Assembly (NCBI GenBank): GCA_029945725.1
Contig: JAQSDB010000010.1
Span: 1 to 64,000, forward strand
Direction of reading: 5' to 3'
Origin: a bacterium
GTDB lineage: Bacteria > Pseudomonadota > Gammaproteobacteria > Pseudomonadales > Moraxellaceae
Length of the DNA stretch: 64,000 nt
This document shows positions 1 to 64,000 of this stretch, in pieces. Numbering within the stretch: position 1 is the stretch's first letter; the number at the start of each line of letters is the position of its first letter. The translations under genes and the position numbers were made by a program. The notes beneath the pieces were generated by a model. That model was not told the DNA's origin. It worked only from the letters and a program-made list of their open reading frames with translations, and ran no database searches.

Positions 1-86
1 AGCGAATCCTTCGGATCGTCATCGAAATCGGCTCAGAATCAAAATACAAGGCTTTCTTGGTACACATGGTGAGAATGGAGAGGTAA
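1..86 (+). CDS. 3' end of an unidentified gene
   Basis: An open frame enters from the left edge, reading RILRIVIEIGSE near its start and ending in VRMER followed by TAA at 84-86. The last A of the stop is the first base of the next gene's ATG (TAATG), so the two genes are very likely translationally coupled in one operon. Only 27 residues are visible, too few to name a family. The overlap suggests a product working with the TIR-like protein downstream. Confidence 0.45.
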   Translation, partial: RILRIVIEIGSESKYKAFLVHMVRMER

Positions 87-832
87 TGAAGGGCATCTCA
101 AGCAAGATTGAGGAACTAATTGATGCGGCATGGAATTCCGCCAAGAATTCTGATTATCGGGCATGGGAAAATCGCACCTATGCGTTCTTAGCGTCGGGAA
201 TTGATGATTCTACGGCGAAGGTATTCAGAAAACTTGGCGAGGAGTCTTTTTCTGAAACCTGGACTAGTTGCAGGGAAAGGCAAGTCGGTCATCTTGAAGG
301 ATTGGCAGTAAAGGCATCTTACCAAGGGTTAGCTAACAGTTCCTCGGGCGCCGCTTCAGCTGCACATGCAACGGCACAGCAAACCAAAAAGGTATTCATT
401 GTTCATGGCCACGACAACGAGGCCAAAGAAACTGTTGCTCGTTTTCTGGAGCGACTTCGCCTGCAGCCAGTGATTCTTCACGAAAAGCCAAATGCAGGTA
501 GAACTATAATCGAGAAATTTGAGGTTTTTTCTGATGTTGGCTATGCGGTTGTCTTGCTTACGCCAGATGACATGTGCATACCAGTAGCCAGTCAGCAGAA
601 GCCGACTCCGCGAGCAAGACAAAATGTAATCCTTGAGTTGGGCTACTTCATGGGGAAGTTGTCGAGATTTCGTGTGTGCGCTCTATATAAAAAAGGTGTT
701 GATATTCCATCCGACTACCAAGGTGTGCTTTACATAGAAATGGATCAGCCTGGAGCTTGGAGGCAGAAACTGGCCCAGGAGCTCGTTGAGGCTAACCTGC
801 CAATTGATCTAGACGGCCTAATCCATTCCTAG
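86..832 (+). CDS. TIR-like nucleotide-binding effector (PF10137/CAP12-type)
   Basis: The protein has 248 residues. Residues 1-100 are a helical N-terminal part of unknown role, ending in a Ser/Ala-rich linker (about 85-100). Residues 102-245 match the TIR-like fold once called predicted nucleotide-binding protein: KVFIVHGHDN (102-111) forms the first strand and loop, VVLLTPDD (155-162) a central strand, and RQNVILELGYFMGKL (178-192) carries the conserved Glu184 expected at an NAD-cleaving site. Proteins of this family act as NADase effectors in CBASS/Pycsar-type and related antiphage systems, or stand alone. GGAGAG lies just before the ATG, which overlaps the upstream stop. No cyclase or sensor gene is visible, so the activating partner would be the truncated upstream gene or lie outside the window. 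The fold call is solid; the defence role is inferred. Confidence 0.8.
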   Translation: MKGISSKIEELIDAAWNSAKNSDYRAWENRTYAFLASGIDDSTAKVFRKLGEESFSETWTSCRERQVGHLEGLAVKASYQGLANSSSGAASAAHATAQQTKKVFIVHGHDNEAKETVARFLERLRLQPVILHEKPNAGRTIIEKFEVFSDVGYAVVLLTPDDMCIPVASQQKPTPRARQNVILELGYFMGKLSRFRVCALYKKGVDIPSDYQGVLYIEMDQPGAWRQKLAQELVEANLPIDLDGLIHS

Positions 833-975
833 GAAGCCTCGAAATTAAAGCAGCGGAGTAATTTAATTCTGGCAGATAATTATAGAATCACTCCGCGTAC
901 TTTGATTCAGGAGAAAGCAGTGCACATGGCAGCAATAACCCTCGCTTTAACTTCTTCCTGCTCTTGCCAGAAAAA

Positions 976-1125
976 ATGGCTCTGCGCATGAGTATCCGGA
1001 TCGCAATCGTTGCTCTCTTGTCTGCACTCCTGGGCGCCTGCCTGTATTGGCCCGGCGGGAGTGATCCTGCGGGCAGCAGGATCAAGGCGGAAATGGAGCC
1101 GGTTGTTGCCGCGGCCAGAGCCTAG
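976..1125 (+). pseudogene. Truncated first copy of the small lipoprotein gene
   Basis: This 49-codon frame (MALRMSIRIAIVALL...) is nearly identical to the first 49 residues of the intact gene at 1260-1619, including the lipobox LLGAC. It stops at TAG exactly at the duplication junction, where the intact copy continues with AYRAKYGAYP. The mature protein would be about 28 residues after Cys and lacks the whole C-terminal domain, so it is probably a non-functional relic. A tiny secreted lipopeptide cannot be ruled out. Confidence 0.65.
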
Positions 1126-1153
1126 GAATTAAGGGGTCAGAGTCATTTAATTC
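1126..1153. repeat. Inverted repeat GAATTAA-N14-TTAATTC
   Basis: The 7-bp arms GAATTAA (1126-1132) and TTAATTC (1147-1153) enclose GGGGTCAGAGTCAT. From memory, GGGGTCAGAGTC flanked by AATTAA arms recurs in many proteobacterial genomes as part of small mobile repeats linked to Y1-type transposases. It lies exactly at the start of the second duplication unit and may have promoted the duplication. Confidence 0.5.
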
Positions 1154-1209
1154 AGATGAATAATGATCAAATTACTCCGCTTCCTTTGATTCAGGAGAAT
1201 GCAGTGCGC

Positions 1210-1257
1210 ATGGCGGCAATAGCCCTCGCTTTCATTCCTTCCTGCTCTTGTCTGTAA
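1210..1257 (+). CDS. Possible 15-residue leader peptide
   Basis: An ATG at 1210, 9-13 bases after CAGGAG, opens a 15-codon frame (MAAIALAFIPSCSCL) that ends two bases before the lipoprotein ATG at 1260. The lipoprotein start has no Shine-Dalgarno of its own, so reading this leader could deliver ribosomes to it. The first duplication copy has a related leader that reads on to a TGA inside the lipoprotein frame. This is an inference from spacing only. Confidence 0.3.
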   Translation: MAAIALAFIPSCSCL

Positions 1258-1259
1258 AA

Positions 1260-1619
1260 ATGGTCCTGCGCATGAGTATCCGGATCGCAATCGTTGTTCT
1301 CTTGTCTGTACTCCTTGGTGCCTGCCTGTATTGGCCCGGCGGCAGTGATCCCGCGGGCAGCAGGATCAAGGCGGAAATGGAGCCGGTTGTTTCCGCGGCC
1401 AGAGCCTACCGGGCAAAGTACGGTGCGTATCCGACGTCACTGGATCGGCTGGTGCCGGAATTCACGGCTTCCTTGCCGTCGCGCGTGGCCTTGCAGTACA
1501 ACGCAGCAGAAGGCTCCATCGGCTTTATCTATTCACCCTCGCTGTGGCGGGGCAGTGTGGCAAGGTGCCGCACGGCTATCGAAAAAATCGAGTGGGTCTG
1601 TAGCGACTACAAGCTTTAG
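1260..1619 (+). CDS. Small pilin-like lipoprotein
   Basis: The product has 119 residues from this ATG, chosen because it matches the start of the duplicated copy; a TTG at 1248 is less likely. A signal peptide of about 18 hydrophobic residues ends in the lipobox LLGAC (Cys about residue 22), predicting a lipid-anchored envelope protein. The mature part has AARAYRAKYGAYPTSLDRL followed by a short strand-rich tail with two cysteines (ARCRTAIEKIEWVCSDY). A helix with YG.YP and then LD.LVP is typical of the soluble part of type II secretion pseudopilins (GspG-like), but the class III pilin leader is absent. Function unknown. Confidence 0.65.
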   Translation: MVLRMSIRIAIVVLLSVLLGACLYWPGGSDPAGSRIKAEMEPVVSAARAYRAKYGAYPTSLDRLVPEFTASLPSRVALQYNAAEGSIGFIYSPSLWRGSVARCRTAIEKIEWVCSDYKL

Positions 1620-1640
1620 CCACCAAGGCAGGGAGGGGAA

Positions 1641-1898
1641 ATGAACACAAAAGCCAAGTGCCAGAGTTGCGGCATGCCACTCAAGGCTGATCCTGGTCAT
1701 GGCGGAACCAATGCCGATGGCTCGCACAGCGATGAGTACTGCAGTTACTGCTATGCGAACGGCCGGTTCTTCCAGCCGGAGATGACCATCGACCAGATGA
1801 AGGCTCTGGTTGTCGCGAAGCTTCGGGAGAAAGGCTTTCCCGGGTTTGTCGCCCGTTTTTTTGCCAGTGGCTTAAGGAATCTCAAGCGCTGGCGCTAG
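1641..1898 (+). CDS. Zinc-ribbon domain protein (PF12674-like)
   Basis: This 85-residue protein has a strong ribosome site (GGGAGGGG) before its ATG. Residues 8-40 hold CQSCGMPLK and, about 20 residues later, EYCSYCYANGRF: two CxxC knuckles as in the small putative zinc-ribbon family. The C-terminal half (MTIDQMKALVVAKLREKGF) is a basic amphipathic helix. Family members are small soluble proteins of unknown role, sometimes beside transcription factors. It follows the lipoprotein gene by 21 bp and may share its transcript. Confidence 0.8.
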   Translation: MNTKAKCQSCGMPLKADPGHGGTNADGSHSDEYCSYCYANGRFFQPEMTIDQMKALVVAKLREKGFPGFVARFFASGLRNLKRWR

Positions 1899-1974
1899 CG
1901 GCCGGGCCTTCGCGGCAGCGAACGGTTCTGACGAACCGCCGCCGGGCGCAAACCCCGGATCACCAGGGATCATC

Positions 1975-2331
1975 ATGAATACCGCGCAACTGAAGGATTT
2001 CTGCAGCCGCTTGCCGGGCAGTGCTTCGCGCCTGTACGAGCCGCCTTCGAGCATTCTGGTTTATTCGGTGGGCGAGAAGAAATTTGCCTACTTCAAGACC
2101 AGCGAACCCGAACGCTGGCGCTTCAGCATCCGCGTGCCGCCGGACCGTTTCACCGAACTCACGGATGTTCCCGGCATCAAGCCGGCGCGGTATATGGGGC
2201 GCTTTGGCTGGATCACGATTGTGGATGTGCGACGCGTGCCGGTGGCCTATCTGACCGAGCTGGTGGAGTGGTCGTACAGCAAGGCGCTGGCATCACTCAG
2301 CAAGAAGCGCAGAGCCGGGCTGGCCGGCTAG
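1975..2331 (+). CDS. MmcQ/YjbR family protein
   Basis: The 118-residue protein has the full YjbR layout: an N-terminal helix with F..LPG (residues 8-15), the strand GEKKFAYFKT (34-43), the loop VPPDRF, then the segment RYMGRFGWITIVD (66-78) and a final helix ELVEWSYSKALASL. These proteins adopt a CyaY-like fold and are annotated as possible DNA-binding proteins, although a cellular role is not well settled. AGGG lies 8 bp before the ATG. Bases 1899-1974 contain only a GC-rich hairpin. Confidence 0.8.
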   Translation: MNTAQLKDFCSRLPGSASRLYEPPSSILVYSVGEKKFAYFKTSEPERWRFSIRVPPDRFTELTDVPGIKPARYMGRFGWITIVDVRRVPVAYLTELVEWSYSKALASLSKKRRAGLAG

Positions 2332-2455
2332 ACGCATCACCTGCAAAAACATCCATCAGTGGCGCTGCCTGCAGGCTCTACACTCTCCCGGACAAAACCG
2401 GTCCGCTCTGTTGTTTCACGCCGCTTTTAGCGAGCAACGGGAAACGCGCAAGCAA

Positions 2456-3187
2456 CTAGTTCACCTTGCCTTCATCGAGCGTGGCGCGCCGTGCCGCATC
2501 AAGCTGCGTTTCAAGCCAGTGCGGATCGCGTGCAGCGGGTGACATGGCCTGCCACTGTGCCGTTATTTCTGCTTCGCGTTTTTTGTAGTCGCTCATGCGG
2601 GCTTGCTGTGCCTGCGCGACTTCCGGATCGGCTTTTGGCTCGGCGTCCACCAGGTTTTTTGTGCCAGTGTTCATGGCCTGCTGGCGCTGGCCGGCATCGG
2701 GAACAAGATCTTCCAGCAGTTGTGCCTGCAGGGTTTTCGCTTCGAAGCCGGTGACTTCCGTGCGGCTGACATGAAGCGGCAAGGCATCGAGCAGGTAGTG
2801 CGCCAGCGGCAGGCGCTCGGCCGGATAGTCGCCGTCCTGCCGCATTTTCTGCCAGAGCGCCACACGGTGCTGGAAGGTCAGGTATTCGCCAATGCGTGGC
2901 AGATCGCTTTCGCCGCCGGGTGTGGCGCGCATGGCGGCAACCATCTGCTGCCATTCCTGCTCGGGGACATCGGGCGGAGTGGCGTTACTGTTTTTGGTCA
3001 ACGTAAGCGGCGCCAGTATGGAGGAGTGTGTGACGCTGTTTGTTTGCGTCGTGCCGGCAGTTGCCTGGCCTGAACGGTTTTGTGCGCCCGGCATTCCGGA
3101 TTGCAGCCAGACCAGCGTGCCGGCACCGAGAGCCAGCAGGCCGATGATGAGGGTACGCGGTCGAAAAATCGTGTCGCGACTAATCAT
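2456..3187 (-). CDS. Membrane-anchored periplasmic protein, possible foldase-like partner of the esterase
   Basis: The protein has 243 residues. Residues 12-30 (TLIIGLLALGAGTLVWLQS) form one membrane segment or uncleaved signal, followed by a Ser/Thr/Gln-rich linker (35-70). The rest is helical and charged: ALWQKMRQDGDYPAERLPL, then a C-terminal run with KKREAEITAQWQAMSPAARD. The layout (anchor, variable linker, long helices, SPA.R near the C-terminus) recalls lipase foldases, but it is shorter than their usual length of about 340 and lacks the RxxFDY motif, so it is not called as one. It lies directly downstream of a secreted hydrolase on the same strand, as foldase genes do. Confidence 0.55.
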   Translation of the reverse strand: MISRDTIFRPRTLIIGLLALGAGTLVWLQSGMPGAQNRSGQATAGTTQTNSVTHSSILAPLTLTKNSNATPPDVPEQEWQQMVAAMRATPGGESDLPRIGEYLTFQHRVALWQKMRQDGDYPAERLPLAHYLLDALPLHVSRTEVTGFEAKTLQAQLLEDLVPDAGQRQQAMNTGTKNLVDAEPKADPEVAQAQQARMSDYKKREAEITAQWQAMSPAARDPHWLETQLDAARRATLDEGKVN

Positions 3188-3227
3188 GATGCGGGGTGCT
3201 CTTTCTGGATTTTTTCAGGGTTCACAT

Positions 3228-3277
3228 CCGGAAGGCGTCATGCACACGCAAGCGGTGCATGACGCCATCTCTTCCGG
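3228..3277 (-). promoter_or_regulatory. Large intercistronic hairpin
   Basis: GGCGTCATGCAC (3234-3245) and GTGCATGACGCC (3255-3266) form a perfect 12-bp stem with a 9-base loop. Outside it, CCGGAAG (3228-3234) can pair with CTTCCGG (3271-3277) across a 4-base bulge. It fills the gap between the esterase gene and its downstream partner on the minus strand. No U-run follows on that strand, so it is more likely an mRNA stability or processing element that sets unequal expression than a terminator. Confidence 0.6.
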
Positions 3278-3289
3278 CTTGCGTGCGCC

Positions 3290-4642
3290 TCAGGCGAGAC
3301 CAAGCACGTTGATCAGGAACCACTCCACGGCGGTAGTGGGCTGCATCTTCTGTGTCTTCTGGTTGGCGCGAATCACAGCGACGCCCGATGTGCTGAGCAG
3401 GTTATCCACGAACGTGCCCACGGACGGAATCAGCAGCTCGTCAATGCCGGTGCCATCAAAGCTGGCAATCGTCAGGCAGTGCGACATGTTCACCGGGCGG
3501 CCGTAGGGAATGTAATAGCCGAGATTGGCGGGGGCCAGGTTCATGGCCTTGGTCCAGGCGCTGATGTCCTGTCGCCATTTTGCATTGATCAACTGTTTTT
3601 GCAGATCGCCGCTGGCATTTTTGATTTCAGGAAAAAATTCCAGATAGGAGAACCGGGAAAAATCGGCATCTTCCTGGAAGAGTGCAAAACCGAGACGGTC
3701 GTTCGGAAACAGTCTGGCGAGGCCGACAGTAACCGAGCCCATGTTGTTCACATCAAACGTGCCCGGGTATTTCTGGAAACTCTGCGTGATGATGCCGGCG
3801 CTGTCATCCAGACCCCAGGCGCTGCGGATGGTGTTGTGCAGGGGCAGTGACGGATATTGCGCTGCGCTGCCGTTGCGCGGGGCCGGGTAGAGCGGGCCGG
3901 AATCGGCCAGCAGTGCCGAGCGCTTCGGGTTCAGGCTTTCGCGAATGGCGGCATATTGCGCCGTGGAGCCGACACCGCCGGCTGAAAATCCTGTCACCAG
4001 CAGCTGATCCGGTCGCGCCATGTTCTTTTTCATCCAGGCGGCCACCGCCTGCACATTGACGTTGCCGCGATGGTATTCAACGCGCGGACTGGCCGGATCT
4101 TCATCCGAATACACCGAGACCTTGTTGCCAAGATGCGTGTCGCCGGTGCAGTAGCTCACGTACACCATGTTCCAGCTTTGCGTTTGCACGGTAGTGCCGA
4201 GCAGCGCCACGCGTGAGGTAAACGGCGTCACCAGCCCCAGTTTTGCCTGCGCATCGAGTGACGACATGTAGTTTTCGGGAATGCCGTTCGGATTGACGGC
4301 CGAGAGAATGCTGCCGCTCTTGTTGACGCAGGTTCCCTGTGTCCAGCAGGCGCCGCCGCCTTCAAACATCACCATGGTTTTTGTGGTGAGCGGATTGCGG
4401 TTGACGAAAAAACGGTAAGGCGATCCATCGGCACACGCGGCACCGGAAGCAGCGGGCAGCGTTACCGTTTCCCATACGTAGGGCAGGGCGTTGGCGGCGG
4501 TCGGCAGCAGAATGCTGAGCGCGGCCCAGCGGCGGATGGTTCGCCTGAAGGCGGGATTGCCGAGAAAAGGCAAGGCTGCCTGCAGCGAGTGACTGGCGCT
4601 TGCCAGTGCATGGGCGAATGAACGGGTGACGGGATTCAACAT
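3290..4642 (-). CDS. Secreted pectinacetylesterase/notum-family hydrolase
   Basis: The start at 4642 is chosen because AAGGAGA sits 8 bp upstream; a frame 20 codons longer has no such site. The product has 450 residues. The N-terminus carries a twin-arginine-like basic stretch and a hydrophobic core (RRWAALSILLPTAANA) for export. The mature enzyme shows MFEGGGACW, the family oxyanion-hole motif, the nucleophile elbow GFSAGG with Ser220, and a late HC (VNMSHCLT) for the catalytic His. The many cysteines fit disulfides in an exported protein. Related bacterial enzymes (vtpJ-therm group) remove acetyl or acyl groups from polysaccharides or lipids; the substrate cannot be read here. Confidence 0.8.
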   Translation of the reverse strand: MLNPVTRSFAHALASASHSLQAALPFLGNPAFRRTIRRWAALSILLPTAANALPYVWETVTLPAASGAACADGSPYRFFVNRNPLTTKTMVMFEGGGACWTQGTCVNKSGSILSAVNPNGIPENYMSSLDAQAKLGLVTPFTSRVALLGTTVQTQSWNMVYVSYCTGDTHLGNKVSVYSDEDPASPRVEYHRGNVNVQAVAAWMKKNMARPDQLLVTGFSAGGVGSTAQYAAIRESLNPKRSALLADSGPLYPAPRNGSAAQYPSLPLHNTIRSAWGLDDSAGIITQSFQKYPGTFDVNNMGSVTVGLARLFPNDRLGFALFQEDADFSRFSYLEFFPEIKNASGDLQKQLINAKWRQDISAWTKAMNLAPANLGYYIPYGRPVNMSHCLTIASFDGTGIDELLIPSVGTFVDNLLSTSGVAVIRANQKTQKMQPTTAVEWFLINVLGLA

Positions 4643-5459
4643 GCCGGTTCTCCTTTTGGCAGTTTCGGTTGGTGCACACGTGTTTTTTAAGTGACGGCAC
4701 AAACCAGAGACTTCCGTGCTGCTCTTGTCGATGCTGGGGCGACACTAGTCCCGCACTTTTGCTAAATCAATAGAAGCTGATGGTTATTCAGTTTGCGGAC
4801 GGGGCTGCTTTTTATGCAGTTTTCATGGCGCGGGCCTGCTTCCGTGCGGCACAGAAAAACCAATATGAATCATGGTGTTGTGCTTTCTGGCGCCAGGAGA
4901 TTCCGCCGTTTTTGCGGCCAGTGCTGCTGGCCTGGAAGACGGAGTGAGGGGCTTGCAGCTGATCGGCAGGGGGCTTTTTACCCTTCTTTGGGAGGGGGAA
5001 ATAACGGCCCTGAAACAGCCTCTGCCGGTGCCGGAAAAGCCTTTGTGTCGGCTTCGCCGGTTGGTGTGGCAAAAAGACTGCGTTGAGGAAATGGCCGCAC
5101 ACGATGTTTGCATGCCCGATGCGTAATACGTGTTACGGCGCATGAGGTGGTGCAGGGGGCTGTGAAAAATTGCCGGCACCGCATTTTTAAATCGACAGCT
5201 TCGTGCAGTAAATCCGGAAAAGACAATCATCAAAGATAATCACCAAAGACCATCAGCAATGGTAACTGCGATTGATCTGAACGAATGACCAGCGCGATCA
5301 AGTGCTTCACGATCACGTTTAGGGTTTTTCATTTTTTGAAAAAAGAAACGCGGACGGCATACGCCATTCATGAAAAACGGCATGGATTAAAAAGCTGTTT
5401 TCAAGGGATTTCCCCGGCGAGTCGCGGCCCGGCAGCGGCGCCGATGCTCCTGCCCGCGC
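4643..5459. other. Gene-poor stretch
   Basis: About 800 bp without a convincing gene. Several frames of 80-136 codons exist on both strands, but they overlap one another, lack ribosome sites and have no recognisable motif. Bases 4643-4700 are the esterase leader. I see no tRNA, REP or insertion-sequence end here. Confidence 0.6.
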
Positions 5460-5489
5460 TTGACGCTCTTGTCGCACGGCACCTAGAAT
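5460..5489 (+). promoter_or_regulatory. Sigma-70 promoter of the tRNA operon
   Basis: TTGACG (5460-5465) and TAGAAT (5484-5489) are separated by 18 bp. A GC-rich discriminator (GCGCGCC) follows, typical of stable-RNA promoters under stringent control. Transcription should start near 5496, about 20 bases before the first tRNA. Confidence 0.8.
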
Positions 5490-5516
5490 GCGCGCCTCGT
5501 TCGCAGGTACGGATAC

Positions 5517-5592
<76 letters not shown>

Positions 5593-5611
5593 TCCGTACG
5601 CGAGAGTCTTT

Positions 5612-5687
5612 GTCCCCATCGTCTAGAGGCCTAGGACATCGCCCTTTCACGGCGGCAACCAGGGTTCGAATCCCTGTGGGGACGCCA
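5612..5687 (+). tRNA. tRNA-Glu (TTC)
   Basis: This is a 76-base cloverleaf with encoded CCA. The acceptor stem is GTCCCC...GGGGAC, the anticodon stem and loop CGCCC-TTTCA-C-GGCG carry TTC, and the T-arm is CAGGGTTCGAATCCCTG. It sits 19 bp after tRNA-Ala and shares its promoter and the terminator that follows. Confidence 0.97.
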
Positions 5688-5696
5688 TACAAACAG

Positions 5697-5728
5697 AAAA
5701 GCCCGTCATTTTCATGGCGGGCTTTTTT
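5697..5728 (+). terminator. Rho-independent terminator of the tRNA operon
   Basis: A 9-bp stem, GCCCGTCAT (5701-5709) with ATGGCGGGC (5714-5722), contains one G.U pair, a 4-base loop and six T residues after it. Four A residues precede the stem. Confidence 0.9.
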
Positions 5729-5864
5729 CATGTCTGCGCTCTGCCTGCGCGAGAGTAACGAGAGCGGGGGGCGACGGCTTTTTCCGGTTGGTGCGGCCTT
5801 GTGCGGCTGACCTTGCCGGCCCGGCATTCCATGGTGCAGCACGATTCAGGGAGCGAGCGGCGGC

Positions 5865-6761
5865 ATGTCATCATTTTCCATAAAGCACCTGCTGTCCGGC
5901 CGGCAATGGCAGCGATTCCTGCTGCTGACGGCTTTCATCACGGCGGCGGTACCGGTCATGGCATCCGATTTCTTCACCGATTTTCCGCAGCACCGTTATC
6001 GCATCGTGGCCGCGCAGGTCTATACGCCGTCCGGGTGGCCGCAGGCGCTCAAGGGGGATCTTTACCTGCCGCGTTCGCCGAGTGCTTCTGTGCCGGTGGT
6101 GCTGGTTGTGCACGGGGGCTCCTGGCAGGCCGGTGCGCGTGATGACTACGATATTGCCAAAGTGGCGAAGGCACTGGCCGTGCACGGTTATGCGGCTTTC
6201 TCCATTGATTACCGGCTGGCTCCGCAGAACCGGCATCCGGCGCAGTTGCAGGACATGCAGCAGTCACTGCGCTGGTTGCAGGCGCATGCGGGTGACTATC
6301 GGCTGGACATGCACCGGCTTTCGGCCTGGGGTTATTCCGCGGGAGCCCATCTGGTTTCCTTGCTGGCGGTGCAGCCTGATATGCCCGGGCTGCCGCCACT
6401 GAGGGCGGTGGTTGCCGGTGGCACGCCGGCCGACCTGCGCGTTTATCCCGATTCACCGGCCGCCAAAGCCCTGCTCGGCAGCCGGCCGGCCGAGTCACCG
6501 GAGCTTTATAAGGAAGCCTCGCCACTGGCGCTGGTTCGCCCCGGTCTGCCGCCGTTTTTTCTCTACCACGGTGCCGTGGATGATCTGGTCTTGCCCTCAC
6601 AGGCCGAAAATTTTGCCAGCGCCTTGCGCGCGGACGGCGTGCCGGTGGAACTCCTGCTGCTGCCGGACTACGGCCATGTCAAAACCGCCCTGTTCCAGGG
6701 CAGGTCCGCACCGGCGGCACTCAATTTTCTGGATCGGCAAACTTCGTCACAGACGCCCTGA
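5865..6761 (+). CDS. Exported alpha/beta-hydrolase esterase (BD-FAE/HSL-like)
   Basis: The protein has 298 residues. Residues 10-34 form a signal peptide with hydrophobic core FLLLTAFITAAVPVMA. The fold is marked by VVLVVHGGSW (oxyanion-hole HGGSW, about residues 79-85), SIDYRLAP, the nucleophile elbow GYSAG with Ser158, an Asp-containing loop (HGAVDDLV) and the final His in YGHVKT. This pattern is shared by small carboxylesterases, BD-FAE-type feruloyl or acetyl-xylan esterases and kynurenine formamidases. With a signal peptide it should act in the periplasm on acyl esters. AGGGAG lies upstream of the ATG. Exact substrate unknown. Confidence 0.8.
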   Translation: MSSFSIKHLLSGRQWQRFLLLTAFITAAVPVMASDFFTDFPQHRYRIVAAQVYTPSGWPQALKGDLYLPRSPSASVPVVLVVHGGSWQAGARDDYDIAKVAKALAVHGYAAFSIDYRLAPQNRHPAQLQDMQQSLRWLQAHAGDYRLDMHRLSAWGYSAGAHLVSLLAVQPDMPGLPPLRAVVAGGTPADLRVYPDSPAAKALLGSRPAESPELYKEASPLALVRPGLPPFFLYHGAVDDLVLPSQAENFASALRADGVPVELLLLPDYGHVKTALFQGRSAPAALNFLDRQTSSQTP

Positions 6762-6828
6762 TGGCAAGGTGCAGCGGTCGCCGGGAGCTGTGATAGAGTC
6801 GGGCCTTCTCGAACGTGGAGAGACAGTC

Positions 6829-8451
6829 ATGACCTTCCCTGAGGCGACTGCCGAACTTGATCACAGTCTGTTCTGGCGGCTTGTTGAAATCAGCACGGCG
6901 CTTTCCGGCGAACGCAATACCTCGCGCCTGTTCGAGCGCATTCTCGATGCCGCGCAGGACATCACGCACGCCGATGGCGGCACGCTCTACCTGATCAAGG
7001 AGCCGGAGGAGGGCAAGCCGGTTCTCGAGTTCGAGATTCTCCGCAACAATTCCCTCAAGCTGCGTCTTGGCGGCACCTCCGGCAATCCGATCGAGCTGCC
7101 GCCGCTGCCGCTGTATCGCGCCGATGGTGCACCCAATAACGGCAACATCGCGACCTATACCGCCCTCACCAAAAAGATGGAAAACATCGAGGACGCGTAT
7201 TTTGCCGACCATCTCGATTTTACCGGCACCAAGGCCTTTGATGAGCGCTCGGGCTATCGCTCAAAATCCTTTCTGACGGTGCCGCTGATCAATCATGCCA
7301 ATGAAGTGATTGGCGTGTTGCAGCTCCTGAATGCCAAGGATGCGGACACCGGCGAAACCATTCCGTTCAGGAAAAGCCTGGAGCCCATTGTGGCGGCGCT
7401 GGCCTCCAGTGCGGCGATTGCGCTGGATAACCAGATACTGCTGCAGGATCACAAGAATCTGCTCGACGCCTTTATCAAGGTGATTGCCCAGGCGATTGAT
7501 GCCAAGTCCGCCCACACCTCTGCGCATTGCCAGCGTGTGCCGGTACTGACCGAGTTGATGGCGCAGGCCGCCTGCGAGGCACAGTCGGGGCCGCTCAGCC
7601 GTTTCAGTCTGGATGAAAGCGAATGGTACGAGCTGCGCGTGGCGGCGTGGATGCACGACTGCGGCAAGCTGGCGACACCGGACTGGATTCTTGATAAATC
7701 AACCAAGCTGCATCTCATGCTCGATGGCATCGAGACCGTGAAAACCCGTTTCGCCGCCGCCATGGCGCAGACCGAACTGAAATTCCTGCGCCAGCTCACC
7801 GCACAGCCCGATGCGGCGTTGCGTGATGTCATGGATCAGGAGCTGGCAGCATTGCGTGATGATTGCGCCTTTATTGAAAAGGCCAATGTCGGCGGCGAAT
7901 TCATGAAGCCGGAAGACCAGGCGCGCGTAAAACAGATTGCCGGGCGCAAGTGGCTCAATCATCTGGGGCTGGAGCAGCCCATGCTGAGCGAGACGGAGGT
8001 GGCTTACCTCTGCATCGAGCGCGGCACGCTGAGCTTCGATGAGCGCCAGAAAATCAATGACCACATGAAGGTGACGGTGCAGATGCTGGAATCGCTGCCC
8101 TTCCCGAAAAACCTGAAGCGGGTGCCGGAATATGCCGGAGGCCACCACGAGAAAATGGATGGCACGGGCTTTCCGCGCGGGCTCCGGCGCGAGCAGATGT
8201 CCTGGCCGGCACGCATGATGGCAATTGCCGATATTTTCGAGGCCCTGACCTCCAGCGACAGGCCTTACAAGGCGCCGATGAAGATTTCCCAGTCACTGTC
8301 GATCCTGCAGAAGATGCGCCAGCAGAATCATATTGATCCGGACCTGTTTGACCTCTTTCTCGAATCGCGGGTCTGGGAAAAATACGCACGCATCTATCTG
8401 CGCCCCGACCAGCTTGATGTGAGCGATCCCGCGCCTTATTTCGCCGCCTGA
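6829..8451 (+). CDS. GAF-HD-GYP cyclic-di-GMP phosphodiesterase-like protein
   Basis: The start at 6829 follows GTGGAGAGA; the open frame extends further upstream but overlaps the esterase gene. The product has 540 residues. A GAF domain spans about 15-205 (DGGTLYLI near 49, FLTVPLINHANEVIGVLQLLN at 148-168). The HD-GYP domain starts near 208 and shows SAHTSAHCQRV, MHDCGKL (His276-Asp277) and HHEKMDGTGFP (439-449). The family hydrolyses cyclic di-GMP at a metal centre. Two oddities: GYP is GFP, which remains compatible with activity, and about 130 residues of mostly helical insert separate HDCGK from HHE. Its 3' end overlaps the convergent LysR gene by 16 bp. Confidence 0.85.
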   Translation: MTFPEATAELDHSLFWRLVEISTALSGERNTSRLFERILDAAQDITHADGGTLYLIKEPEEGKPVLEFEILRNNSLKLRLGGTSGNPIELPPLPLYRADGAPNNGNIATYTALTKKMENIEDAYFADHLDFTGTKAFDERSGYRSKSFLTVPLINHANEVIGVLQLLNAKDADTGETIPFRKSLEPIVAALASSAAIALDNQILLQDHKNLLDAFIKVIAQAIDAKSAHTSAHCQRVPVLTELMAQAACEAQSGPLSRFSLDESEWYELRVAAWMHDCGKLATPDWILDKSTKLHLMLDGIETVKTRFAAAMAQTELKFLRQLTAQPDAALRDVMDQELAALRDDCAFIEKANVGGEFMKPEDQARVKQIAGRKWLNHLGLEQPMLSETEVAYLCIERGTLSFDERQKINDHMKVTVQMLESLPFPKNLKRVPEYAGGHHEKMDGTGFPRGLRREQMSWPARMMAIADIFEALTSSDRPYKAPMKISQSLSILQKMRQQNHIDPDLFDLFLESRVWEKYARIYLRPDQLDVSDPAPYFAA

Positions 8452-9413
8452 TCCCTGCCGGTAATTTTCTTTTCGAGGCTGTTTTTCTTCGCGCTGTTTT
8501 TTCTGCCGCCGGGCTGGAACAGCGCGATGATTCTTTCGCGCAGCCAGCGATTGGCCGGATCACTGTCCCGGCTTTCATGCCAGTACAGGTACACATCCAG
8601 CGCCGGCAACTCGATCGGCATTTCCACCAGCACGTTGCCAAGGCCGGCATTGGCCAGTTCCGCGTATTGCGCCGGCATGGTGAGCAGGGCATCGGTGCCT
8701 TCGGCAACGCGGCAGGCGGCGAAATAATGCTGGCAGCGCAGGATGATGTGGCGCTCGTGGCCGAGTCGCGCCAGCTCCTGATCCTCAAAACCGTGGCCGC
8801 GCCGGCGTGAAGACACCAGCAGATGGCTGGCAGCCAGATAATCCGCCAGGGCAATTTTTCCGCGCTTGAGCGCCGGATGATTTTTTCTCGCCACGATCAC
8901 GAAGCGGTCATGCGATACCGGCTCGCGCCGGATGTCGGCCGAGAGCGGCAGCAATACATCCAGCGCCACATCCAGACGGCCGTCGACCAGATCGGTTTCC
9001 AGCTCGCGGCGCTCGGCCCGCACACTGGCAATGCGCACACCGGGCGCTTCCTGAGCCAGTTGCGTGAGCAGGCGCGGCAGGGCGGTGGCCTCGAACACAT
9101 CGCGCAGGCCGAGCCGGAATTCCTGGCGGGAACGCGCGGCATCAAAACGCGCGCCTTCCTGAATGCTTTCCGTGATCAGGCCAAGCGCTTCATGCAGCGG
9201 ACCAATAAGACGCTGCGTGCGTGCCGTCGGCACCATGCGGTTGCCCTTGCGCAGGAAAAGCGGGTCGTCGAGCGCTTCGCGCAGGCGTGCCAGCGCATGA
9301 CTGAGCGCCGGCTGGCTCAGGTGAAGGCGGCGGGCGGCGCGGGTGAGATTGCCTTCGGCATGGATGGCTTCGAGGACCACCAGCAGGTTGAGGTCGAGCT
9401 TTCGTATATCCAT
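8436..9413 (-). CDS. LysR-family transcriptional regulator
   Basis: This 325-residue LysR protein begins MDIRKLDLNLLVVLEAIH. The helix-turn-helix at about residues 20-42 reads LTRAARRLHLSQPALSHALARLR, followed by the DDPLFLRKGNRMVPT stretch typical of the NodD/SyrM/LinR-like subgroup. Residues 90-300 are the periplasmic-binding-protein-like effector domain. The lysine-rich C-terminus is a tail. It is transcribed away from the acyl-CoA dehydrogenase gene at 9572, so by LysR habit it likely controls that cluster and itself. The inducer cannot be read; an acyl-CoA or acid from the pathway is plausible. Confidence 0.9.
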   Translation of the reverse strand: MDIRKLDLNLLVVLEAIHAEGNLTRAARRLHLSQPALSHALARLREALDDPLFLRKGNRMVPTARTQRLIGPLHEALGLITESIQEGARFDAARSRQEFRLGLRDVFEATALPRLLTQLAQEAPGVRIASVRAERRELETDLVDGRLDVALDVLLPLSADIRREPVSHDRFVIVARKNHPALKRGKIALADYLAASHLLVSSRRRGHGFEDQELARLGHERHIILRCQHYFAACRVAEGTDALLTMPAQYAELANAGLGNVLVEMPIELPALDVYLYWHESRDSDPANRWLRERIIALFQPGGRKNSAKKNSLEKKITGRDQAAK

Positions 9414-9419
9414 AAGGCT

Positions 9420-9433
9420 AATAGATGTCTATT
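9420..9433. promoter_or_regulatory. Candidate LysR operator AATAGATGTCTATT
   Basis: AATAGA and TCTATT form perfect 6-bp arms around TG, 7 bp upstream of the LysR start codon and about 140 bp before the divergent dehydrogenase. It sits in the only AT-rich part of the 158-bp divergent region. Such placement suits an autoregulatory site. Not a proven site. Confidence 0.4.
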
Positions 9434-9571
9434 CAAACTATTGATTCGACGAATTGTAGCGATTGGGTCTAGGCTGTGCCCACTCTTTTCGGAAACCGTT
9501 AAAGGCCTGCATACGCTCAGGTTTTGAAGGGCTTTCCTTCCGGTGCCATTTTGTCTTCAAGGAGACTGCTC

Positions 9572-10792
9572 ATGGACTTCGCCTATTCCGCCCGCTGCCA
9601 GAATTACCTCGCCCGTGTTCGCCAGTTCATCCGCGATGTCGTCGAGCCCAATGAAAAAGCCTATTACGAAGCCTTGCACAAGGCGCCCTGGGTGCAGCCT
9701 GCGGTGATGGAAGCGATGAAGGCCGAGGCACGTGCCGCCGGCCTCTGGAACCTGTTCCTGCCGGACGAGGAATGGGCGCCCGGTTTGTCGAATCTGGATT
9801 ACGCGCCGCTGGCCGAGGAAATGGGCCGCAACATGTATTTCTCCGAAGTCTTCAACTGCAATGCGCCCGACACCGGCAATATGGAAGTGCTGGTGAAGTA
9901 CGGCAGTGACGAACAAAAGGAACAATGGCTGAAGCCCGTGCTCAGGGGCGAAATGCGCTCGGCCTTTTGCATGACCGAACCGGCAGTGGCGTCATCGGAT
10001 GCCACCAACATGGTTGCCACCGCGCTGGTGGAAGGCGATGAAATCGTCCTCAACGGCCGCAAGTGGTGGAGTTCCGGCATCGGCCATCCCAACTGCAAGT
10101 TCGTGATCTTCATGGGGCTGACCAATACCGATGCCGATGCGCCGCGGCACCAGCGTCATTCCATGGTACTGGTGCCTATGGATACGCCCGGCATCAATAT
10201 CGAACGCATGCTGCCGGTCTACGGCAAACTCGACGAGCCTTTTGGTCACGGCGAAGTCACGTTCACCAATGTGCGGGTGCCGCTGAAGAATTTCATTGCC
10301 GGCCCCGGCCGCGGCTTTGAAGTGGCGCAGGGGCGTCTTGGCCCCGGCCGTATCCACCACTGCATGCGCGCCATCGGTGCGGCCGAAAAAGCCCTGGAGC
10401 TGATGTGCAAGCGCTCGCTGGGCCGCATTGCCTTCGGCAAGCCGCTGGCCATGCTGGGCGGCAACGTCGACGTGATTGCCAATGCGCGCATGGATATCGA
10501 ACAGGCACGCCTGCTCACCCTGAAGGCGGCCTGGATGATGGACAAGGTCGGCAACAAGGCCGCCATGAGCGAGATTTCCCAGATCAAGGTGGTGGCGCCG
10601 AACATGGCGCTGGCCATTATCGACGCCGCCGTGCAGATGCATGGTGCGGCCGGCGTCTCGGATGATCTGCCGCTGACCGGGCTCTTCTCCTATTGCCGTT
10701 CGCTGCGTCTTGCAGACGGTCCGGATGAGGTGCATCGTCGGCTGATTGCCAAGATCGAACTCGGCAAATACACGCAGATCCCCCGGCATTGA
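9572..10792 (+). CDS. Acyl-CoA dehydrogenase (ACAD10/11-like)
   Basis: The start at 9572 has AAGGAG 8 bp upstream. The product has 406 residues. N-terminal helices (1-130) lead to [16 protein letters not shown] (the FAD-binding MTEP segment), the beta-domain ([16 protein letters not shown]), and the C-terminal helical domain with R..FGKPLA and [13 protein letters not shown], which includes the usual C-terminal FAD contact. The branch with WNLFLPDE and [14 protein letters not shown] is the one found with APH-type kinases (ACAD10/ACAD11 and bacterial relatives). The next gene is exactly such a kinase. It probably oxidises, or eliminates phosphate from, a medium-chain or 4-hydroxyacyl-CoA. Confidence 0.88.
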
Positions 10793-10808
10793 TGTGCCCG
10801 CAAGCGCT

Positions 10809-10879
10809 TGCTGAAAAACGGCGCTGTCCCGGATATGGCGTCAAGTACGGCCCCCGGGTGATCGACAGGTTTTTCAGCA
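10809..10879. repeat. Inverted repeat TGCTGAAAAAC ... GTTTTTCAGCA
   Basis: Perfect 11-bp arms (10809-10819 and 10869-10879) are separated by 49 bp, filling most of the gap between the dehydrogenase and kinase genes. The loop is GC-rich. It could fold as a long mRNA hairpin that adjusts expression of the two genes, or be a small mobile-repeat relic. Confidence 0.5.
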
Positions 10880-10907
10880 GGCAGCCAACCCGACAAGGAA
10901 AACAGGA

Positions 10908-11972
10908 ATGAGCCTGATTGATGAAGCGCGCAAGGTACGCGCTGGTGAAGAGCTGGATGTAGCGGTAGTGGATCGCTACCTCAAGGCGCATTTGCCTGAT
11001 TTGCAGGGAACACCGGAGATTCTCCAGTTTGCCGGTGGTGCCTCCAATCTCACCTATCTCGTCAAATACGAAAACCGTGAGCTGATCCTGCGCCGTCCGC
11101 CCTTTGGCAAGAAGGCCAAGGGCGCGCACGACATGATGCGCGAAGCCCGCATCATGCAGGCACTGAAACCCGTTTATCCCTATGTGCCGGAAGTGCTCGC
11201 GCTGTGCGAGGACGAAACGGTGATGGGCTGCGATTTTTACGTGATGCAGCGTCTGGTCGGCGTGATTCCGCGCCAGAACTTTCCGGAAGAACTGTTGCTG
11301 ACGCCGGACAAGACCCGTGCGCTTTGTCAGGGTGTGATCGACAAGCTCATCGAACTGCACAAGGTGGATGTGCACGCGGCCGGCCTCGATTATCTGGGCA
11401 AGGGGCAGGGCTATGTGGCGCGTCAGGTCAGCGGCTGGTCAGAGCGTTACCGCAATGCACGTACTGATGATGTAAAGGATTTTGAAGAAGTGATGGCCTG
11501 GCTGGAGGCAAAAAAACCGGCCACGGAAGTCGCCATTACGCTGATCCACAATGATTTCCGTTTTGACAATGTCGTGCTTGATCCGAAAGACCTGCATGTC
11601 ATCGGCGTGCTCGACTGGGAAATGGCGACGCTGGGTGACCCGCTGATGGATCTCGGTGGTGCCCTGGCCTACTGGGTGCAGACCGATGATGATCCCGTGT
11701 TCCAGATGATGCGGCGCCAGCCCACCAATGCCGCCGGCATGATGTCGCGTGCCGAAGTCGTTTCCTATTACGGCGAGAAGACCGGTTTCAAGGTGGCGAA
11801 TTTTGATTTCTACATGGTCTTCGGACTGTTCCGTCTTGCCGGTATCGCACAGCAGATCTGGTATCGCTACTACAACGGCCAGACCACCAATCCGTCTTTC
11901 GCACAGTTTGGCACCATGGTGAATTATCTCGAGAAACGCTGCCTCGACCTGATCAAGGCATCGACACTCTGA
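10908..11972 (+). CDS. APH-family phosphotransferase (acyl-CoA-associated kinase)
   Basis: This 354-residue kinase-like protein follows AAGGAAAACAGGA. It has FAGGASNLTYLV (glycine-rich ATP loop, about 42-53), LILRRPPFG (ATP-contacting Arg/Lys), the catalytic loop HNDFRFDN (about 218-225) and metal-binding DWE (about 242-244). This is the aminoglycoside/choline-kinase fold, but this branch clusters with acyl-CoA dehydrogenases (ACAD10/11 N-terminal domain; LvaA of levulinate catabolism), where a kinase phosphorylates the 4-hydroxyl of 4-hydroxyacyl-CoA. The gene lies 115 bp after an ACAD and overlaps the phosphatase gene by one base. Antibiotic resistance is unlikely from context. Confidence 0.88.
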   Translation: MSLIDEARKVRAGEELDVAVVDRYLKAHLPDLQGTPEILQFAGGASNLTYLVKYENRELILRRPPFGKKAKGAHDMMREARIMQALKPVYPYVPEVLALCEDETVMGCDFYVMQRLVGVIPRQNFPEELLLTPDKTRALCQGVIDKLIELHKVDVHAAGLDYLGKGQGYVARQVSGWSERYRNARTDDVKDFEEVMAWLEAKKPATEVAITLIHNDFRFDNVVLDPKDLHVIGVLDWEMATLGDPLMDLGGALAYWVQTDDDPVFQMMRRQPTNAAGMMSRAEVVSYYGEKTGFKVANFDFYMVFGLFRLAGIAQQIWYRYYNGQTTNPSFAQFGTMVNYLEKRCLDLIKASTL

Positions 11973-12658
11973 TGGCCAGTCTTTATCTGGTGCGCCATGG
12001 TCAGGCTTCTTTTGGCGCCGACAATTACGATGTGCTTTCTGATCTGGGTGTACAGCAGTGTCATTTGCTGGGGCAGTGGTGGAAGGAGCGCGGCCTGGCG
12101 CCGGACCGTGTTTTCTGCGGCCCCATGCGTCGTCATCGCCAAAGCCTTGATGCCTTTTGTGCCGGTCTTGATCGCGAATTTGCCAGTGCCAGCCTGCACG
12201 GTATCGCCGAGTTTGATCACGAAAACGTGCTGGAAGTGTATCACCCCGAGTTTTCCGACAAGGCCGCCATCCTGCGCTTTCTTGCCGATACCCCGCGTCC
12301 GCGCCAGGCCTTTCACGAGATTTTCACGGCAGCCATAGCGCGCTGGCACGATGGCCGCCATGACGGTGAATACAACGAGTCATGGCCGGTATTCCGGCAG
12401 CGTGTGCTGGCCGCTTTTGCCGAGCTGCGCCAGAACAGTGGCGATGCCATTGTCTTTACCTCGGGCGGTGTCATCAGCGTGATCGTGCAGGCGATTCTGG
12501 GCCTGGACGATGCCCGCTGCTTTGCCCTCAATGCCATCACCATCAACAGCAGTGTGACGCGAATCCTGTACCGTCAGGAAGAAGCCTCGCTGCATTCGTT
12601 CAACAATACGGCGCATCTGGATGTCCATAATGATTCCGCGCTCGTTACCTATCGCTGA
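11972..12658 (+). CDS. Histidine phosphatase family protein
   Basis: The 228-residue protein begins MASLYLVRHGQASFG: the RHG motif with catalytic His at residue 9. A second Arg (MRRHRQS, about 54) and an acid/His pair later complete the branch-1 histidine phosphatase (PhoE/SixA/phosphoglycerate-mutase) site. The third motif appears as TSGGVISV in place of the usual THGG, so the second catalytic His is not in its standard place. The ATG overlaps the kinase TGA (TGATG), implying coupled translation. A phosphatase next to a kinase could recycle or correct phospho-acyl-CoA intermediates; that is inference. Confidence 0.82.
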   Translation: MASLYLVRHGQASFGADNYDVLSDLGVQQCHLLGQWWKERGLAPDRVFCGPMRRHRQSLDAFCAGLDREFASASLHGIAEFDHENVLEVYHPEFSDKAAILRFLADTPRPRQAFHEIFTAAIARWHDGRHDGEYNESWPVFRQRVLAAFAELRQNSGDAIVFTSGGVISVIVQAILGLDDARCFALNAITINSSVTRILYRQEEASLHSFNNTAHLDVHNDSALVTYR

Positions 12659-12746
12659 TTGAAAAACCAGGGCGAATGCCGCTCGCGACGCCTGCCACGT
12701 TTTTCACCTTGCGGTAACATCCTTCTACCTGCGGGAGAGTTAAACC

Positions 12747-13517
12747 ATGAACCTTAAAAACCCTTTTGATTTAAGCGGGAAGATTGCCCTTGTCAGCGGC
12801 GCCAGTCGCGGCATTGGTGAAAGCATTTCACGCCTGCTGGCGGCGCAGGGCGCGCATGTGATTCTGGCCAGCCGCAAGGCAGAAGCCTGCGAGCGTGTGG
12901 CGGCATCGATTCGTGAAGACGGTGGCAAGGCCGAGGTCATGGCCTGTCATATCGGCGAGATGGCGCAGATCGAACAGGTCTTTGCTGCCATCAGCGAAAA
13001 ACACGGACGCCTCGACATCCTGGTGAACAACGCCGCTGCCAATCCCTATTTTGGTTCCATTCAGGACACGGACCTCGGCGCCTTCAACAAGACGGTTGAT
13101 GTGAACATCCGCGGTTATTTCTTCATGTCCTCGCATGCCGTCAAGCTCATGGAAAAAAACGGCGGCGGCAGCATCGTCAATGTGGCTTCCGTGAACGGCA
13201 TCATTCCCGGCCATTTCCAGGGGATTTACTCCATCAGCAAGGCCGCCGTCATTTCCATGACAAAATCCTTTGCCAAGGAATGCGCGCCTTTGGGCATTCG
13301 CGTGAATGCGCTGCTGCCGGGCGCCACGGAAACAAAATTTGCGTCCGCGCTCACGCAGAATCCGGTGATCCTCAACGAGCTGCTCAGGCATGTGCCGATG
13401 GGCCGTGTGGCACAGCCGGAAGAAATGGCGGGCGCCGTGCTGTACCTGGTGTCACCGGCAGCCAGCTACACCACCGGTACCTGCCTGAATGTGGATGGCG
13501 GCTACCTGCTGGCCTGA
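12747..13517 (+). CDS. Short-chain dehydrogenase/reductase
   Basis: This 256-residue classical SDR follows GCGGGAGAG. It has the NAD(P) motif SGASRGIGES (about 18-27), ILASRK after strand 2, VNNAAANP, catalytic Ser in NVASVNG, YSISKAA with the Tyr and Lys, and the C-terminal NVDGGYL. An Arg after strand 2 hints at NADP use. In this cluster it could act as a 3-hydroxyacyl-CoA dehydrogenase or reductase. It is 88 bp after the phosphatase gene and on the same strand. Confidence 0.9.
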   Translation: MNLKNPFDLSGKIALVSGASRGIGESISRLLAAQGAHVILASRKAEACERVAASIREDGGKAEVMACHIGEMAQIEQVFAAISEKHGRLDILVNNAAANPYFGSIQDTDLGAFNKTVDVNIRGYFFMSSHAVKLMEKNGGGSIVNVASVNGIIPGHFQGIYSISKAAVISMTKSFAKECAPLGIRVNALLPGATETKFASALTQNPVILNELLRHVPMGRVAQPEEMAGAVLYLVSPAASYTTGTCLNVDGGYLLA

Positions 13518-13632
13518 GAAACGGCGCGAGCACCGCCGCAGCGTCTGTTCTTCCGGAAAGGATTCCTGCGCGCGGCGCTTGCGTCAGGTTTTTCCCGTTT
13601 CAAAAAACAAAAAACAAAAAAGGAAAACCGTC

Positions 13633-13992
13633 ATGCTGATTCTGGCCAATGTCCTGATCGCCCTTGTGGCGCTGCTGCACCTGTATTTCCTGGTTCTGGA
13701 AATGTTTCTCTGGACCACGCCCTTCGGGCGCAAGGCCTTTGGCCTGAAAGAAGCCTTTGCCCTGGAAAGCCGCGCACTGGCCGCCAATCAGGGCCTCTAC
13801 AACGGCTTTCTCGCGGCCGGTCTGGTCTGGGGCCTGCTGCTCGGCGCCGACGGCTTTCCCGAGAAAGTGTTTTTCCTGTCCTGCGTCATCGTGGCCGGCG
13901 TCTTTGGCGGTGCCACGGTCAGCAAGAAAATCGTCATCGTGCAGGCGGTGCCGGCGGTGATCGCCCTGGCGCTGGTTTACCTCAGCCGATAA
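13633..13992 (+). CDS. DUF1304 family small membrane protein
   Basis: The start at 13633 follows AAAAAAGGAAAA. The product has 119 residues with four hydrophobic segments (about 1-24, 50-68, 75-92, 99-117). The loop MFLWTTPFGRKAFGL after helix 1 and ANQGLYNGFLAAGL are hallmarks of DUF1304. The family is widespread, cytoplasmic-membrane bound and of unknown function. It sits within the acyl-CoA cluster on the same strand. Confidence 0.85.
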   Translation: MLILANVLIALVALLHLYFLVLEMFLWTTPFGRKAFGLKEAFALESRALAANQGLYNGFLAAGLVWGLLLGADGFPEKVFFLSCVIVAGVFGGATVSKKIVIVQAVPAVIALALVYLSR

Positions 13993-14062
13993 TCCCGTTT
14001 TCGCGTGCGGTGTTTGATGCCGCAGCGCACGTCTCAGCACATCTCATCAACAGGAGAGCGTC

Positions 14063-15043
14063 ATGAAAGCCGTTCTGTGCAAGCAACATGGTTTACCGGA
14101 AACGCTGGTGGTGGAAGAAGTCGTGGGTCTCGTGCCCGGCCCGCGGCAGGTCGTGATCGGCGTCAAGGCCTGCGGCGTGAATTTTCCCGACACGCTCATC
14201 ATCCAGAATCTTTACCAGTTCAAGCCGGCCTTGCCGTTTTCTCCCGGCGGCGAACTGGCCGGTGTGGTCAAGGCCGTGGGCGAGGGCGTGAAACACCTGC
14301 AGGTCGGGCAGCCGGTGCTGGCCTTTACCGGCTGGGGCGGCTTTGCCGAAGAAGTGCTGGCCGACAGCAAGCAGGTGATTCCGCTGCCACCCGGTGTCGA
14401 TTTCACCATTGCCGCGGCCTTCATGATGACCTACGGCACCTCGTTTCATGCGCTGAAGGACCGCGCGCAGATGCAGCCCGGTGAAACCCTGCTGGTGCTG
14501 GGCGCGGCCGGCGGTGTCGGGCTTGCTGCCATCGAACTTGGCAAGAAAATGGGCGCACGCGTGATTGCGGCGGCATCCACGGCAGAAAAACTGGCGGTCT
14601 GCCGCGAGCATGGCGCCGACGAACTCATCAATTATGAAACCGAGGATTTGCGCGAGCGCGTCAAGGTGCTTACCGACGGCAAGGGCGCGGACGTGATCTA
14701 CGATCCGGTCGGCGGCAAATACGCGGAACCTGCCTTGCGCAGCATCGCCTGGAAGGGCCGTTATCTGGTGGTTGGTTTTGCGGCCGGCGAGATTCCGAAA
14801 ATTCCGCTCAATCTCGCACTGCTCAAGGGCTGCGCCATCATGGGCGTGTTCTGGGGAGATTTTGCCGTGCGTGAAACACAGCTCAACATGGCTAACGGCA
14901 TGCAGCTTTTCCAGTGGCTGATGCAGGGTGAACTCAAGCCGCATGTATCGCAGACCTATCCGCTGGAAAAAGCGGCCGAGGCCCTGCGTGCGCTGATGGA
15001 ACGTCGCGTCACCGGCAAGGTGGTGCTCGTTACCGGTAATTGA
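14063..15043 (+). CDS. NADPH:quinone oxidoreductase-type MDR protein
   Basis: The 326-residue protein follows AGGAGAG. It has the GroES-like N-terminal part (VGLVPGPRQVVIGVKACGVNFPD), then the Rossmann part with LVLGAAGGVGLAAIELGKKMGARVI-type sequence near 147-170 and YDPVGG near 217. The catalytic-zinc Cys/His pattern is absent, placing it with zinc-free quinone reductases or enoyl reductases. In an acyl-CoA setting it may reduce an enoyl-thioester or a quinone. It ends just before a strong terminator that closes the operon. Confidence 0.88.
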   Translation: MKAVLCKQHGLPETLVVEEVVGLVPGPRQVVIGVKACGVNFPDTLIIQNLYQFKPALPFSPGGELAGVVKAVGEGVKHLQVGQPVLAFTGWGGFAEEVLADSKQVIPLPPGVDFTIAAAFMMTYGTSFHALKDRAQMQPGETLLVLGAAGGVGLAAIELGKKMGARVIAAASTAEKLAVCREHGADELINYETEDLRERVKVLTDGKGADVIYDPVGGKYAEPALRSIAWKGRYLVVGFAAGEIPKIPLNLALLKGCAIMGVFWGDFAVRETQLNMANGMQLFQWLMQGELKPHVSQTYPLEKAAEALRALMERRVTGKVVLVTGN

Positions 15044-15067
15044 TGCGCTGCCCGTGTCCGTTTTCCT

Positions 15068-15094
15068 GTCCCGGCATGGCCGGGACGGTTTTTT
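15068..15094 (+). terminator. Rho-independent terminator
   Basis: GTCCCGGC (15068-15075) and GCCGGGAC (15079-15086) form a perfect 8-bp stem with a 3-base loop, followed by GG and six T. It probably ends the transcript that starts at the acyl-CoA dehydrogenase and lies upstream of the next gene's ribosome site. Confidence 0.85.
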
Positions 15095-15111
15095 CAGTGA
15101 GGATGAAAACC

Positions 15112-16161
15112 ATGAAAAAGACCGTGATGATCGCCCTGGTGCTGCTGGCCGGCCTTGTCGCCTGGCTGCTTCTGACGCCGTCACCGATTGATGCAGTGGC
15201 CTGGCAGCCGGCGAAGGCGCCCGCCTTCAGCGGCGTACTGGCCGTGAACAAGCAATTGCAGAAAGCGGAATTACTGGCGCGGGGGAAGATACACGGGCCG
15301 GAAGACATTGCGATTGATGCGCAGGGCCGCGTGCATGCCGGCCTCGCCGACGGCCGCATTGTGCGTCTTGACGGCGACAAGGTCACGACGCTCGCCAATA
15401 CGGGTGGCCGCCCGCTCGGCATGGTGTTCGATGCGGCCGGCAATCTGGTCATCTGCGATTCGTGGAAAGGCCTGCTGCAACTGGCACCGGACGGCAGGAT
15501 GAGCACGCTGGTCACGGCGGTCGATGGCGTACCGCTGTCGTTTACGGATGATCTCGACATCGCCAGCGACGGGAAAATCTATTTCACCGATGCCAGTACC
15601 AAATACCACCAGCCCGACTATGTGCTGGATCTGCTCGAAGGCCGCCCCTACGGCCGGCTCTATGTGTATGACCCTGCCACCAGAACCGCAAGGCTGCTGC
15701 TCAAGGATCTGTATTTTGCCAATGGCGTGGCGCTGTCGAAAAACCAGGATGCCGTCTTCATTTCCGAAACCTACCGTTACCGCATCCGCAAGTTCTGGCT
15801 GAGCGGGCCGAAGGCCGGTACGGATGAAATCATCGCCGACAATCTTCCCGGCCTGCCGGACAATATCAACAGTGACCGTAACGGCATCATCTGGATTGCC
15901 CTGCCGTCACCGCGCAAGGCGATTGCCGATGTGTCGGCGAGCAATCCCTGGATGCGCAAGCTGATGGTGAAACTGCCGCGGGCTTTCTGGCCCAAACCGG
16001 ATCGCTACGGCCTGGCCATTGCCATCGATGAAAACGGCAGGATCATCAGAAGCATGCACGATGCCAGCGGCGATCATCTGCGCATGATCACCTCTGTCTA
16101 CCCGTACCAGGGCCATCTTTATTTCGGTTCGCTGGAAAACGACCGCATCGGCAAGCTGTAA
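15112..16161 (+). CDS. SMP-30/strictosidine-synthase-like membrane-anchored protein
   Basis: The start at 15112 follows GTGAGGA; an ATG nine bases earlier is also possible. The product has 349 residues. Residues 4-22 (TVMIALVLLAGLVAWLLL) form an N-terminal membrane anchor. The rest is a six-bladed propeller: GPEDIAIDAQGRVHAG, RPLGMVFDAAGNLVICD, DDLDIASDGKIYFTD, FANGVALSKNQDAVFISET and LPDNINSDRNGIIWIA are the repeated blades. This matches the APMAP/strictosidine-synthase branch, whose bacterial members are metal-dependent lactonases or esterases. It should face the periplasm. Confidence 0.85.
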   Translation: MKKTVMIALVLLAGLVAWLLLTPSPIDAVAWQPAKAPAFSGVLAVNKQLQKAELLARGKIHGPEDIAIDAQGRVHAGLADGRIVRLDGDKVTTLANTGGRPLGMVFDAAGNLVICDSWKGLLQLAPDGRMSTLVTAVDGVPLSFTDDLDIASDGKIYFTDASTKYHQPDYVLDLLEGRPYGRLYVYDPATRTARLLLKDLYFANGVALSKNQDAVFISETYRYRIRKFWLSGPKAGTDEIIADNLPGLPDNINSDRNGIIWIALPSPRKAIADVSASNPWMRKLMVKLPRAFWPKPDRYGLAIAIDENGRIIRSMHDASGDHLRMITSVYPYQGHLYFGSLENDRIGKL

Positions 16162-16181
16162 ACTTTTCTCCGGAGTCCGTC

Positions 16182-18014
16182 ATGTCATCCCTCATCCTTT
16201 CGCGTCGTGATCTGGAGTTTCTGCTTTACGAGTGGCTGCAGGCAGAGAAGCTGACAGGATATGCACGTTTCTCCGAGCACAGCCGTGAAACCTTTGAGGC
16301 GGTGATTGATCTCTGCCAGAAAATGGCGACGGATCTTTTTGCCCCGCACAATAAAAAAAGCGACCAGAACGAGCCGCACCTTGAGGGCGACAAGGTCGTG
16401 CTGGTTCCGGAAGTGAAAACCGCGCTGGCCGCACTGGCGCAGGCGGGCCTGTTCGCTGCCGCCCAGGATTACGAATTCGGCGGCATGCAGTTGCCGGTGA
16501 CCATTGAAAAAGCCGCCTACGCCTGGTTCATGGGTGCCAATGTGGCCACCAGCGGTTATCCCTTTCTCACCATCGGCAATGCCAACACCATACTGAAACA
16601 CGGCACACCGGCACAGATAAAAGCCTTTGCGCTGCCGGAACTGGAAGGCCGTTATTTCGGCACCATGTGCCTGTCCGAACCACAGGCCGGCTCCTCGCTT
16701 TCCGACATCACCACGCGCGCCGAATATGAAGGCGAGTCGGCGCTGGGCGCGCAGTACCGCATTACCGGCAACAAGATGTGGATTTCCGGCGGCGAGCACG
16801 AGCTCTCGGAAAACATCGTGCATCTGGTGCTGGCCAAGGTGCCGGATGCCGACGGCAAGCCCGTTCCCGGCGTCAAAGGCATTTCCCTTTTTATTGTTCC
16901 AAAATTTCTGCCCGCTGCTGATGGCGGGCTGGGCGAGCATAACGATGTCGTGCTCGCCGGCCTCAATCACAAGATGGGCTATCGCGGCACCACCAATACG
17001 CTGCTGAATTTTGGCGAGGGTGCGCGCTACCGCCCGCACGGCCGTGCCGGTGCCATCGGCTACCTGATCGGCAACCTGCATCAGGGCCTTTCCTGCATGT
17101 TTCACATGATGAACGAGGCGCGCATCGGCGTCGGCATGGGGGCGACACTGCTCGGCTATACCGGTTACCTGCACTCGCTTGATTACGCGCGCAACCGGCC
17201 GCAGGGCCGTGCGCTGAGCGCCAGCGGAAAAGATGCGGCCAGCCCGCAGATCAGGATCATCGAACACGCCGATGTGCGGCGCATGCTGCTGGCGCAAAAA
17301 TCCTATGTGGAAGGTGCGCTTGCGCTGAATCTTTATTGCGCGCGCCTGGTGGACGAGGAACGCAATGCGCGGGATGACGAAGCGCGCCAGCGTGCGGCCA
17401 TGCTGCTGGAAATCCTCACGCCGGTTGCCAAAAGCTGGCCCTCGCAATGGTGTCTGGAAGCCAACAGTCTTGCCATTCAGGTGCATGGCGGTTACGGCTA
17501 CACGCGTGATTACAACGTCGAGCAGTTTTACCGTGACAACCGGCTCAATCCCATCCACGAAGGTACGCATGGCGTGCAGGGGCTGGATCTGCTCGGGCGC
17601 AAGGTGGTGATGCAGCAGGGTGCTGCACTCGCGCTGCTCGCCGCCACCATCCGGCAAACGCTTGAAAGGGCGGCAGCGGTGCCCGTGCTGGCGGCGCATG
17701 CCGGCGCACTCGCACTCGTGCTGCAGCGCATGGGCGCGGTCACCGCCACGCTCTGGAGCGCCGGCGACATCCAGAAAACCCTCGCCAATGCCTCGGTGTA
17801 TCTCGAGGCCTTTGGCCACATGGTGCTGGCCTGGATCTGGCTGGAGCAGGCGCTGCTTGCAGCAGCCGCGCCGGCGGATGACGGTTTTTACCAGGGCAAG
17901 CTCGCCGCCTGCCGTTATTTCTTTGAATGGGAGTTGCCGAAGACCGCGCCGCAACTGGATCTGCTGGCGACGCTCAATACCACCACGCTCGACATGAAAG
18001 ACCAGTGGTTCTGA
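16182..18014 (+). CDS. DmdC-like acyl-CoA dehydrogenase
   Basis: The protein has 610 residues, the long form typical of DmdC/3-(methylthio)propanoyl-CoA dehydrogenase-like enzymes. It has an extra N-terminal segment (LSRRDLEFLLYEWL), the FAD segment MCLSEPQAGSSLSD (about 164-177), ITGNKMWISGGEH (about 194-206), the middle domain with NHKMGYRGT, the C-terminal helix HGGYGYTRDYNVEQFYRDN with its Arg, and a PF12806-type tail from about 470. CGGAGT precedes the ATG, 20 bp after the SMP-30 gene. Substrates of such enzymes are short or branched acyl-CoAs, many still unknown. Confidence 0.88.
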   Translation: MSSLILSRRDLEFLLYEWLQAEKLTGYARFSEHSRETFEAVIDLCQKMATDLFAPHNKKSDQNEPHLEGDKVVLVPEVKTALAALAQAGLFAAAQDYEFGGMQLPVTIEKAAYAWFMGANVATSGYPFLTIGNANTILKHGTPAQIKAFALPELEGRYFGTMCLSEPQAGSSLSDITTRAEYEGESALGAQYRITGNKMWISGGEHELSENIVHLVLAKVPDADGKPVPGVKGISLFIVPKFLPAADGGLGEHNDVVLAGLNHKMGYRGTTNTLLNFGEGARYRPHGRAGAIGYLIGNLHQGLSCMFHMMNEARIGVGMGATLLGYTGYLHSLDYARNRPQGRALSASGKDAASPQIRIIEHADVRRMLLAQKSYVEGALALNLYCARLVDEERNARDDEARQRAAMLLEILTPVAKSWPSQWCLEANSLAIQVHGGYGYTRDYNVEQFYRDNRLNPIHEGTHGVQGLDLLGRKVVMQQGAALALLAATIRQTLERAAAVPVLAAHAGALALVLQRMGAVTATLWSAGDIQKTLANASVYLEAFGHMVLAWIWLEQALLAAAAPADDGFYQGKLAACRYFFEWELPKTAPQLDLLATLNTTTLDMKDQWF

Positions 18015-18046
18015 TCAGCATGTTCCTGGCATGCAGCGGCCCGTGT

Positions 18047-19372
18047 TCAGAAAGTGATTCTTTCTATCAGCATGTGGCCGACGCCAAGCAGCAGGCCGAT
18101 AAACGCACCCACCACCACACCGTTGACGCGGATCATGTGCAGGTCGCCTCCCACTTCGGTTTCGATCTTGGCAATCATTTCGCTGGTGTCCCAGTCATGA
18201 ATCTTTTCGCTGATATAGGCGATGATGGCGTCAGCGTAGTCACGGGTGAAGGTCACCACGACTTCCTCGATTTCGTGATTGAGCGCCGCCCGTACTTTTT
18301 CATTGTTTTGCAGATGCTGGCCAAGACGCAACAGCACGCCCTTGATATTGCTGGCAAGGCCGGAGTCCTTGCGCTCAAGATCGCGCTTGATGGCATCGCG
18401 CAGGATGATGATGGCGCCGGTCATGAAGCTCACCACGGATTCGCTGTCGACCAGCGCATTCTTGGTGGCATTGAGGCGCTTTGAGGCGGCCGAGGTTTTC
18501 TTGCGCAGGTCTTTCATGAGCTGGCTGGCATATTGCTCCAGGCGGATGCGCCAGGGGTGCTCGCGGTCTTCCAGCAGCTTTTCCACCTGTGCCATGAAGG
18601 TGTTGATCGTGCGCTGCTCCACGTCGATGCCTATCCAGCTCGCGCCGCGCGCAAGACCGCCCACCCCCAGCTCGTTGAAAATGGTGACGGCCACCTCGCG
18701 GGCTTTTTCCGGATTGGCCTTGATCCATTTGTCGGCAGCGTCGAGTCCGCGCTGCAGTGCTTCGTGATGAAAGTCGTTTTCCAGAACGGCACGCAGCATT
18801 TCGCTGCTCATCTGGTGAACCGGTGTGCTTTTCACCCACTCCACGGCGTTCTGCCGGATGAAGTCCTCGATGTCGCGGCTTTCGAATATCTGCAGCAGGC
18901 GCGGGCCAATGCGTTGAAGCAGTGCGGTCACCTGCTCGACATTGTCTGCTTCCGCCAGCCAGATGCCGATGTGCAGGCTGACATCGGTATCCTGCAGTGA
19001 CTTGCGCACAACCGGTGCCGCCAGAAAGTTTTCCTGGACAAAACGCCCCATGGATTCGGCAATGCGTGCCTTGTTGCGCGGAATGATTTCCGTGTGCTCC
19101 AGCAATATCCGCGGCATCGGCAGCTTGCCGAAAGGATTGCGGAACAGCACGGTGACGGCATACCAGTCGGCCATGCCGCCCACCACACCGGCTTCCGCGC
19201 CCAGCACCAGAATGCCGAGCATCGATGCCTGTCCGGGCAGCAGTTTTTCCAGAAACAGCAGGGCGACCCAGAGCACGGCGGCAGTAATCAGCGTGACATT
19301 GGCCAGCATGCGGCTGCGCGCAAGGCCGGGCACGGAAGCCTCTGGCGAGGAAGCAGCAGGGAGAAGTGACAT
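18047..19372 (-). CDS. DUF445 family membrane protein
   Basis: This 441-residue protein has two membrane segments near the N-terminus (VTLITAAVLWVALLFLEKL and LGILVLGAEAGVVGGMADWYAV). The motif GGMADWYAVTVLFRNPFGKLPMP that contains the second one defines DUF445. A long helical region follows and a third hydrophobic segment closes the protein (GVVVGAFIGLLLGVGHMLI). The family is conserved in many bacteria without an established role. It runs convergent to the DmdC-like gene with a 32-bp gap. Confidence 0.88.
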   Translation of the reverse strand: MSLLPAASSPEASVPGLARSRMLANVTLITAAVLWVALLFLEKLLPGQASMLGILVLGAEAGVVGGMADWYAVTVLFRNPFGKLPMPRILLEHTEIIPRNKARIAESMGRFVQENFLAAPVVRKSLQDTDVSLHIGIWLAEADNVEQVTALLQRIGPRLLQIFESRDIEDFIRQNAVEWVKSTPVHQMSSEMLRAVLENDFHHEALQRGLDAADKWIKANPEKAREVAVTIFNELGVGGLARGASWIGIDVEQRTINTFMAQVEKLLEDREHPWRIRLEQYASQLMKDLRKKTSAASKRLNATKNALVDSESVVSFMTGAIIILRDAIKRDLERKDSGLASNIKGVLLRLGQHLQNNEKVRAALNHEIEEVVVTFTRDYADAIIAYISEKIHDWDTSEMIAKIETEVGGDLHMIRVNGVVVGAFIGLLLGVGHMLIERITF

Positions 19373-19570
19373 AAAGGCGGGCTTGAGCGTAACGGGAGAG
19401 CCTGCACGCTACCCAAGAGCGGGGCCGAGATCAATTGCAGCGCCGCCCGGCTGCCGCGGCGGCCGGGTTTTTCGCCAGAGCGTTTTCACCGCGTTTGTTA
19501 TCGGGCCCTTTTTGTCAGTCTCGTTTCATGAAGGCACTTTCATGCCGGCCCGCGTGAAAACATGCCGGGT

Positions 19571-20365
19571 TCAGAAATTTCCGTGGCGGCCGCTGCCGGC
19601 GCTGAAGCGGCCGGCACCGCTCAGCGTTTCACCGGATTGCAGCGTGTTCTGGCCGTGACGGAATTCATTGCCGAGGGCAGCGCTTTCACTCAAGCCCCAT
19701 TGCTCGAACGCGCTGTGGCGGTCGCCGCGCAGGCAGGCCTGCGGAAAGGCGGCAATCTGCAGGGCGAGCTTTTCGGCTTCGGCCAGCAGGGCTTCTTTTT
19801 TCACCACGCGGTTGGCCAGTCCCATCTGCAAGGCTTCGTCGGCGGCCACCGGGCGGCCGGTCAGGATCAGGTCCATGGCCCGGCTCATGCCGATGGCGCG
19901 GGGCAGGCGCACGGTGCCGCCATCAATCAGCGGCACGCCGAAGCGCCGGCAAAACACGCCGAAGACGGCGGTCTCGTCGGCCACGCGCAGATCACACCAG
20001 AGCGCGAGTTCGAGACCGCCCGCCACGCAGTAGCCGGACACGGCGGCAATCACCGGCTTGCCGAGACGAAAGCGCGTCGGCCCCATCGGGCCTTCGTGCA
20101 GGGCACCGTCTTCCGGTGGCGTCATGCGGTTGGCGCGCGCAGGGTCGCCACTGGCCACGGCCTTGAGGTCGGCGCCGGCACAGAAATGCCCGCCGGCACC
20201 GGTGAGGATGGCGACGCTGAGCGCGTCATCCTGTTCGAACGCCAGAAAGGCCGCCGCCAGGGCGCTGGCCGTCGGGCCGTCCACGGCATTGCGCAAGGCC
20301 GGCCGGTTGAGCGTGACGATGAGCAGTGGCGGGCGGCGCTCGACGAGAACGGTGGCAGTGGTCAT
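19571..20365 (-). CDS. Enoyl-CoA hydratase/isomerase (crotonase) family protein
   Basis: The start at 20365 follows CCGGAGACTCCC. The product has 264 residues. It shows LNRPALRNAVDG, the first oxyanion-hole loop GAGGHFCAGADLKAV, the second loop VSGYCVAGGLELALWCDLRVA, and FGVPLIDGGTVRLPR. The Glu at the first catalytic position of true hydratases (GLELA) is present; the second catalytic acid is replaced by PLIDGG with Asp. It could act as a hydratase or isomerase on acyl-CoA. It diverges from a PaaX-type regulator, a usual regulator-target pairing. Confidence 0.88.
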   Translation of the reverse strand: MTTATVLVERRPPLLIVTLNRPALRNAVDGPTASALAAAFLAFEQDDALSVAILTGAGGHFCAGADLKAVASGDPARANRMTPPEDGALHEGPMGPTRFRLGKPVIAAVSGYCVAGGLELALWCDLRVADETAVFGVFCRRFGVPLIDGGTVRLPRAIGMSRAMDLILTGRPVAADEALQMGLANRVVKKEALLAEAEKLALQIAAFPQACLRGDRHSAFEQWGLSESAALGNEFRHGQNTLQSGETLSGAGRFSAGSGRHGNF

Positions 20366-20439
20366 GGGAGTCTCCGGGGCGCGTGAGGGTTGTTTGACGG
20401 CCTGATGATTACACCATAATGCTTGCGATGGCATCCAAT

Positions 20440-20449
20440 GTAATATTAC
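20440..20449. promoter_or_regulatory. Palindrome GTAATATTAC in the divergent promoter region
   Basis: A perfect 10-bp palindrome lies in the AT-rich part of the 127-bp gap between the crotonase gene and the PaaX-type regulator. It is flanked by ATG-type repeats (TGCGATGGCATCCA). It is placed to be an operator for the regulator. This is a positional inference. Confidence 0.35.
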
Positions 20450-20492
20450 GATTGCCGGCGACAAGCGACCTGCTGATGTAACAAGCACCTCC

Positions 20493-21317
20493 ATGACCCC
20501 CAATCCCCGACACCTCATTCTCAAGTTTCTTCTCGTTGCCGATGGCGAGGCCATGACGGCGCGCGAAGCGGTGGCGGCCTGTGCGCTGTTCGGCATCCGT
20601 GAAAACAGCGTGCGCGTGGCGCTGGTCCGGCTGGCGGCGGCCGGCATGATCGAGGCGGCGGGGCGCGGCTCCTATCGTCTGGGCGCCAATGCCACCGGCC
20701 TGGCCGACGATGTCAGCACCTGGCGCACGGCAGAATCGCGCGTGCGCGCCTGGAGTGGCGCCTGGATCGTGGTGCATTGCGGCGCGCTCGGGCGCAGTGA
20801 CCGCAGCGCCCTCGGCCGGCGTGACCGTGCGCTGCAGCTGCTCGGCTTTCGTGAACTCGACCGTGAATTTTTTGTGCGCCCCGACAACATGACCGGCGGC
20901 GTGGCGGCAGTGCGCGAGCGTTTGTTCAAGCTCGGTCTGGACCCGGCGGCGGCCGTTTTTCTGGCCACGGAATTCGATGCCGCGCGTGATGCGCGCGCCC
21001 GTTCACTCTGGGATGGCCGTGCCCTGACAAAATCCTGGCGGCAGACACGCCAGCAACTGGAAAAATGGCTGGAGCATTCCGCCGCGCTCGAGCCCGATGT
21101 GGCCGCGCGCGAATCCTTTCTGCTCGGCAGCGCGGCGATCCGCCAGCTGGTGTTTGATCCGCTGCTGCCGGACCCGCTGGTGGATACCGCGCAGCGCCGC
21201 GCCTTTGTCGATACCGTGCTGCGTTTTGATGCGGCCGGTCATGTCATCTGGCAGCGTCTGCGCCTGATTCCTGTCGCGGCCGGCACGCCGCTTCTTGCCA
21301 CGTCTTCTTCACACTGA
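20493..21317 (+). CDS. PaaX-family transcriptional regulator
   Basis: This 274-residue protein has the N-terminal winged helix of PaaX (residues 5-65): HLILKFLLVADGEAMTAREAV, then FGIRENSVRVALVRLAAAGMIEAAGRGSYRLG. The middle part (WRTAESRVRAWSGAWIVVH) and the C-terminal helical bundle match the PaaX effector half. PaaX of phenylacetate catabolism is a repressor relieved by phenylacetyl-CoA; relatives respond to other acyl-CoAs. No paa genes are near, so a different acyl-CoA ligand is likely. The ribosome site is weak. Confidence 0.85.
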   Translation: MTPNPRHLILKFLLVADGEAMTAREAVAACALFGIRENSVRVALVRLAAAGMIEAAGRGSYRLGANATGLADDVSTWRTAESRVRAWSGAWIVVHCGALGRSDRSALGRRDRALQLLGFRELDREFFVRPDNMTGGVAAVRERLFKLGLDPAAAVFLATEFDAARDARARSLWDGRALTKSWRQTRQQLEKWLEHSAALEPDVAARESFLLGSAAIRQLVFDPLLPDPLVDTAQRRAFVDTVLRFDAAGHVIWQRLRLIPVAAGTPLLATSSSH

Positions 21318-21336
21318 ATGTTTTACCGGATTTTTT

Positions 21337-22365
21337 ATGACTGCCATGGTTCCCGATTCCGCAACGCCGCTTGAAATGCCCGCCGCCACGCGCCGTAAAG
21401 TCACCGATCTTTTCACGCGTGACGAAATAAAAATGCTCACCGAGCGCTCGGATGCCATGGGCTTTGCCAGCATCACCTTCACCTGGGGTGCCATCGTGGC
21501 GACGCTGGCCATGCTCGCCTGGGCGGCCACGCAGCCGCTGCTGCTTGCCATTCCCTTGTTCATGGCCGGCTTCACGGTTCTCGGCGGCCGCCATCTGGCG
21601 CTCGCCATCCTCATGCACGAGGCCTCGCACGGCACACTGTTCAAGACGAAATGGCTGAATGACACCTTTGCCGACTGGGTGTGCGCCAAACCGATCTGGA
21701 ACGATGTGCAGAAATACAAGGTGCATCACTTTGCCCACCACACCAGAACCGGGCAGGAGGGTGACACGGATCTTTCGCTGGTGGCGGGGCTGCCGTGTTC
21801 GCGCGCCTCGCTGTGGCGGAAATTCGCGCGTGACCTGTCTGGCTACACCGGCCTGAAATTCCTCTTCGGCCGCCTGCTCATGGATGCCGGCGTGATCAAA
21901 TGGACGGTGTCCAACGACATCCAGCGCCTGCCGCAGGAAGGGCGGCACGGGTACGACTATGCGCGCGACCTGTTCGCCAACAGCTGGCGTACCGGCCTCG
22001 TGCACCTGCTGCTGTTCAGCCTTGCGCTGGCGGCCGGCCATGCCTGGCTGTATGGCGCCTTTGTGCTCAGCTACATCACGCCGTTTCCACTCATTTTGCG
22101 CATCCGTTCCATGGCCGAGCACGCCTGCACCGAGCCCAGTGCAGACATGTTCCTGAACACACGCACCACCCGTGCCGGCCTGCTCGCACGCATGACGGTG
22201 GCGCCGCACCGCGTGAACTACCATATCGAGCATCACGTCATGGCCTCGGTGCCGTTCTGGAAGCTGAAACGCATGCACCGCATGCTGCGCGAGCGCAATG
22301 CGCTGCCGCCGGCACCGGATTATCGTGATGTGCTGCGACTTGTTTCTGCCAAACCGGCGGCTTGA
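21337..22365 (+). CDS. Membrane fatty acid desaturase
   Basis: This 342-residue integral membrane enzyme has the three histidine boxes of di-iron desaturases: HEASH (94-98), HHFAHH (130-135) and HIEHH in NYHIEHHVM near the C-terminus. Membrane helices lie at about 45-80 and 215-245. It is of the FA_desaturase/rhizopine-catabolism-related type rather than DesA. It starts 19 bp after the PaaX-type regulator and is followed by a crotonase gene, so the group looks like one regulon. It would introduce a double bond or hydroxylate a lipid or hydrocarbon chain at the cytoplasmic membrane. Confidence 0.87.
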   Translation: MTAMVPDSATPLEMPAATRRKVTDLFTRDEIKMLTERSDAMGFASITFTWGAIVATLAMLAWAATQPLLLAIPLFMAGFTVLGGRHLALAILMHEASHGTLFKTKWLNDTFADWVCAKPIWNDVQKYKVHHFAHHTRTGQEGDTDLSLVAGLPCSRASLWRKFARDLSGYTGLKFLFGRLLMDAGVIKWTVSNDIQRLPQEGRHGYDYARDLFANSWRTGLVHLLLFSLALAAGHAWLYGAFVLSYITPFPLILRIRSMAEHACTEPSADMFLNTRTTRAGLLARMTVAPHRVNYHIEHHVMASVPFWKLKRMHRMLRERNALPPAPDYRDVLRLVSAKPAA

Positions 22366-22396
22366 TCCACCCCTTTATCCACTTTCCGGAGTTCCC

Positions 22397-23170
22397 ATGT
22401 CTGCGCAGAATATTGTCACCACGCTGAACGAACGCATTCTCACCATCCGCTTCAACCGTCCGGAAAAAAAGAATGCCATCACCAGCGCCATGTACGCGCA
22501 GATGGCGGATGCCCTGCTGGAAGCGGAAGCCAGTCCCGAGGTGCGTGTGGTGCTGTTTGCGGGCACGGCAGACACGTTTTGCAGCGGCAATGACATGCAG
22601 GATTTCCTCGCCGCCTCCGGCAGCATTCACGACGCGCCGGTAGCCCGCTTCATGCGCACGCTGGCGGTGTTCACCAAACCGGTGGTGGCGGCCGTGAACG
22701 GCCCGGCAGTCGGCATCGGCACCACGCTGCTGCTGCACTGCGATCTGGTGTACGCAGGCGAGGGTGCGCGCCTGCAGCTGCCCTTCGTGAGTCTTGGCGT
22801 GTGTCCGGAATTCTGTTCGAGCTATCTGCTGCCGCGCATCATGGGCCATGTGAAAGCGGCCGAGCTGATTCTGCTCGGTGAAGCGATTGGCGCGCAGAAA
22901 GCCTGCGAGCTTGGCCTCGTCAATGCCGTGGTGCCGGCGGCCGAGGTGGAAGCCCTGGCCCTGCAGAAAGCACAGCGTCTGGCACAGCAGGCGCCGGCTT
23001 CCCTGCGCGTGAGCAAGATGCTGATGAAGCGCTTCAACGACACCGCCCTGAACGCATCGCTCACGGTGGAGCTTGATTATTTTGGCGAAATGCTGCGCGG
23101 CCCGGAAATCCAGGAAGCCGTCGCTGCCTTCATGCAAAAACGCAAACCGGATTTTTCAGGCTTCAACTGA
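22397..23170 (+). CDS. Enoyl-CoA hydratase/isomerase family protein
   Basis: The start at 22397 follows CCGGAG. The product has 257 residues. It shows FNRPEKKNAITSAMY, the oxyanion-hole loop FAGTADTFCSGNDMQDF, VNGPAVGIGTTLLLHCDLVYA, and LPFVSLGVCPEFCSS with the second acid (Glu) in the usual region. GIGTT in place of G-E-L makes the first catalytic Glu absent, a pattern seen in delta3-delta2-enoyl-CoA isomerases (PECI/ECI-like), so isomerase activity is more likely than hydration. A neighbouring desaturase fits handling of misplaced double bonds. Confidence 0.88.
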   Translation: MSAQNIVTTLNERILTIRFNRPEKKNAITSAMYAQMADALLEAEASPEVRVVLFAGTADTFCSGNDMQDFLAASGSIHDAPVARFMRTLAVFTKPVVAAVNGPAVGIGTTLLLHCDLVYAGEGARLQLPFVSLGVCPEFCSSYLLPRIMGHVKAAELILLGEAIGAQKACELGLVNAVVPAAEVEALALQKAQRLAQQAPASLRVSKMLMKRFNDTALNASLTVELDYFGEMLRGPEIQEAVAAFMQKRKPDFSGFN

Positions 23171-23195
23171 TCGGCCTTGCGGCCGGAGAACTGCC

Positions 23196-24899
23196 ATGAA
23201 CACACCCGCAGACCTGAACGCCAAAAACAGCGCAGATACCGGCACACCGGATTTTCTGGCCAGCACGCACGAGGTCAGCAATGTTTCCAGTGAATTGCAG
23301 GACTACAACCTGTACGCCAGTGATGCGGCGCTGCAGGAAGCCGTGCAGCGTGAAGGCGGCGGCTGGGCAGCGGCGGAGCTGGGCGCCTTCGGTGCGCTGG
23401 TGGGCGCGGCGGATTATCTGGAGCTCGGCAGTCTGGCCAACAAGTTCCAGCCGGAATTCGATACGCACGACCGCTTCGGCAATCGCATTGACCTGGTGAA
23501 ATACCATCCCGCTTATCACCAGTTGATGAAAACCTCCATCGAGCACGGCCTGCATGCCGCGCCGTGGACCGATCCGAAACCCGGCGCACATGTCGCGCGG
23601 GCGGCAAAATCCTATATGCATTCGCAGGTGGAAGCTGGCCACGGCTGCCCGATCACCATGACGTTTGCCGCCGTGCCATCACTGCGTGTGCAACCCGAAC
23701 TCGCCGCCGTGTGGGAGCCGAAGATCACGTCGCGCATCTATGATCCGCGCAATGTGCCGGCGGAACAGAAAGCCGGCATCACGGTCGGCATGGGCATGAC
23801 GGAAAAGCAGGGCGGCTCCGATGTGCGCGCCAACAGCACACGCGCGTTTCCACTCGGTGCCGGCGGCCCGGCGCAGGCCTACGAGCTGGTCGGCCACAAG
23901 TTTTTTCTCTCTGCACCCATGTGTGATGTTTTTCTGGTGCTGGCACAGGCTCCCGGCGGGCTGTCGTGTTTTCTCGTGCCGCGCTGGCGCCCGGACGGCA
24001 CCAGGAATCCGCTGCAGGTGCTGCGGCTCAAGAAAAAAATGGGCAATCTTTCCAACGCGTCCAGCGAAATCGAGTTTCGTGGCGCGCTGGGCTGGATGGT
24101 GGGCGAGGAAGGCCGCGGTGTGCGCACCATCATCGAAATGGTGAGCATGACGCGTTTCGATTGCATGATCGGCTCCGGTGCCGGCATGCGCATGGCGGTG
24201 TCGCAGGTCATGCATCACTGCCGGCAACGCTCCGCCTTCGGCAAAAAACTCATCGACCAGCCGCTGATGCGCAATGTGCTGGCCGATCTCGCGCTGGAAA
24301 GTGAAGCCGCCATGACGCTGACCATGCGCATGGCGCGCGCCATGGATCACCGCGACAATGAACACGAAGACCTGCTGGTGCGTCTCGCTACCGCCGTCGG
24401 CAAATACTGGATCTGCAAGCGCACGCCCAATCACGCCTATGAAGCCGTCGAATGCATCGGCGGCAGCGGCGTGATGGAAGACAGCATGATGCCGCGCCTG
24501 TATCGCGAGGCGCCCATCAACGCGATCTGGGAAGGCAGCGGCAATGTGCAGTGCCTGGACGTGCTGCGCGCCATGCAGAAAACACCGGCCGTGGTCGAGG
24601 CTTTTGTGGCGGAAGTGAAAAAGGCCAAAGGCGGCAACGCCGCGCTGGATGCGCATGTGGCGTCACTGCTCGCGGAATTTTCCGACAACAGTGATTTTGA
24701 AGTGCGCGCCCGGCATGTGGTCGACCGCATGGCGCTGGCGCTGCAGGCGGCGCTGCTGGTGCAGCACGCACCGGCTGCCGTGAGTGATGCCTTCTGCCGC
24801 AGCCGGCTGCAAACGGTGGGCAGCCACAATTACGGCTGCCTGCCGCGTGATGCCGATTTCAGCGCCATTCTCGGCCGTACCTGGCCATCACTCGCGTAG
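23196..24899 (+). CDS. AidB-like acyl-CoA dehydrogenase
   Basis: The start at 23196 follows CCGGAGAA. The product has 567 residues with the N-terminal AidB-type extension and LVKYHPAYHQLM, GHGCPITMTFAAVPSL, then GMTEKQGGSDVRANST (the FAD-binding segment), GNLSNASSEIEF, the helical domain, and IGGSGVMEDSMMPRLYREAPINAIWEG, where the last Glu is near the catalytic base of isovaleryl-CoA dehydrogenases. E. coli AidB binds DNA through a C-terminal extension; catabolic homologues exist too. The setting points to catabolism. The stop codon TAG lies inside a REP element. Confidence 0.87.
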   Translation: MNTPADLNAKNSADTGTPDFLASTHEVSNVSSELQDYNLYASDAALQEAVQREGGGWAAAELGAFGALVGAADYLELGSLANKFQPEFDTHDRFGNRIDLVKYHPAYHQLMKTSIEHGLHAAPWTDPKPGAHVARAAKSYMHSQVEAGHGCPITMTFAAVPSLRVQPELAAVWEPKITSRIYDPRNVPAEQKAGITVGMGMTEKQGGSDVRANSTRAFPLGAGGPAQAYELVGHKFFLSAPMCDVFLVLAQAPGGLSCFLVPRWRPDGTRNPLQVLRLKKKMGNLSNASSEIEFRGALGWMVGEEGRGVRTIIEMVSMTRFDCMIGSGAGMRMAVSQVMHHCRQRSAFGKKLIDQPLMRNVLADLALESEAAMTLTMRMARAMDHRDNEHEDLLVRLATAVGKYWICKRTPNHAYEAVECIGGSGVMEDSMMPRLYREAPINAIWEGSGNVQCLDVLRAMQKTPAVVEAFVAEVKKAKGGNAALDAHVASLLAEFSDNSDFEVRARHVVDRMALALQAALLVQHAPAAVSDAFCRSRLQTVGSHNYGCLPRDADFSAILGRTWPSLA

Positions 24900-25099
24900 G
24901 AGCGGGCCATGCCCGCGATCCCGGTCCTGACGCCCCAGGGCCACGGTTTTTCGCGGGTGTTTCGCTGGCATGGCCCGCTCCTGCAACGGCTGAGCAGGAG
25001 AGAAAACAGGAAGGCCCGGCGATAATGATTGGTACGGTGCCATGTTGGGCTTTGCCGCGCTACCTACGCGCTGCCGTAGGAGCGGGCCATGCCCGCGAT
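24896..25099. repeat. REP cluster (three copies)
   Basis: Plus-oriented copies at 24896-24919 and 25076-25099 and a degenerate inverted copy at 24961-24983 share the core GAGCGGGCCATGCCCGC preceded by GTAG. The palindrome GCGGG-CCATG-CCCGC folds as a hairpin. The stretch 24900-25230 has no other gene. Several matching words around the two plus copies (CGCGATCCC, CTGACGCCCCA/CTGATGCCCCA) show the flanks were duplicated with the elements. Confidence 0.9.
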
Positions 25100-25230
25100 C
25101 CCCGATCCTGATGCCCCAACGCCACGATCCCGCAACGCTGGTGTCATGACACGGCGCAGGATGTGCCCGGCCGCTGATGCGTGTTTCAATGCGGCACAAA
25201 GGAAGCAACGGGCAACAGGAAGAAATAATA

Positions 25231-26127
25231 ATGACCTCCCTGCAGGAATGGCGGCAAAAAGGCGGCATGCATGACTGGCATGACTACCGGATTTTTGTGA
25301 TCGACAGCGCGCAACACGATGCGGCTGCGGCGCAAAAGCCGGTGCTTGTGCTGATTCACGGCTATCCAACTTCCAGCTGGGATTTCAGCCCGATGTGGGC
25401 TGATCTCTGCCGCACTTTCCGTGTTGTCGCCATGGACATGCTTGGCTTCGGTTTCAGCAGCAAGCCGCACCGGCATCATTACCACATTGCCGAACAGGCG
25501 GACCTGGTGGAATTCGTTCTCGCCAGCGCAGGCGTGACGCAGTGTCATCTGTTTGCGCACGACTACGGTGATACCGTGGCGCAGGAACTGCTGGCGCGTG
25601 ATCTGGATCACACCCCCTCGCGTTATTTGTCCGTGGCCCTGCTCAACGGCGGGCTGTTCCCGGAAACGCATCGTGCCCGCCCCATACAGCGCTGGATGGC
25701 CGGGCCACTCGGCCCCGTGCTGGCATTGTTTGCCAGCCGCGGCCGCCTGTTGTCCAGCTTCAGCGCCGTTTTCGGTGAGCACACCAAACCGGATGCGCCA
25801 ACGCTCGAAGCAGTGTGGCAGCTCATCAGTGAACATGACGGCTTGCGCGTGCTCGGGCCGCTGCTCACCTATATCGCCGAGCGCCGCCAGCATCGCGCAC
25901 GCTGGGTGCAGGCGCTGACCTCGGCACGCATGCCGCTCGCCCTCATCAACGGCAGCGCCGATCCCGTTTCCGGCGCGCACATGGTCGCGCGTTTTCGCGA
26001 AGTCGTTGGCACGCAGCATTTCATTCGCGAGCTGCCCGGCATCGGCCATTACCCGCAACTCGAAGCCATCGCCGACGTGCTCGCGGCGTATCAGGTCTTC
26101 ACGCAAGGATGCGGCGTGACGGGATGA
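25231..26127 (+). CDS. MEST-like alpha/beta-hydrolase
   Basis: The start at 25231 follows CAGGAAGAAATAATA. The product has 298 residues. It has VLIHGYPTSSWDF (oxyanion HGYP), MLGFGFSSKPHRHHY, and HDYGDTVAQELLAR, where the residue at the nucleophile position is Asp as in haloalkane dehalogenases and epoxide hydrolases, but flanked as in the animal MEST/PEG1 branch. NGSADPVSGAH supplies the acid and GHYPQLE the His. The MEST branch is poorly characterised and membrane-lipid associated in animals. In this lipid-rich region it may hydrolyse an epoxide or ester. REP elements flank it on both sides. Confidence 0.85.
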   Translation: MTSLQEWRQKGGMHDWHDYRIFVIDSAQHDAAAAQKPVLVLIHGYPTSSWDFSPMWADLCRTFRVVAMDMLGFGFSSKPHRHHYHIAEQADLVEFVLASAGVTQCHLFAHDYGDTVAQELLARDLDHTPSRYLSVALLNGGLFPETHRARPIQRWMAGPLGPVLALFASRGRLLSSFSAVFGEHTKPDAPTLEAVWQLISEHDGLRVLGPLLTYIAERRQHRARWVQALTSARMPLALINGSADPVSGAHMVARFREVVGTQHFIRELPGIGHYPQLEAIADVLAAYQVFTQGCGVTG

Positions 26128-26144
26128 TTTGCGGGAATCGCGGT

Positions 26145-26257
26145 GATCGCGGGCATGGCCCGCTCCTACGAAAATCACCGTTGTAGGAGCGGGCCATGCC
26201 CGCGATCGTCCCGCAAAAAAGTCCGATGTCCGTAGGAGCGGGCCATGCCCGCGAATC
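26145..26257. repeat. REP inverted pair plus third copy (left flank of RAYT)
   Basis: An inverted copy at 26145-26169 faces a direct copy at 26183-26207 with GTAG ends inward and 13 bp between. Another direct copy lies at 26232-26257. Together they form a compound element just upstream of the transposase gene that probably moves them. Confidence 0.92.
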
Positions 26258-26361
26258 CCACGCACAAAAATGCACCATTCGCGGAAAAAATGGTAATTTC
26301 AAACACGCAGGATAACGAATAACTCCACTGCCTTAATGCTTCCCGGACAAGGATGTCCCGA

Positions 26362-26835
26362 ATGAAAATCGCCCGCCCGCTGTCTTGCGGCCACATGGCC
26401 TTGCGCAAGGGCCGTCATTCCCTGCACGGCCAGATTTATCTGGTGACAGCCAGCACGCATGACCGTAATCCGGTTTTTGCCGGGTTTTCCTGCGCCTGTG
26501 CAGCAGCCCGGTGTTTTGATGATCCGGTAATTCTCCGCGACAGTCGCATGCTTTGCTGGGTGTTAATGCCCGATCATGCGCACTGGCTGATCGAGCTCGG
26601 GGATGACGATGCCCTGCCGGGACTGGTCAATCGCCTGAAGTCAGCCAGTGCCAGAAAGGCAAACCGTGCACGCCATAAAACCGGGGCGCTGTGGGCGCCG
26701 GCCTTTCATGATCACGCCTTGCGGGCAGAGGATGATTTGTACGCCACCGTAATTTATACCGTGAACAATCCGGTGCGCGCAGGCCTGGTCAATAGCCCGG
26801 GTGATTATCCGTTCTGGAATTCGGTGTGGTTGTGA
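26362..26835 (+). CDS. REP-associated tyrosine transposase (RAYT, Y1_Tnp)
   Basis: The start at 26362 has AAGGA 8 bp upstream; an ATG at 26353 is the alternative. The product has 157 residues. The HUH motif is MPDHAHWLIEL (His72 and His74), and the catalytic Tyr132 sits in the helix IYTVNNPVRAGLV. YLVTASTHDR near residue 26 is the usual N-terminal strand of IS200-like single-strand transposases. RAYTs cut and join single strands at GTAG-headed hairpins and are single-copy, resident genes. Here the gene is flanked by inverted REP pairs on both sides, the classic arrangement, and REPs of the same sequence occur over the next 18 kb. Confidence 0.93.
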   Translation: MKIARPLSCGHMALRKGRHSLHGQIYLVTASTHDRNPVFAGFSCACAAARCFDDPVILRDSRMLCWVLMPDHAHWLIELGDDDALPGLVNRLKSASARKANRARHKTGALWAPAFHDHALRAEDDLYATVIYTVNNPVRAGLVNSPGDYPFWNSVWL

Positions 26836-26877
26836 GCGGTACGGTTATTTGTGAATGCAGGCATGGCGCATGTGTTT

Positions 26878-26937
26878 ATCGCGGGCATGGCCCGCTCCTA
26901 CGGGACAGCGGTTGTAGGAGCGGGCCATGCCCGCGAT
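26878..26937. repeat. REP inverted pair (right flank of RAYT)
   Basis: An inverted copy at 26878-26901 and a direct copy at 26914-26937 are separated by 12 bp, with GTAG ends facing each other. With the left cluster this brackets the RAYT gene symmetrically. Confidence 0.93.
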
Positions 26938-26995
26938 TCCCGTCATGCACGCAACCGCGATCCCGGCGACCGTGATTGCCGCCATGCCCGCTATT

Positions 26996-27751
26996 TTATT
27001 TCGGCGCCGGAATATTCATCTGGTCGCTGACGATGTTGCCGTCGACGAGGTTGATGGTGCGCTCGCAGCTGGCGGAGAGGCGTGAATCGTGGGTGACGAC
27101 GAGCACGGCGCAGCCGATTTCGCGGTTGAAGCGGCGGAAGAGATCGAACACGGTTTCTGCGGTGTGCGTGTCCAGATTGCCGGTGGGCTCGTCGGCGAGC
27201 AGCAGGGCCGGCTCGGTGATAAGGGCGCGGGCAATCGCTACGCGCTGCTGCTGGCCGCCGGAAATGGCGTTGGCTTTTTTATCCATGAAGCCTTCCAGGT
27301 CGACGGCTTTGAGCAGTTCGCGCGCGCGTTCGATGTCGGCCGGCTTCGGTTTGCCGCTGCGTATCATCAGCGGCATCAGCACGTTCTCCAGCACGGTGAA
27401 TGCCGTGATGAGGTGATGGAACTGGAAGACAAAACCGATGGAGGCATTGCGCAGGTGCGTGAGCTGTTCATCGTTCATCAGACGCGTGGGCTGGCCCAGC
27501 AGGTACAGTTCGCCGCCACTCGGAAAATCCAGCAGGCCGATGACATTGAGCAGCGTGCTCTTGCCGGAACCGGACGGCCCCACCAGCGCGGCCAGTTCGC
27601 CACGACGCAGGACCATGTCGAGCCCGTGCAGGATTTCGGCTTCCAGCGGTGTGCCGGCATTGTAGGACTTGCGCAGGCCTTCCAGACGCAGCACTGCTTC
27701 GCTGGCATCGTGCGCCGGGCTCATGAGCGGAGTTGTGGTCGGCTCAGACAT
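26996..27751 (-). CDS. ABC transporter ATP-binding protein (LolD/MacB-type)
   Basis: The start at 27751 overlaps the permease stop by 8 bp, so translation is coupled. The product has 251 residues: Walker A GPSGSGKST (about 57-65), Q-loop FVFQFHH, signature ISGGQQQRVAIARAL, Walker B LLLADEPTGNLD and the switch VVTHDSR. The closing stretch MNDEQLTHLRNASIGFVFQ places it in the LolD/MacB/FtsE class, which powers mechanotransmission rather than transport across the inner membrane. It is the last gene of an adaptor-permease-ATPase operon. Confidence 0.92.
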   Translation of the reverse strand: MSEPTTTPLMSPAHDASEAVLRLEGLRKSYNAGTPLEAEILHGLDMVLRRGELAALVGPSGSGKSTLLNVIGLLDFPSGGELYLLGQPTRLMNDEQLTHLRNASIGFVFQFHHLITAFTVLENVLMPLMIRSGKPKPADIERARELLKAVDLEGFMDKKANAISGGQQQRVAIARALITEPALLLADEPTGNLDTHTAETVFDLFRRFNREIGCAVLVVTHDSRLSASCERTINLVDGNIVSDQMNIPAPK

Positions 27752-28964
27752 AACGGATCGCCACGGCCGGATCATAACGGGCGGCACGGCGTGCCGGGAA
27801 AGCGGCCGCCACCACGCCGGCAATCGTCGCCACCGCCATCGCGCCCGGTATCAGCATGGGGTTCACCGGAATGAAAAACAGTTTCGGCCCGAACACGTTA
27901 AAGGCCTGCACCAGACCGTAACCGAACAGCCCGCCAACGGCAGAGCCGGTCATGCCGAGCACGCCGCCCTGCAACAGGAAAATCCGCAGGATCTGCGCAC
28001 GCGGGCTGCCCATGGCGCGCAGGATGCCGATTTCACGCGTGCGCTGCACCACGCTCACGGCGAGCACGCTGGCAATGCCGAAAGCCACGGAAATGCCCAC
28101 GAACAACCGGATCATCTGTGTCGACATGGATTGCGAACTCAGGGCATTGAGCAGCTGGCCGTTGGTTTCCATCCAGCTTTCCGCCTTGAGCCCGGTGAGG
28201 CGGCCGAGGCGGGCGGCAATGGCATCGGCCTTGAATATTTCCTTGACGCGGGTGTCGATCACGGTCACGCCACCCGGCAGGTTGAGCAGGGTTTGCGTTT
28301 GTTTCAAATCAAGGTACACGTAGCGCGAATCCAGTTCACGCACGCCGAGTTTGAAAATGCCGCTGATGGTGACGATGGCTTCGCGGCCGTCGCCGGCATC
28401 AATGCGGAGCTTGTCGCCTGCGCTCAGGCCGAAATCGCTGGCCAGCTCGCTGCCGATCACGGCATTGCCGGCGCCGACAAAAAAGCGCCCGGCAATGATG
28501 TCCTGGTTGATCGGAATGATGCGCAGGTAACGCGAAGGATCAATGCCCATCAGCGCCACCGAGCTGCGCGCCACGCCGCGGCGGGCGATGGCAGGGCCGC
28601 TGAGCAGCGGTGAAACGGCGATGATTTGCGGCTGCTGGTCGAGTGCGTCGCGCACTTCCTGCCAGTTCTTGATCGAGCGCAGTCCCTGCGCGCGCTTGCT
28701 TTCCAGCAGCAGTTGCAGCACGCCCTGCGGTGCGCGCGCAATGCGGTTGATCTCGTCGGGCGGCAGCAGGCGGATATGCGCCTGCGTGCCCAGCGTGCGT
28801 TCGATGATGTTGGCCTGCAGGCCGTTGATGAGCGCGGTGATGAAGACGATGACGGCCGAACCCACGGCAATGCCGAAAATGATCATCAGCGTTTGCATGC
28901 GGTTGTCGCTGAGAAAGCGCAGGGCAATTTTCGACTCGATCCACACGGCTTCCATCATGCGCAC
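27744..28964 (-). CDS. MacB/LolC-type ABC permease
   Basis: This 406-residue protein has one N-terminal helix (about 18-40, MQTLMIIFGIAVGSAVIVF), a periplasmic domain of about 220 residues, then three C-terminal helices (about 275-300, 325-350, 370-390), the FtsX layout. QRTREIGILRAMGSPR between helices 2 and 3 is the coupling helix contacted by the ATPase. The start is GTG at 28964, three bases after the upstream stop; ATG at 28958 is possible. It may extrude or shuttle lipids, lipoproteins or small hydrophobics with the adjacent adaptor. Confidence 0.9.
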   Translation of the reverse strand: MRMMEAVWIESKIALRFLSDNRMQTLMIIFGIAVGSAVIVFITALINGLQANIIERTLGTQAHIRLLPPDEINRIARAPQGVLQLLLESKRAQGLRSIKNWQEVRDALDQQPQIIAVSPLLSGPAIARRGVARSSVALMGIDPSRYLRIIPINQDIIAGRFFVGAGNAVIGSELASDFGLSAGDKLRIDAGDGREAIVTISGIFKLGVRELDSRYVYLDLKQTQTLLNLPGGVTVIDTRVKEIFKADAIAARLGRLTGLKAESWMETNGQLLNALSSQSMSTQMIRLFVGISVAFGIASVLAVSVVQRTREIGILRAMGSPRAQILRIFLLQGGVLGMTGSAVGGLFGYGLVQAFNVFGPKLFFIPVNPMLIPGAMAVATIAGVVAAAFPARRAARYDPAVAIRYV

Positions 28965-28967
28965 GGA

Positions 28968-30152
28968 TCAGTCCCCCGCACCGGCAGGCATGGCTTGCAG
29001 ACGCACCCGCACGCGCTGGCCTGCGGCGGCTTCGCCGATCAGCACCCGGTCACCGGCTTTCAGGCCTTCGGTCACTTCGCTGTGGATCATGCCGCGCAAA
29101 CCAAGGCGCACGCTGGCGCGCTCAACCTTGCCACCCTGCATGCGCAAGACCTCGGCGCGATCAGCCTTGATGCTGCGCAGCGCATCGTTGGCCACGACCA
29201 GTGTTTTGTCGCGGCGCCCGGTTTCAATGGTGGCCGAGACCGTCATGCCCTGGCTCAGGAAAGCGGCCGGTGTGGTGATGTCCAGATGCACATCCACCGT
29301 GCCGCGCGAGCTGTCCACGGCCGGCGCAATAAAGCTCACGCGCGCCGTCAGCACCTGGTCCGGAAAGGCATCGGCAATGATTTGTGCCGGCTGCCCGACG
29401 CGCAGTGGCGCCATGTTTTTTTCGTCCACCTGCAGGACGATCTCGCGGCTGTTGGCCGGCGCAATTTCCAGCAGCGTGCGCCCGGGCTGCACCAGATCAC
29501 CGGGTTCGGCATTGCGTGTCTGCACGATGCCGGTGACGCTGGCGCTGATGCGGGTTTTCGCCAGCGTGGCGGTGGCGGCGGCCAGGCGCTGGCGCAACTG
29601 CTGTTCTTCGGTGCCGCCGGCTGCCTGTGCGCCCGCCAGCAGTTGCGCCCGGTCCAGCGCCGCGCGCGCCGTGCTTTCGCTGCGCCGCGCCTGTTCCACC
29701 AGCTCGGTGGAGAGCAACTGCCGCTCCAGCAACTGCTCGCGCCGTACCCGTTCGCGGCGCGCCTGCTCCAGATTGTTTTGCGCCTCGCGCAGTGTCGCCT
29801 GTGCCTGCGGCCGTGCCGACGCCGTCAGTTGCTGCAGGGCTGCCTGTGCTTCGCGCACCCGCGCCTGCGGTTCATCACTGTTCAGTTCCAGCAGCACATC
29901 ACCCGGCTGCACCGTGTCACCCTCGCGCACATGGCGGGTCCTGATCACGCCGGTAATTTCACTGCCGATACGCGCCAGCGCCTGGCTGCGTACTTCACCG
30001 CTTGCCACCACCTGTTGCAGCAGCGGCCGCGTCACCACCTCATAGGCCGCCACTTCCGGCCCGCGCCACTGGCGCCAGCCGAGAAAGGCCGCCAGCGCGA
30101 GCAGGGCAAGGGCAGAGAACACCACCGGTTTTTTCAGGAAAAACGAAGGCAA
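28968..30152 (-). CDS. MacA-like periplasmic adaptor protein
   Basis: The frame starts at a TTG (30152) with AGGAG 8 bp upstream; the only nearby ATG is out of frame. The product has 394 residues with a membrane anchor (VVFSALALLALAAFLGW), the first lipoyl half (GEVRSQALARIGSEITGVI), a long coiled-coil hairpin (about 100-200, rich in AREAQAALQQL-type heptads), the second lipoyl half, then beta-barrel and membrane-proximal domains. Such adaptors bridge an inner-membrane ABC permease and an outer-membrane channel. No TolC-like gene is adjacent, so a shared channel is likely. Confidence 0.9.
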   Translation of the reverse strand: MPSFFLKKPVVFSALALLALAAFLGWRQWRGPEVAAYEVVTRPLLQQVVASGEVRSQALARIGSEITGVIRTRHVREGDTVQPGDVLLELNSDEPQARVREAQAALQQLTASARPQAQATLREAQNNLEQARRERVRREQLLERQLLSTELVEQARRSESTARAALDRAQLLAGAQAAGGTEEQQLRQRLAAATATLAKTRISASVTGIVQTRNAEPGDLVQPGRTLLEIAPANSREIVLQVDEKNMAPLRVGQPAQIIADAFPDQVLTARVSFIAPAVDSSRGTVDVHLDITTPAAFLSQGMTVSATIETGRRDKTLVVANDALRSIKADRAEVLRMQGGKVERASVRLGLRGMIHSEVTEGLKAGDRVLIGEAAAGQRVRVRLQAMPAGAGD

Positions 30153-30227
30153 GGGCAGGGCTCCTCATGAGGCGTTATCACGCGCCGGGTATTTTTTTGC
30201 AGGGCAGCGCGGTTGTCGATCATTGTT

Positions 30228-30288
30228 GATCGCGGGCATGGCCCGCTCCTACGGTACGGGTGTTGTAGGAGCGGGCCATGCCCGCGAT
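30228..30288. repeat. REP inverted pair
   Basis: An inverted copy at 30228-30252 and a direct copy at 30265-30288 lie upstream of the transporter operon, with GTAG ends inward and 12 bp between. Confidence 0.93.
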
Positions 30289-30372
30289 GCACTTGTTTGA
30301 GCATACCCAAAAACGACAACGGCAGGGCATTGGACAGCCGTGATTCTGTGGGTGTTTGGCATCGCCGTCGTT

Positions 30373-30487
30373 GATCGCGGGCATGGCCCGCTCCTACGGT
30401 ACAGGGGGTGTAGGAGCGGGCCATGCCCGCGATCAGAACCATGCCACATCACCGCAACCGGCCACAGGAGCGGCCCATGCCCGCGAT
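30373..30487. repeat. REP inverted pair plus a degenerate copy
   Basis: An inverted copy at 30373-30397, a direct copy at 30410-30434 and a degenerate direct copy at 30464-30487 (ACAGGAGCGGCCCATGCC at its start). The last is 45 bp from the next start codon, so its hairpin may affect transcription or the 5' leader of that gene. Confidence 0.9.
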
Positions 30488-30531
30488 GGTTTTCTTTCTG
30501 TTACCCTGCCGGCCTTATCGCAGGGGATGAC

Positions 30532-30783
30532 ATGATGAAAAAACTGGCCGTGACAATCACACTCAACCTTAACGTTCCCGATCGCTGGGAAGTGGTGAGC
30601 AGCGCGGAAGGCGTTGATGTACTGAAGACAGGCGAGGGTGAATACCTCGACCTCACCTTCGAGCCCATGGTCGCCAAAGACATCGAGGCCGAATGGAGCA
30701 ACGCGGTCAGCGACGAGTTCATTGATGCGCTGTTCGAGATGGTGGAGCTTGAGGAAGTGAGCTACGAGCTCAGTCCTTCGTAA
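30532..30783 (+). CDS. Small acidic protein of unknown function
   Basis: The start at 30532 (ATGATG) follows CAGGGG; longer forms would read through REP DNA. The product has 83 residues: LAVTITLNLNVPDRWEVV at the N-terminus predicts a strand pair, and the C-terminal half is strongly acidic (DIEAEWSNAVSDEFIDALFEMVELEEVSYEL). There are no membrane segments or cysteines. The ribosome site, own terminator and absence of overlapping genes argue that it is real. Family not recognised. Confidence 0.65.
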   Translation: MMKKLAVTITLNLNVPDRWEVVSSAEGVDVLKTGEGEYLDLTFEPMVAKDIEAEWSNAVSDEFIDALFEMVELEEVSYELSPS

Positions 30784-30802
30784 ACCGCCTGGCAGTGACC
30801 CT

Positions 30803-30834
30803 GCAAAAGGGCGCGATTCATCGCGCCCTTTTGC
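30803..30834. terminator. Bidirectional terminator
   Basis: GCAAAAGGGCGCGAT and ATCGCGCCCTTTTGC form a perfect 15-bp stem with a 2-base loop. The A and T runs inside the stem give a U-tract in either direction, which suits its place between convergent genes (the small acidic protein and the acyl-CoA synthetase). Confidence 0.85.
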
Positions 30835-30886
30835 ATTGTGCCCGGAGTGCAGGGGCACCCTGAGCCGCCCTTGCAGCGGCCCCTGC

Positions 30887-32737
30887 CTATTTTTTATAAA
30901 GATGCTCAATCACTTCGGCGAAATGCGCTTCCATGTTTTTGCGTTTCAGCTTGAGGGTGGGGGTCAGCAGGGTGTTTTCGGTTGTCCAGGGTTCCAGCGT
31001 CAGGGCGACGGCGCGGGGCTGGGCATAATAGGGAAAGCTGTGCGTCTGCTCACGAATGCGCTCCAGCACGGCAGCGCGTGCCTCCGGTGCATGCAGGCTG
31101 TCGGCGGCATCCGGGTTCAGACGCAGCGACTGCGCCAGCTGATTCCATCCGGCGCGGCTCAGCACCACGATGCAGGCGATAAAAGGCCGGTTGTCACCGA
31201 AGGCATAGGCCTGCTCGAACAGCGGATTGCCGGTGATGGCGAGCTCCAGATCCGAGGGCGCAATTTTTTCGCCCGTTGATGTCACGATGATTTCCTTGAT
31301 GCGGCCGAGGATGCGGATGCGCCCGTTTTCGATGGCGGCCTGATCGCCGGTGCGCAGCCAGCCTTCAATGAAGGTGGCTTCGGTATCGGCTTCACGCTTC
31401 CAGTAGCCTTTCATGACGCTGCGGCCGCGCACCTGCAATTCCCTATTTTCACCAATGCGGACTTCGACGCCGCTCAAGGGCCGGCCGATGGTGGCCGGGT
31501 CGTTGTCTTCCGGTGAATTGGCGGCAACCACGGGCGAGGTTTCCGTCATGCCGTAGCCTTGCAGGATGGGAATGCCGAGGCCGATAAAGCAGTGGGCGAT
31601 GGGCTGCGACAAGGCTGCGCCGCCGCTGACCGCCGCGCGCAGGCGTCCGCCAAATTGTGCGCGCAACGGCGCCGCAACCAGTTTGTCGAGCAGCGGCCAC
31701 ACGGCATCGTCGAGCAGTGCGGGCACGGAACTTTCAAACGGCAACTGCTGCGCCCGGGAAAACCGCCGCCAGCCCGTATCCTGCGCCCACTGAAACAGGC
31801 GTGATTTCAGGGCCGACTGGGCCAGCATTCCTTTCACCACGGTGTAGGTGCGCTCATAAATTCGCGGCACGGAAATGAGGATGGTGGGGCGCACGGTTTT
31901 CAGGTCTTCCGACAGCAGCGCGACCGAACGCGCATGCGCCACGCAACTGCCGGCGGCGATGGGCAGGTAGTAGCCGGCGGTGCGCTCGAAGGTGTGGGAG
32001 AGCGGCAGGAACGACAGGAACAGGTCGTCGGCACCCGGTGCCACACGCTGCAAGGTGGCCTTCACGTTTTCCAGAATATTGTCATGGCTCAGCATGACGC
32101 CCTTGGGTTTTCCCGTGGTGCCAGAGGTGTAAACCAGCGCGGCCAGATCATCGGGTTCGGGGCCGCGCCGTGCGGCGCCGGCTGTTCGTGGAGTGCCTGC
32201 TTGTGCCAGCCAGTCATTGAGCCGCAACACGCTTGGCGCGCCGGAAGTGGCAGCGGCGGCTGTCACGGCTTCCACAATGATGACGTGCTGCAGTGACGGC
32301 AGCTCGACACCGGTTGCGGCAATGGCCCGCCACTGTTCCTGCGCAAACACGACCAGCACTTTCGTGTCACTGTCGCTCAGGATGTAGGCAATACTCGCCG
32401 GGTTATCGAGGGCATGCATGGGCACCGGAACCAGTGCCAAGGCAAGCGCCGCCTGGTCGACGCACACGGCCTGCAGGCCGTTGGGCAGGAGGATGGCAAT
32501 GCGCGATCCTCTTGGCAGATCAAGGTTTTCCAGCGCCACGGCCATCCGCTCCACCTGCCCGGCGATGGTTTTCCAGGAAACCGCGCGCCAGCGCTGGCCG
32601 GCTTCATCGTAATGGAGATAGGCATTGGCCTGCGGTGTTTGCGCGACGCGCCAGGTCAGCAGTTCCGACAGGGTGGTGACGGCATCCAGATGGCTGGTGC
32701 CATTGTTGTTACGCGGCGACTCGGTGGCGGTTGTCAT
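30887..32737 (-). CDS. Long-chain acyl-CoA synthetase (FadD-like, AMP-forming)
   Basis: The start at 32737 follows CCAGGA; a start seven codons earlier lacks a site. The product has 616 residues. ATP loop YTSGTTGKPKG (about 202-212), GYGMTETSPVV (about 384), TGDQA and the hinge GRIKEIIVTSTGEKIAP (about 484) define the AMP-forming ligases. It is similar in layout to FadD15-type long-chain ligases. It would activate free fatty acids for the dehydrogenases and crotonases encoded earlier in the window. It has its own transcript, convergent to the small acidic gene. Confidence 0.92.
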   Translation of the reverse strand: MTTATESPRNNNGTSHLDAVTTLSELLTWRVAQTPQANAYLHYDEAGQRWRAVSWKTIAGQVERMAVALENLDLPRGSRIAILLPNGLQAVCVDQAALALALVPVPMHALDNPASIAYILSDSDTKVLVVFAQEQWRAIAATGVELPSLQHVIIVEAVTAAAATSGAPSVLRLNDWLAQAGTPRTAGAARRGPEPDDLAALVYTSGTTGKPKGVMLSHDNILENVKATLQRVAPGADDLFLSFLPLSHTFERTAGYYLPIAAGSCVAHARSVALLSEDLKTVRPTILISVPRIYERTYTVVKGMLAQSALKSRLFQWAQDTGWRRFSRAQQLPFESSVPALLDDAVWPLLDKLVAAPLRAQFGGRLRAAVSGGAALSQPIAHCFIGLGIPILQGYGMTETSPVVAANSPEDNDPATIGRPLSGVEVRIGENRELQVRGRSVMKGYWKREADTEATFIEGWLRTGDQAAIENGRIRILGRIKEIIVTSTGEKIAPSDLELAITGNPLFEQAYAFGDNRPFIACIVVLSRAGWNQLAQSLRLNPDAADSLHAPEARAAVLERIREQTHSFPYYAQPRAVALTLEPWTTENTLLTPTLKLKRKNMEAHFAEVIEHLYKK

Positions 32738-32898
32738 CTTGATCAATCCTGGCAGCAAGCATAATCAGTGTGGCGGGGCGCGCTGAGTGTATCCCTTTAA
32801 AAATACAGCCCTGAACTGCTGCGGGGTTTTTCATACTCCCGCACTTCACGGTTTTTTTCTGTTCGTCATTTTTTCCGTTCAGCATGGATGCGCCTGCC

Positions 32899-33876
32899 TC
32901 AGGGCAGCAGCACGGTGGAGCCCACGGTTTCTCCCGCCGCAAGGGCGATCTGCGCCTGCGCGGTGTCCTTGAGTGCGTAACGCTGGCTGATATCAACGTT
33001 GATGCGGCCGCTGCTGATCATGGCGAAGAGTTCGTCGGCCATGGCCTGCAGGTGTGCGTGCGTGTCGGCGTAGCTGGCGAGGGTGGGGCGGGTAACGTAG
33101 AGCGAGCCTTTCTGCGCGAGGATGCCGAGGTTGACGCCGGTGACCGCGCCGGAGGAATTGCCGAAGCTGACGAGCAGGCCGCGCGCCTGCAGGCAGTCGA
33201 GGGAGGTCTCCCAGGTGGCCTGACCGACCGAGTCGTAAACCACCGCGCATTTGTTGCCGTCAGTCAGTTCCAGCACGCGCTGGCCGATGTCTTCACGGCG
33301 GCGGTTGATGCAGGCGCTGGCACCCAATTGCAGGGCGCGTTCGGCTTTTGCCTCTGAGCTGACCACGCCGATCAGGCGCGCACCGAGCGCGCGCGCCCAC
33401 TGGCAGGCGATGGAGCCGACACCGCCGGCGGCGGCATAAAACAAAATGGTTTCACCGGCTTTAACATCATAAGTCTGGCGCAGCAGGTATTGCGCGGTCA
33501 GGCCCTTGAGCATGACGGCGGCGGCCTGCTCGAAGGAAATGCCGGAAGGCAGCCGCACCAGATTCGCCGCCGGCAGCACATGCAGTTCGCTGCAGGCGCC
33601 CAGCGGCCCGGTGGCATAGGCGACACGATCACCAACGCGAACGCTGCTGACCTCGCTGCCCACCGCCTCGACCTCGCCCGCGCCTTCGGTGCCAAGGCCG
33701 GAAGGCAGGCTGGCCGGCTTGTAGAGGCCGCGGCGGAAATAGATGTCGATAAAGTTGAGGCCGATGGCGTGGTTGCGCACGCGCACCTCATGCGGGCCGG
33801 GGTTGGCCGGCGTGTAGTCACGGTACTCAAGAACCTCGGGACCGCCGTGGGCACTGAACTGGATGCGCTTTGCCAT
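32899..33876 (-). CDS. NADPH:quinone reductase (QorA-like)
   Basis: The 325-residue protein follows a GGAG. MAKRIQFSAHGGPEVLEYRD is typical of QOR. HAIGLNFIDIYFRRGLY, GLGTEGAGEVEAVG, and the Rossmann motif ILFYAAAGGVGSIACQWA (about 141-158) follow; no structural or catalytic zinc ligands are present. The enzyme reduces quinones with NADPH in one-electron steps in E. coli. It is on the same strand as the acyl-CoA synthetase but 161 bp upstream, so probably a separate unit. Confidence 0.92.
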   Translation of the reverse strand: MAKRIQFSAHGGPEVLEYRDYTPANPGPHEVRVRNHAIGLNFIDIYFRRGLYKPASLPSGLGTEGAGEVEAVGSEVSSVRVGDRVAYATGPLGACSELHVLPAANLVRLPSGISFEQAAAVMLKGLTAQYLLRQTYDVKAGETILFYAAAGGVGSIACQWARALGARLIGVVSSEAKAERALQLGASACINRRREDIGQRVLELTDGNKCAVVYDSVGQATWETSLDCLQARGLLVSFGNSSGAVTGVNLGILAQKGSLYVTRPTLASYADTHAHLQAMADELFAMISSGRINVDISQRYALKDTAQAQIALAAGETVGSTVLLP

Positions 33877-33968
33877 GACCGGGCTCCGCTGGGGAAAGAA
33901 GTATCCATTCTAGCGCGGCAAGGCTGTGCGTGCGGATGCCTGCGCTTGATGGGCAGGGGTGTGATTTT

Positions 33969-34066
33969 TCGCGGGCATTGCCCGCTCCTACTGGCGTGTG
34001 CGCGATCCCGTGCGCCGGCCAACAAAATGCCCAATCCCCCCGTAGGAGCGGGCCATGCCCGCGATC
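33969..34066. repeat. REP inverted pair in the gap before hsdM
   Basis: An inverted copy at 33969-33991 (one base shorter in the loop, GGGCATTGCCCGC) and a direct copy at 34042-34066. A partial copy (CCATGCCCGCGATC) follows at 34071. The 360-bp gap 33877-34236 holds nothing else recognisable; the hsd promoter should be in its last 100 bp, but I cannot pick a clear -35/-10 pair. Confidence 0.88.
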
Positions 34067-34236
34067 AGAACCATGCCCGCGATCAACACCACGCCCGCAG
34101 ATAAACCCTGCGCTCCGCCACCACCTGAACTCACCGCCTCCATTCTGGCTTGTTCCCCGGCCAGCTCGCATAATCCGGGGCTTTACGGCCACTCTGAATC
34201 GGGCCGGCTCATGCCAGAACCGGAAGAAGCACGCTC

Positions 34237-35907
34237 ATGCTGGAAGACATCAAGAAAACCCTCTGGGCCACCGCCGACAAGCTGCGCGCCAATATGGACG
34301 CCGCCGAATACAAGCACATCGTGCTCGGCCTGATTTTCCTCAAATACATTTCCGACACGTTTCAGCTGCGCCGCAACGAACTGACCCAGCGCTTTGCCAA
34401 CCCCGCCGACGAGTATTTTATGGAAGGCGCGGAGGCCGGGAGCATTGCCGCCGAGCTGGAAGACCGCGACTACTACCGCGAAGTGAATGCCTTCTGGGTG
34501 CCGGAAGGCGCGCGCTGGGAAGCGCTGCGCGCCAATGCCAAGCAGGCCGACATCGGCAAGCGCATCGACGATGCCCTGGCCCTGATCGAAGCCGAAAACC
34601 CCAAACTCAAGGGCATTCTCGACAAGCGCTATGCCCGCGCCCAGTTGCCCGATGGCAAGCTCGGCGAACTGGTCGACATGATTTCCACCATCGGTTTTGG
34701 CGACAAGGCGCAAAACGCCCGCGATCTGATCGGCCAGGTTTATGAATATTTTCTCGGCCAGTTCGCCAGCGCCGAAGGCAAGAAGGGCGGCCAGTTCTAC
34801 ACGCCGGCCAGCATCGTCAAAACCCTCGTCGCCGTGCTCGCCCCGCATCACGGCCAGGTCTACGATCCCTGCTGCGGCAGCGGCGGCATGTTTGTGCAAT
34901 CCGAAAAATTCATTGAAGCGCACGGCGGCAAGCTCGGCGATGTGAGCATCTACGGCCAGGAATCCAATCCCACCACCTGGCGCCTGGCCGCCATGAACCT
35001 CGCCATTCGCGGCATTGATTTCAATCTCGGCCGCGAGCCGGACGATACCTTCACCCGCAACCAGCACCCCGATCTGCGCGCCGATTTCGTGCTCGCCAAT
35101 CCGCCCTTCAACATCAGCGACTGGTGGCACGGCTCGCTCGAAGGTGATCCGCGCTGGGTCTACGGCACACCGCCCGCCGGCAACGCCAACTATGCCTGGC
35201 TGCAGCACATGCTCTATCACTTAAAGCCCGGCGGCCGCGCCGGCATCGTGCTCGCCAACGGTTCCATGAGTTCCAGCCAGAATTCCGAAGGCGATATCCG
35301 CCGCGCCATGGTCGAGGCCGACGTGGTCGAATGCATGGTCGCCTTGCCCGGCCAGCTTTTTTTCAACACGCAGATTCCCGCCTGTTTGTGGTTTTTGGCG
35401 AAAGAGACGACCGCCAGGGATGGTGGCAGTGCCGGAAACGCAGGCAATGCAGGAACGATTTCCGGTAAAAAAAACCGCCAGGGCGAAGTGCTGTTCATTG
35501 ATGCGCGCAAGCTCGGCAGCATGATCAGCCGCTCGCAAAGCGAACTCACCGATGAGGTGATTGAACGCATCGGCAACACCGTTGCCGCATGGCGCCATCA
35601 TGATTCCCCGAATGAAGACTCCCTCGCCCCCACCGGGGGAGAGGGCCGGGGTGAGGGGGCGGTTCTCCCCGAATACGAAGACATTCCCGGCTTCTGCCGC
35701 AGCGTCACCCTCGCTGAAATTGCCGAACACGGCCATGTGCTCACACCGGGCCGCTATGTCGGTGCCGAAGCCGTGGAGGATGACGACGAAGCCTTTGCCG
35801 AAAAAATGCAGAAACTCACCGAAAAACTCGGCGAGCAGATGGCCAAGGGTGCCGAGCTGGATCAGCTGATACGCCAGAAGCTGGGAGGGCTGGGGTATGA
35901 GTTCTGA
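34237..35907 (+). CDS. hsdM: Type I restriction-modification methyltransferase subunit
   Basis: This 556-residue HsdM has an N-terminal helical domain (1-160, [32 protein letters not shown]), SAM site DPCCGSGGM (from Asp210) and the N6-adenine catalytic motif NPPFN (288-292). [17 protein letters not shown] precedes the SAM site as usual. About 20 residues (about 462-482) in the C-terminal part come from a GC-rich palindrome read in frame, and a Gly/Ala/Asn-rich stretch lies near residue 392. The stop overlaps hsdS by 11 bp. HsdM2-HsdS modifies host adenines; with HsdR it forms the restriction complex. Confidence 0.95.
35621..35657. repeat. GC-rich palindromic repeat read in frame within hsdM
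   Basis: CCCTCGCCCC, a short loop, and GGGGGAGAGGG form an imperfect hairpin, extended by GCCGGGGTGAGGG. From memory, this word pattern is a widespread intergenic repeat in proteobacteria. It encodes [14 protein letters not shown] inside HsdM without breaking the frame. Confidence 0.65.
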
Positions 35908-37276
35908 GTGGCAATCAGTCCAACTTAACCAACTAATTACCATCAAACATGGCTTTGCATTTAAGGGTGAATATTTCTGTGATGAACTAACTCAGTATCA
36001 GTTAACAACGCCTGGAAATTTCGCCATTGATGGTGGTTTCCAGCTTGGTAAAGGTAAGTATTACAACGGGCCTATTGTTGAGGATTACATTCTCAAAAAA
36101 GGAGATTTAATCGTTACGATGACGGATCTGAGTAAGGCTACAGATACACTAGGGTACTCTGCGGTAGTGCCTGAAACCAAAGGCACTACTTGGTTGCATA
36201 ATCAACGAGTTGGCTTGGTGCAGATTAAAACTGGGGTAGTGGTTGATACTAAGTTTCTGCATTATCTGATGCGTAGTGATACATATCGCCAATGGGTTGT
36301 ATCAAGTGCTTCTGGTTCAACGGTGAAACATACATCGCCGTCACGCATTTGCGACTATCGATTTGATGTGCCTCCCTATGGCGTGCAGGTGTCAATTGGA
36401 GAGGCGCTTACTACTCTCGACGACCGCATTTCTCTCCTTCGCGAAACCAACGCCACCCTCGAAGCCATCGCCCAGGCCCTGTTCAAATCATGGTTTGTCG
36501 ATTTCGACCCCGTCCGCGACAGAATGGAAGGCCGCGAACCCGAAGGTGTTGCACAGGGAGGTGCGAATGTCGCGAGCGCAGGATGTGCAGGAACGACCAT
36601 AAGCGCCGAAACCGCCGCCCTTTTCCCCGATGCTTTCGAGGAATCAGAACTCGGCCTGATCCCGAGAGGGTGGAAGGTTGTACCTCTCAGTTCGATTTCA
36701 ACCGTCACGATGGGCCTGTCGCCCAAAGGTGATAGCTATAACTCTGAGGGACATGGTGTGCCGCTAATCAATGGGCCTGTTGAATTCGGTGAATACTTTC
36801 CTGTTAGAACTAAGTGGACCAGCGCTTCAGATCGAGTGGCGCACACAGGTGATTTGATATTTTGTGTCCGTGGTTCGACAACTGGGAGGCGTGTTGTCGC
36901 AGATGGTGACTACTGTATTGGTCGTGGAGTCTGTTCTATTCGAGCACACAACGGCACCAACGGATTTCTCTTTCAAACGATCAATTTTGGCCTTGATCGC
37001 TTGCTCTCCAAAACGACTGGCTCCGTGTTCCCCAGTTTGAGTGCTCCGGACATCAAGGGCTTTAATATATTAGCGCCTGAAGCTAACTTGATAGATACCT
37101 ATGAAGATACTACGAGGCCATTGCTTCATAGAATTCAGAGTAACCAGAGAAAAATTGAAACCCTGACCCAACTCCGCGACACCCTCCTGCCGCGCCTGAT
37201 CTCCGGCCACCTTCGCCTGCCGGAAGCCGACGCTGCTGTTGTTGAAGGCCCGCGGGCTGCAATTGGTGCAGTGTAA
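35897..37276 (+). CDS. hsdS: Type I restriction specificity subunit
   Basis: The 459-residue protein has two target-recognition domains (about 1-165 and 250-410), each followed by a conserved helical spacer: [43 protein letters not shown] and [21 protein letters not shown], written here only as landmarks around residues 176-215 and 422-440. Both recognition domains are clearly more AT-rich than the spacers, the mosaic seen when they are swapped between strains. A linker [14 protein letters not shown] after the first spacer is unusual. The target should be bipartite; its bases cannot be read. Confidence 0.93.
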
Positions 37277-37419
37277 GGGGCGCCTGTTGGCGCAGGGATA
37301 ATCTGCCGTAACCGGTGGCACCGGCATGATGTTGAGCCGTGTTTGATGGTGGTGGCGCTGGCGGGCGTTGCGGTGGTGCGGTTTGTGGCGGAGGCAGGGC
37401 GGCGTTCGCCGTTCACGCC

Positions 37420-37630
37420 GCGCCAACCGGACCTGTGGTGACGGGTTTTTGCGGCATCGTGTCGCGGGCATGGCCCGCTCCTGCGCGGGATTCATTTTTC
37501 GCAGGAACGGGCCATGCCCGCGATACCAGAGCGACAGTATTCATTTTTCGTAGGAGCGGGCCATGCCCGCGATGTCTTGCTTGCAGGAAAACAAACCGGA
37601 TTTTTGTTCATGAGCGAAAACCAGCTGGAA
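37420..37630 (+). repeat. Direct repeat, copy 1 (leader of the nuclease gene), with three REPs
   Basis: From CGCCAACCGGACCTGTGG to the first codons of the nuclease this stretch matches 39804-39988 with small differences: GGTGACGGGTTTTTGCGGCAT, an inverted REP (37462-37484), a direct REP, then AAACAAACCGGATTT and ATGAGCGAA.ACCAGCTGG. This copy has two direct REPs (37501-37524, 37550-37573) against one in copy 2. It covers most of the gap 37277-37609. Confidence 0.85.
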
Positions 37631-38854
37631 CCGGAAAAAATATCCCGCCTTCTGAATGAGGTGGCGTTCAAGACCGCCACCCTGGCCGAGGCCAGAAAAC
37701 GCTTCTCTGCCCAGCTTGCACCGGAATTCAGCATATTCGATTTTCTGCGGACGGATGAAACGGGACTTTCGAGCTGCATCGCCAGTCTGCTGGACCCCAA
37801 AGGCACGCACGGGCAGGGCAGTGGTTTTCTGGAGGCATTCATTGCCGGCCTGAATGCTCCCGCCGGCCTCGACATCAATGCGAAAGACTGCCGTGTGCAA
37901 ACGGAAAAACAGGCCAATGGCCAGCGTCGCATTGATATCCACCTGGAAATGACCGGCTGCGTTATTGGCATTGAAAACAAGCCCTGGGCAGGCGATCAGG
38001 ACAGGCAGTTGTCTGACTATGCCGCATACCTGAAAAACAATGCGGCCAACAGGCACTGGATGCTGGTTTACCTTTGCAACAGTGATCCAGCGGAAAACAG
38101 CATTAGCAAAGACGAACTAAAAGCGCTTGAAGCCGGTAAAAATTATTTCCGCATGGATTACTGGGATCTCATCAAGTGGCTTGACGGTTGTGCGGGGAAA
38201 TCCAGATCACTGGTGGTGCGGGTTTTCATTGAAGAGCTGGCGAATTTTATCCGGATAAAAGTGAATGGGGAGCCAGACATGTCTGAGGCAATAGAGCTGA
38301 AAAACATCATCCTGAGCTCCAATGAAAACCTGGATGCTGCATTCCACATTGCCGGTTCCATGACGCTGGTTAAAAACGGACTGCTTGAGGAATTCCGGGA
38401 TGCCCTGAAGGCAGAGCTGGATGTCAGGGATCTCATACTGGTCTGGGAAGAAACGCTCTCGGCCAGTGGCAAGGCCTGTGCCGGTTTTGGCGTGAAATTC
38501 AATGCGGGCCACAGGTTTCACCTCCGCTTTGAGTTTTCCTATACGGGCCTGAACGGGCTTGAATGGGGGATTTGCAGAAACAACAAAACAGTGACCTGCG
38601 ATCAGCAACGGTGGGGCGACATCAAAGAGCGGATGGACAGCCACATCCGGCCAGGAAAAGCATCCGATTGGTGGCCATGGTATGTCGTTGACCTGAGTGA
38701 CGATCTTGCGTCCTCCCTAAGGGACTGGGGCAACTCTTCGACAGCGTGGGTCATGATCAGGGACAAGTCTGATGCCGGTCTGGTGCAAAGAATATGCAAA
38801 ATTGTCGATCGGGTGCGCGAGGCCTTGTCGGGTACCGGTGATGTATTGGCTTGA
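37610..38854 (+). CDS. PD-(D/E)XK nuclease family protein (PDDEXK_4-like)
   Basis: The start at 37610 (MSENQLEPEK) lies in the repeated leader. The product has 414 residues. The catalytic core is RRIDIHLE (Asp109) followed 13 residues later by GIENKPWAGDQ (Glu122, Lys124), then DRQLSDYAAYL, the standard PD-(D/E)XK pattern of PF14281. The N-terminal part holds FDFLRTDETGLSSCIASLLDPKGTHGQG, which is family-typical. The C-terminal half has no known domain. Such proteins occur in defence islands, where they are assumed to cut DNA. Position between hsdS and hsdR suggests accessory restriction. The ribosome site is weak. Confidence 0.82.
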   Translation: MSENQLEPEKISRLLNEVAFKTATLAEARKRFSAQLAPEFSIFDFLRTDETGLSSCIASLLDPKGTHGQGSGFLEAFIAGLNAPAGLDINAKDCRVQTEKQANGQRRIDIHLEMTGCVIGIENKPWAGDQDRQLSDYAAYLKNNAANRHWMLVYLCNSDPAENSISKDELKALEAGKNYFRMDYWDLIKWLDGCAGKSRSLVVRVFIEELANFIRIKVNGEPDMSEAIELKNIILSSNENLDAAFHIAGSMTLVKNGLLEEFRDALKAELDVRDLILVWEETLSASGKACAGFGVKFNAGHRFHLRFEFSYTGLNGLEWGICRNNKTVTCDQQRWGDIKERMDSHIRPGKASDWWPWYVVDLSDDLASSLRDWGNSSTAWVMIRDKSDAGLVQRICKIVDRVREALSGTGDVLA

Positions 38855-38935
38855 GGTCATGGAATAACCGGGCCTGCAAAGGTCCGCCGGTTTTTAGTGT
38901 GCCGGCATTGTGTCGCGGGTTGTATCGCAGGTTGT

Positions 38936-39006
38936 ATCGCGGGCATGGCCCGCTCCTACGGGGTAGTGGTATTCATTTTTCCGTAGGAGCGGGCCATGCC
39001 CGCGAT
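38936..39006. repeat. REP inverted pair
   Basis: An inverted copy at 38936-38959 and a direct copy at 38983-39006 lie between the nuclease gene and the operator of the next gene. Half-copies of TGTCGCGGGTTGTATCGC precede it. Confidence 0.92.
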
Positions 39007-39042
39007 GTCATTGATACCGGCGAAACGCTGCTGGCACCGGGC

Positions 39043-39089
39043 TTGACACTGTTGCCTTTATGGCTACAAATGTCGCCATAAAGGCAACA
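39043..39089 (+). promoter_or_regulatory. Promoter with a perfect 15-bp inverted-repeat operator
   Basis: TTGACA (39043-39048) and TACAAA (39065-39070) are separated by 16 bp. TGTTGCCTTTATGGC (39050-39064) and GCCATAAAGGCAACA (39075-39089) are perfect 15-bp arms around a 10-base centre that contains the -10 box. Any dimer bound here would block polymerase. The wHTH protein encoded 13 bp downstream is the obvious ligand, giving negative autoregulation. Confidence 0.85.
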
Positions 39090-39102
39090 CTTGAGGTAGG
39101 GC

Positions 39103-39690
39103 ATGTCGCTCGCTGCTGTTCTGTTCACTGATTACCGCCGCCGGGTGCTGGGCTTGCTGCTGCTGCATCCGGAGCGGCGCTATCACCTGCGCGAGATCGC
39201 GCGGCTGACCGGCACGGTGCCGGGCACGCTGACGCGCGAGCTGGCCAAGCTGGCCGAGGCGGGCGTGCTGGTGAAAGAGAAGGTGGGCAGCCAGCTGCAG
39301 TTTGCCGCCAACCGCGATTGCCCGGTTTATGAAGAGCTGGCCAGCATCCTGCGCAAAACCTCGGGCGTGGTGGATGTGCTGGCCGAGGCCCTGCAGCCTC
39401 TGGGCGAGCAGATAGACACGGCGTTTGTGTTTGGCTCTGTGGCCGGTGGCAAGGAAACGGCGGGCAGCGATATTGATCTGATGGTGATCGGGGCGGTGGG
39501 CTATGCGGAGGTGGTGGAGCGGCTTTATCCCCTGCAGCAAACCCTGGGCCGCGAGATCAATCCCAAGGTCTACAGCCGCAGCGAGTGGCGCACGCTCTGC
39601 AAGGCGCAGGGCAGTTTTGTGCGCGAGGTGTTGAGCAAGCCGCGCTTGCCTGTACTGGGCAGCGAGAACGATGTCATGGATGACGTCTGA
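39103..39690 (+). CDS. Winged-HTH protein fused to a nucleotidyltransferase domain
   Basis: This 195-residue protein follows GAGGTAGGGC. Residues 8-70 are an ArsR/MarR-like winged helix (YHLREIARLTGTVPGTLTRELAKLAEAGVLV). Residues 100-185 are a minimal nucleotidyltransferase with the signature GSVAGGKETAGSDIDLMVIG: G111-S112, then Asp123 and Asp125 as metal ligands. Relatives are MntA-type domains, which AMPylate HEPN toxins, and AbiEii-like toxins; others are plain regulators. No HEPN gene is adjacent, so its target may be Fic or HsdR products, or nucleic acid. The fusion lets one protein both sense and repress. Confidence 0.85.
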   Translation: MSLAAVLFTDYRRRVLGLLLLHPERRYHLREIARLTGTVPGTLTRELAKLAEAGVLVKEKVGSQLQFAANRDCPVYEELASILRKTSGVVDVLAEALQPLGEQIDTAFVFGSVAGGKETAGSDIDLMVIGAVGYAEVVERLYPLQQTLGREINPKVYSRSEWRTLCKAQGSFVREVLSKPRLPVLGSENDVMDDV

Positions 39691-39803
39691 TCAAACAGGG
39701 AGTGCGCAGGTGCGATTAGCGCAGCGTCGTTATCTGATGCATGCAGTGGTGGGGCACGGTGTGGATTGTGGTTTTCGTTCGTCCCGTCCCGTTACGTTGC
39801 GTT

Positions 39804-39988
39804 GCGCTAACCGGACCTGCGGTGACGGGTTTTTGCGGCATTGTGTCGCGGGCATGGCCCGCTCCTACGCGGGATTAATTTTTCGTAGGAGCGGGCCATG
39901 CCCGCGATGCCATGCGGCGGCGAAAACAACCGTGGTGGCGGGAAAACAAACCGGATTTGTATTCATGAGCGAAGACCAGCTGGAACAA
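39804..39988 (+). repeat. Direct repeat, copy 2 (leader before fic), with REP pair
   Basis: This matches 37420-37630: CGCTAACCGGACCTGCGG, GGTGACGGGTTTTTGCGGCAT, an inverted REP (39846-39868), a direct REP (39885-39908), AAACAAACCGGATTT, then ATGAGCGAAGACCAGCTGGA. The gap 39691-40022 contains only this repeat and the small open frame that it starts. Confidence 0.85.
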
Positions 39989-40030
39989 AAAGCGGATGTG
40001 CCGGCAACGGGGGCGTGTTGCGATGAGTAG
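39965..40030 (+). CDS. 21-codon leader or relic of an hsdR start
   Basis: ATG at 39965 reads [21 protein letters not shown] and stops at 40028-40030, eight bases past the fic ATG at 40023. The first eight residues equal those of HsdR (MTEDQLEQ) apart from one, and resemble those of the nuclease (MSENQLEP). It may be a decayed hsdR 5' end that now serves to couple translation into fic, which has only a weak ribosome site. Confidence 0.4.
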   Translation: MSEDQLEQKADVPATGACCDE

Positions 40031-41045
40031 CCGCTATCAGCCCCCCGTCACCGTGACGCCTGCCATGCTCTCGCTGGTTGCCGGTATCTGCGAGCGTATC
40101 GGGCGCTGGTCGGTGACCGGTGAAAACGTAATGTCGCCACAACTGCGTCGCGGCAACCGTATCCGTACCATTCAGGCTTCGCTGGCCATTGAAAACAATA
40201 CCCTGAGCGTGGAGCAGGTGACGGCGGTGCTGGAGGGCAAACGTGTGCTCGGGCTGCCACGCGAAATCCAGGAGGTGCGTAATGCTTTTGCAGCGTATGA
40301 GCAGTTACCGCTGTGGCGCGTGGCCTCGGTAAACGATCTGCTGGGCGCGCATGGTTTGCTGATGGCGGGGCTGGTGGATGAGGCCGGTACACTGCGCAGT
40401 GGCGGTGTCGGGATTTATCACGGTGACACGCTGGTGCATATGGCACCGCCGGCGAAGCAACTTGATCGCTTGCTGCATGATCTGCTGGCGTGGCTGGAAA
40501 GCACGCCATTGCATCCCCTGATCGCCAGTTGTGTTTTTCACTATGAATTTGAGTTCATCCATCCTTTTTCGGATGGTAATGGCCGCATGGGCCGTTTGTG
40601 GCAAACACTTGTTTTGAGCCAGTGGCAGCCTGCGCTGGCATGGTTGCCGGTGGAAACCGTGGTGCGCGACAGACAGGCGGCGTATTACGCGGCGCTGGCG
40701 GAGTCGGACAGGGTGGCGCAAGCAACGCCGTTTGTGGAATTTATGCTGGCGGCCTTGCTGGCTGCGATGGATGAGGCCGTCACCGACCAAGTAAGCGACC
40801 AAGTAAGCGACCAAGTAAAACGGCTGCTCAAGGCATTGGCCCCGAACGGGGCGGTGAAGGCAGAGGACTTGATGCTGAATCTTGGTTTGTCGCACCGGGC
40901 TACTTTCCGCAGCAATTATCTGAATCCTGCGTTGCAGGGCGGCTTGATCGAAATGACCCATCCGGACTCACCCCGGAGTCCGGTGCAAAAATACCGGCTG
41001 ACGAATAAAGGCAGAGCGCTGCTGACAAGGAAAAAGGCTTCATGA
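40023..41045 (+). CDS. Fic family AMP-transferase-like protein
   Basis: The 340-residue protein has the Fic motif [12 protein letters not shown] (His180 onward) and a class II inhibitory motif SLAIEN (53-58) at the N-terminus, so it should be self-inhibited until triggered. A Fic_N-type helical region (1-100) precedes the core. A C-terminal winged helix (about 270-335) follows the tandem [17 protein letters not shown]. Fic enzymes usually transfer AMP to hydroxyls of target proteins. The ATG of hsdR overlaps this stop (ATGA), tying Fic output to HsdR synthesis. Targets unknown; HsdR or DNA gyrase are only guesses. Confidence 0.9.
40785..40817 (+). repeat. 12-bp tandem repeat in fic
   Basis: Unit GACCAAGTAAGC occurs 2.75 times, coding DQVS repeats between the Fic core and the C-terminal winged helix. 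Being a multiple of three, changes in copy number would only alter linker length. Confidence 0.85.
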
Positions 41046-44000
41046 CCGAAGACCAACTGGAACAGGAAGTGCTGGGCTGGCTCGCCGAGGTTGGCTACAC
41101 CCGTGTTTATGGGCCGGATATTGCCGTGGATGGCGATGCGCCGGAGCGCCAGGATTATCGCCAGCCGGTGCTGGTGGAGCGCCTGCGCCGTGCCATCGCC
41201 CGCCTGAATCCCCTGATTCCGCTGGCCGCGCGCGAGGATGCACTGCAGCAGGTGCTGAACCTGGAAACGCCGGTGCTGCTGTCGGCCAATCGCCGTTTTC
41301 ATGCGCTGCTCAGCAATGGCGTGCCGGTGGCTTACCAGAAAGACGGTGAAACACGCGGTGATTTTGTGCGCCTGCTCGATGTTGTGGAGGCGGGCGCCAA
41401 TGAATGGCTGGCCATCAACCAGTTTTCCCTGAAGGGCGCCAAGCACACGCGCCGGCCCGACATCATCCTGTTTGTAAACGGTTTGCCGCTGGTGCTGCTG
41501 GAGCTGAAAAATCCGGCCGACGAGAAGGCGGATATCTGGAAAGCCTTCGACCAGATCGAAACCTACAAGGAACAGATTCCGGATGTGTTCCAGTACAACG
41601 AGGTGCTGGTGATTTCCGATGGCACCGAAGCGCGCATGGGCTCGCTGTCGGCCAATGCCGAGCGCTTTCAGGCCTGGCGCACCATCGACGGCCTTGTGCT
41701 TGATCCGCTGGGCCAGCATAACGAGCTGGAAACGCTGATTCGCGGTGCGCTGGCGCCAGCGGCGTTGCTCGATTTCATCCGCTTTTTTGTACTGTTTGAA
41801 GACGACGGCACGCTGGTGAAGAAAATTGCCGGCTATCACCAGTTTCATGCGGTGCGCTCGGCCATTGCGCAGGTGGTCACGGCTTCGCGCCCCGGTGGCA
41901 ACCAGAAGGGCGGCGTGGTCTGGCACACGCAAGGCAGTGGCAAGAGCATCACCATGACCTGTTTTGCCGCGCGCGTGATGCGCGAGGCGGCCATGGAAAA
42001 CCCGACCATTGTGGTGATTACCGACCGCAATGATCTCGACGGCCAGTTGTTCGGCGTGTTTTCCCTGGCGCAGGATTTGTTGCGTGAGCAGCCGGTGCAG
42101 GCAGAAACGCGGCAGGATTTGCGTGCGCGCCTGAGCAACCGTCCCTCCGGTGGCATTGTCTTTGCCACCATCCAGAAATTCATGCCGGGCGCCGATGAGG
42201 ATGTGTTCCCGGTGCTGTCGGATCGTCACAACATTGTGGTGATTGCGGATGAAGCCCACCGCACCCAGTACGGTTTTGGTGCCACGCTGAAAGACATCAA
42301 GAATCCCGCTTCTGAAAAAAATGCTTCAGCCGGTGAAGTGCGTGATGTCTCGGCCCGTTATCAGGTGGGGTATGCCCAGCACCTGCGCGATGCCCTGCCC
42401 AATGCCACTTTCGTGGCGTTTACCGGCACGCCGGTATCAGGCGAAGACCGCGACACGCGCACCGTTTTTGGTGATTACATTCATGTCTACGACATGCAGC
42501 AGGCGAAAGAAGATGGCGCCACGGTGGCCATTTATTACGAATCGCGCCTTGCCAAACTGTCACTGAATGCCGAAGAGCTGCCGCATATTGATGAGGAAGT
42601 GGACGAGCTGGCAGAGGAAGACGAGGCGGATGAACAATCGCGCCTGAAAAGCCGCTGGGCCGCGCTGGAGAAAATCGTGGGTGCCGAGCCGCGCATCCTG
42701 CAGGTGGCCGGCGACATCGTTCAGCATTTTGAAACACGCAACAACGCACAAGCCGGCAAGGCCATGATTGTCGGCATGAGTCGCGACATCTGCGTGCATC
42801 TCTACGATGCCATCGTGGCCCTGCGCCCGGACTGGCACGATGAAGACCCGGCCAAAGGCGCCATCAAGGTCGTGATGACGGGTTCCGCCAGCGACAAGGC
42901 CTTGCTGCGCCCGCATATCTACCCGAAGCAGACGCGCAAGGATCTGGAAAAACGCTTCAAGGATGAACATGATCCGCTGCAGCTCGTGATCGTGCGCGAC
43001 ATGTGGCTGACCGGTTTTGATGCGCCCTGTGTGCATACGCTGTACGTGGACAAGCCCATGAAGGGCCACAACCTGATGCAGGCGATTGCGCGGGTGAACC
43101 GCGTTTTCAAGGGCAAGAAAGGCGGGCTGGTGGTGGATTACATCGGTATCGCCAATGATCTGAAACAGGCGCTGAAGGAATACACCGCCAGCAAGGGGCG
43201 CGGCCAGCCTACCGTGGATTTGCATGAAGCCTGGGCCGTGCTGGAAGAAAAGCTCGATGTGCTGCGCGGCATCCTGCACGGTTTTGATTACAGCGGTTTT
43301 CTCACCGGCGGCCACAAGACGCTGGCGCAGGCTGCCAACTTCATTCTGGGCGTGGATGACGGCAAGAAACGCTTTGCCGATCACGCGGTAGCCATGAACA
43401 AGGCCTACAGTCTGTGCTGCACTCTCGATGAAGCCAGGGCGGTGCGTGAGGAAGTGGCTTTTTTATACGCGATTAAAGTCATTCTCACCAAGCGCGACAT
43501 CAGTACCAAAAAGCGGACCAATGAAGAACGCGAGCTGGCTATCCGCCAGATCATCAACTCGGCCGTGGTCAGTGAAGACGTGGTCGACATCTTTGATGCG
43601 GTGGGTCTGGAAAAACCCAATATCGGTATTCTTGATGAAGGCTTCCTCAATGAGGTACGCAATCTGCCGGAGCGCAATCTGGCCGTTGAGTTGCTGGAGC
43701 GCCTGCTCGCGGGCGAGGTCAAAACCCGCTTTGCCAGCAATGTGGTGCAGGAGAAAAAGTTTTCCGAGCTGCTGACCAGCGTGATGACCCGTTACCAGAA
43801 CCGCTCCATCGAAACGGCACAGGTGATGGAAGAACTGTGTGCAATGGCGAAGAAGTTCAAGGAAGCGGCCGAGCGCGGCGAAACACTCGGCCTGAATGAC
43901 GACGAGCTGGCCTTTTACGATGCGCTGGCCAATAACGAGGCTTCTGTCAAAGAGCTGGGCGACGAGACCCTGAAAAAGATCGCCCACGAACTGACCGAGA

Positions 44001-44173
44001 GCCTGCGCAAGAATGTCACGGTGGACTGGTCGGTGCGTGATGGTGTCCGCGCCAGGCTGCGTCTTCTGGTTAAACGCATCCTGCGCAAATACAAATACCC
44101 GCCGGATAAACAGGACGCCGCGGCTGAAATGGTGTTGCAGCAGGCCGAAGCACTTTGCGAGGCATGGGCCTAG
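41042..44173 (+). CDS. hsdR: Type I restriction endonuclease/translocase subunit
   Basis: This 1,043-residue HsdR has a PD-(D/E)XK nuclease domain with VLLELKNP (Glu154, Lys156), then an SF2 motor: Walker A QGSGKS (298-302), [18 protein letters not shown] (403-406) followed by [18 protein letters not shown], and motif VI region [16 protein letters not shown]. The C-terminal helical part (about 780-1043) binds the methyltransferase core. It cuts unmodified foreign DNA after translocation. All core motifs are intact. It starts inside the fic stop codon, so its translation depends on fic; hsdM and hsdS lie 3.7 kb upstream. Confidence 0.95.
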
Positions 44174-44193
44174 CGCCTGTTTTGCCGCAGGCA

Positions 44194-44258
44194 ATCGCGG
44201 GCATGGCCCACTCCTGCATGCATCACCGCCGCCGTAGGAGCGGGCCATGCCCGCGATC
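44194..44258. repeat. REP inverted pair after hsdR
   Basis: An inverted copy at 44194-44217 (CCCACTCCTGC variant) and a direct copy at 44234-44258. These are the last REPs in the window; none occurs in the type I secretion region beyond. Confidence 0.9.
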
Positions 44259-44322
44259 AAACGATGCATCGCCAGCGCGATTGCTGTTGTGATGCTGAAA
44301 TAATGACGGACACAGAAATACC

Positions 44323-44350
44323 AAAGCCCGCTTCAGGAAGCGGGCTTTTT
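44323..44350 (+). terminator. Rho-independent terminator after the hsd locus
   Basis: AGCCCGCTTC (44325-44334) and GAAGCGGGCT (44337-44346) form a 10-bp stem with a 2-base loop, then T5. AAA before the stem could extend it with the T tract. It separates the hsd operon from the second fic gene. Confidence 0.9.
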
Positions 44351-44427
44351 GTTTGGGATTTGGCTTCCGATCTGTACCGACGTCAGAGTGCACTTTGTGC
44401 AACTGCGGTGATTAAGGTATTTAAACG

Positions 44428-44442
44428 CCGCATATTATGCGG
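44428..44442. promoter_or_regulatory. Palindrome CCGCATA-T-TATGCGG before the second fic gene
   Basis: Perfect 7-bp arms lie 44 bp before the ATG. A weak promoter TTGTGC (44395-44400) / TATTTA (44418-44423, 17-bp spacing) would put the palindrome at about the transcription start, where a repressor would act. The Fic protein itself ends in a winged-helix-like region. Confidence 0.45.
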
Positions 44443-44485
44443 ATAATGGTTTGCGCGGGTGGGGAATGCAGGCCACAATCTCCGC

Positions 44486-45625
44486 ATGAACAGCAGTGAT
44501 TACACCTATATCTGGCAGGCCAGTGACTGGCCGAACTGGACCTACGATCTGGCCGCCCTGGCCGGGCCATTGGCCGGTGTTAGCCGTGCCCAGGGTTTGC
44601 TGCTTGGCCGGCTGGCCGATGTCGGCATGGCACTGCGCGATCAGGCCAGTCTGGCTGCGCTGACCGAGGATGTCCTCAAGACCAGCGAAATCGAGGGCGA
44701 GCGGCTGGATGTTGCTTCCGTCCGGTCCTCCATTGCCCGTCGTTTGGGGGTGGATATTGGTGCCTTGGCGCCAGTGGATCGTCATGTTGAAGGCGTGGTC
44801 GAGATGGTGCTGGATGCCACGGCGCATTGTGAGGCCGCGCTGACCCTGGACCGGTTGTTCAGCTGGCATGCAGCGTTGTTTCCCACCGGCTACAGCGGAC
44901 TCGCGCCAATTCGTGTGGGCGCCTTCCGGGATGACAAGAGCGGCCCCATGCAGGTGGTTTCCGGCCCCATCGGCCGTCAGCGGGTTCACTTCGAGGCACC
45001 ACCAGCGAAGCGCCTGAAGGGGGAGGTGGCGCGCTTTATGAAGTGGGTCAATGCCGGTGGCCCGGATCATCCGATCCTGAAGGCGGGCCTCGCGCACTTG
45101 TGGTTTGTCACCCTGCATCCCTTTGATGATGGTAATGGACGTATTGCCCGTGCCATCGGTGATCTGCTGCTGGCGCGCGCCGATGGCAGCCCTCAGCGCT
45201 TTTACAGCCTGTCTGCCCAGATTCAGCGTGAGCGGCGTGATTACTACAGCATTCTGGAGCGCAGCCAAAAAGGTGCTCTGGATGTGACGCCCTGGCTGGC
45301 ATGGTTTCTGGAGAATCTGGTGACAGCGGTCAACACCGCACAACACACTCTGGATGCCGTGCTGTCGAAAACACGTTTCTGGCAGCGCTGGGCCACCACA
45401 CCGTTGAACGAGCGGCAAGTGAAGCTGATTAATCGCTTGCTCGACGGCTTCGATGGAAAACTAACCAGCAGCAAGTGGGCGGCCATTGCCAGGTGTTCCC
45501 CGGACACCGCGCTGCGCGATATCAACGAGCTCCTGACCTATGGCGTGTTGCGCAAATCTGCAGCGGGCGGGCGCAGCACGAGTTACGAATTAAACGAAGC
45601 GGCGATGGGTCTTGATCGTGCCTAG
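44486..45625 (+). CDS. Fic family protein with DUF4172-like N-terminus
   Basis: The 379-residue protein starts at this ATG; a GTG nine codons earlier has no better site. Residues 1-90 (YIWQASDWPNWTYD, then LTEDVLKTSEIEGERLD) match DUF4172, containing the inhibitory motif TSEIEG (66-71). The Fic motif is HPFDDGNGRIAR (His211 onward), and GPIGRQRVHFEAP is the flap that holds the target. The C-terminus (about 320-370) is a winged helix. It is likely an autoinhibited AMP-transferase, perhaps with transcriptional function. It has its own promoter region and is separated from hsdR by a terminator. Confidence 0.9.
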   Translation: MNSSDYTYIWQASDWPNWTYDLAALAGPLAGVSRAQGLLLGRLADVGMALRDQASLAALTEDVLKTSEIEGERLDVASVRSSIARRLGVDIGALAPVDRHVEGVVEMVLDATAHCEAALTLDRLFSWHAALFPTGYSGLAPIRVGAFRDDKSGPMQVVSGPIGRQRVHFEAPPAKRLKGEVARFMKWVNAGGPDHPILKAGLAHLWFVTLHPFDDGNGRIARAIGDLLLARADGSPQRFYSLSAQIQRERRDYYSILERSQKGALDVTPWLAWFLENLVTAVNTAQHTLDAVLSKTRFWQRWATTPLNERQVKLINRLLDGFDGKLTSSKWAAIARCSPDTALRDINELLTYGVLRKSAAGGRSTSYELNEAAMGLDRA

Positions 45626-45751
45626 AAAGGCCGGACGATTTGATTTGTCATTGATTTGCCGGTTGCGCGAAGGCGCTCCCTGCTGATTGCGGTTTATACG
45701 GTATTGCCAACCCTGAGCGGCCCGTTGAGACTTCCCGCCTTATGTTTTTTT

Positions 45752-45773
45752 CCTTTGCCGTTTGCAAAGGAGG
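45752..45773 (+). promoter_or_regulatory. Hairpin that overlaps the ribosome site of the ABC exporter gene
   Basis: CCTTTGC (45752-45758) and GCAAAGG (45764-45770) pair perfectly around a 5-base loop. The right arm includes AAGG of the Shine-Dalgarno AAGGAGG (45767-45773), 9 bp before the ATG. A U-run lies upstream. Folding would hide the ribosome site, so translation of the secretion genes may be controlled by temperature, a protein or a small RNA. Confidence 0.55.
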
Positions 45774-45782
45774 CAGTCACGG

Positions 45783-47978
45783 ATGCCTGCCGACATGCCC
45801 GCTCATTGGGTAGTTCCTTATGTTTACTCAGGGAAGAGTGCCGTGCAGTTATCCAGTGAAAATACCTTGTGGCTCTTGGGCAGCCTGTGCAACCTGCACA
45901 AAATCCCCTTTGATGAGCGCCTCGTTCTGCAGTCTTTCCCGCCGCCGCATAATCTGGCCTCGTTTCGCCGGGCGGCAACATCACTGGGATTGAAGGTTGG
46001 CACGACCACCCTTAGTCCTGCTGTGCTCAAATCCTTGCCGGTGCCGGCGGTTGCCTTTCTGCGTATTCCCGCCAACGATGAGGCGGCCTCTGGTCACAAT
46101 GAAGGTGAGGCGCTGCAGCCGCCCAAGGGCCGCACTCCCGTCCTGTTGATCCGCTCTGATAATGATCGCGTCCTGTTTTTCAAGGCCGGCACCCAAGAGC
46201 CGCAAACCCTGCCTTTGGCCGATCTGAACCAATACTTTGAATCTGAAGCGCATCTGGTTGGCCGCGATACGGTGGCCGAGGCCGGCAATGTTGATGAGGA
46301 TGGCAATCCGCTGCCGGCCCACGCCGCGCAAGCGCAGCCCTTTGGCTTTCGCTGGTTCTTGCCCGAACTGCTCAAGCACAAAAACCTCTGGCGCGATGTC
46401 CTGCTGGCTTCGCTGGCCATTCAGGTGGTGGGGCTGGTTACGCCAATTTGCACCCAGATCATTATCGACAAGGTCGTGGTTCACCAAACCCACAGCACCT
46501 TGATTGTGGTTGGCGTAGCACTCGTCATGTTCATGCTTTTCACCTCGGTCATGACCTGGCTGCGCCAGTATCTGGTGCTGCACACCGGCAATCGTATTGA
46601 TGCGGTCCTGGGTTCACAGGTATTCCGGCACTTGCTGCGCCTGCCCATGCCGTATTTCGAGCAGCGAGCCACCGGCAATCTCGTGGCGCGTTTGCATGGC
46701 GTGGAATCCATTCGTGAATTTCTGACCGGTGCCGCTACTTCATTGATTCTCGACATGCCCTTCATGTTCATCTTTCTGGGCGTGATGTTTTATTACAGCT
46801 GGCAGCTCTCCCTCATTGCCCTCGGCCTGCTCAGCCTGATTGCCTTGCTGAGCGTTCTGGTCACGCCCCTGTTCCGGAATCGCCTCAATGACCAGTTCAA
46901 ATACGGTGCCCGCAACCAGGCGTTTATGACCGAATACTTAAGCGGCATGAGCACGGTTAAATCCCTGCAAATGGAGCCCATGCTGGAGCAGCGCTATGGT
47001 GATTATCTCGCCACTTATCTCGCCGCCGGTTTCCGCACCAAGCAGGTGGTCAATAGCTACAACGTGATTGCCAGTGCGCTTGAGCAGGTGATGACACTCA
47101 GTATCCTGATCGCCGGAGCCTTGTTGGTGATGCGAAACGACGGCTTCACCATCGGCATGCTGGTGGCCTTCCAGATGTTTGCCAGCCGCATGAGCCAGCC
47201 CATGATGCGGCTGGTGGGGCTCTGGCAGGAATTCCAGCAGGCCAGTCTTTCGGTGCGGCGTTTGGGCGATCTCATGAACATGCCTGCCGAACCGTATCAG
47301 CTTGTTCCCGCGCGCCAGCACAGCGGCCCGGCCACCATTACTTTTCAAGGTCTGGGTTTTCGTTACTCGGAGCATCATCCCTGGCTGTACCGCCGCCTTG
47401 ATCTCGTGCTGGAGCCCGGCAAAACCACGGTACTGATGGGCCCGAGTGGTTGCGGAAAAAGTACACTGGCCAAATTGCTGCAAGGTTTTTATCAGCCCGG
47501 CGAAGGCAATATCAAGATTGATGGCTGCGATATCCGCCATTTCAGCGCCAATGAATTGCGCAGCCAGCTCGGTGTGGTGCCGCAAGAAACCCTGCTGTTT
47601 TCAGGCAGCCTCTACGACAACCTTTTAGCCTCCAGCCCGCACGCCTCGTTCGACGACATTCGCCTTGCCTGCCAGCTCGCCGGCATTCACGACACCATTG
47701 AACAATTGCCCGATGGCTATCAAACCGTGGTCGGCGAGCAAGGCGTCGGGCTGTCCGGCGGCCAGCGCCAGCGCATTGCCATCGCCCGCGCCCTGCTTAA
47801 AAAACCGCGCATTCTGGTGTTTGATGAAGCCACTGCCAATCTGGATAAGGAAAGCGCCAGCATGATTGCGCAAACGGTGAATCGCCTGCGTGAGCGGGCC
47901 ACCATACTTTTTATTGCACATCAGTTGCCGGAAGGGCTGGTGAGTGATCACGTTAAAAAAATGGGAGCTGAAGCATGA
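45783..47978 (+). CDS. Type I secretion ABC exporter (HlyB/RtxB-like)
   Basis: The start at 45783 is set by AAGGAGG. The product has 731 residues. Residues 15-150 are a C39-like domain; where C39 peptidases have the catalytic Cys, this one reads SENTLWLLGSLC, so it is a non-cleaving substrate-docking domain as in RTX exporters. Membrane helices span about 180-450. The ATPase has Walker A GPSGCGKS (553-560), signature LSGGQ (657-661), Walker B ILVFDEATANLD and the His switch in FIAHQ. It moves C-terminally signalled proteins across both membranes with an adaptor and TolC. The next gene's ATG overlaps its stop. Confidence 0.93.
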   Translation: MPADMPAHWVVPYVYSGKSAVQLSSENTLWLLGSLCNLHKIPFDERLVLQSFPPPHNLASFRRAATSLGLKVGTTTLSPAVLKSLPVPAVAFLRIPANDEAASGHNEGEALQPPKGRTPVLLIRSDNDRVLFFKAGTQEPQTLPLADLNQYFESEAHLVGRDTVAEAGNVDEDGNPLPAHAAQAQPFGFRWFLPELLKHKNLWRDVLLASLAIQVVGLVTPICTQIIIDKVVVHQTHSTLIVVGVALVMFMLFTSVMTWLRQYLVLHTGNRIDAVLGSQVFRHLLRLPMPYFEQRATGNLVARLHGVESIREFLTGAATSLILDMPFMFIFLGVMFYYSWQLSLIALGLLSLIALLSVLVTPLFRNRLNDQFKYGARNQAFMTEYLSGMSTVKSLQMEPMLEQRYGDYLATYLAAGFRTKQVVNSYNVIASALEQVMTLSILIAGALLVMRNDGFTIGMLVAFQMFASRMSQPMMRLVGLWQEFQQASLSVRRLGDLMNMPAEPYQLVPARQHSGPATITFQGLGFRYSEHHPWLYRRLDLVLEPGKTTVLMGPSGCGKSTLAKLLQGFYQPGEGNIKIDGCDIRHFSANELRSQLGVVPQETLLFSGSLYDNLLASSPHASFDDIRLACQLAGIHDTIEQLPDGYQTVVGEQGVGLSGGQRQRIAIARALLKKPRILVFDEATANLDKESASMIAQTVNRLRERATILFIAHQLPEGLVSDHVKKMGAEA

Positions 47979-49243
47979 GTTTCATGAAACCAGAAATAGC
48001 GGAAGCCAATATTCTTGTAAAAGTAATTTCACGTTTTATCGTGGGGGTTGTGATGGTAGCGGTTATGACGGCAGAGGGGGGGTGCAGCAGGCTTGATAAG
48101 GTGGATATGGAAGACAAGCCTTTGGAAAATCCGCTGCCGATTAATACACGGCCGAGGATTCTGGCGATAGGCCAGGGATTTTCGGTAGGCGTCAAAAAAA
48201 ATGGCACGGTGTGGAGTTGGGGGGATAACTTTAATGGGGCATTGGGCCGCAAGCTCAGTGAGCCGGAGGAGGGTTACGAGCCAAGACAGGTGCCCGGCCT
48301 GAAGGATGCTGTTTCGGTAGTGGCGAGCGATTGCGTGTTGGTTCTAATGAAGGATGGAACCGTGTGGAGTTGGGGTGATAACTCGCATCGTCAGTTGGGT
48401 TATGACACAGAAAACAAGTTCTCTGATATCCCCCGACAAATCCCCGGATTAAGTGATGTGGTGGATATTTCGACGTTGGCTGGTACCAGTCAGGCCTTAA
48501 AAAAAGATGGAACGGTGTGGGGATGGGGATGGGGTGTAGGTGGCAAGCTCGGTAGCTCTGGTGAGTATGATAGAAATCCTGCTTTTCAAATAAACGGCTT
48601 GAATGATATTAGAAAAATACAAATTGGTTTTGGTAGCTCGTATGCAATTGATCATAAGGGGCAGCTTTGGTCATATGGTAATGACTTGAATAAACTGGGG
48701 CGAGACTCTTCTGATCGCCTAAAAAGTACTCCCGATATTGTCCAGCTTCCTGGTCGTGTAGTTGATATATCTGCTTTATCCAGTGCAGCGTATGCACTCC
48801 TAGAGAGTGGCGTAGTATGGAGCTGGGGGCGGAATGGCGGAGGACAATTGGGAGTAGGGGATAGGAGTGAGAAATTACAGAAATACCCGGGCAGGATTGA
48901 GGCTCTTTCTCGTATTGTTTATATCGCAAGCAGTGATGGCGGGGCAGTTGTTAATGATGCCGGCATAGTTGCCGTATGGGGAGTGTCTGCTGCTGCCCCA
49001 CCTCCACCAGCCCCATTCCCTCGGCATGATCTTAATTCGCCGCATGAAATTAAACATAAAATGGCGCTCCCAATTATCTATATAACCAGTGGTATGGCAG
49101 CTTATGCAGCGATTGATGCCAATGGTGATGTTTGGTACTGGGTTGATAATAGCAGAGGTCAGCGAGGCACCGGTTCAATTATGCAAAATCCAGATGCACT
49201 ATATTGGACGACTCCAGAAAAATCTAATTGGATATACAACTAA
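47975..49243 (+). CDS. RCC1-repeat protein, probably exported
   Basis: The 422-residue protein overlaps the exporter stop (ATGA) and has GGGAG upstream. Residues 18-36 form a signal-like hydrophobic segment ending AEGGCSR; the Cys could be lipidated, but -3 is Glu, so the lipobox is poor. Then come about six RCC1-type blades marked by GTVWSWGDN, GTVWGWG and VVWSWGRN, each about 50 residues. RCC1 propellers bind proteins. The gene sits between the exporter and the RTX gene and is less GC-rich than the fatty acid genes. It may scaffold or inhibit the RTX lipase; this is inferred from position. Confidence 0.82.
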   Translation: MSFMKPEIAEANILVKVISRFIVGVVMVAVMTAEGGCSRLDKVDMEDKPLENPLPINTRPRILAIGQGFSVGVKKNGTVWSWGDNFNGALGRKLSEPEEGYEPRQVPGLKDAVSVVASDCVLVLMKDGTVWSWGDNSHRQLGYDTENKFSDIPRQIPGLSDVVDISTLAGTSQALKKDGTVWGWGWGVGGKLGSSGEYDRNPAFQINGLNDIRKIQIGFGSSYAIDHKGQLWSYGNDLNKLGRDSSDRLKSTPDIVQLPGRVVDISALSSAAYALLESGVVWSWGRNGGGQLGVGDRSEKLQKYPGRIEALSRIVYIASSDGGAVVNDAGIVAVWGVSAAAPPPPAPFPRHDLNSPHEIKHKMALPIIYITSGMAAYAAIDANGDVWYWVDNSRGQRGTGSIMQNPDALYWTTPEKSNWIYN

Positions 49244-49264
49244 TTTTTTAATGAGTTAAAAATA

Positions 49265-52200
49265 ATGAGTGCAGAAATTGAAGCGGCATTTTTGAATTCG
49301 ATGGTGGCTCGTGCGAGCTATGCAGATATTGAATCGGCTGAACAGATGTTATCTAGGTTGGTATCTCCCGCCTGGCAGTCCTCCATGACGCCATCTATGG
49401 CTCAGTACTTTTTTAGCCATTATGCATTTTATGCAAGCTCTCTCGATGCAGGGAGTGGCTACGATGGCATTGTTTTTCAAGTTCTTGATGGTGGTGAATT
49501 AACAAATAGCTATGTGCTTGGGAATAGAGGTACGCAGTTTTCAGTAAATTATTTATTGGAAGCAGTAAAAGATATAGCGCAAGATGTATTGCTTGCGGCC
49601 ACCGGAACAAATGATCAGATTGATAAAATAAAAAGTTTGATTAACTCGATTCCTATTGGGGCCACAATAACAACGGCTGGTCATTCTCTTGGAGGATTTC
49701 TAAGTTTATGGACGTTGTTGCTTTTTAATGACAGGGTTAATGCAGCTTATACCTATAATGGTGCTGGCATAGTCAATGGATACGACGTTTTAAATATTAT
49801 TAACGAAGTTCGCGTCGAGGCTGGGCTTAATCCAATAGATGATGTTAATTCGATTGGTTACTATACGCCGGAGTTTCTGGAGCTGACAGCAACCTTGGGG
49901 GATCATTTTTCACTGTTACGGCCGGTTAATGTTGACTCCAGGTTAAGCATAGAGGGGTTGGCCGAAACAACACTCGGTCACGGAATTATCTCATTATCCA
50001 ATGCATTGCTTGTTGCACATGTATTGGGATCAGTTGATGAAAGTCTATCGCTTGAGCAAGCCAATAAGATTGCAGAGTCGATGGGTGCGCAAGATCTTCT
50101 TGATCGAAATCGTACCATTGCCTACCTTGGTGAATTGTTTTATGGGGCTAGTGAGGTTGCTTCCTTCAGGAATACAAATGCTAATGAGGCGCAGCTGCAA
50201 ACTATGGCTTTCAGACTGCTGTCTGAAGTCGAGACCGTGCTTGGATCGATAGATGATTTCAATGCCACCATCAAAACAATATCCAATGAAACCTCAGCGT
50301 CACTATCTTCAATCGCCCGGCAAGAAGACACCAATGGCGCCTTGATGCGCCACGCCCTGCTCAATCTGTCTTCGTTTGCATTGCAATCCCCCAGCTCGAC
50401 GCCACCGGAAATGACGACGCTGCTGGGTAGTGATGATTACAAGATTGATGCCTATAAAGATCAGGTGGATGCAAGCTATGCCAGTGCGCATCCTGAAACT
50501 GATCTGTGGGAAAACCTGGCACAAATGGCACGATGGAATGCTCTGCATAATGCCGACGCAGCCGTTTCACCGACATTGACCACGTATGTCAGTGATTGGA
50601 ACAAGGATCGTGACCATGAGCAGGTACGGGTTGGCGATAATGTCAGTGCCGCCACGCGATATTTCGGTGGAGCAAGCGTTGATGTGTACCCGGGTTCGCA
50701 AGGAAATGACCGAATTTACGGGCTCGCTGGCGACGACACCTTAAAAGGTGGCCTTGGCGATGATTATCTGGAAGGCGATATTGGTAAGGATGAGCTGATT
50801 GGTGATGATGGTAACGATGTGCTCATGGGGGGTGATGGCGAGGACACCCTGACCGGAGGTACGGGGTCGGATAGTATTTACGGTGGCAAAGGCATCGATA
50901 CCTATGTCTGGAATACTGGTGATGGCGTGGATCGCATTATTGAAGCCGATGAAGCCGGCAACACCAGTGGCGGACGCCTCAAGCTCAATGGCTCCATTAT
51001 CAGCTCCGTAAAACTGGACAAGGCGACGGGGCTTTATAAATCCTCCGGATTTTTCTTCAAGGATTTGGGGTCGAATCTTTTTGTATTTGATGCCCAAAAA
51101 AGACTTGTTTTGACCGTCAAGAATTTTGACATTACCAGTAATAATCTTGGCCTCAAATTTGTTACCAAGGATGGTGGTGGAGGTGGCGTTATTTTGCCTG
51201 GGCCGAAGGCCCCCACCACCACTCCGCCTCCTCGTGATCCGCTGGTGGTTGATCTGGATGGCGATGGTCTGGAGACCGTGGGTCTGGCGGCCGGTATTAT
51301 GTTTGATCATGGTAATGATGGTGTTGCCGAGAATTCAGGCTGGGTGGGTGAAGATGACGCATTGCTGGTACGTGATCTTAATGGTGATGGCGTTATCAAC
51401 AATGGCAGCGAGCTGTTCGGTAATTTTAGCCGCTTGAAAAATAGGCAGATGGCTGACAATGGATTTGCTGCTCTGGCCGATCTGGATAGCAATGGAGATG
51501 GCTTTGTTACCGAGGCTGATACGGTTGATGTTGCTCGCATCTCTAGCGAAGACGCTAACCATGATGGGGTAATCACTCCTGATGAAGTTACCACCACCAT
51601 CACTCCTGAAAGCATTTTCTCGCAATTGCGCCTGTGGCGTGACCGCAATCAGAATGGCCAGACCGATGCGGGTGAGCTGCTTTCCTTGAGCGAGGCCGGG
51701 TTGTCTGCACTCAGCCTTGCCGGTAATTACCAGTCTGTGACAGAGACCGACGGGAATGTTCGTCGTGGCACCTCGTTTGCCATCACTGAGGATGGCCATC
51801 AGATCACTACGGGCATCTATGATTTTTTGGCCAGTCCCGTACTCCGTGATTTTACGGATACCGTCACCATTCCGCCCGAGCTGCAAGACCTGCCCAATCT
51901 GCAGGGAACGGGCAGTGTACGTGATCTGCTCGAAGCCGCTGCGCTGTCACCCGAGCTCGCCGTTACCCTGTCAGGTTTTGTGGGGGGCGATTTCAGCACC
52001 CAAAATATCTTGCTGGATAATTTGATTCTGCAGTGGGCCGACAGCTCCGATATGGTACTCGCCTTGCAGGAGGGCCGTGAAAGCACCCTGATCGAACAGG
52101 TCTGGATGAATACCCCGAATGAAGGCATTGCGCCTGATGCCCCTATGGCCACGTTGATTCTGGATGATGGTCAGCGCGTGACCGCACCCGTGTACTGGAG

Positions 52201-55200
52201 TGATGCCGCCTACACCGATGCGAGCCGGTTACTGCAGCAGCAATTTAGGGTTATTGAATACTTTAGTGGCCAGTCTGTGCGCGATTGGCGCAATGACAGC
52301 AAAACCATTGTCGCTGCCGAGAATCTGCCTGCGGGCATTACGTTGCCTGACGGCGGTGTGACGGTTGTGACAGTCGGTTTGACCCCCGATGGGATGGCGG
52401 CTGTTCAGGATTACTGGGTGTCGTTGCGCCATGCCGTTTACGAAAATCTGGTGCTGATGACGCGCCTGTCTTCCTACGTGGAGCAGATCAATTGGGATGT
52501 GGCGGCTGATGGCCAGCTGCAGCCTGACTTCAGCGCCCTCAACGCTACACTGGATGATCTTTATCAGCATCATTTCAATGCGGATACGCTGGCAGATGTT
52601 GTTGAGCTGTTTCGTTTCAAAGGAGATGAGTGGCGACGCTTTGGTTGGGATGGCGCGGCCATTGTACGCCAGTGGGTGGGCGAAGCCTTGGCGGGCGGCG
52701 CTGATGTGACAAGCGAAGGTGCTTCACCTGATGCGGTTGCGCTGCTTGCCCGATTGCACATGCTGGGTCTTGAAACCGATGGTCTTGTAGCGACGGGGCA
52801 TGATGATCATTTGTCATTGGGTGGTGCGGCCAGTGACAGTTTCACGGGTGGAATCCTGGATGACAAACTGCTGGGGGGGGCGGGTGATGATGTGCTTGCT
52901 GGAGCGGCGGGTAATGATCTGCTGATGGGTGAAAGCGGTAACGATGTGCTGCATGGGGGGACAGGTGATGATGCACTGGTGGGTGGCCAGGGCAATGACA
53001 CGCTTTATGGTGACTCTGGTGCAGATACGTATGAGTACAGTCGTGGTGATGGCAACGATGTCATTCATTCTGCCAGTGATCTGGAGGCCATGTCGGTATT
53101 GGAATTCCAGGGTGACATCTCCCCTGATGAAGTCAGCCTCAAGCGTGAGGCTGGTGATTTACTGGTAATGCTTTCTGATGGTGCCGTTATTCGCGTCAGT
53201 GATTATTTTCTGGGCCACGGCATTACCTTGAGTTTTCGTTCGGATCTTAGTCAGTGGAGCCAGGAAACCATCAAGAGCGCCGTACAGGCGTCTACAGAAG
53301 GTAATGACATTATTTACGGCTATGCCGAGCGCAATGATGTGCTGGATGGTGCCGGTGGTGACGACACCCTCTGGGGCTCGGGCGGCGATGATGTGTTGTT
53401 GGGTGCTGATGGTAATGACCGACTGTTTGGCGAGTATGGCAATGATGTTCTTGATGGCGGTGCCGGCCGCGATCAATTAAACGGTGGGTCGGGAAATGAT
53501 GTGTTGTCCGGTGGTGATGGCAATGATGATCTGGTTGGCGGTGATGGTGATGACACTCTTCGCGCTGACGCCGGAAACGATGTACTGGCGGGTGGCTATG
53601 GCAATGACACGCTGATTGCCGGAAACGATGCTTGCCGATTGTATGGCGATGGTGGGAATGACGGTTTGCAGGGCGGTGCCGGCGATGACTATCTGGCAGG
53701 TGGTGATGGTAATGATGAACTGCTTGGTGGTGCGGGCAATGATGTGTTGTCTGGTGGCAGCGGTATCAATCGTCTGCAAGGAAATGCGGGTAATGACCAG
53801 ATTTATGCCGGGGGAAACGATACGGTTTTCTATCGCCGCGGCGATGGACAGGATCTGATCACGGGCGGATGGATTGGTAGAACCACGGTAGTGACTCTTG
53901 CTTTTTCTGATATTACTTCGAACGAAGTGGAAGTCTGGCGCGAAGGCAACAGCGCCATTCGTATATGGGTTGCGGGCAGCGACGAGTGGGTCACGATACA
54001 GGGTATCGGCAGCACTACCTCGGTTGACCTCATTCAGTTTGCAAATGGTGTGACCTGGACTGCACAGGATCTTATGGCCATGGTGCCCGCAACACCTGGC
54101 GACGACACTGTAAGGTTTGTCGCTGGGGCAGGTGATGTGCTTCAGCTGTTGGGAGGCAATGACATTGCCACAGGATCAATCCTTGACGACTACGTAGATG
54201 GTAACGAGGGAGACGATAGTCTTCATGGCGGCGCCGGTAATGATGTGATCAGTGGAGGGGCTGGAACTGACAGTCTCTATGGCGATGAGGGGAACGACAG
54301 ACTGACAGGTGATGCTCAGGATCAGCTGTTTGGTGGTGACGGCAATGACACGCTAACCGGCGCCGGCCTGCAGTATGGTGAAAGCGGAAACGATCAGCTG
54401 TATGCGGCAGCAACGGGATCTTTACTGGATGGTGGCGAGGGAGATGACTCTCTGATCGGTGACGACGGCGCGGACATGCTGGGTGGTGGTAATGGTGACG
54501 ACTCTCTGATCGGAGGCGCTGGCGTGGACACGTTAGATGGCGGCAACGGTAATGACTCTCTTTCTGGTGGCAGTGATAGCGATCTGCTAATCGGAGGAGA
54601 GGGCGATGATCATCTGGAAGGTGGCATTGGCAATGACATCCTGAAAGGAGATGCCGGGAATGATGTGCTGCATGGCGGCGACGGCGTGGACACGCTGGAT
54701 GGCGGCAATGGTAATGACGCTCTTTCTGGTGGCAGTGATAACGACCTGCTAATGGGTGGAGAGGGCGATGATCATCTGGATGGCGGCACTGGTAACGACA
54801 TCCTTGAAGGAAATTCTGGGAATGATGTACTGAGTGGCGGCAATGGAGATGACGTTATTTCTGGTGGTGATGGCAATGACTATTTGTATGGCGATACGGG
54901 CAATGACACGCTTGATGGCGGAGAGGGTGAGGATGTTTTCCAGGTTGATATTGGCGAAATAACCACCCTGCGAGATGTTGATAACTCAGGCTGGATTAAT
55001 GTGCCCGGGTATTCCTATGAATACTCTTCTTTTGGTTATGACTTGTTTTTTAGAAGTCATGCCGGCAATACGTGGGGTTACTCCCCTGATGATGTTGAGC
55101 ATTTCTATAAAGATGTAAGTGTTGTTTATGACCTTGCTTCGCAAACGGTCACCATGAATGGCCTGGACAACGAAACAAAGATAGTCATTGCCGGGATGAA

Positions 55201-58200
55201 TACAGATCAGCCCCGATCCTCTATTGCTTACACCATCGGCTTTGGTGGCCAGATTATTAATCCGTATGACGACAGTGTTGTCCGCGATGAGGTGTATCAG
55301 CTTGATCAATTGATTGCCCGGTCTTCCGTTGTTATCAAGGGGGCCGAGGATGCCGACATTATCAATAGTTTGTCTGACGCTGGAGTGGGTGATCTGCCTG
55401 CTAATGCTGTTTCAGCAGGCGCAGGAGATGACCAGGTTTATGGTGGGTCAGGTGATGACCGCCTGTTCGGTGAAGCCGGTAATGACTTCCTGTATGGAGA
55501 TGCCGGTAACGATCAAATTGATGGCGGTGTTGGTAGCGATCATCTTTATGGCGACTTTGGTAATGACACCCTTGCAGGAGGCGATGGTAGTGATTCCTTA
55601 TGGGGAGGCGCTGATGACGACTCTCTGGATGGCGGGGCTGGCGCTGACTACATGGCCGGTGACGATGGCAATGACACCTATTTTTTAGATGACGTTAACG
55701 ATCAGGTTCACGAAGACGCTGATCATTGGGTCTCTTATTTTTATTGGGGATATTGGCAGGGTTACTGGCAGGACAACGGCAACGATACCGTTGTTACGGC
55801 GCTTGATTATCAGCTGGGCGACTACCTCGAAAATCTTACCTTGACCGGGAGCATGGATCTCACGGGAACCGGTAATGATCTTGACAACATCATCACGGGA
55901 AACAGCGGCAACAATATACTGTCGGGCCTTGTCGGTAATGACTGGATTTACGGCATGGATGGCAATGATGTGCTGAACGCCGGAAGTGGCTCGGGCGCCA
56001 TGTATGGTGGAAATGGTGATGATGAGCTGAATGGGAGTAATGACTCAGGCGATTTGTATGGCGAAGCCGGCAACGACATTTTGCGTGGTGGCGATGGCTA
56101 TGATTTGCTGGACGGTGGCAGCGGCAATGATGTGATGACAGGAGGCCTTGGCTCCGATACCTATCGTGTGGATTCCGCCGGCGATGTGGTTATAGACGAA
56201 GGTAACGATGCTTATGATGCTGTTGAAAGCTCTGTTGATTATGTGTTGCCGGAGGCTGTTGAGAATCTGACGCTGCTTGATGACTACCTTGAGCATGGCC
56301 TGGCCGGAAATATTACGGGAACGGGTAACGAGCTCGACAATAATCTGTATGGAAACGCCGGCTCTAACCAGATTTTTGGGGGTGCCGGAGATGATTATCT
56401 TGATGGCCGTGGCGGCGATGATGTGCTGGTGGGTGGTACGGGTAATGACACCTTGCGCGGCGGTGATGATGCCATGCATATCCTGTTTGATGACGAGGCA
56501 GGTACCGCAGAGCTGATTAGTCTCGCCAGCAACAATGATGTGCTCGATGGCGGTGAGGGCGATGACAACCTGGACGGTGGCACGGGCGATGACGTGCTCT
56601 ATGGGGGTGATGGCAATGATGTGCTTTATGGTGGCGACCAGCCGAGCGAGCTGATTTATCTCCGTGGGAACGAAGAGACTTACACCTTTGCCGATACCCC
56701 TTTGTTGAGCAATAACGACCTGCTGGATGGCGGCGCTGGTGATGACGAGCTGAGTGGCGGAAGTGGTAATGACACTCTGATTGGCGGATCGGGAAGTGAC
56801 TTCCTTTATGGCGACGAAGGCAACGATCTGCTTGATGGCCGTGATAATGAGGTTACGGATTATCTTGAGGGTGGAGCGGGCGACGATGTGTATTACATTG
56901 ATGGCCTGCCGGGTACGACGAGTGCCATGGCCAGTGTCGAGGGTGATATTACTGCCGGCTACCTCTGTAATATGGATGTTGTGGCGCGCCCCGGTGCTGT
57001 GGGTGGTGTTGCCGATATTGTTATCGAAGGAAGAGACGGCGGTTACGACATAGTTTACAGCACGGTACTGATTGCCCGGCCTGATAATGTGGAAGAGCTG
57101 CATATCATCGGCGATCAGGCGCTGACAGGTGATGTTGTTTTTGGCACGACCGACAACGATGTGCTGACAGGCAGCATGGCTGACAATGTGATTGATGGTG
57201 ACTTTGGTGCCGACCTTATGGCAGGTGCTGCGGGCAATGATACGTATGTTGTCGATAATGTCGGTGACGTGGTGTCTGAGGCGGCCGACTCCGGCCATGA
57301 TGTGATCTACACACTGATAGATAATTATCAGCTGACTGAAAATGTCGAGACTTTGTACCTGGGAACCTTTGATGGATTAGGGCTTGATTCGTCGGCGGGT
57401 GGTGTTTACAGCGGCTATGGAAATGATGGTGATAATCGTATTCGCGGCAACGTTTACGATAATCGTATTTCGGCTGGCGCGGGTAATGATCTGCTCTTTG
57501 GCGGTGGTGGTAATGACATCCTCGATGGCGGATCAGGCGATGATCTCTATGTGGTACAAACGAATTATCAATATTCTTTTGCCTCCATCATGGATTCGTC
57601 TGGCAATGACAGACTCCACTTCTCCGGTGATGTTTCCTACGGCGATATAAAAATAAGCTTTAATTCTGATGGCGTATTGATTCAAGCCAGCACCAGTAAT
57701 GGTGGATCTAACCGGGTATGGCTGGCTGATTGGAGCCTTCAGAATACTACGGTCGATACCCTGACTTTCTGCGGGGATGCAAACGCCTATTCCCTTGCCG
57801 CGATTGCCGGCAATGCGCCTGTGGCGGCAGATGATTATGCCTCCGTGTCGCGCAGCCAGTTCACGAGCAGCGGTAATGTTCTTGCCAATGATCGGGTCGC
57901 CCAGGGTGGTGTACTGCAAGTCATTACAGCAGGAGAGTATTCCGGCGCCTGGGGCAGTTTGAGTGTGGCCAGTGACGGGAGCTATACCTACTCGCTCTAT
58001 GCCGATGGCGCTGACCTGTCGGCTATTCCTGCCGGCCAGACACTGACGGATCAATTCTTGATAGAGGTCAGCGATAGCACGGCCAGTAGTGGTGCGCTCG
58101 TATCGGCGACCAGTCAGCTCAAAATCAGCATCGCAGACACGTTTGCTCCCGTGGCGGTAGCAGACGCTCGCATCATGACTGAGGACCAGGCGCATATAAG

Positions 58201-61200
58201 CGGCAATGTGCTGGCTAATGACAGTTCACTGAGCGGTGCGGCGTTGACACTGGCTCATGCTGGCGTCATTCAGGGGCAATACGGTGCCTTGTCACTATTA
58301 GCTAATGGCGATTATGTGTACGAACAAACCGGCAGCCAGAATGCGTTGGCGGCTGGTGAGGCGGTAACGGATGTCTTTGCTTATACTGTGACCGATGGTG
58401 CGCTTGAGTCTTCGTCATCACTCACCATTACTATTGCGGGTGAGAATGATGCGCCAGTGGCACAGGCAGATGCCGATTCGCTGTCAGTCGCGGATGGTGC
58501 CCTGGTTGGCAATGTTTTGGTTAATGACACTGATGTTGATCATGGCGCCGTCTTGCAGACGGTTGCTGCGTCATACACGGGGCAGTATGGCTCGTTGCTG
58601 ATGGAGACCGATGGCCGTTATCACTATGTGCTCAATCAGGATAACCCTGTACTGACTGCCCTGGCAGAAGGCGAGTCCCTGTCTGAAGCGTTTAACTATG
58701 ACGTGACAGATGGGGCGCTGATCTCATCGGCAACCATCACCCTCACCGTACGGGGCAGTAACGATGCTCCTGTGGCGAATGTGGATGCGGCCAGCATGGC
58801 TGAAGACCAGGCAGCTGTTGCAGGTAATGTACTGGGCAATGACAGCGATGTTGATCATGAATCGCTGCTGAGTGTCGTGTCATCCGGTGAGTTCGCGGGA
58901 CAATACGGTGTGTTGCGTCTGACGGCGGCGGGAGGCTGGTCTTACGCACTCAATAACAACCTTGAGGCTGTCCAGACACTGACCGAAGGCCAGTTGGTTT
59001 CCGAGGTCTTTGCCTATGAAGTGACCGATGGATCCACGAGTGCATTCTCTTCACTTGTGGTGACTATCGAGGGGCGTAACGATGCGCCGGTTGTTACGGG
59101 TGAAACGGTGCTGCTGGATGAAAATACCGCCAGCCTGCTGAGCGGAAATGTTCTTGCCAACGATGTTGATGCCGAGGGTGACGCGTTGTATTCCACCGCA
59201 ACGACGGTGCAAGGTCAGCACGGTGTGTTCATGCTGCAAACGGATGGTGGCTGGACCTATCAGGCCGATACTTCGGCATTGCAATACCTGAGTGCCGGTC
59301 AACAGGTTGAGGATGTCATCACGTATTCCGTCAACGATGGTATTACGTCAACCGCCGGTGATATCCGTTTTGTGATCGAAGGCCGCAACGATGCTCCCGT
59401 CACTCAGGATGATGCCGCCGCCATCAGTGTTGGCGCCCCTGCCATTACCGGGAATGTCCTCGGCAATGATCGTGATGTTGATCAGGGCACAGTGCTGCAA
59501 GTCATGGCAGCTGATGTGCAAGGTCAGTATGGCCGTTTGAGCCTGTCTGCAGATGGTTCGTATCACTATGTCCTGAACAGCAGCCAGCCAGAGCTGGTGG
59601 CATTGGCAGAAGGTATCACGCTGAGTGAATCCTTTGCCTATGACGCTACCGACGGCATGACTTCGGTGGCGGCTTCGCTGGTGGTAACGATTGCGGGTCG
59701 TAATGATGCGCCTGTACTGAGCGCAGATATTGCTGCCCTGACGGAAGATGCCGCCAGTGTGCAGGGTAATGTGCTGGGCAACGACAGTGATCCGGATCAG
59801 GGCGACATATTGTCTGCCGTGCCGGCAACACTGCAGGGGCAGTATGGTGCCCTGGTCATCGACAATTCCGGTCACTATGCCTACCAGCTGGACAACGGTC
59901 TGGTGCAAAAACTGGCCGAGGGGCAGACGGTAGTGGATACCTTCCACTATGACGCTACGGATGGCCATGCGACCTCGTCGTCAGTACTGGCCGTGACCAT
60001 TAGCGGAACCAACGATGCACCTGTTGCTGCAGGTGATGTAGCCGCTATTACGGTGGGTGCCGCCTCGGTCTCTGGCAATGTACTCAGTAATGACCGTGAT
60101 GTTGATCAGGGCACGGTACTGCAAGCGGTGGCAGCCACCCTGCAGGGCCAGTACGGTACCTTGAGCCTTTCAGTTGATGGCACGTATCAATATGCGTTGA
60201 ACAGTACGCTTCCTTCACTGGTGGCTCTGGCAGCGGGGGAGTTTCTGGCAGAGTCGTTCAGCTACACGGCAACAGACGGGATGGTGCCGGTAGCCGGTTC
60301 ACTGCAGGTGACTATCGCAGGCCGCAATGATGCCCCGCAAACCATCCGTGATGCGGGAACGTTAACGGAGGATACGGTCAGCATTCAGGGGAATGTTCTT
60401 GCCAACGATAGCGATCCGGATCATGGCGCACAGTTGCGAGTGGCCAGTGCCGGTGATGTACAGGGCAGTTATGGCATGCTGCATCTCAACACGGATGGCA
60501 GTTATGCCTACCAGGCCAATACAGCGAGCCTGCAGTCTCTGGCGCAAGGCGAGAGCGTGGTGGAGACCCTCAGTCACCAGGTAACGGATGGTCTGCTGAC
60601 GACTTCTTCCGCACTCACGATGACAATCACGGGAGCCAACGATGCACCCATCGTGGCGCAGGCCATTGCCAGTCAAGTGGCTACCAGTGGCCAGGCTGTC
60701 GCCATTACGGTATCGACAAATACCTTTACTGATATTGATCACAATGACGTGCTGACCTATGGAGTGACGTTGGCCGATGGCAGTGCCCTGCCTTCATGGC
60801 TGTCCTTTAATGCGGCTACCCGTACCTTCAGTGGTACGGCATCAACGGCGGGAACATATCAGTTGCGGGTGACCGCCACCGATACGATGGGCGCGACGGC
60901 CTCCACGAGCTTTGGTCTCACCGTTAATGCCCCAAGCTCAGGAAACATTATCAACGGGACGCGGTGCGATGACACCCTTACAGGCTCGGCCGGCAATGAT
61001 GTGATTGATGGCAAAGGCGGCAACGACACCATGAAGGGCCTGGCGGGTGACGATACGTATTTTGTCGATGCGAATGACAGCTGTGGCGGTGACAAGGTGA
61101 TTGAGTTGCTGAATCAAGGCTATGACACCGTAAAGAGCAGCGTGAGCTATGTACTAGGGAGCAACGTAGAAGCGCTGCAGTTGTTGGGTAGCAGCAACAT

Positions 61201-62071
61201 TAATGGCACTGGCAACAGCCTGGCGAACTGGCTGCTCGGCAACAGTGGCTGCAACGATCTTTCGGGCGATGATGGCAATGATCATCTGCAAGGAGGGGCA
61301 GGTAACGACCGGCTTTATGGCGGTAATGGTGTTGACCTGCTGCAGGGTGGTGCGGGTAACGACGCTCTCGCTGACACAAACGGCAATGGTCTGCTGGATG
61401 GTGGTGAGGGCACCGATACCTTGACCGGTAACCTGCAGAACCAGTTCTTTGTGGGCGGGCGTGGCAACGACACGATTACGCTCGGAGGTGGTCGTGATGT
61501 GATTGCTTTCAATCGTGGCGATGGTCAGGACCGCATCACCGATATTGGTGCTCGAGGTGGCAGTCTGACGATCAGTCTGGGCGGCGGTATTGCCTACAGT
61601 GATTTGACGTTCCGCCGAACCGGCAATGATCTCATTTTGAATACCGGTAGTAGTGAGAGCATTACCTTTTCGGGGTGGTATGTATCGGGTGCCAACCGGC
61701 CTGTCGTCACCTTGCAGGCGGTGGCGGAGTCCATGGCGAGCTTTAGTCAGTCCAGCAGTAATCCGATGCTGGATGACCGCCTCGAAACCTTCCAGTTCAA
61801 CAATGTGGTCTCTGCCTTTGATACGGCAAATCGCAACGGTACGCTGACGACCTGGGGCCTGACCAATGCCCTGGCCCAGTTCCAGTTGGCGGGCAGTGAT
61901 ACGGTCGCTCTGGGTGGCAACCTGGCTTATCAGTACGGCATGACGAGCAGTCTGAACGGCATGGGGGCGGTCAGTGCGCAAAATGAGCTGGCTTCTGCCG
62001 CTTTTGCGGCACAGGCACAAACCCTGCAGCCCCTGAGCGGACTGTCCGAAGGGATGAGCAAGCTGGGGTAG
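49265..62071 (+). CDS. Giant RTX protein with N-terminal lipase-like domain and VCBS repeats
   Basis: The product has 4,268 residues. Residues 1-300 contain a class 3 lipase-like core: AGHSLGG (Ser141), with a possible catalytic His239 in LGHGI. RTX nonapeptides (GGxGxDxLx) start near 477. About 655-870 is an EF-hand-rich region (DLDGDGLETVG, DLNGDGVINNGSELFG, DRNQNGQTDAGE). From about 1180 to 2760 there are long RTX blocks broken by HCBP-related and VENLTLTG segments. Nine VCBS/cadherin-like repeats of about 100 residues (NDAPVA...GNVLANDSD) span 2850-3790, then a He_PIG-type domain, a final RTX block (3895-4060) and a C-terminal type I secretion end. It is probably exported to act as a calcium-folded surface or secreted lipase-adhesin. 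There is no proline-free cleavage signal at the N-terminus. Confidence 0.93.
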   Translation: MSAEIEAAFLNSMVARASYADIESAEQMLSRLVSPAWQSSMTPSMAQYFFSHYAFYASSLDAGSGYDGIVFQVLDGGELTNSYVLGNRGTQFSVNYLLEAVKDIAQDVLLAATGTNDQIDKIKSLINSIPIGATITTAGHSLGGFLSLWTLLLFNDRVNAAYTYNGAGIVNGYDVLNIINEVRVEAGLNPIDDVNSIGYYTPEFLELTATLGDHFSLLRPVNVDSRLSIEGLAETTLGHGIISLSNALLVAHVLGSVDESLSLEQANKIAESMGAQDLLDRNRTIAYLGELFYGASEVASFRNTNANEAQLQTMAFRLLSEVETVLGSIDDFNATIKTISNETSASLSSIARQEDTNGALMRHALLNLSSFALQSPSSTPPEMTTLLGSDDYKIDAYKDQVDASYASAHPETDLWENLAQMARWNALHNADAAVSPTLTTYVSDWNKDRDHEQVRVGDNVSAATRYFGGASVDVYPGSQGNDRIYGLAGDDTLKGGLGDDYLEGDIGKDELIGDDGNDVLMGGDGEDTLTGGTGSDSIYGGKGIDTYVWNTGDGVDRIIEADEAGNTSGGRLKLNGSIISSVKLDKATGLYKSSGFFFKDLGSNLFVFDAQKRLVLTVKNFDITSNNLGLKFVTKDGGGGGVILPGPKAPTTTPPPRDPLVVDLDGDGLETVGLAAGIMFDHGNDGVAENSGWVGEDDALLVRDLNGDGVINNGSELFGNFSRLKNRQMADNGFAALADLDSNGDGFVTEADTVDVARISSEDANHDGVITPDEVTTTITPESIFSQLRLWRDRNQNGQTDAGELLSLSEAGLSALSLAGNYQSVTETDGNVRRGTSFAITEDGHQITTGIYDFLASPVLRDFTDTVTIPPELQDLPNLQGTGSVRDLLEAAALSPELAVTLSGFVGGDFSTQNILLDNLILQWADSSDMVLALQEGRESTLIEQVWMNTPNEGIAPDAPMATLILDDGQRVTAPVYWSDAAYTDASRLLQQQFRVIEYFSGQSVRDWRNDSKTIVAAENLPAGITLPDGGVTVVTVGLTPDGMAAVQDYWVSLRHAVYENLVLMTRLSSYVEQINWDVAADGQLQPDFSALNATLDDLYQHHFNADTLADVVELFRFKGDEWRRFGWDGAAIVRQWVGEALAGGADVTSEGASPDAVALLARLHMLGLETDGLVATGHDDHLSLGGAASDSFTGGILDDKLLGGAGDDVLAGAAGNDLLMGESGNDVLHGGTGDDALVGGQGNDTLYGDSGADTYEYSRGDGNDVIHSASDLEAMSVLEFQGDISPDEVSLKREAGDLLVMLSDGAVIRVSDYFLGHGITLSFRSDLSQWSQETIKSAVQASTEGNDIIYGYAERNDVLDGAGGDDTLWGSGGDDVLLGADGNDRLFGEYGNDVLDGGAGRDQLNGGSGNDVLSGGDGNDDLVGGDGDDTLRADAGNDVLAGGYGNDTLIAGNDACRLYGDGGNDGLQGGAGDDYLAGGDGNDELLGGAGNDVLSGGSGINRLQGNAGNDQIYAGGNDTVFYRRGDGQDLITGGWIGRTTVVTLAFSDITSNEVEVWREGNSAIRIWVAGSDEWVTIQGIGSTTSVDLIQFANGVTWTAQDLMAMVPATPGDDTVRFVAGAGDVLQLLGGNDIATGSILDDYVDGNEGDDSLHGGAGNDVISGGAGTDSLYGDEGNDRLTGDAQDQLFGGDGNDTLTGAGLQYGESGNDQLYAAATGSLLDGGEGDDSLIGDDGADMLGGGNGDDSLIGGAGVDTLDGGNGNDSLSGGSDSDLLIGGEGDDHLEGGIGNDILKGDAGNDVLHGGDGVDTLDGGNGNDALSGGSDNDLLMGGEGDDHLDGGTGNDILEGNSGNDVLSGGNGDDVISGGDGNDYLYGDTGNDTLDGGEGEDVFQVDIGEITTLRDVDNSGWINVPGYSYEYSSFGYDLFFRSHAGNTWGYSPDDVEHFYKDVSVVYDLASQTVTMNGLDNETKIVIAGMNTDQPRSSIAYTIGFGGQIINPYDDSVVRDEVYQLDQLIARSSVVIKGAEDADIINSLSDAGVGDLPANAVSAGAGDDQVYGGSGDDRLFGEAGNDFLYGDAGNDQIDGGVGSDHLYGDFGNDTLAGGDGSDSLWGGADDDSLDGGAGADYMAGDDGNDTYFLDDVNDQVHEDADHWVSYFYWGYWQGYWQDNGNDTVVTALDYQLGDYLENLTLTGSMDLTGTGNDLDNIITGNSGNNILSGLVGNDWIYGMDGNDVLNAGSGSGAMYGGNGDDELNGSNDSGDLYGEAGNDILRGGDGYDLLDGGSGNDVMTGGLGSDTYRVDSAGDVVIDEGNDAYDAVESSVDYVLPEAVENLTLLDDYLEHGLAGNITGTGNELDNNLYGNAGSNQIFGGAGDDYLDGRGGDDVLVGGTGNDTLRGGDDAMHILFDDEAGTAELISLASNNDVLDGGEGDDNLDGGTGDDVLYGGDGNDVLYGGDQPSELIYLRGNEETYTFADTPLLSNNDLLDGGAGDDELSGGSGNDTLIGGSGSDFLYGDEGNDLLDGRDNEVTDYLEGGAGDDVYYIDGLPGTTSAMASVEGDITAGYLCNMDVVARPGAVGGVADIVIEGRDGGYDIVYSTVLIARPDNVEELHIIGDQALTGDVVFGTTDNDVLTGSMADNVIDGDFGADLMAGAAGNDTYVVDNVGDVVSEAADSGHDVIYTLIDNYQLTENVETLYLGTFDGLGLDSSAGGVYSGYGNDGDNRIRGNVYDNRISAGAGNDLLFGGGGNDILDGGSGDDLYVVQTNYQYSFASIMDSSGNDRLHFSGDVSYGDIKISFNSDGVLIQASTSNGGSNRVWLADWSLQNTTVDTLTFCGDANAYSLAAIAGNAPVAADDYASVSRSQFTSSGNVLANDRVAQGGVLQVITAGEYSGAWGSLSVASDGSYTYSLYADGADLSAIPAGQTLTDQFLIEVSDSTASSGALVSATSQLKISIADTFAPVAVADARIMTEDQAHISGNVLANDSSLSGAALTLAHAGVIQGQYGALSLLANGDYVYEQTGSQNALAAGEAVTDVFAYTVTDGALESSSSLTITIAGENDAPVAQADADSLSVADGALVGNVLVNDTDVDHGAVLQTVAASYTGQYGSLLMETDGRYHYVLNQDNPVLTALAEGESLSEAFNYDVTDGALISSATITLTVRGSNDAPVANVDAASMAEDQAAVAGNVLGNDSDVDHESLLSVVSSGEFAGQYGVLRLTAAGGWSYALNNNLEAVQTLTEGQLVSEVFAYEVTDGSTSAFSSLVVTIEGRNDAPVVTGETVLLDENTASLLSGNVLANDVDAEGDALYSTATTVQGQHGVFMLQTDGGWTYQADTSALQYLSAGQQVEDVITYSVNDGITSTAGDIRFVIEGRNDAPVTQDDAAAISVGAPAITGNVLGNDRDVDQGTVLQVMAADVQGQYGRLSLSADGSYHYVLNSSQPELVALAEGITLSESFAYDATDGMTSVAASLVVTIAGRNDAPVLSADIAALTEDAASVQGNVLGNDSDPDQGDILSAVPATLQGQYGALVIDNSGHYAYQLDNGLVQKLAEGQTVVDTFHYDATDGHATSSSVLAVTISGTNDAPVAAGDVAAITVGAASVSGNVLSNDRDVDQGTVLQAVAATLQGQYGTLSLSVDGTYQYALNSTLPSLVALAAGEFLAESFSYTATDGMVPVAGSLQVTIAGRNDAPQTIRDAGTLTEDTVSIQGNVLANDSDPDHGAQLRVASAGDVQGSYGMLHLNTDGSYAYQANTASLQSLAQGESVVETLSHQVTDGLLTTSSALTMTITGANDAPIVAQAIASQVATSGQAVAITVSTNTFTDIDHNDVLTYGVTLADGSALPSWLSFNAATRTFSGTASTAGTYQLRVTATDTMGATASTSFGLTVNAPSSGNIINGTRCDDTLTGSAGNDVIDGKGGNDTMKGLAGDDTYFVDANDSCGGDKVIELLNQGYDTVKSSVSYVLGSNVEALQLLGSSNINGTGNSLANWLLGNSGCNDLSGDDGNDHLQGGAGNDRLYGGNGVDLLQGGAGNDALADTNGNGLLDGGEGTDTLTGNLQNQFFVGGRGNDTITLGGGRDVIAFNRGDGQDRITDIGARGGSLTISLGGGIAYSDLTFRRTGNDLILNTGSSESITFSGWYVSGANRPVVTLQAVAESMASFSQSSSNPMLDDRLETFQFNNVVSAFDTANRNGTLTTWGLTNALAQFQLAGSDTVALGGNLAYQYGMTSSLNGMGAVSAQNELASAAFAAQAQTLQPLSGLSEGMSKLG

Positions 62072-62088
62072 TTCCAATGAAGACCACG

Positions 62089-62117
62089 CAGGGGCGGAAT
62101 TCCGCCCCTGTTTTTTT
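62089..62117 (+). terminator. Terminator between the RTX and adaptor genes
   Basis: CAGGGGCGGAA and TTCCGCCCCTG form a 22-bp perfect palindrome (62089-62110) followed by T7. It should end most transcripts from the RTX gene, yet the adaptor gene starts 34 bp later on the same strand. Read-through or a separate weak promoter must supply the adaptor. Confidence 0.9.
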
Positions 62118-62151
62118 GGGCAATCAGCGACATTAATAATGGCAGCACGGC

Positions 62152-63549
62152 ATGACGTGGTTTAACGCAAAAATAAAAGAAGAGAGTGCCGGGCAGGCTC
62201 TTCCCCCGGGGCTTGTCACCTCCTTTCAGCCCAGTCTGATGGCGCTGGAAAATACGCCCCCCAATCCTTTGGGGCGAAAGGTTGTATGGGCCTTGGCAGG
62301 CTTTTTGGGTTTGTTGCTGCTGGGATCGTTTGTCTTCTCGGTGGATGAGGTGGCGATTGCCCAGGGCAAGCTGATTCCGTCCACTTACCTCAAGGTCGTG
62401 CAACCTGCTGAACAGGGTATTGTGCGCGACATTCTGGTTAGGGAAGGGGATGAGGTAAAAGCAGGGCAGGTCTTGATGCGCATGGATGCTGCTATTTCCG
62501 ATGCAGATAATCACTCGGTTCAGGCCGAGTACGAATCGCGTCGCTGGCAGCTGCAGCGTATTGATGCCCAATTGAAAGGTGTCCGCATGCCGGCCTCCGA
62601 TGGCGTGTCTCCCGAGATTTATCGTCAGGCGCTGACGCAATACACATCGAGCGTTCAGGCGTATGAAGCGCAGTCGGCTCAGGAGGAGGGTGCGCTGGAA
62701 AAAGCAACGCAGGAGTTGTCTGCTGCGGAGGAAGTGCGCAGCAAGCTGCTGCAGATGCTTCCTACTTATGAAGAGCGTGAGCAGGCTTTCAACAAGCTCG
62801 TGGAAAAAGGCTATGTGAGCAAGATTGATCAGATTGATCGAAAGCGTGAGCGTATTGAAAAGCAGCAGGATTTGCGTACGCAGGAATTTACTATCAAGGC
62901 CGCGCAGGCGGTGATTACGCAGTCCCATCAAAGGATCCGGCAAATACAGTCGGATTATCATCGTCAGCTTCAGGCCGAGCGTGCAGAAGCGGCAATCCAG
63001 TTTGAGAAACTTGCCCAAGAGCTATCAAAATCAAAAACAAGGCACGGATGGCTTGAGCTGAAGGCGCCGCAAGACGGTATTGTGAAAGATATCTCCACGC
63101 ATACGACAGGAACTGTCGTTAGTGCCGGCACCGTGTTACTCACCCTTGTTCCTCAAGCCGATAATGCTGTCGCAGAAGTATGGGTCAGTAATGAAGATTC
63201 AGGATTCGTACGAGAGGGACAGAAGGTCAAGGTAAAACTGAGCTCCTACACTTTCCAGAAATACGGCATGGTCAATGGCATTGTTGATGACATCAGTGCC
63301 GATGCCTCGGATCAACCATCAGCTTCTGCAGAACAAGATAATAGTTCTTCAAAATCGCACCAGCAGCCGTCGTCGTACCGCGCCAGGATTCATCTGGATA
63401 CGCAGTATCTGGAGGCGAAGGGAGAGCATTATTCCCTGCGGCCGGGTATGCAAGTGGTGGCGGAGATAAGGCTTGGGCAGCGTAAAGTGATTGAGTATTT
63501 GCTATCACCCATCACGGGGACGGTGCAGGAGGCGGGGAGGGAGCGCTAA
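62152..63549 (+). CDS. HlyD-family type I secretion adaptor
   Basis: This 465-residue protein has a cytosolic N-terminal tail (1-45), one membrane helix (VVWALAGFLGLLLLGSFVF, about 44-62), the first lipoyl half (VVQPAEQGIVRDILVREGDEV), a long coiled coil (about 120-310, with AQSAQEEGALEKATQEL), the second lipoyl half (LKAPQDGIVKDISTHTTGTVV) and the beta-barrel end with QRKVIEYLLSPI typical of HlyD. It joins the ABC exporter to TolC. The Ser-rich insert QPSASAEQDNSSSKSHQQPSS near 385-405 is unusual. No TolC gene is in the window. Ribosome site weak. Confidence 0.93.
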   Translation: MTWFNAKIKEESAGQALPPGLVTSFQPSLMALENTPPNPLGRKVVWALAGFLGLLLLGSFVFSVDEVAIAQGKLIPSTYLKVVQPAEQGIVRDILVREGDEVKAGQVLMRMDAAISDADNHSVQAEYESRRWQLQRIDAQLKGVRMPASDGVSPEIYRQALTQYTSSVQAYEAQSAQEEGALEKATQELSAAEEVRSKLLQMLPTYEEREQAFNKLVEKGYVSKIDQIDRKRERIEKQQDLRTQEFTIKAAQAVITQSHQRIRQIQSDYHRQLQAERAEAAIQFEKLAQELSKSKTRHGWLELKAPQDGIVKDISTHTTGTVVSAGTVLLTLVPQADNAVAEVWVSNEDSGFVREGQKVKVKLSSYTFQKYGMVNGIVDDISADASDQPSASAEQDNSSSKSHQQPSSYRARIHLDTQYLEAKGEHYSLRPGMQVVAEIRLGQRKVIEYLLSPITGTVQEAGRER

Positions 63550-63618
63550 CGGAAATAATGTGCAGGAGAATATTTTGTATTTTTATCGAGATATAAATCC
63601 ATGGTCCGTGAGAAAGCC

Positions 63619-63833
63619 GCTGGTATTTACAGGCGCATTGCACGCACTCTGTTTAAAAGAAGGGAACTCTGGTGTTTGATGGGGTTGCCACCCGTCTCGA
63701 TAAAGAAGCTGATCGCATGATTTCGTAAGTGGTGAGTCGCCTGCGAGGAAAAGTAACCTATAATTTTATTGCACAACGGGTTACGGAAAGCCTGATGAAT
63801 TATCTCGCTAAAAAAAACAGGAGCTTAGTGTAA
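63619..63833 (+). pseudogene. Relic of a second HlyB-type ABC exporter (ATPase C-terminus)
   Basis: In two frames this reads YRRIARTLFKR, then LVFDGVATRLDKEADRMIS-stop-VVSRLRGKVTYNFIAQRVTESLMNYL, ending at TAA (63831-63833). This matches [35 protein letters not shown] and the following RLRERATILFIAHQLPEGL of the exporter at 45783, shown here only in pieces. A frameshift falls near 63667, the Glu of Walker B is lost, and TAA interrupts the helix, so it is dead. It is much diverged from the active copy. Confidence 0.75.
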
Positions 63834-63883
63834 GTCTTATGGAGTCAGAAATGGCGAAAGACAATACCTATAGCTAAACAGTA

Positions 63884-63941
63884 GCTAATGCTTGAGCTAA
63901 GGCGGCGGTACGTCGTCAGCCTTGAACGAATTGTTAAATGC
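63884..63941 (-). other. Integron attC-like recombination site
   Basis: Read on the minus strand: ATTTAAC (a perfect RYYYAAC R'' box), then AATTCGTTCAAGGC (L''), a short loop arm GACGACG...CGCCGCC, CTTAGCTCAAG (L'), and ATTAGCT where GTTAGCT would be the R' box. AACAATTCGTTCAAG...CTCAAGCGTTAG is the recurring core of many cassette attC sites. The outer R' box has G to A at the crossover base, so it may be poorly active. Length about 57 bp, within the usual range. The stop codon of the toxin cassette gene overlaps R'', as is common. Confidence 0.7.
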
Positions 63942-64000
63942 TTTGCTCGCGATTTTCGTAATGATGCCAAATGCGAAGAATGACAACGGCTTCTGCATGA
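63934..64000 (-). CDS. 3' end of a RelE/ParE-type toxin gene (partial)
   Basis: On the minus strand the frame ending at TAA (63934-63936) reads HAEAVVILRIWHHYENREQSI. The ending VVILRIWHxxENR is typical of RelE/ParE-family toxins, where it forms the last strand and tail of the fold. Only 21 residues are visible. Toxin-antitoxin genes are common in chromosomal integron cassettes, and an attC-like site follows the stop. The antitoxin gene should lie just to the right of the window. Confidence 0.65.
   Translation of the reverse strand, partial: HAEAVVILRIWHHYENREQSI

Follow-up and report, generated by a model that had tools for sequence, protein, structure and literature searches.

We lean, with modest confidence, towards a reading in which cargo entered the gap between hsdS and hsdR of a type I restriction-modification (R-M) operon two or more times, on each occasion with the hsdR 5′ end as its anchor. 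The operon lies in the window, as we call the whole 64-kb stretch of Moraxellaceae DNA analysed here, and its hsdS–hsdR gap of 3,765 nt contains two copies of the hsdR start. Such copies beside cargo would be scars left by successive insertions that used the gene adjoining the entry point as their anchor.

Scanning the window for open reading frames (ORFs) and Pfam domains placed hsdM, hsdS, a PD-(D/E)XK nuclease gene, a wHTH-nucleotidyltransferase (NTase) gene, fic and hsdR in this order on the + strand, as the original prediction had it. The locus thus has hsdM, hsdS and hsdR on the same strand and foreign genes embedded between the last two. The methyltransferase subunit gene hsdM (34237–35907; Pfam N6_Mtase, 1.3e-104, and HsdM_N; PADLOC MTase_I) overlaps the specificity subunit gene hsdS (35897–37276; Pfam Methylase_S in two stretches) by 11 nt, again as predicted. 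The nuclease gene (37610–38854; Pfam PDDEXK_4, 7.9e-24; PADLOC candidate PDC-S26, 1.4e-41) encodes IENK at residue 121; its ORF in full spans 37514–38854, and the start at 37610 is the likelier one. In the NTase gene (39103–39690; NTP_transf_2/Polbeta) the Pfam matches cover the NTase part, and the wHTH part was assigned by eye. The fic gene (40023–41045, with 40023 as its likely start; Pfam Fic, 2.1e-18, and Fic-like_C, 1.3e-28) shares an ATGA overlap of its stop codon with the ATG of the restriction subunit gene hsdR (41042–44173; HSDR_N, SWI2_SNF2 and T1RH-like_C; TIGR00348). These two genes had been described as translationally fused; they overlap but are not fused. A hairpin resembling an intrinsic terminator by consensus match only follows hsdR (44323–44348, +).

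All three cargo genes had been taken for effector-like genes. Their defence-like character stands, since two of them match the PADLOC candidates PDC-S26 and PDC-M05A and the third is hit by the SoFic and PDC-S04/S24 models, but the NTase is better described as antitoxin-like than as an effector. It corresponds to PDC-M05A (E 1.6e-79), the NTase component of the two-gene system PDC-M05, whose partner PDC-M05B has no window match better than E 0.73 in a profile search. The window NTase is probably a leftover; PDC-M05B is found as a partial ORF in a Methyloversatilis locus (L030). Class II Fic proteins are defined by an (S/T)xxxE(G/N) motif N-terminal to the Fic core and by the active-site motif HPFx(D/E)GNGRxxR. 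Both occur in the window Fic, where the first reads SLAIEN (S-x-x-x-E-N), which we take to be the class II autoinhibition motif. The Fic protein had been called autoinhibited, and a motif of the inhibitory type is indeed present in its translation.

Cargo in the hsdS–hsdR gap is common, recurrent, defence-like and already published. A 2024 bioRxiv preprint by Payne et al. reportedly deals with defence systems found inside type I R-M loci. In our own survey the gap measured at least 600 nt in 62 of 72 loci, the window included, so the cargo noted in the original prediction is real and recurrent. Of the 80 loci whose gap reaches 300 nt, 17 have an open frame ending in the ATGA of hsdR.

That prediction went further and envisaged a layered backup, with cargo proteins kept inactive by HsdMS/HsdR and freed when restriction is blocked, as in the PrrC precedent described in part of PMC12707154. 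We found recurrent defence-like cargo in the gap and no support for the idea that the R-M complex restrains three effectors, and we regard such gating as very unlikely. It would agree with the embedding of cargo in the operon, with the recurrent ATGA overlaps and with a significant correlation between Fic and HsdR distances (0.33, 16 loci, Mantel p 0.001). However, over the same 14 loci Fic and HsdR divergence correlate at r = 0.37 and HsdR and HsdM at 0.76 (0.97 in the 16 Fic loci that include the distant L130), and Fic thus follows its R-M host loosely. The Fic protein also has an inhibitory-type motif of its own, and the NTase is without its partner.

Relatives of the cargo also bear on gating. 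In the stretches read there is no hsd gene near nuclease relatives on Acinetobacter plasmids, near an NTase relative on a Sulfuricella plasmid or near a Fic relative in Methylobacter, which instead lies close to cas genes. The tie to hsd on which the gated reading depends is loosened in part by these cases. On an Azotobacter plasmid, nuclease and Fic relatives occur together in one hsdS–hsdR gap. Evidence on a PrrC-type guardian status of the cargo, judged from sequence, is mixed and points mostly away from it. The nuclease and Fic are most likely self-contained defence genes that would share expression with the operon and would not be restrained by the R-M complex.

The two hsdR-start copies are parts of larger repeated blocks on the + strand. 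Block A (37420–37631) comprises a spacer, a REP pair, an extra REP and the first copy, with its ATG at 37610; block A′ (39804–39986) comprises a second copy of the spacer, of the REP pair and of the hsdR start, with its ATG at 39965. The blocks align as direct repeats of 109 nt (101 of 109 identical) and 54 nt (48 of 54). Among the matches listed from the same genome, with 40 of 52 candidates scored, all others are partial and REP-like. The first copy (37610–37633; MSENQLEP) agrees with the hsdR start at 20 of 24 nt and is in frame with the nuclease ORF, whose start it likely supplies. The second (21 of 24 nt) begins a 21-codon leader ORF, MSEDQLEQ...CCDE (39965–40030), the end of which overlaps the fic ATG (ATGAGTAG). 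When 3,320 control keys were taken from deeper in hsdR genes, seven scored at least 19 of 24; six of these fall inside longer hsdR stubs of L030 and L130, and the remaining one (19, in L062) is a chance match. Each copy in the window is short, at about eight codons. Neither the repeated hsdR start nor the REPs between genes figured in the original prediction.

Terminator-like hairpins lie ahead of both copies (37474–37489 and 39858–39873) and 3′ of the nuclease gene (38869–38886), and they argue against unbroken co-expression. The repeats found in the locus are the hsdR starts with their spacer, and REPs. Among the scanned locus proteins, Pfam searches for an integrase gene, as would suit an integron-like array, found none.

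The REPs allow for a different origin, in which a Y1 transposase and REP hairpins copied or moved blocks, with the hsdR start riding along. A RAYT-like Y1 transposase gene flanked by REPs (26353–26835, +; Pfam Y1_Tnp, 2.8e-06) is a candidate source, and 23 of the 42 REP copies in the genome (at most two mismatches) fall within 19.4 kb that span the locus and this gene. REP pairs also separate modules of the window, one of them lying in the nuclease–NTase interval (38937–39005; repeat scan), and REPs adjoin stubs both here and in L130, where a REP–transposase–REP unit abuts stub B. However, self-scans of four other stub-bearing loci (L030, L064, L069 and L151) gave no REP-type repeat and one palindrome each, none beside the stub, and clustering of REPINs near their own RAYT, as described for P. 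fluorescens in part of PMC3116915, makes the proximity ordinary. We give REP-driven shuffling little credence.

Longer hsdR 5′ stubs, of about 36–78 codons, lie between cargo genes in four other lineages. The copy in Methyloversatilis (L030) agrees with hsdR at 132 of 137 nt, counted from the start of the gene, and breaks off sharply thereafter. In two Chlorobiaceae loci (L064 and L069) the stub ORF has an ATGA overlap at each side, and in L151 it overlaps the next cargo gene by ATGA. L130 has two stubs, of which the one farther from hsdR has diverged more (69% against 80% at the amino acid level). Between L064 and L069 the stubs differ by two synonymous and six nonsynonymous codons, too few to judge relic status; the corresponding counts are 13 and 8 for the hsdR start and 29 and 31 for the SIR2 cargo. 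A mirror image is seen in L032, where a 3′ relic of mcrC adjoins hsdR, with a DUF3800 gene and a 165-residue ORF in between. Close to a contig end is a further locus, L131, which we count as no more than a likely stub case.

Stubs are infrequent, occurring in three of 74 loci of the first locus set, two of which are close relatives. Among the tabulated matches from the same 48 genomes there was no short-frame stub match; further partial HsdR matches, mostly in frames of several hundred residues, were left outside the stub count. No close relatives with and without a stub, and none sharing a stub but differing in cargo, were found in six genomes of the genus of G1094 and six of the family of G137. 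A search for an empty site in nine genomes of the window's genus matched the flanking oxidoreductase DNA in the window's own genome only. Nothing points to a separate ancestry of the hsdR 5′ tip, whose HsdM correlation (0.437) falls within the range of the other segments compared (0.09–0.65).

The repeated material is biased towards the hsdR N terminus. When segments of each HsdR were compared with the gap of the same locus (83 loci), the N-terminal 80 residues gave matches in four loci, at five places, and three internal segments and one C-terminal segment gave none in any of the 83 gaps at E 0.001; the window's own copies are too short to register in this test. A self-repeat scan of 81 gaps, which took in L130 and L151 on account of their stubs, returned 15 direct repeats, of which six, in four loci, span the hsdR start.

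This bias bears on a tandem duplication followed by decay, in which a second cargo–hsdR unit arose or arrived alongside the first, the redundant hsdR was deleted, and its 5′ end was retained because coupled translation needed it. L134, where an intact hsdR is followed by a Y1 transposase gene, a RhuM gene and an hsdR 5′ remnant, fits such a duplication better than an insertion scar. It would also be in keeping with L133, in which hsdR residues 1–62 pass directly into 973–1042, and with L149 and L150, which have a Fic-related match and an hsdR 5′ piece and no full hsdR in the stretch read. The absence of internal and C-terminal remnants from all gaps speaks against duplication, however, as does the near-identical L030 copy that ends cleanly at about 137 nt, and we hold it to be unlikely.

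Several candidates were dropped. In Pseudomonas and Chlorobiaceae loci, weak matches at 116 nt before hsdR proved to be the conserved C-terminal part of a DUF1016 cargo gene. L132 has a Tn3 transposase and a resolvase adjoining a cut hsdR; L133, described above, was set aside as a stub, as was L135, where hsdR residues 1–49 are followed by 256–1036. In L148, L152 and L153 the hsdR start is near a contig end, and L136–L140, taken up on weak matches, yielded no stub. The supposed relic in L005 is a wHTH C terminus common to an AlbA_2 protein and Fic, and that in L097 is a palindromic repeat. E. coli plasmid fragments annotated as HsdR adjoin an IS5-family transposase gene in both records read and were not counted.

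Under the insertion reading that we favour, incoming DNA would carry cargo beside a piece of hsdR or of its preceding spacer. Homologous recombination would take place on the hsdR side, and the other end would be attached without homology a short way into the resident hsdR (homology-facilitated illegitimate recombination); alternatively, a circle could integrate at the hsdR start by a single crossover. By either route the new cargo would come to lie between the resident hsdR tip on its left, which forms the scar, and a complete hsdR on its right. The old hsdR start and its translation signal would now serve the new cargo: in the window, copy 1 would give the nuclease ORF its start and copy 2 would act as the leader overlapping fic, and HsdMSR would restrict in the usual manner. 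Joins of this kind would be selected for, since they leave hsdR and earlier cargo undamaged and provide the new cargo with the old hsdR start. The pattern that illegitimate recombination would leave (an anchor at one end, an unrelated join at the other and a duplicated anchor tip) is seen in the sequences; no event was observed.

A bolder version is doubtful. The hsdR 5′ tip would be an attachment segment used repeatedly by a cassette system without an integrase, from which units of hsdR tip plus cargo would exit as circles through recombination between direct repeats and re-enter at an hsdR start. If true, defence genes would travel from one type I R-M locus to another and arrive at sites that provide for their translation.

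Two Azotobacter plasmids offer a comparison with the same cargo families in the gap. NZ_CP066312.1 reads hsdS–Fic–PDDEXK–hsdR and NZ_CP045301.1 reads hsdS–Fic–hsdR, with 95% identity in fic and 97% in hsdR, and homology resumes at AAATGACC, the hsdR start. The pair is compatible with gain or loss of the nuclease gene. Unlike the window, these loci have Fic first and no NTase, and searches with HsdR segments and the hsdR start found no hsdR copy in their gaps.

Embedded defence genes are used for discovering new immune systems, and the passages of the literature considered here do not explain how cargo enters R-M operons without breaking them. If hsdR-start copies are indeed scars, they would provide a readable record of entry with the hsdR start as the landing place, hint at the order in which cargo was acquired and account for the immediate translation of new cargo. 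Short HsdR-like ORFs between cargo genes may then be relics, not genes.

Known systems share parts of this arrangement. DarTG2 lies between hsdS and hsdR in EPEC, a site named as a potential recombination hotspot in the same paper on RptR (PMC12255303), and in Pseudomonas GI-Hotspot 7 a defence system is embedded in a type I R-M locus (PMC12629846). The window resembles both, but has several cargo genes in series with scars alongside; the portions of these two papers considered here describe neither hsdR-start copies nor an insertion mechanism. PrrC likewise is an effector encoded within a type I R-M locus, EcoprrI, according to part of PMC12707154, whereas restraint of cargo by R-M is without support in the window. 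REP elements cluster near the Y1 transposase gene in the REPIN/RAYT systems treated in sections of PMC3116915; here, unlike there, the cluster runs through the R-M locus and separates cargo genes. In the T6SS effector–immunity displacement arrays of Vibrio cholerae, a one-sided homology anchor with an illegitimate join has been proposed (PMC5361080), and from the part of that account considered here the likeness extends to the one-sided anchor, serial events and residual gene pieces. The T6SS arrays have their anchor upstream and retain orphan immunity genes, whereas in R-M loci the anchor would mostly lie downstream and the residue consists of hsdR 5′ ends. A search of titles and abstracts, with preprints outside its scope, found no paper describing repeated hsdR starts among cargo genes. 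What is new here is anatomical: copies of the hsdR start beside cargo, in the window and in other lineages.

The gene order that the original prediction claimed for the type I restriction-modification (R-M) locus is present, with hsdM (34237-35907), hsdS (35897-37276), a PDDEXK_4 nuclease, a wHTH-nucleotidyltransferase (NTase), fic (ATG at 40023) and hsdR (41042-44173) all on the plus strand. The claimed overlaps also hold, with 11 nt shared by hsdM and hsdS and an ATGA joining fic to hsdR. HsdMSR is expected to restrict in the usual way. The three cargo genes in the hsdS-hsdR gap match PADLOC models PDC-S26 (nuclease), PDC-M05A (NTase), and SoFic, PDC-S24 and PDC-S04 (Fic). The nuclease probably starts at 37610 rather than at 37514, the longest-ORF start, since the match to the best PDC-S26 model sets in at residue 41 of that longer ORF and an Azotobacter relative, judged by eye, starts at a comparable point. 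The NTase is half of a two-gene pair: in a Methyloversatilis locus (L030), the ORF after an NTase of the same type matches its usual partner, PDC-M05B, and is truncated at its N terminus. The window yielded no comparable ORF, the best match (E 0.73) lying elsewhere than beside the NTase. The Fic protein bears an S-x-x-x-E-N motif, which we take to be a self-inhibition signal, and thus probably regulates its own activity.

Consensus matching across 33800-44500 gave 20 terminator-like sites, compared with 11.7 in shuffles, and a single sigma-70-like site, which lies past hsdR. Those in the gap at 37474-37489, 38869-38886 and 39858-39873 adjoin repeats or the nuclease end, and such hairpins, as consensus matches, disfavor unbroken transcription of the gap. 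An intrinsic-terminator-like hairpin, also a consensus match only, lies 3′ of hsdR (44323-44348). Farther on, past a REP pair and a hairpin of terminator type, comes another Fic protein with DUF4172 and Fic domains (44459-45625), and an ABC transporter, an RCC1-repeat protein, a 4268-aa ORF and an HlyD-family protein occupy 45762-63549 in series, an arrangement suggestive of type I secretion of a giant protein.

The hsdS-hsdR gap is a hotspot for cargo. The comparison covered 86 loci, namely the best 80 of 588 with a close HsdR, the window, L096-L099, and L130, which was picked for its partial hsdR duplicate (stub). Both flanking genes were located in 72, and the gap measured at least 600 nt in 62 of these, 150-600 nt in 4 and less than 150 nt in 6. 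Clustering of 109 cargo proteins, with groups named from one representative each, yielded Fic as the largest group (19, including the window), followed by AlbA_2/Schlafen-type (8), DUF1016 (8), two DUF3800 groups (7 and 6) and McrB-like proteins with McrC (6 and 5). Among the 80 loci whose gap reaches 300 nt, 17 have an open frame of at least 100 codons that terminates in the hsdR ATGA. Embedding of defense systems in type I R-M loci is already known: DarTG2 sits between hsdS and hsdR in EPEC, a site its authors term a potential recombination hotspot (PMC12255303), and a Pseudomonas island hotspot holds mostly type I R-M systems enclosing a second system (PMC12629846).

Linkage of cargo to hsd, on which the original prediction depended, proved partial. 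Relatives of each cargo were found without an hsd gene within the stretch read, whereas the Fic-HsdR correlation is significant. Between HsdR and HsdM, distances show a correlation of 0.80 over 61 loci and of 0.76 in the 14 of them that carry Fic; in those 14, the value is 0.37 for Fic against HsdR and 0.43 for Fic against HsdM. Adding two loci gives 0.33 for Fic-HsdR (Mantel p 0.001), and Fic too is therefore not independent of its host locus. These sequence comparisons suggest that cargo comes and goes rather than being a fixed R-M partner.

The window gap contains two repeated blocks, each comprising a spacer, a REP pair and an hsdR start. Positions 37420-37528 agree with 39804-39912 in 101 of 109 nt; for 37578-37631 against 39933-39986 the count is 48 of 54 nt. 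The second pair terminates in the hsdR-start copies ATGAGCGAAAACCAGCTGGAAC and ATGAGCGAAGACCAGCTGGAAC, hsdR itself reading ATGACCGAAGACCAACTGGAAC. Copy 1 is likely the start of the nuclease ORF (MSENQLEP-EKIS...), and copy 2 forms a 21-codon ORF that overlaps the fic ATG at its end. Their scores, 20 and 21 nt over 24 nt, stand out because only 7 of 3,320 control keys reach at least 19, six of these within the L030 and L130 stubs and one by chance. The remaining matches to the block listed elsewhere in the genome are partial and REP-like (40 of 52 candidates scored).

Stubs recur in other lineages, with 3 among the 74 loci not chosen for them (those of the best 80 with a gap of at least 150 nt). 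In L030 the first 46 hsdR codons are copied (132 of 137 nt) up to an abrupt break; the PDC-M05B-like ORF stop overlaps this copy, and Fic, a DUF3800 gene and whole hsdR follow. In two Chlorobiaceae loci (L064 and L069), a stub ORF of 78-79 codons lies between a SIR2-like and a DUF1016 cargo, with hsdR after the latter; neighbors are linked by ATGA overlaps, and the two stubs differ at only 8 codons.

Surveys with an HsdR N-terminal query (369 genomes, 70 matching; 398 genomes, 47 matching) supplied four more loci (L130, L131, L134 and L151), hence selected for such matches. In L130 (genome G137), DUF3800 and another ORF precede stub A, which approaches the Fic start codon to within 2 nt; stub B comes after Fic and is followed by a REP-flanked Y1 transposase, RhuM and hsdR. 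In L151 (G1094), a 90-aa stub ORF lies after a YobI-type ATPase and overlaps an AlbA_2 gene by ATGA, with hsdR next, and the L131 (G390) contig ends 92 nt past a likely stub. A survey of 390 genomes (42 matching, overlapping the other sets) gave no clear stub case, the three partial matches read being contig-end or hsdR-less remnants; nor did one of 48 genomes (12 with a match), judged from its match table. Among other observations, a short hsdR fragment adjoins an IS5-family transposase in L155 (6001-6399) and L156 (5001-5399), a partial match at query 7-49 found in 46 of 60 rows listed, with 301 of 404 records from Escherichia. In L132 (3418-7495), a Tn3-family transposase and a resolvase adjoin an hsdR truncated at about codon 60.

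In 83 loci, segments of each HsdR were compared with the gap of the same locus, or with up to 5 kb upstream of hsdR where neither hsdS nor hsdM could be located. The N-terminal 80 aa matched in 4 loci (5 places), two of them closely related and another (L130) chosen for its stub, the window copies being too short to score; three internal segments and one C-terminal segment matched in none of the 83. A plus-strand scan of 81 gaps gave 15 direct repeats. Six span the hsdR start (two each in the window and L130, one each in L030 and L151), one joins the two window blocks, one joins the L130 stubs, four correspond to REPs in the window and in L130, and one each is a palindromic element (L097), a wHTH coding segment (L005) and a repeat in L032; the L064 and L069 stubs are too diverged to register. 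In L005 (7427-9816), an AlbA_2-type cargo and the following Fic share related winged-helix ends (73% over 93 nt).

Serial insertion anchored on one side is, we think, the best account of these arrays and stubs. An anchor in hsdR would leave the resident hsdR tip to the left of new cargo, and one in mcrC would leave the resident mcrC tip on the right, so that both forms would be expected. In L032 (7705-9309), an mcrC 3′ relic lies immediately before hsdR, separated from full mcrC by a DUF3800 gene and a 165-aa ORF. Tandem duplication with decay is a real rival source of the stubs and is favored by L134 (G108), which has the reversed arrangement of intact hsdR, Y1 transposase, RhuM and an hsdR 5′ remnant. 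Our searches yielded neither a pair of relatives with and without a stub nor a foreign tract at the hsdR tip. The Y1 transposase-RhuM pair adjoins hsdR in both L130 (7050-8740) and L134 (4403-6085), whose genomes belong to two different families, upstream of intact hsdR once and downstream once.

It is possible that REP/RAYT elements took part in duplicating the hsdR-start blocks. Of 42 REP copies in the genome (at most 2 mismatches), 23 lie within 24896-44256 (19.4 kb), mostly paired between genes, a clustering for which the binomial P is about 1e-40 on the assumption of independent copies, one that paired REPs break. A Y1 transposase gene (26353-26835) has REPs on both sides, and REP clusters beside RAYT genes have been described (PMC3116915). 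However, the scan showed no REP-type repeat in L030, L064, L069 and L151, and a single palindrome in each that does not adjoin the stub.

Two Azotobacter plasmid loci differ by one cargo gene: that of A. chroococcum has hsdS-Fic-nuclease-hsdR and that of A. salinestris has hsdS-Fic-hsdR (identity 95% in fic, 97% in hsdR, 80% in hsdS). Homology stops near the fic stop and restarts at AAATGACC, the hsdR start, and gain or loss of the nuclease would account for this alike. Neither gap yielded an hsdR copy, and a scar is therefore not a necessary consequence of entry at the hsdR start. Serial one-side-anchored insertion has likewise been proposed for type VI secretion system effector-immunity arrays (PMC5361080).
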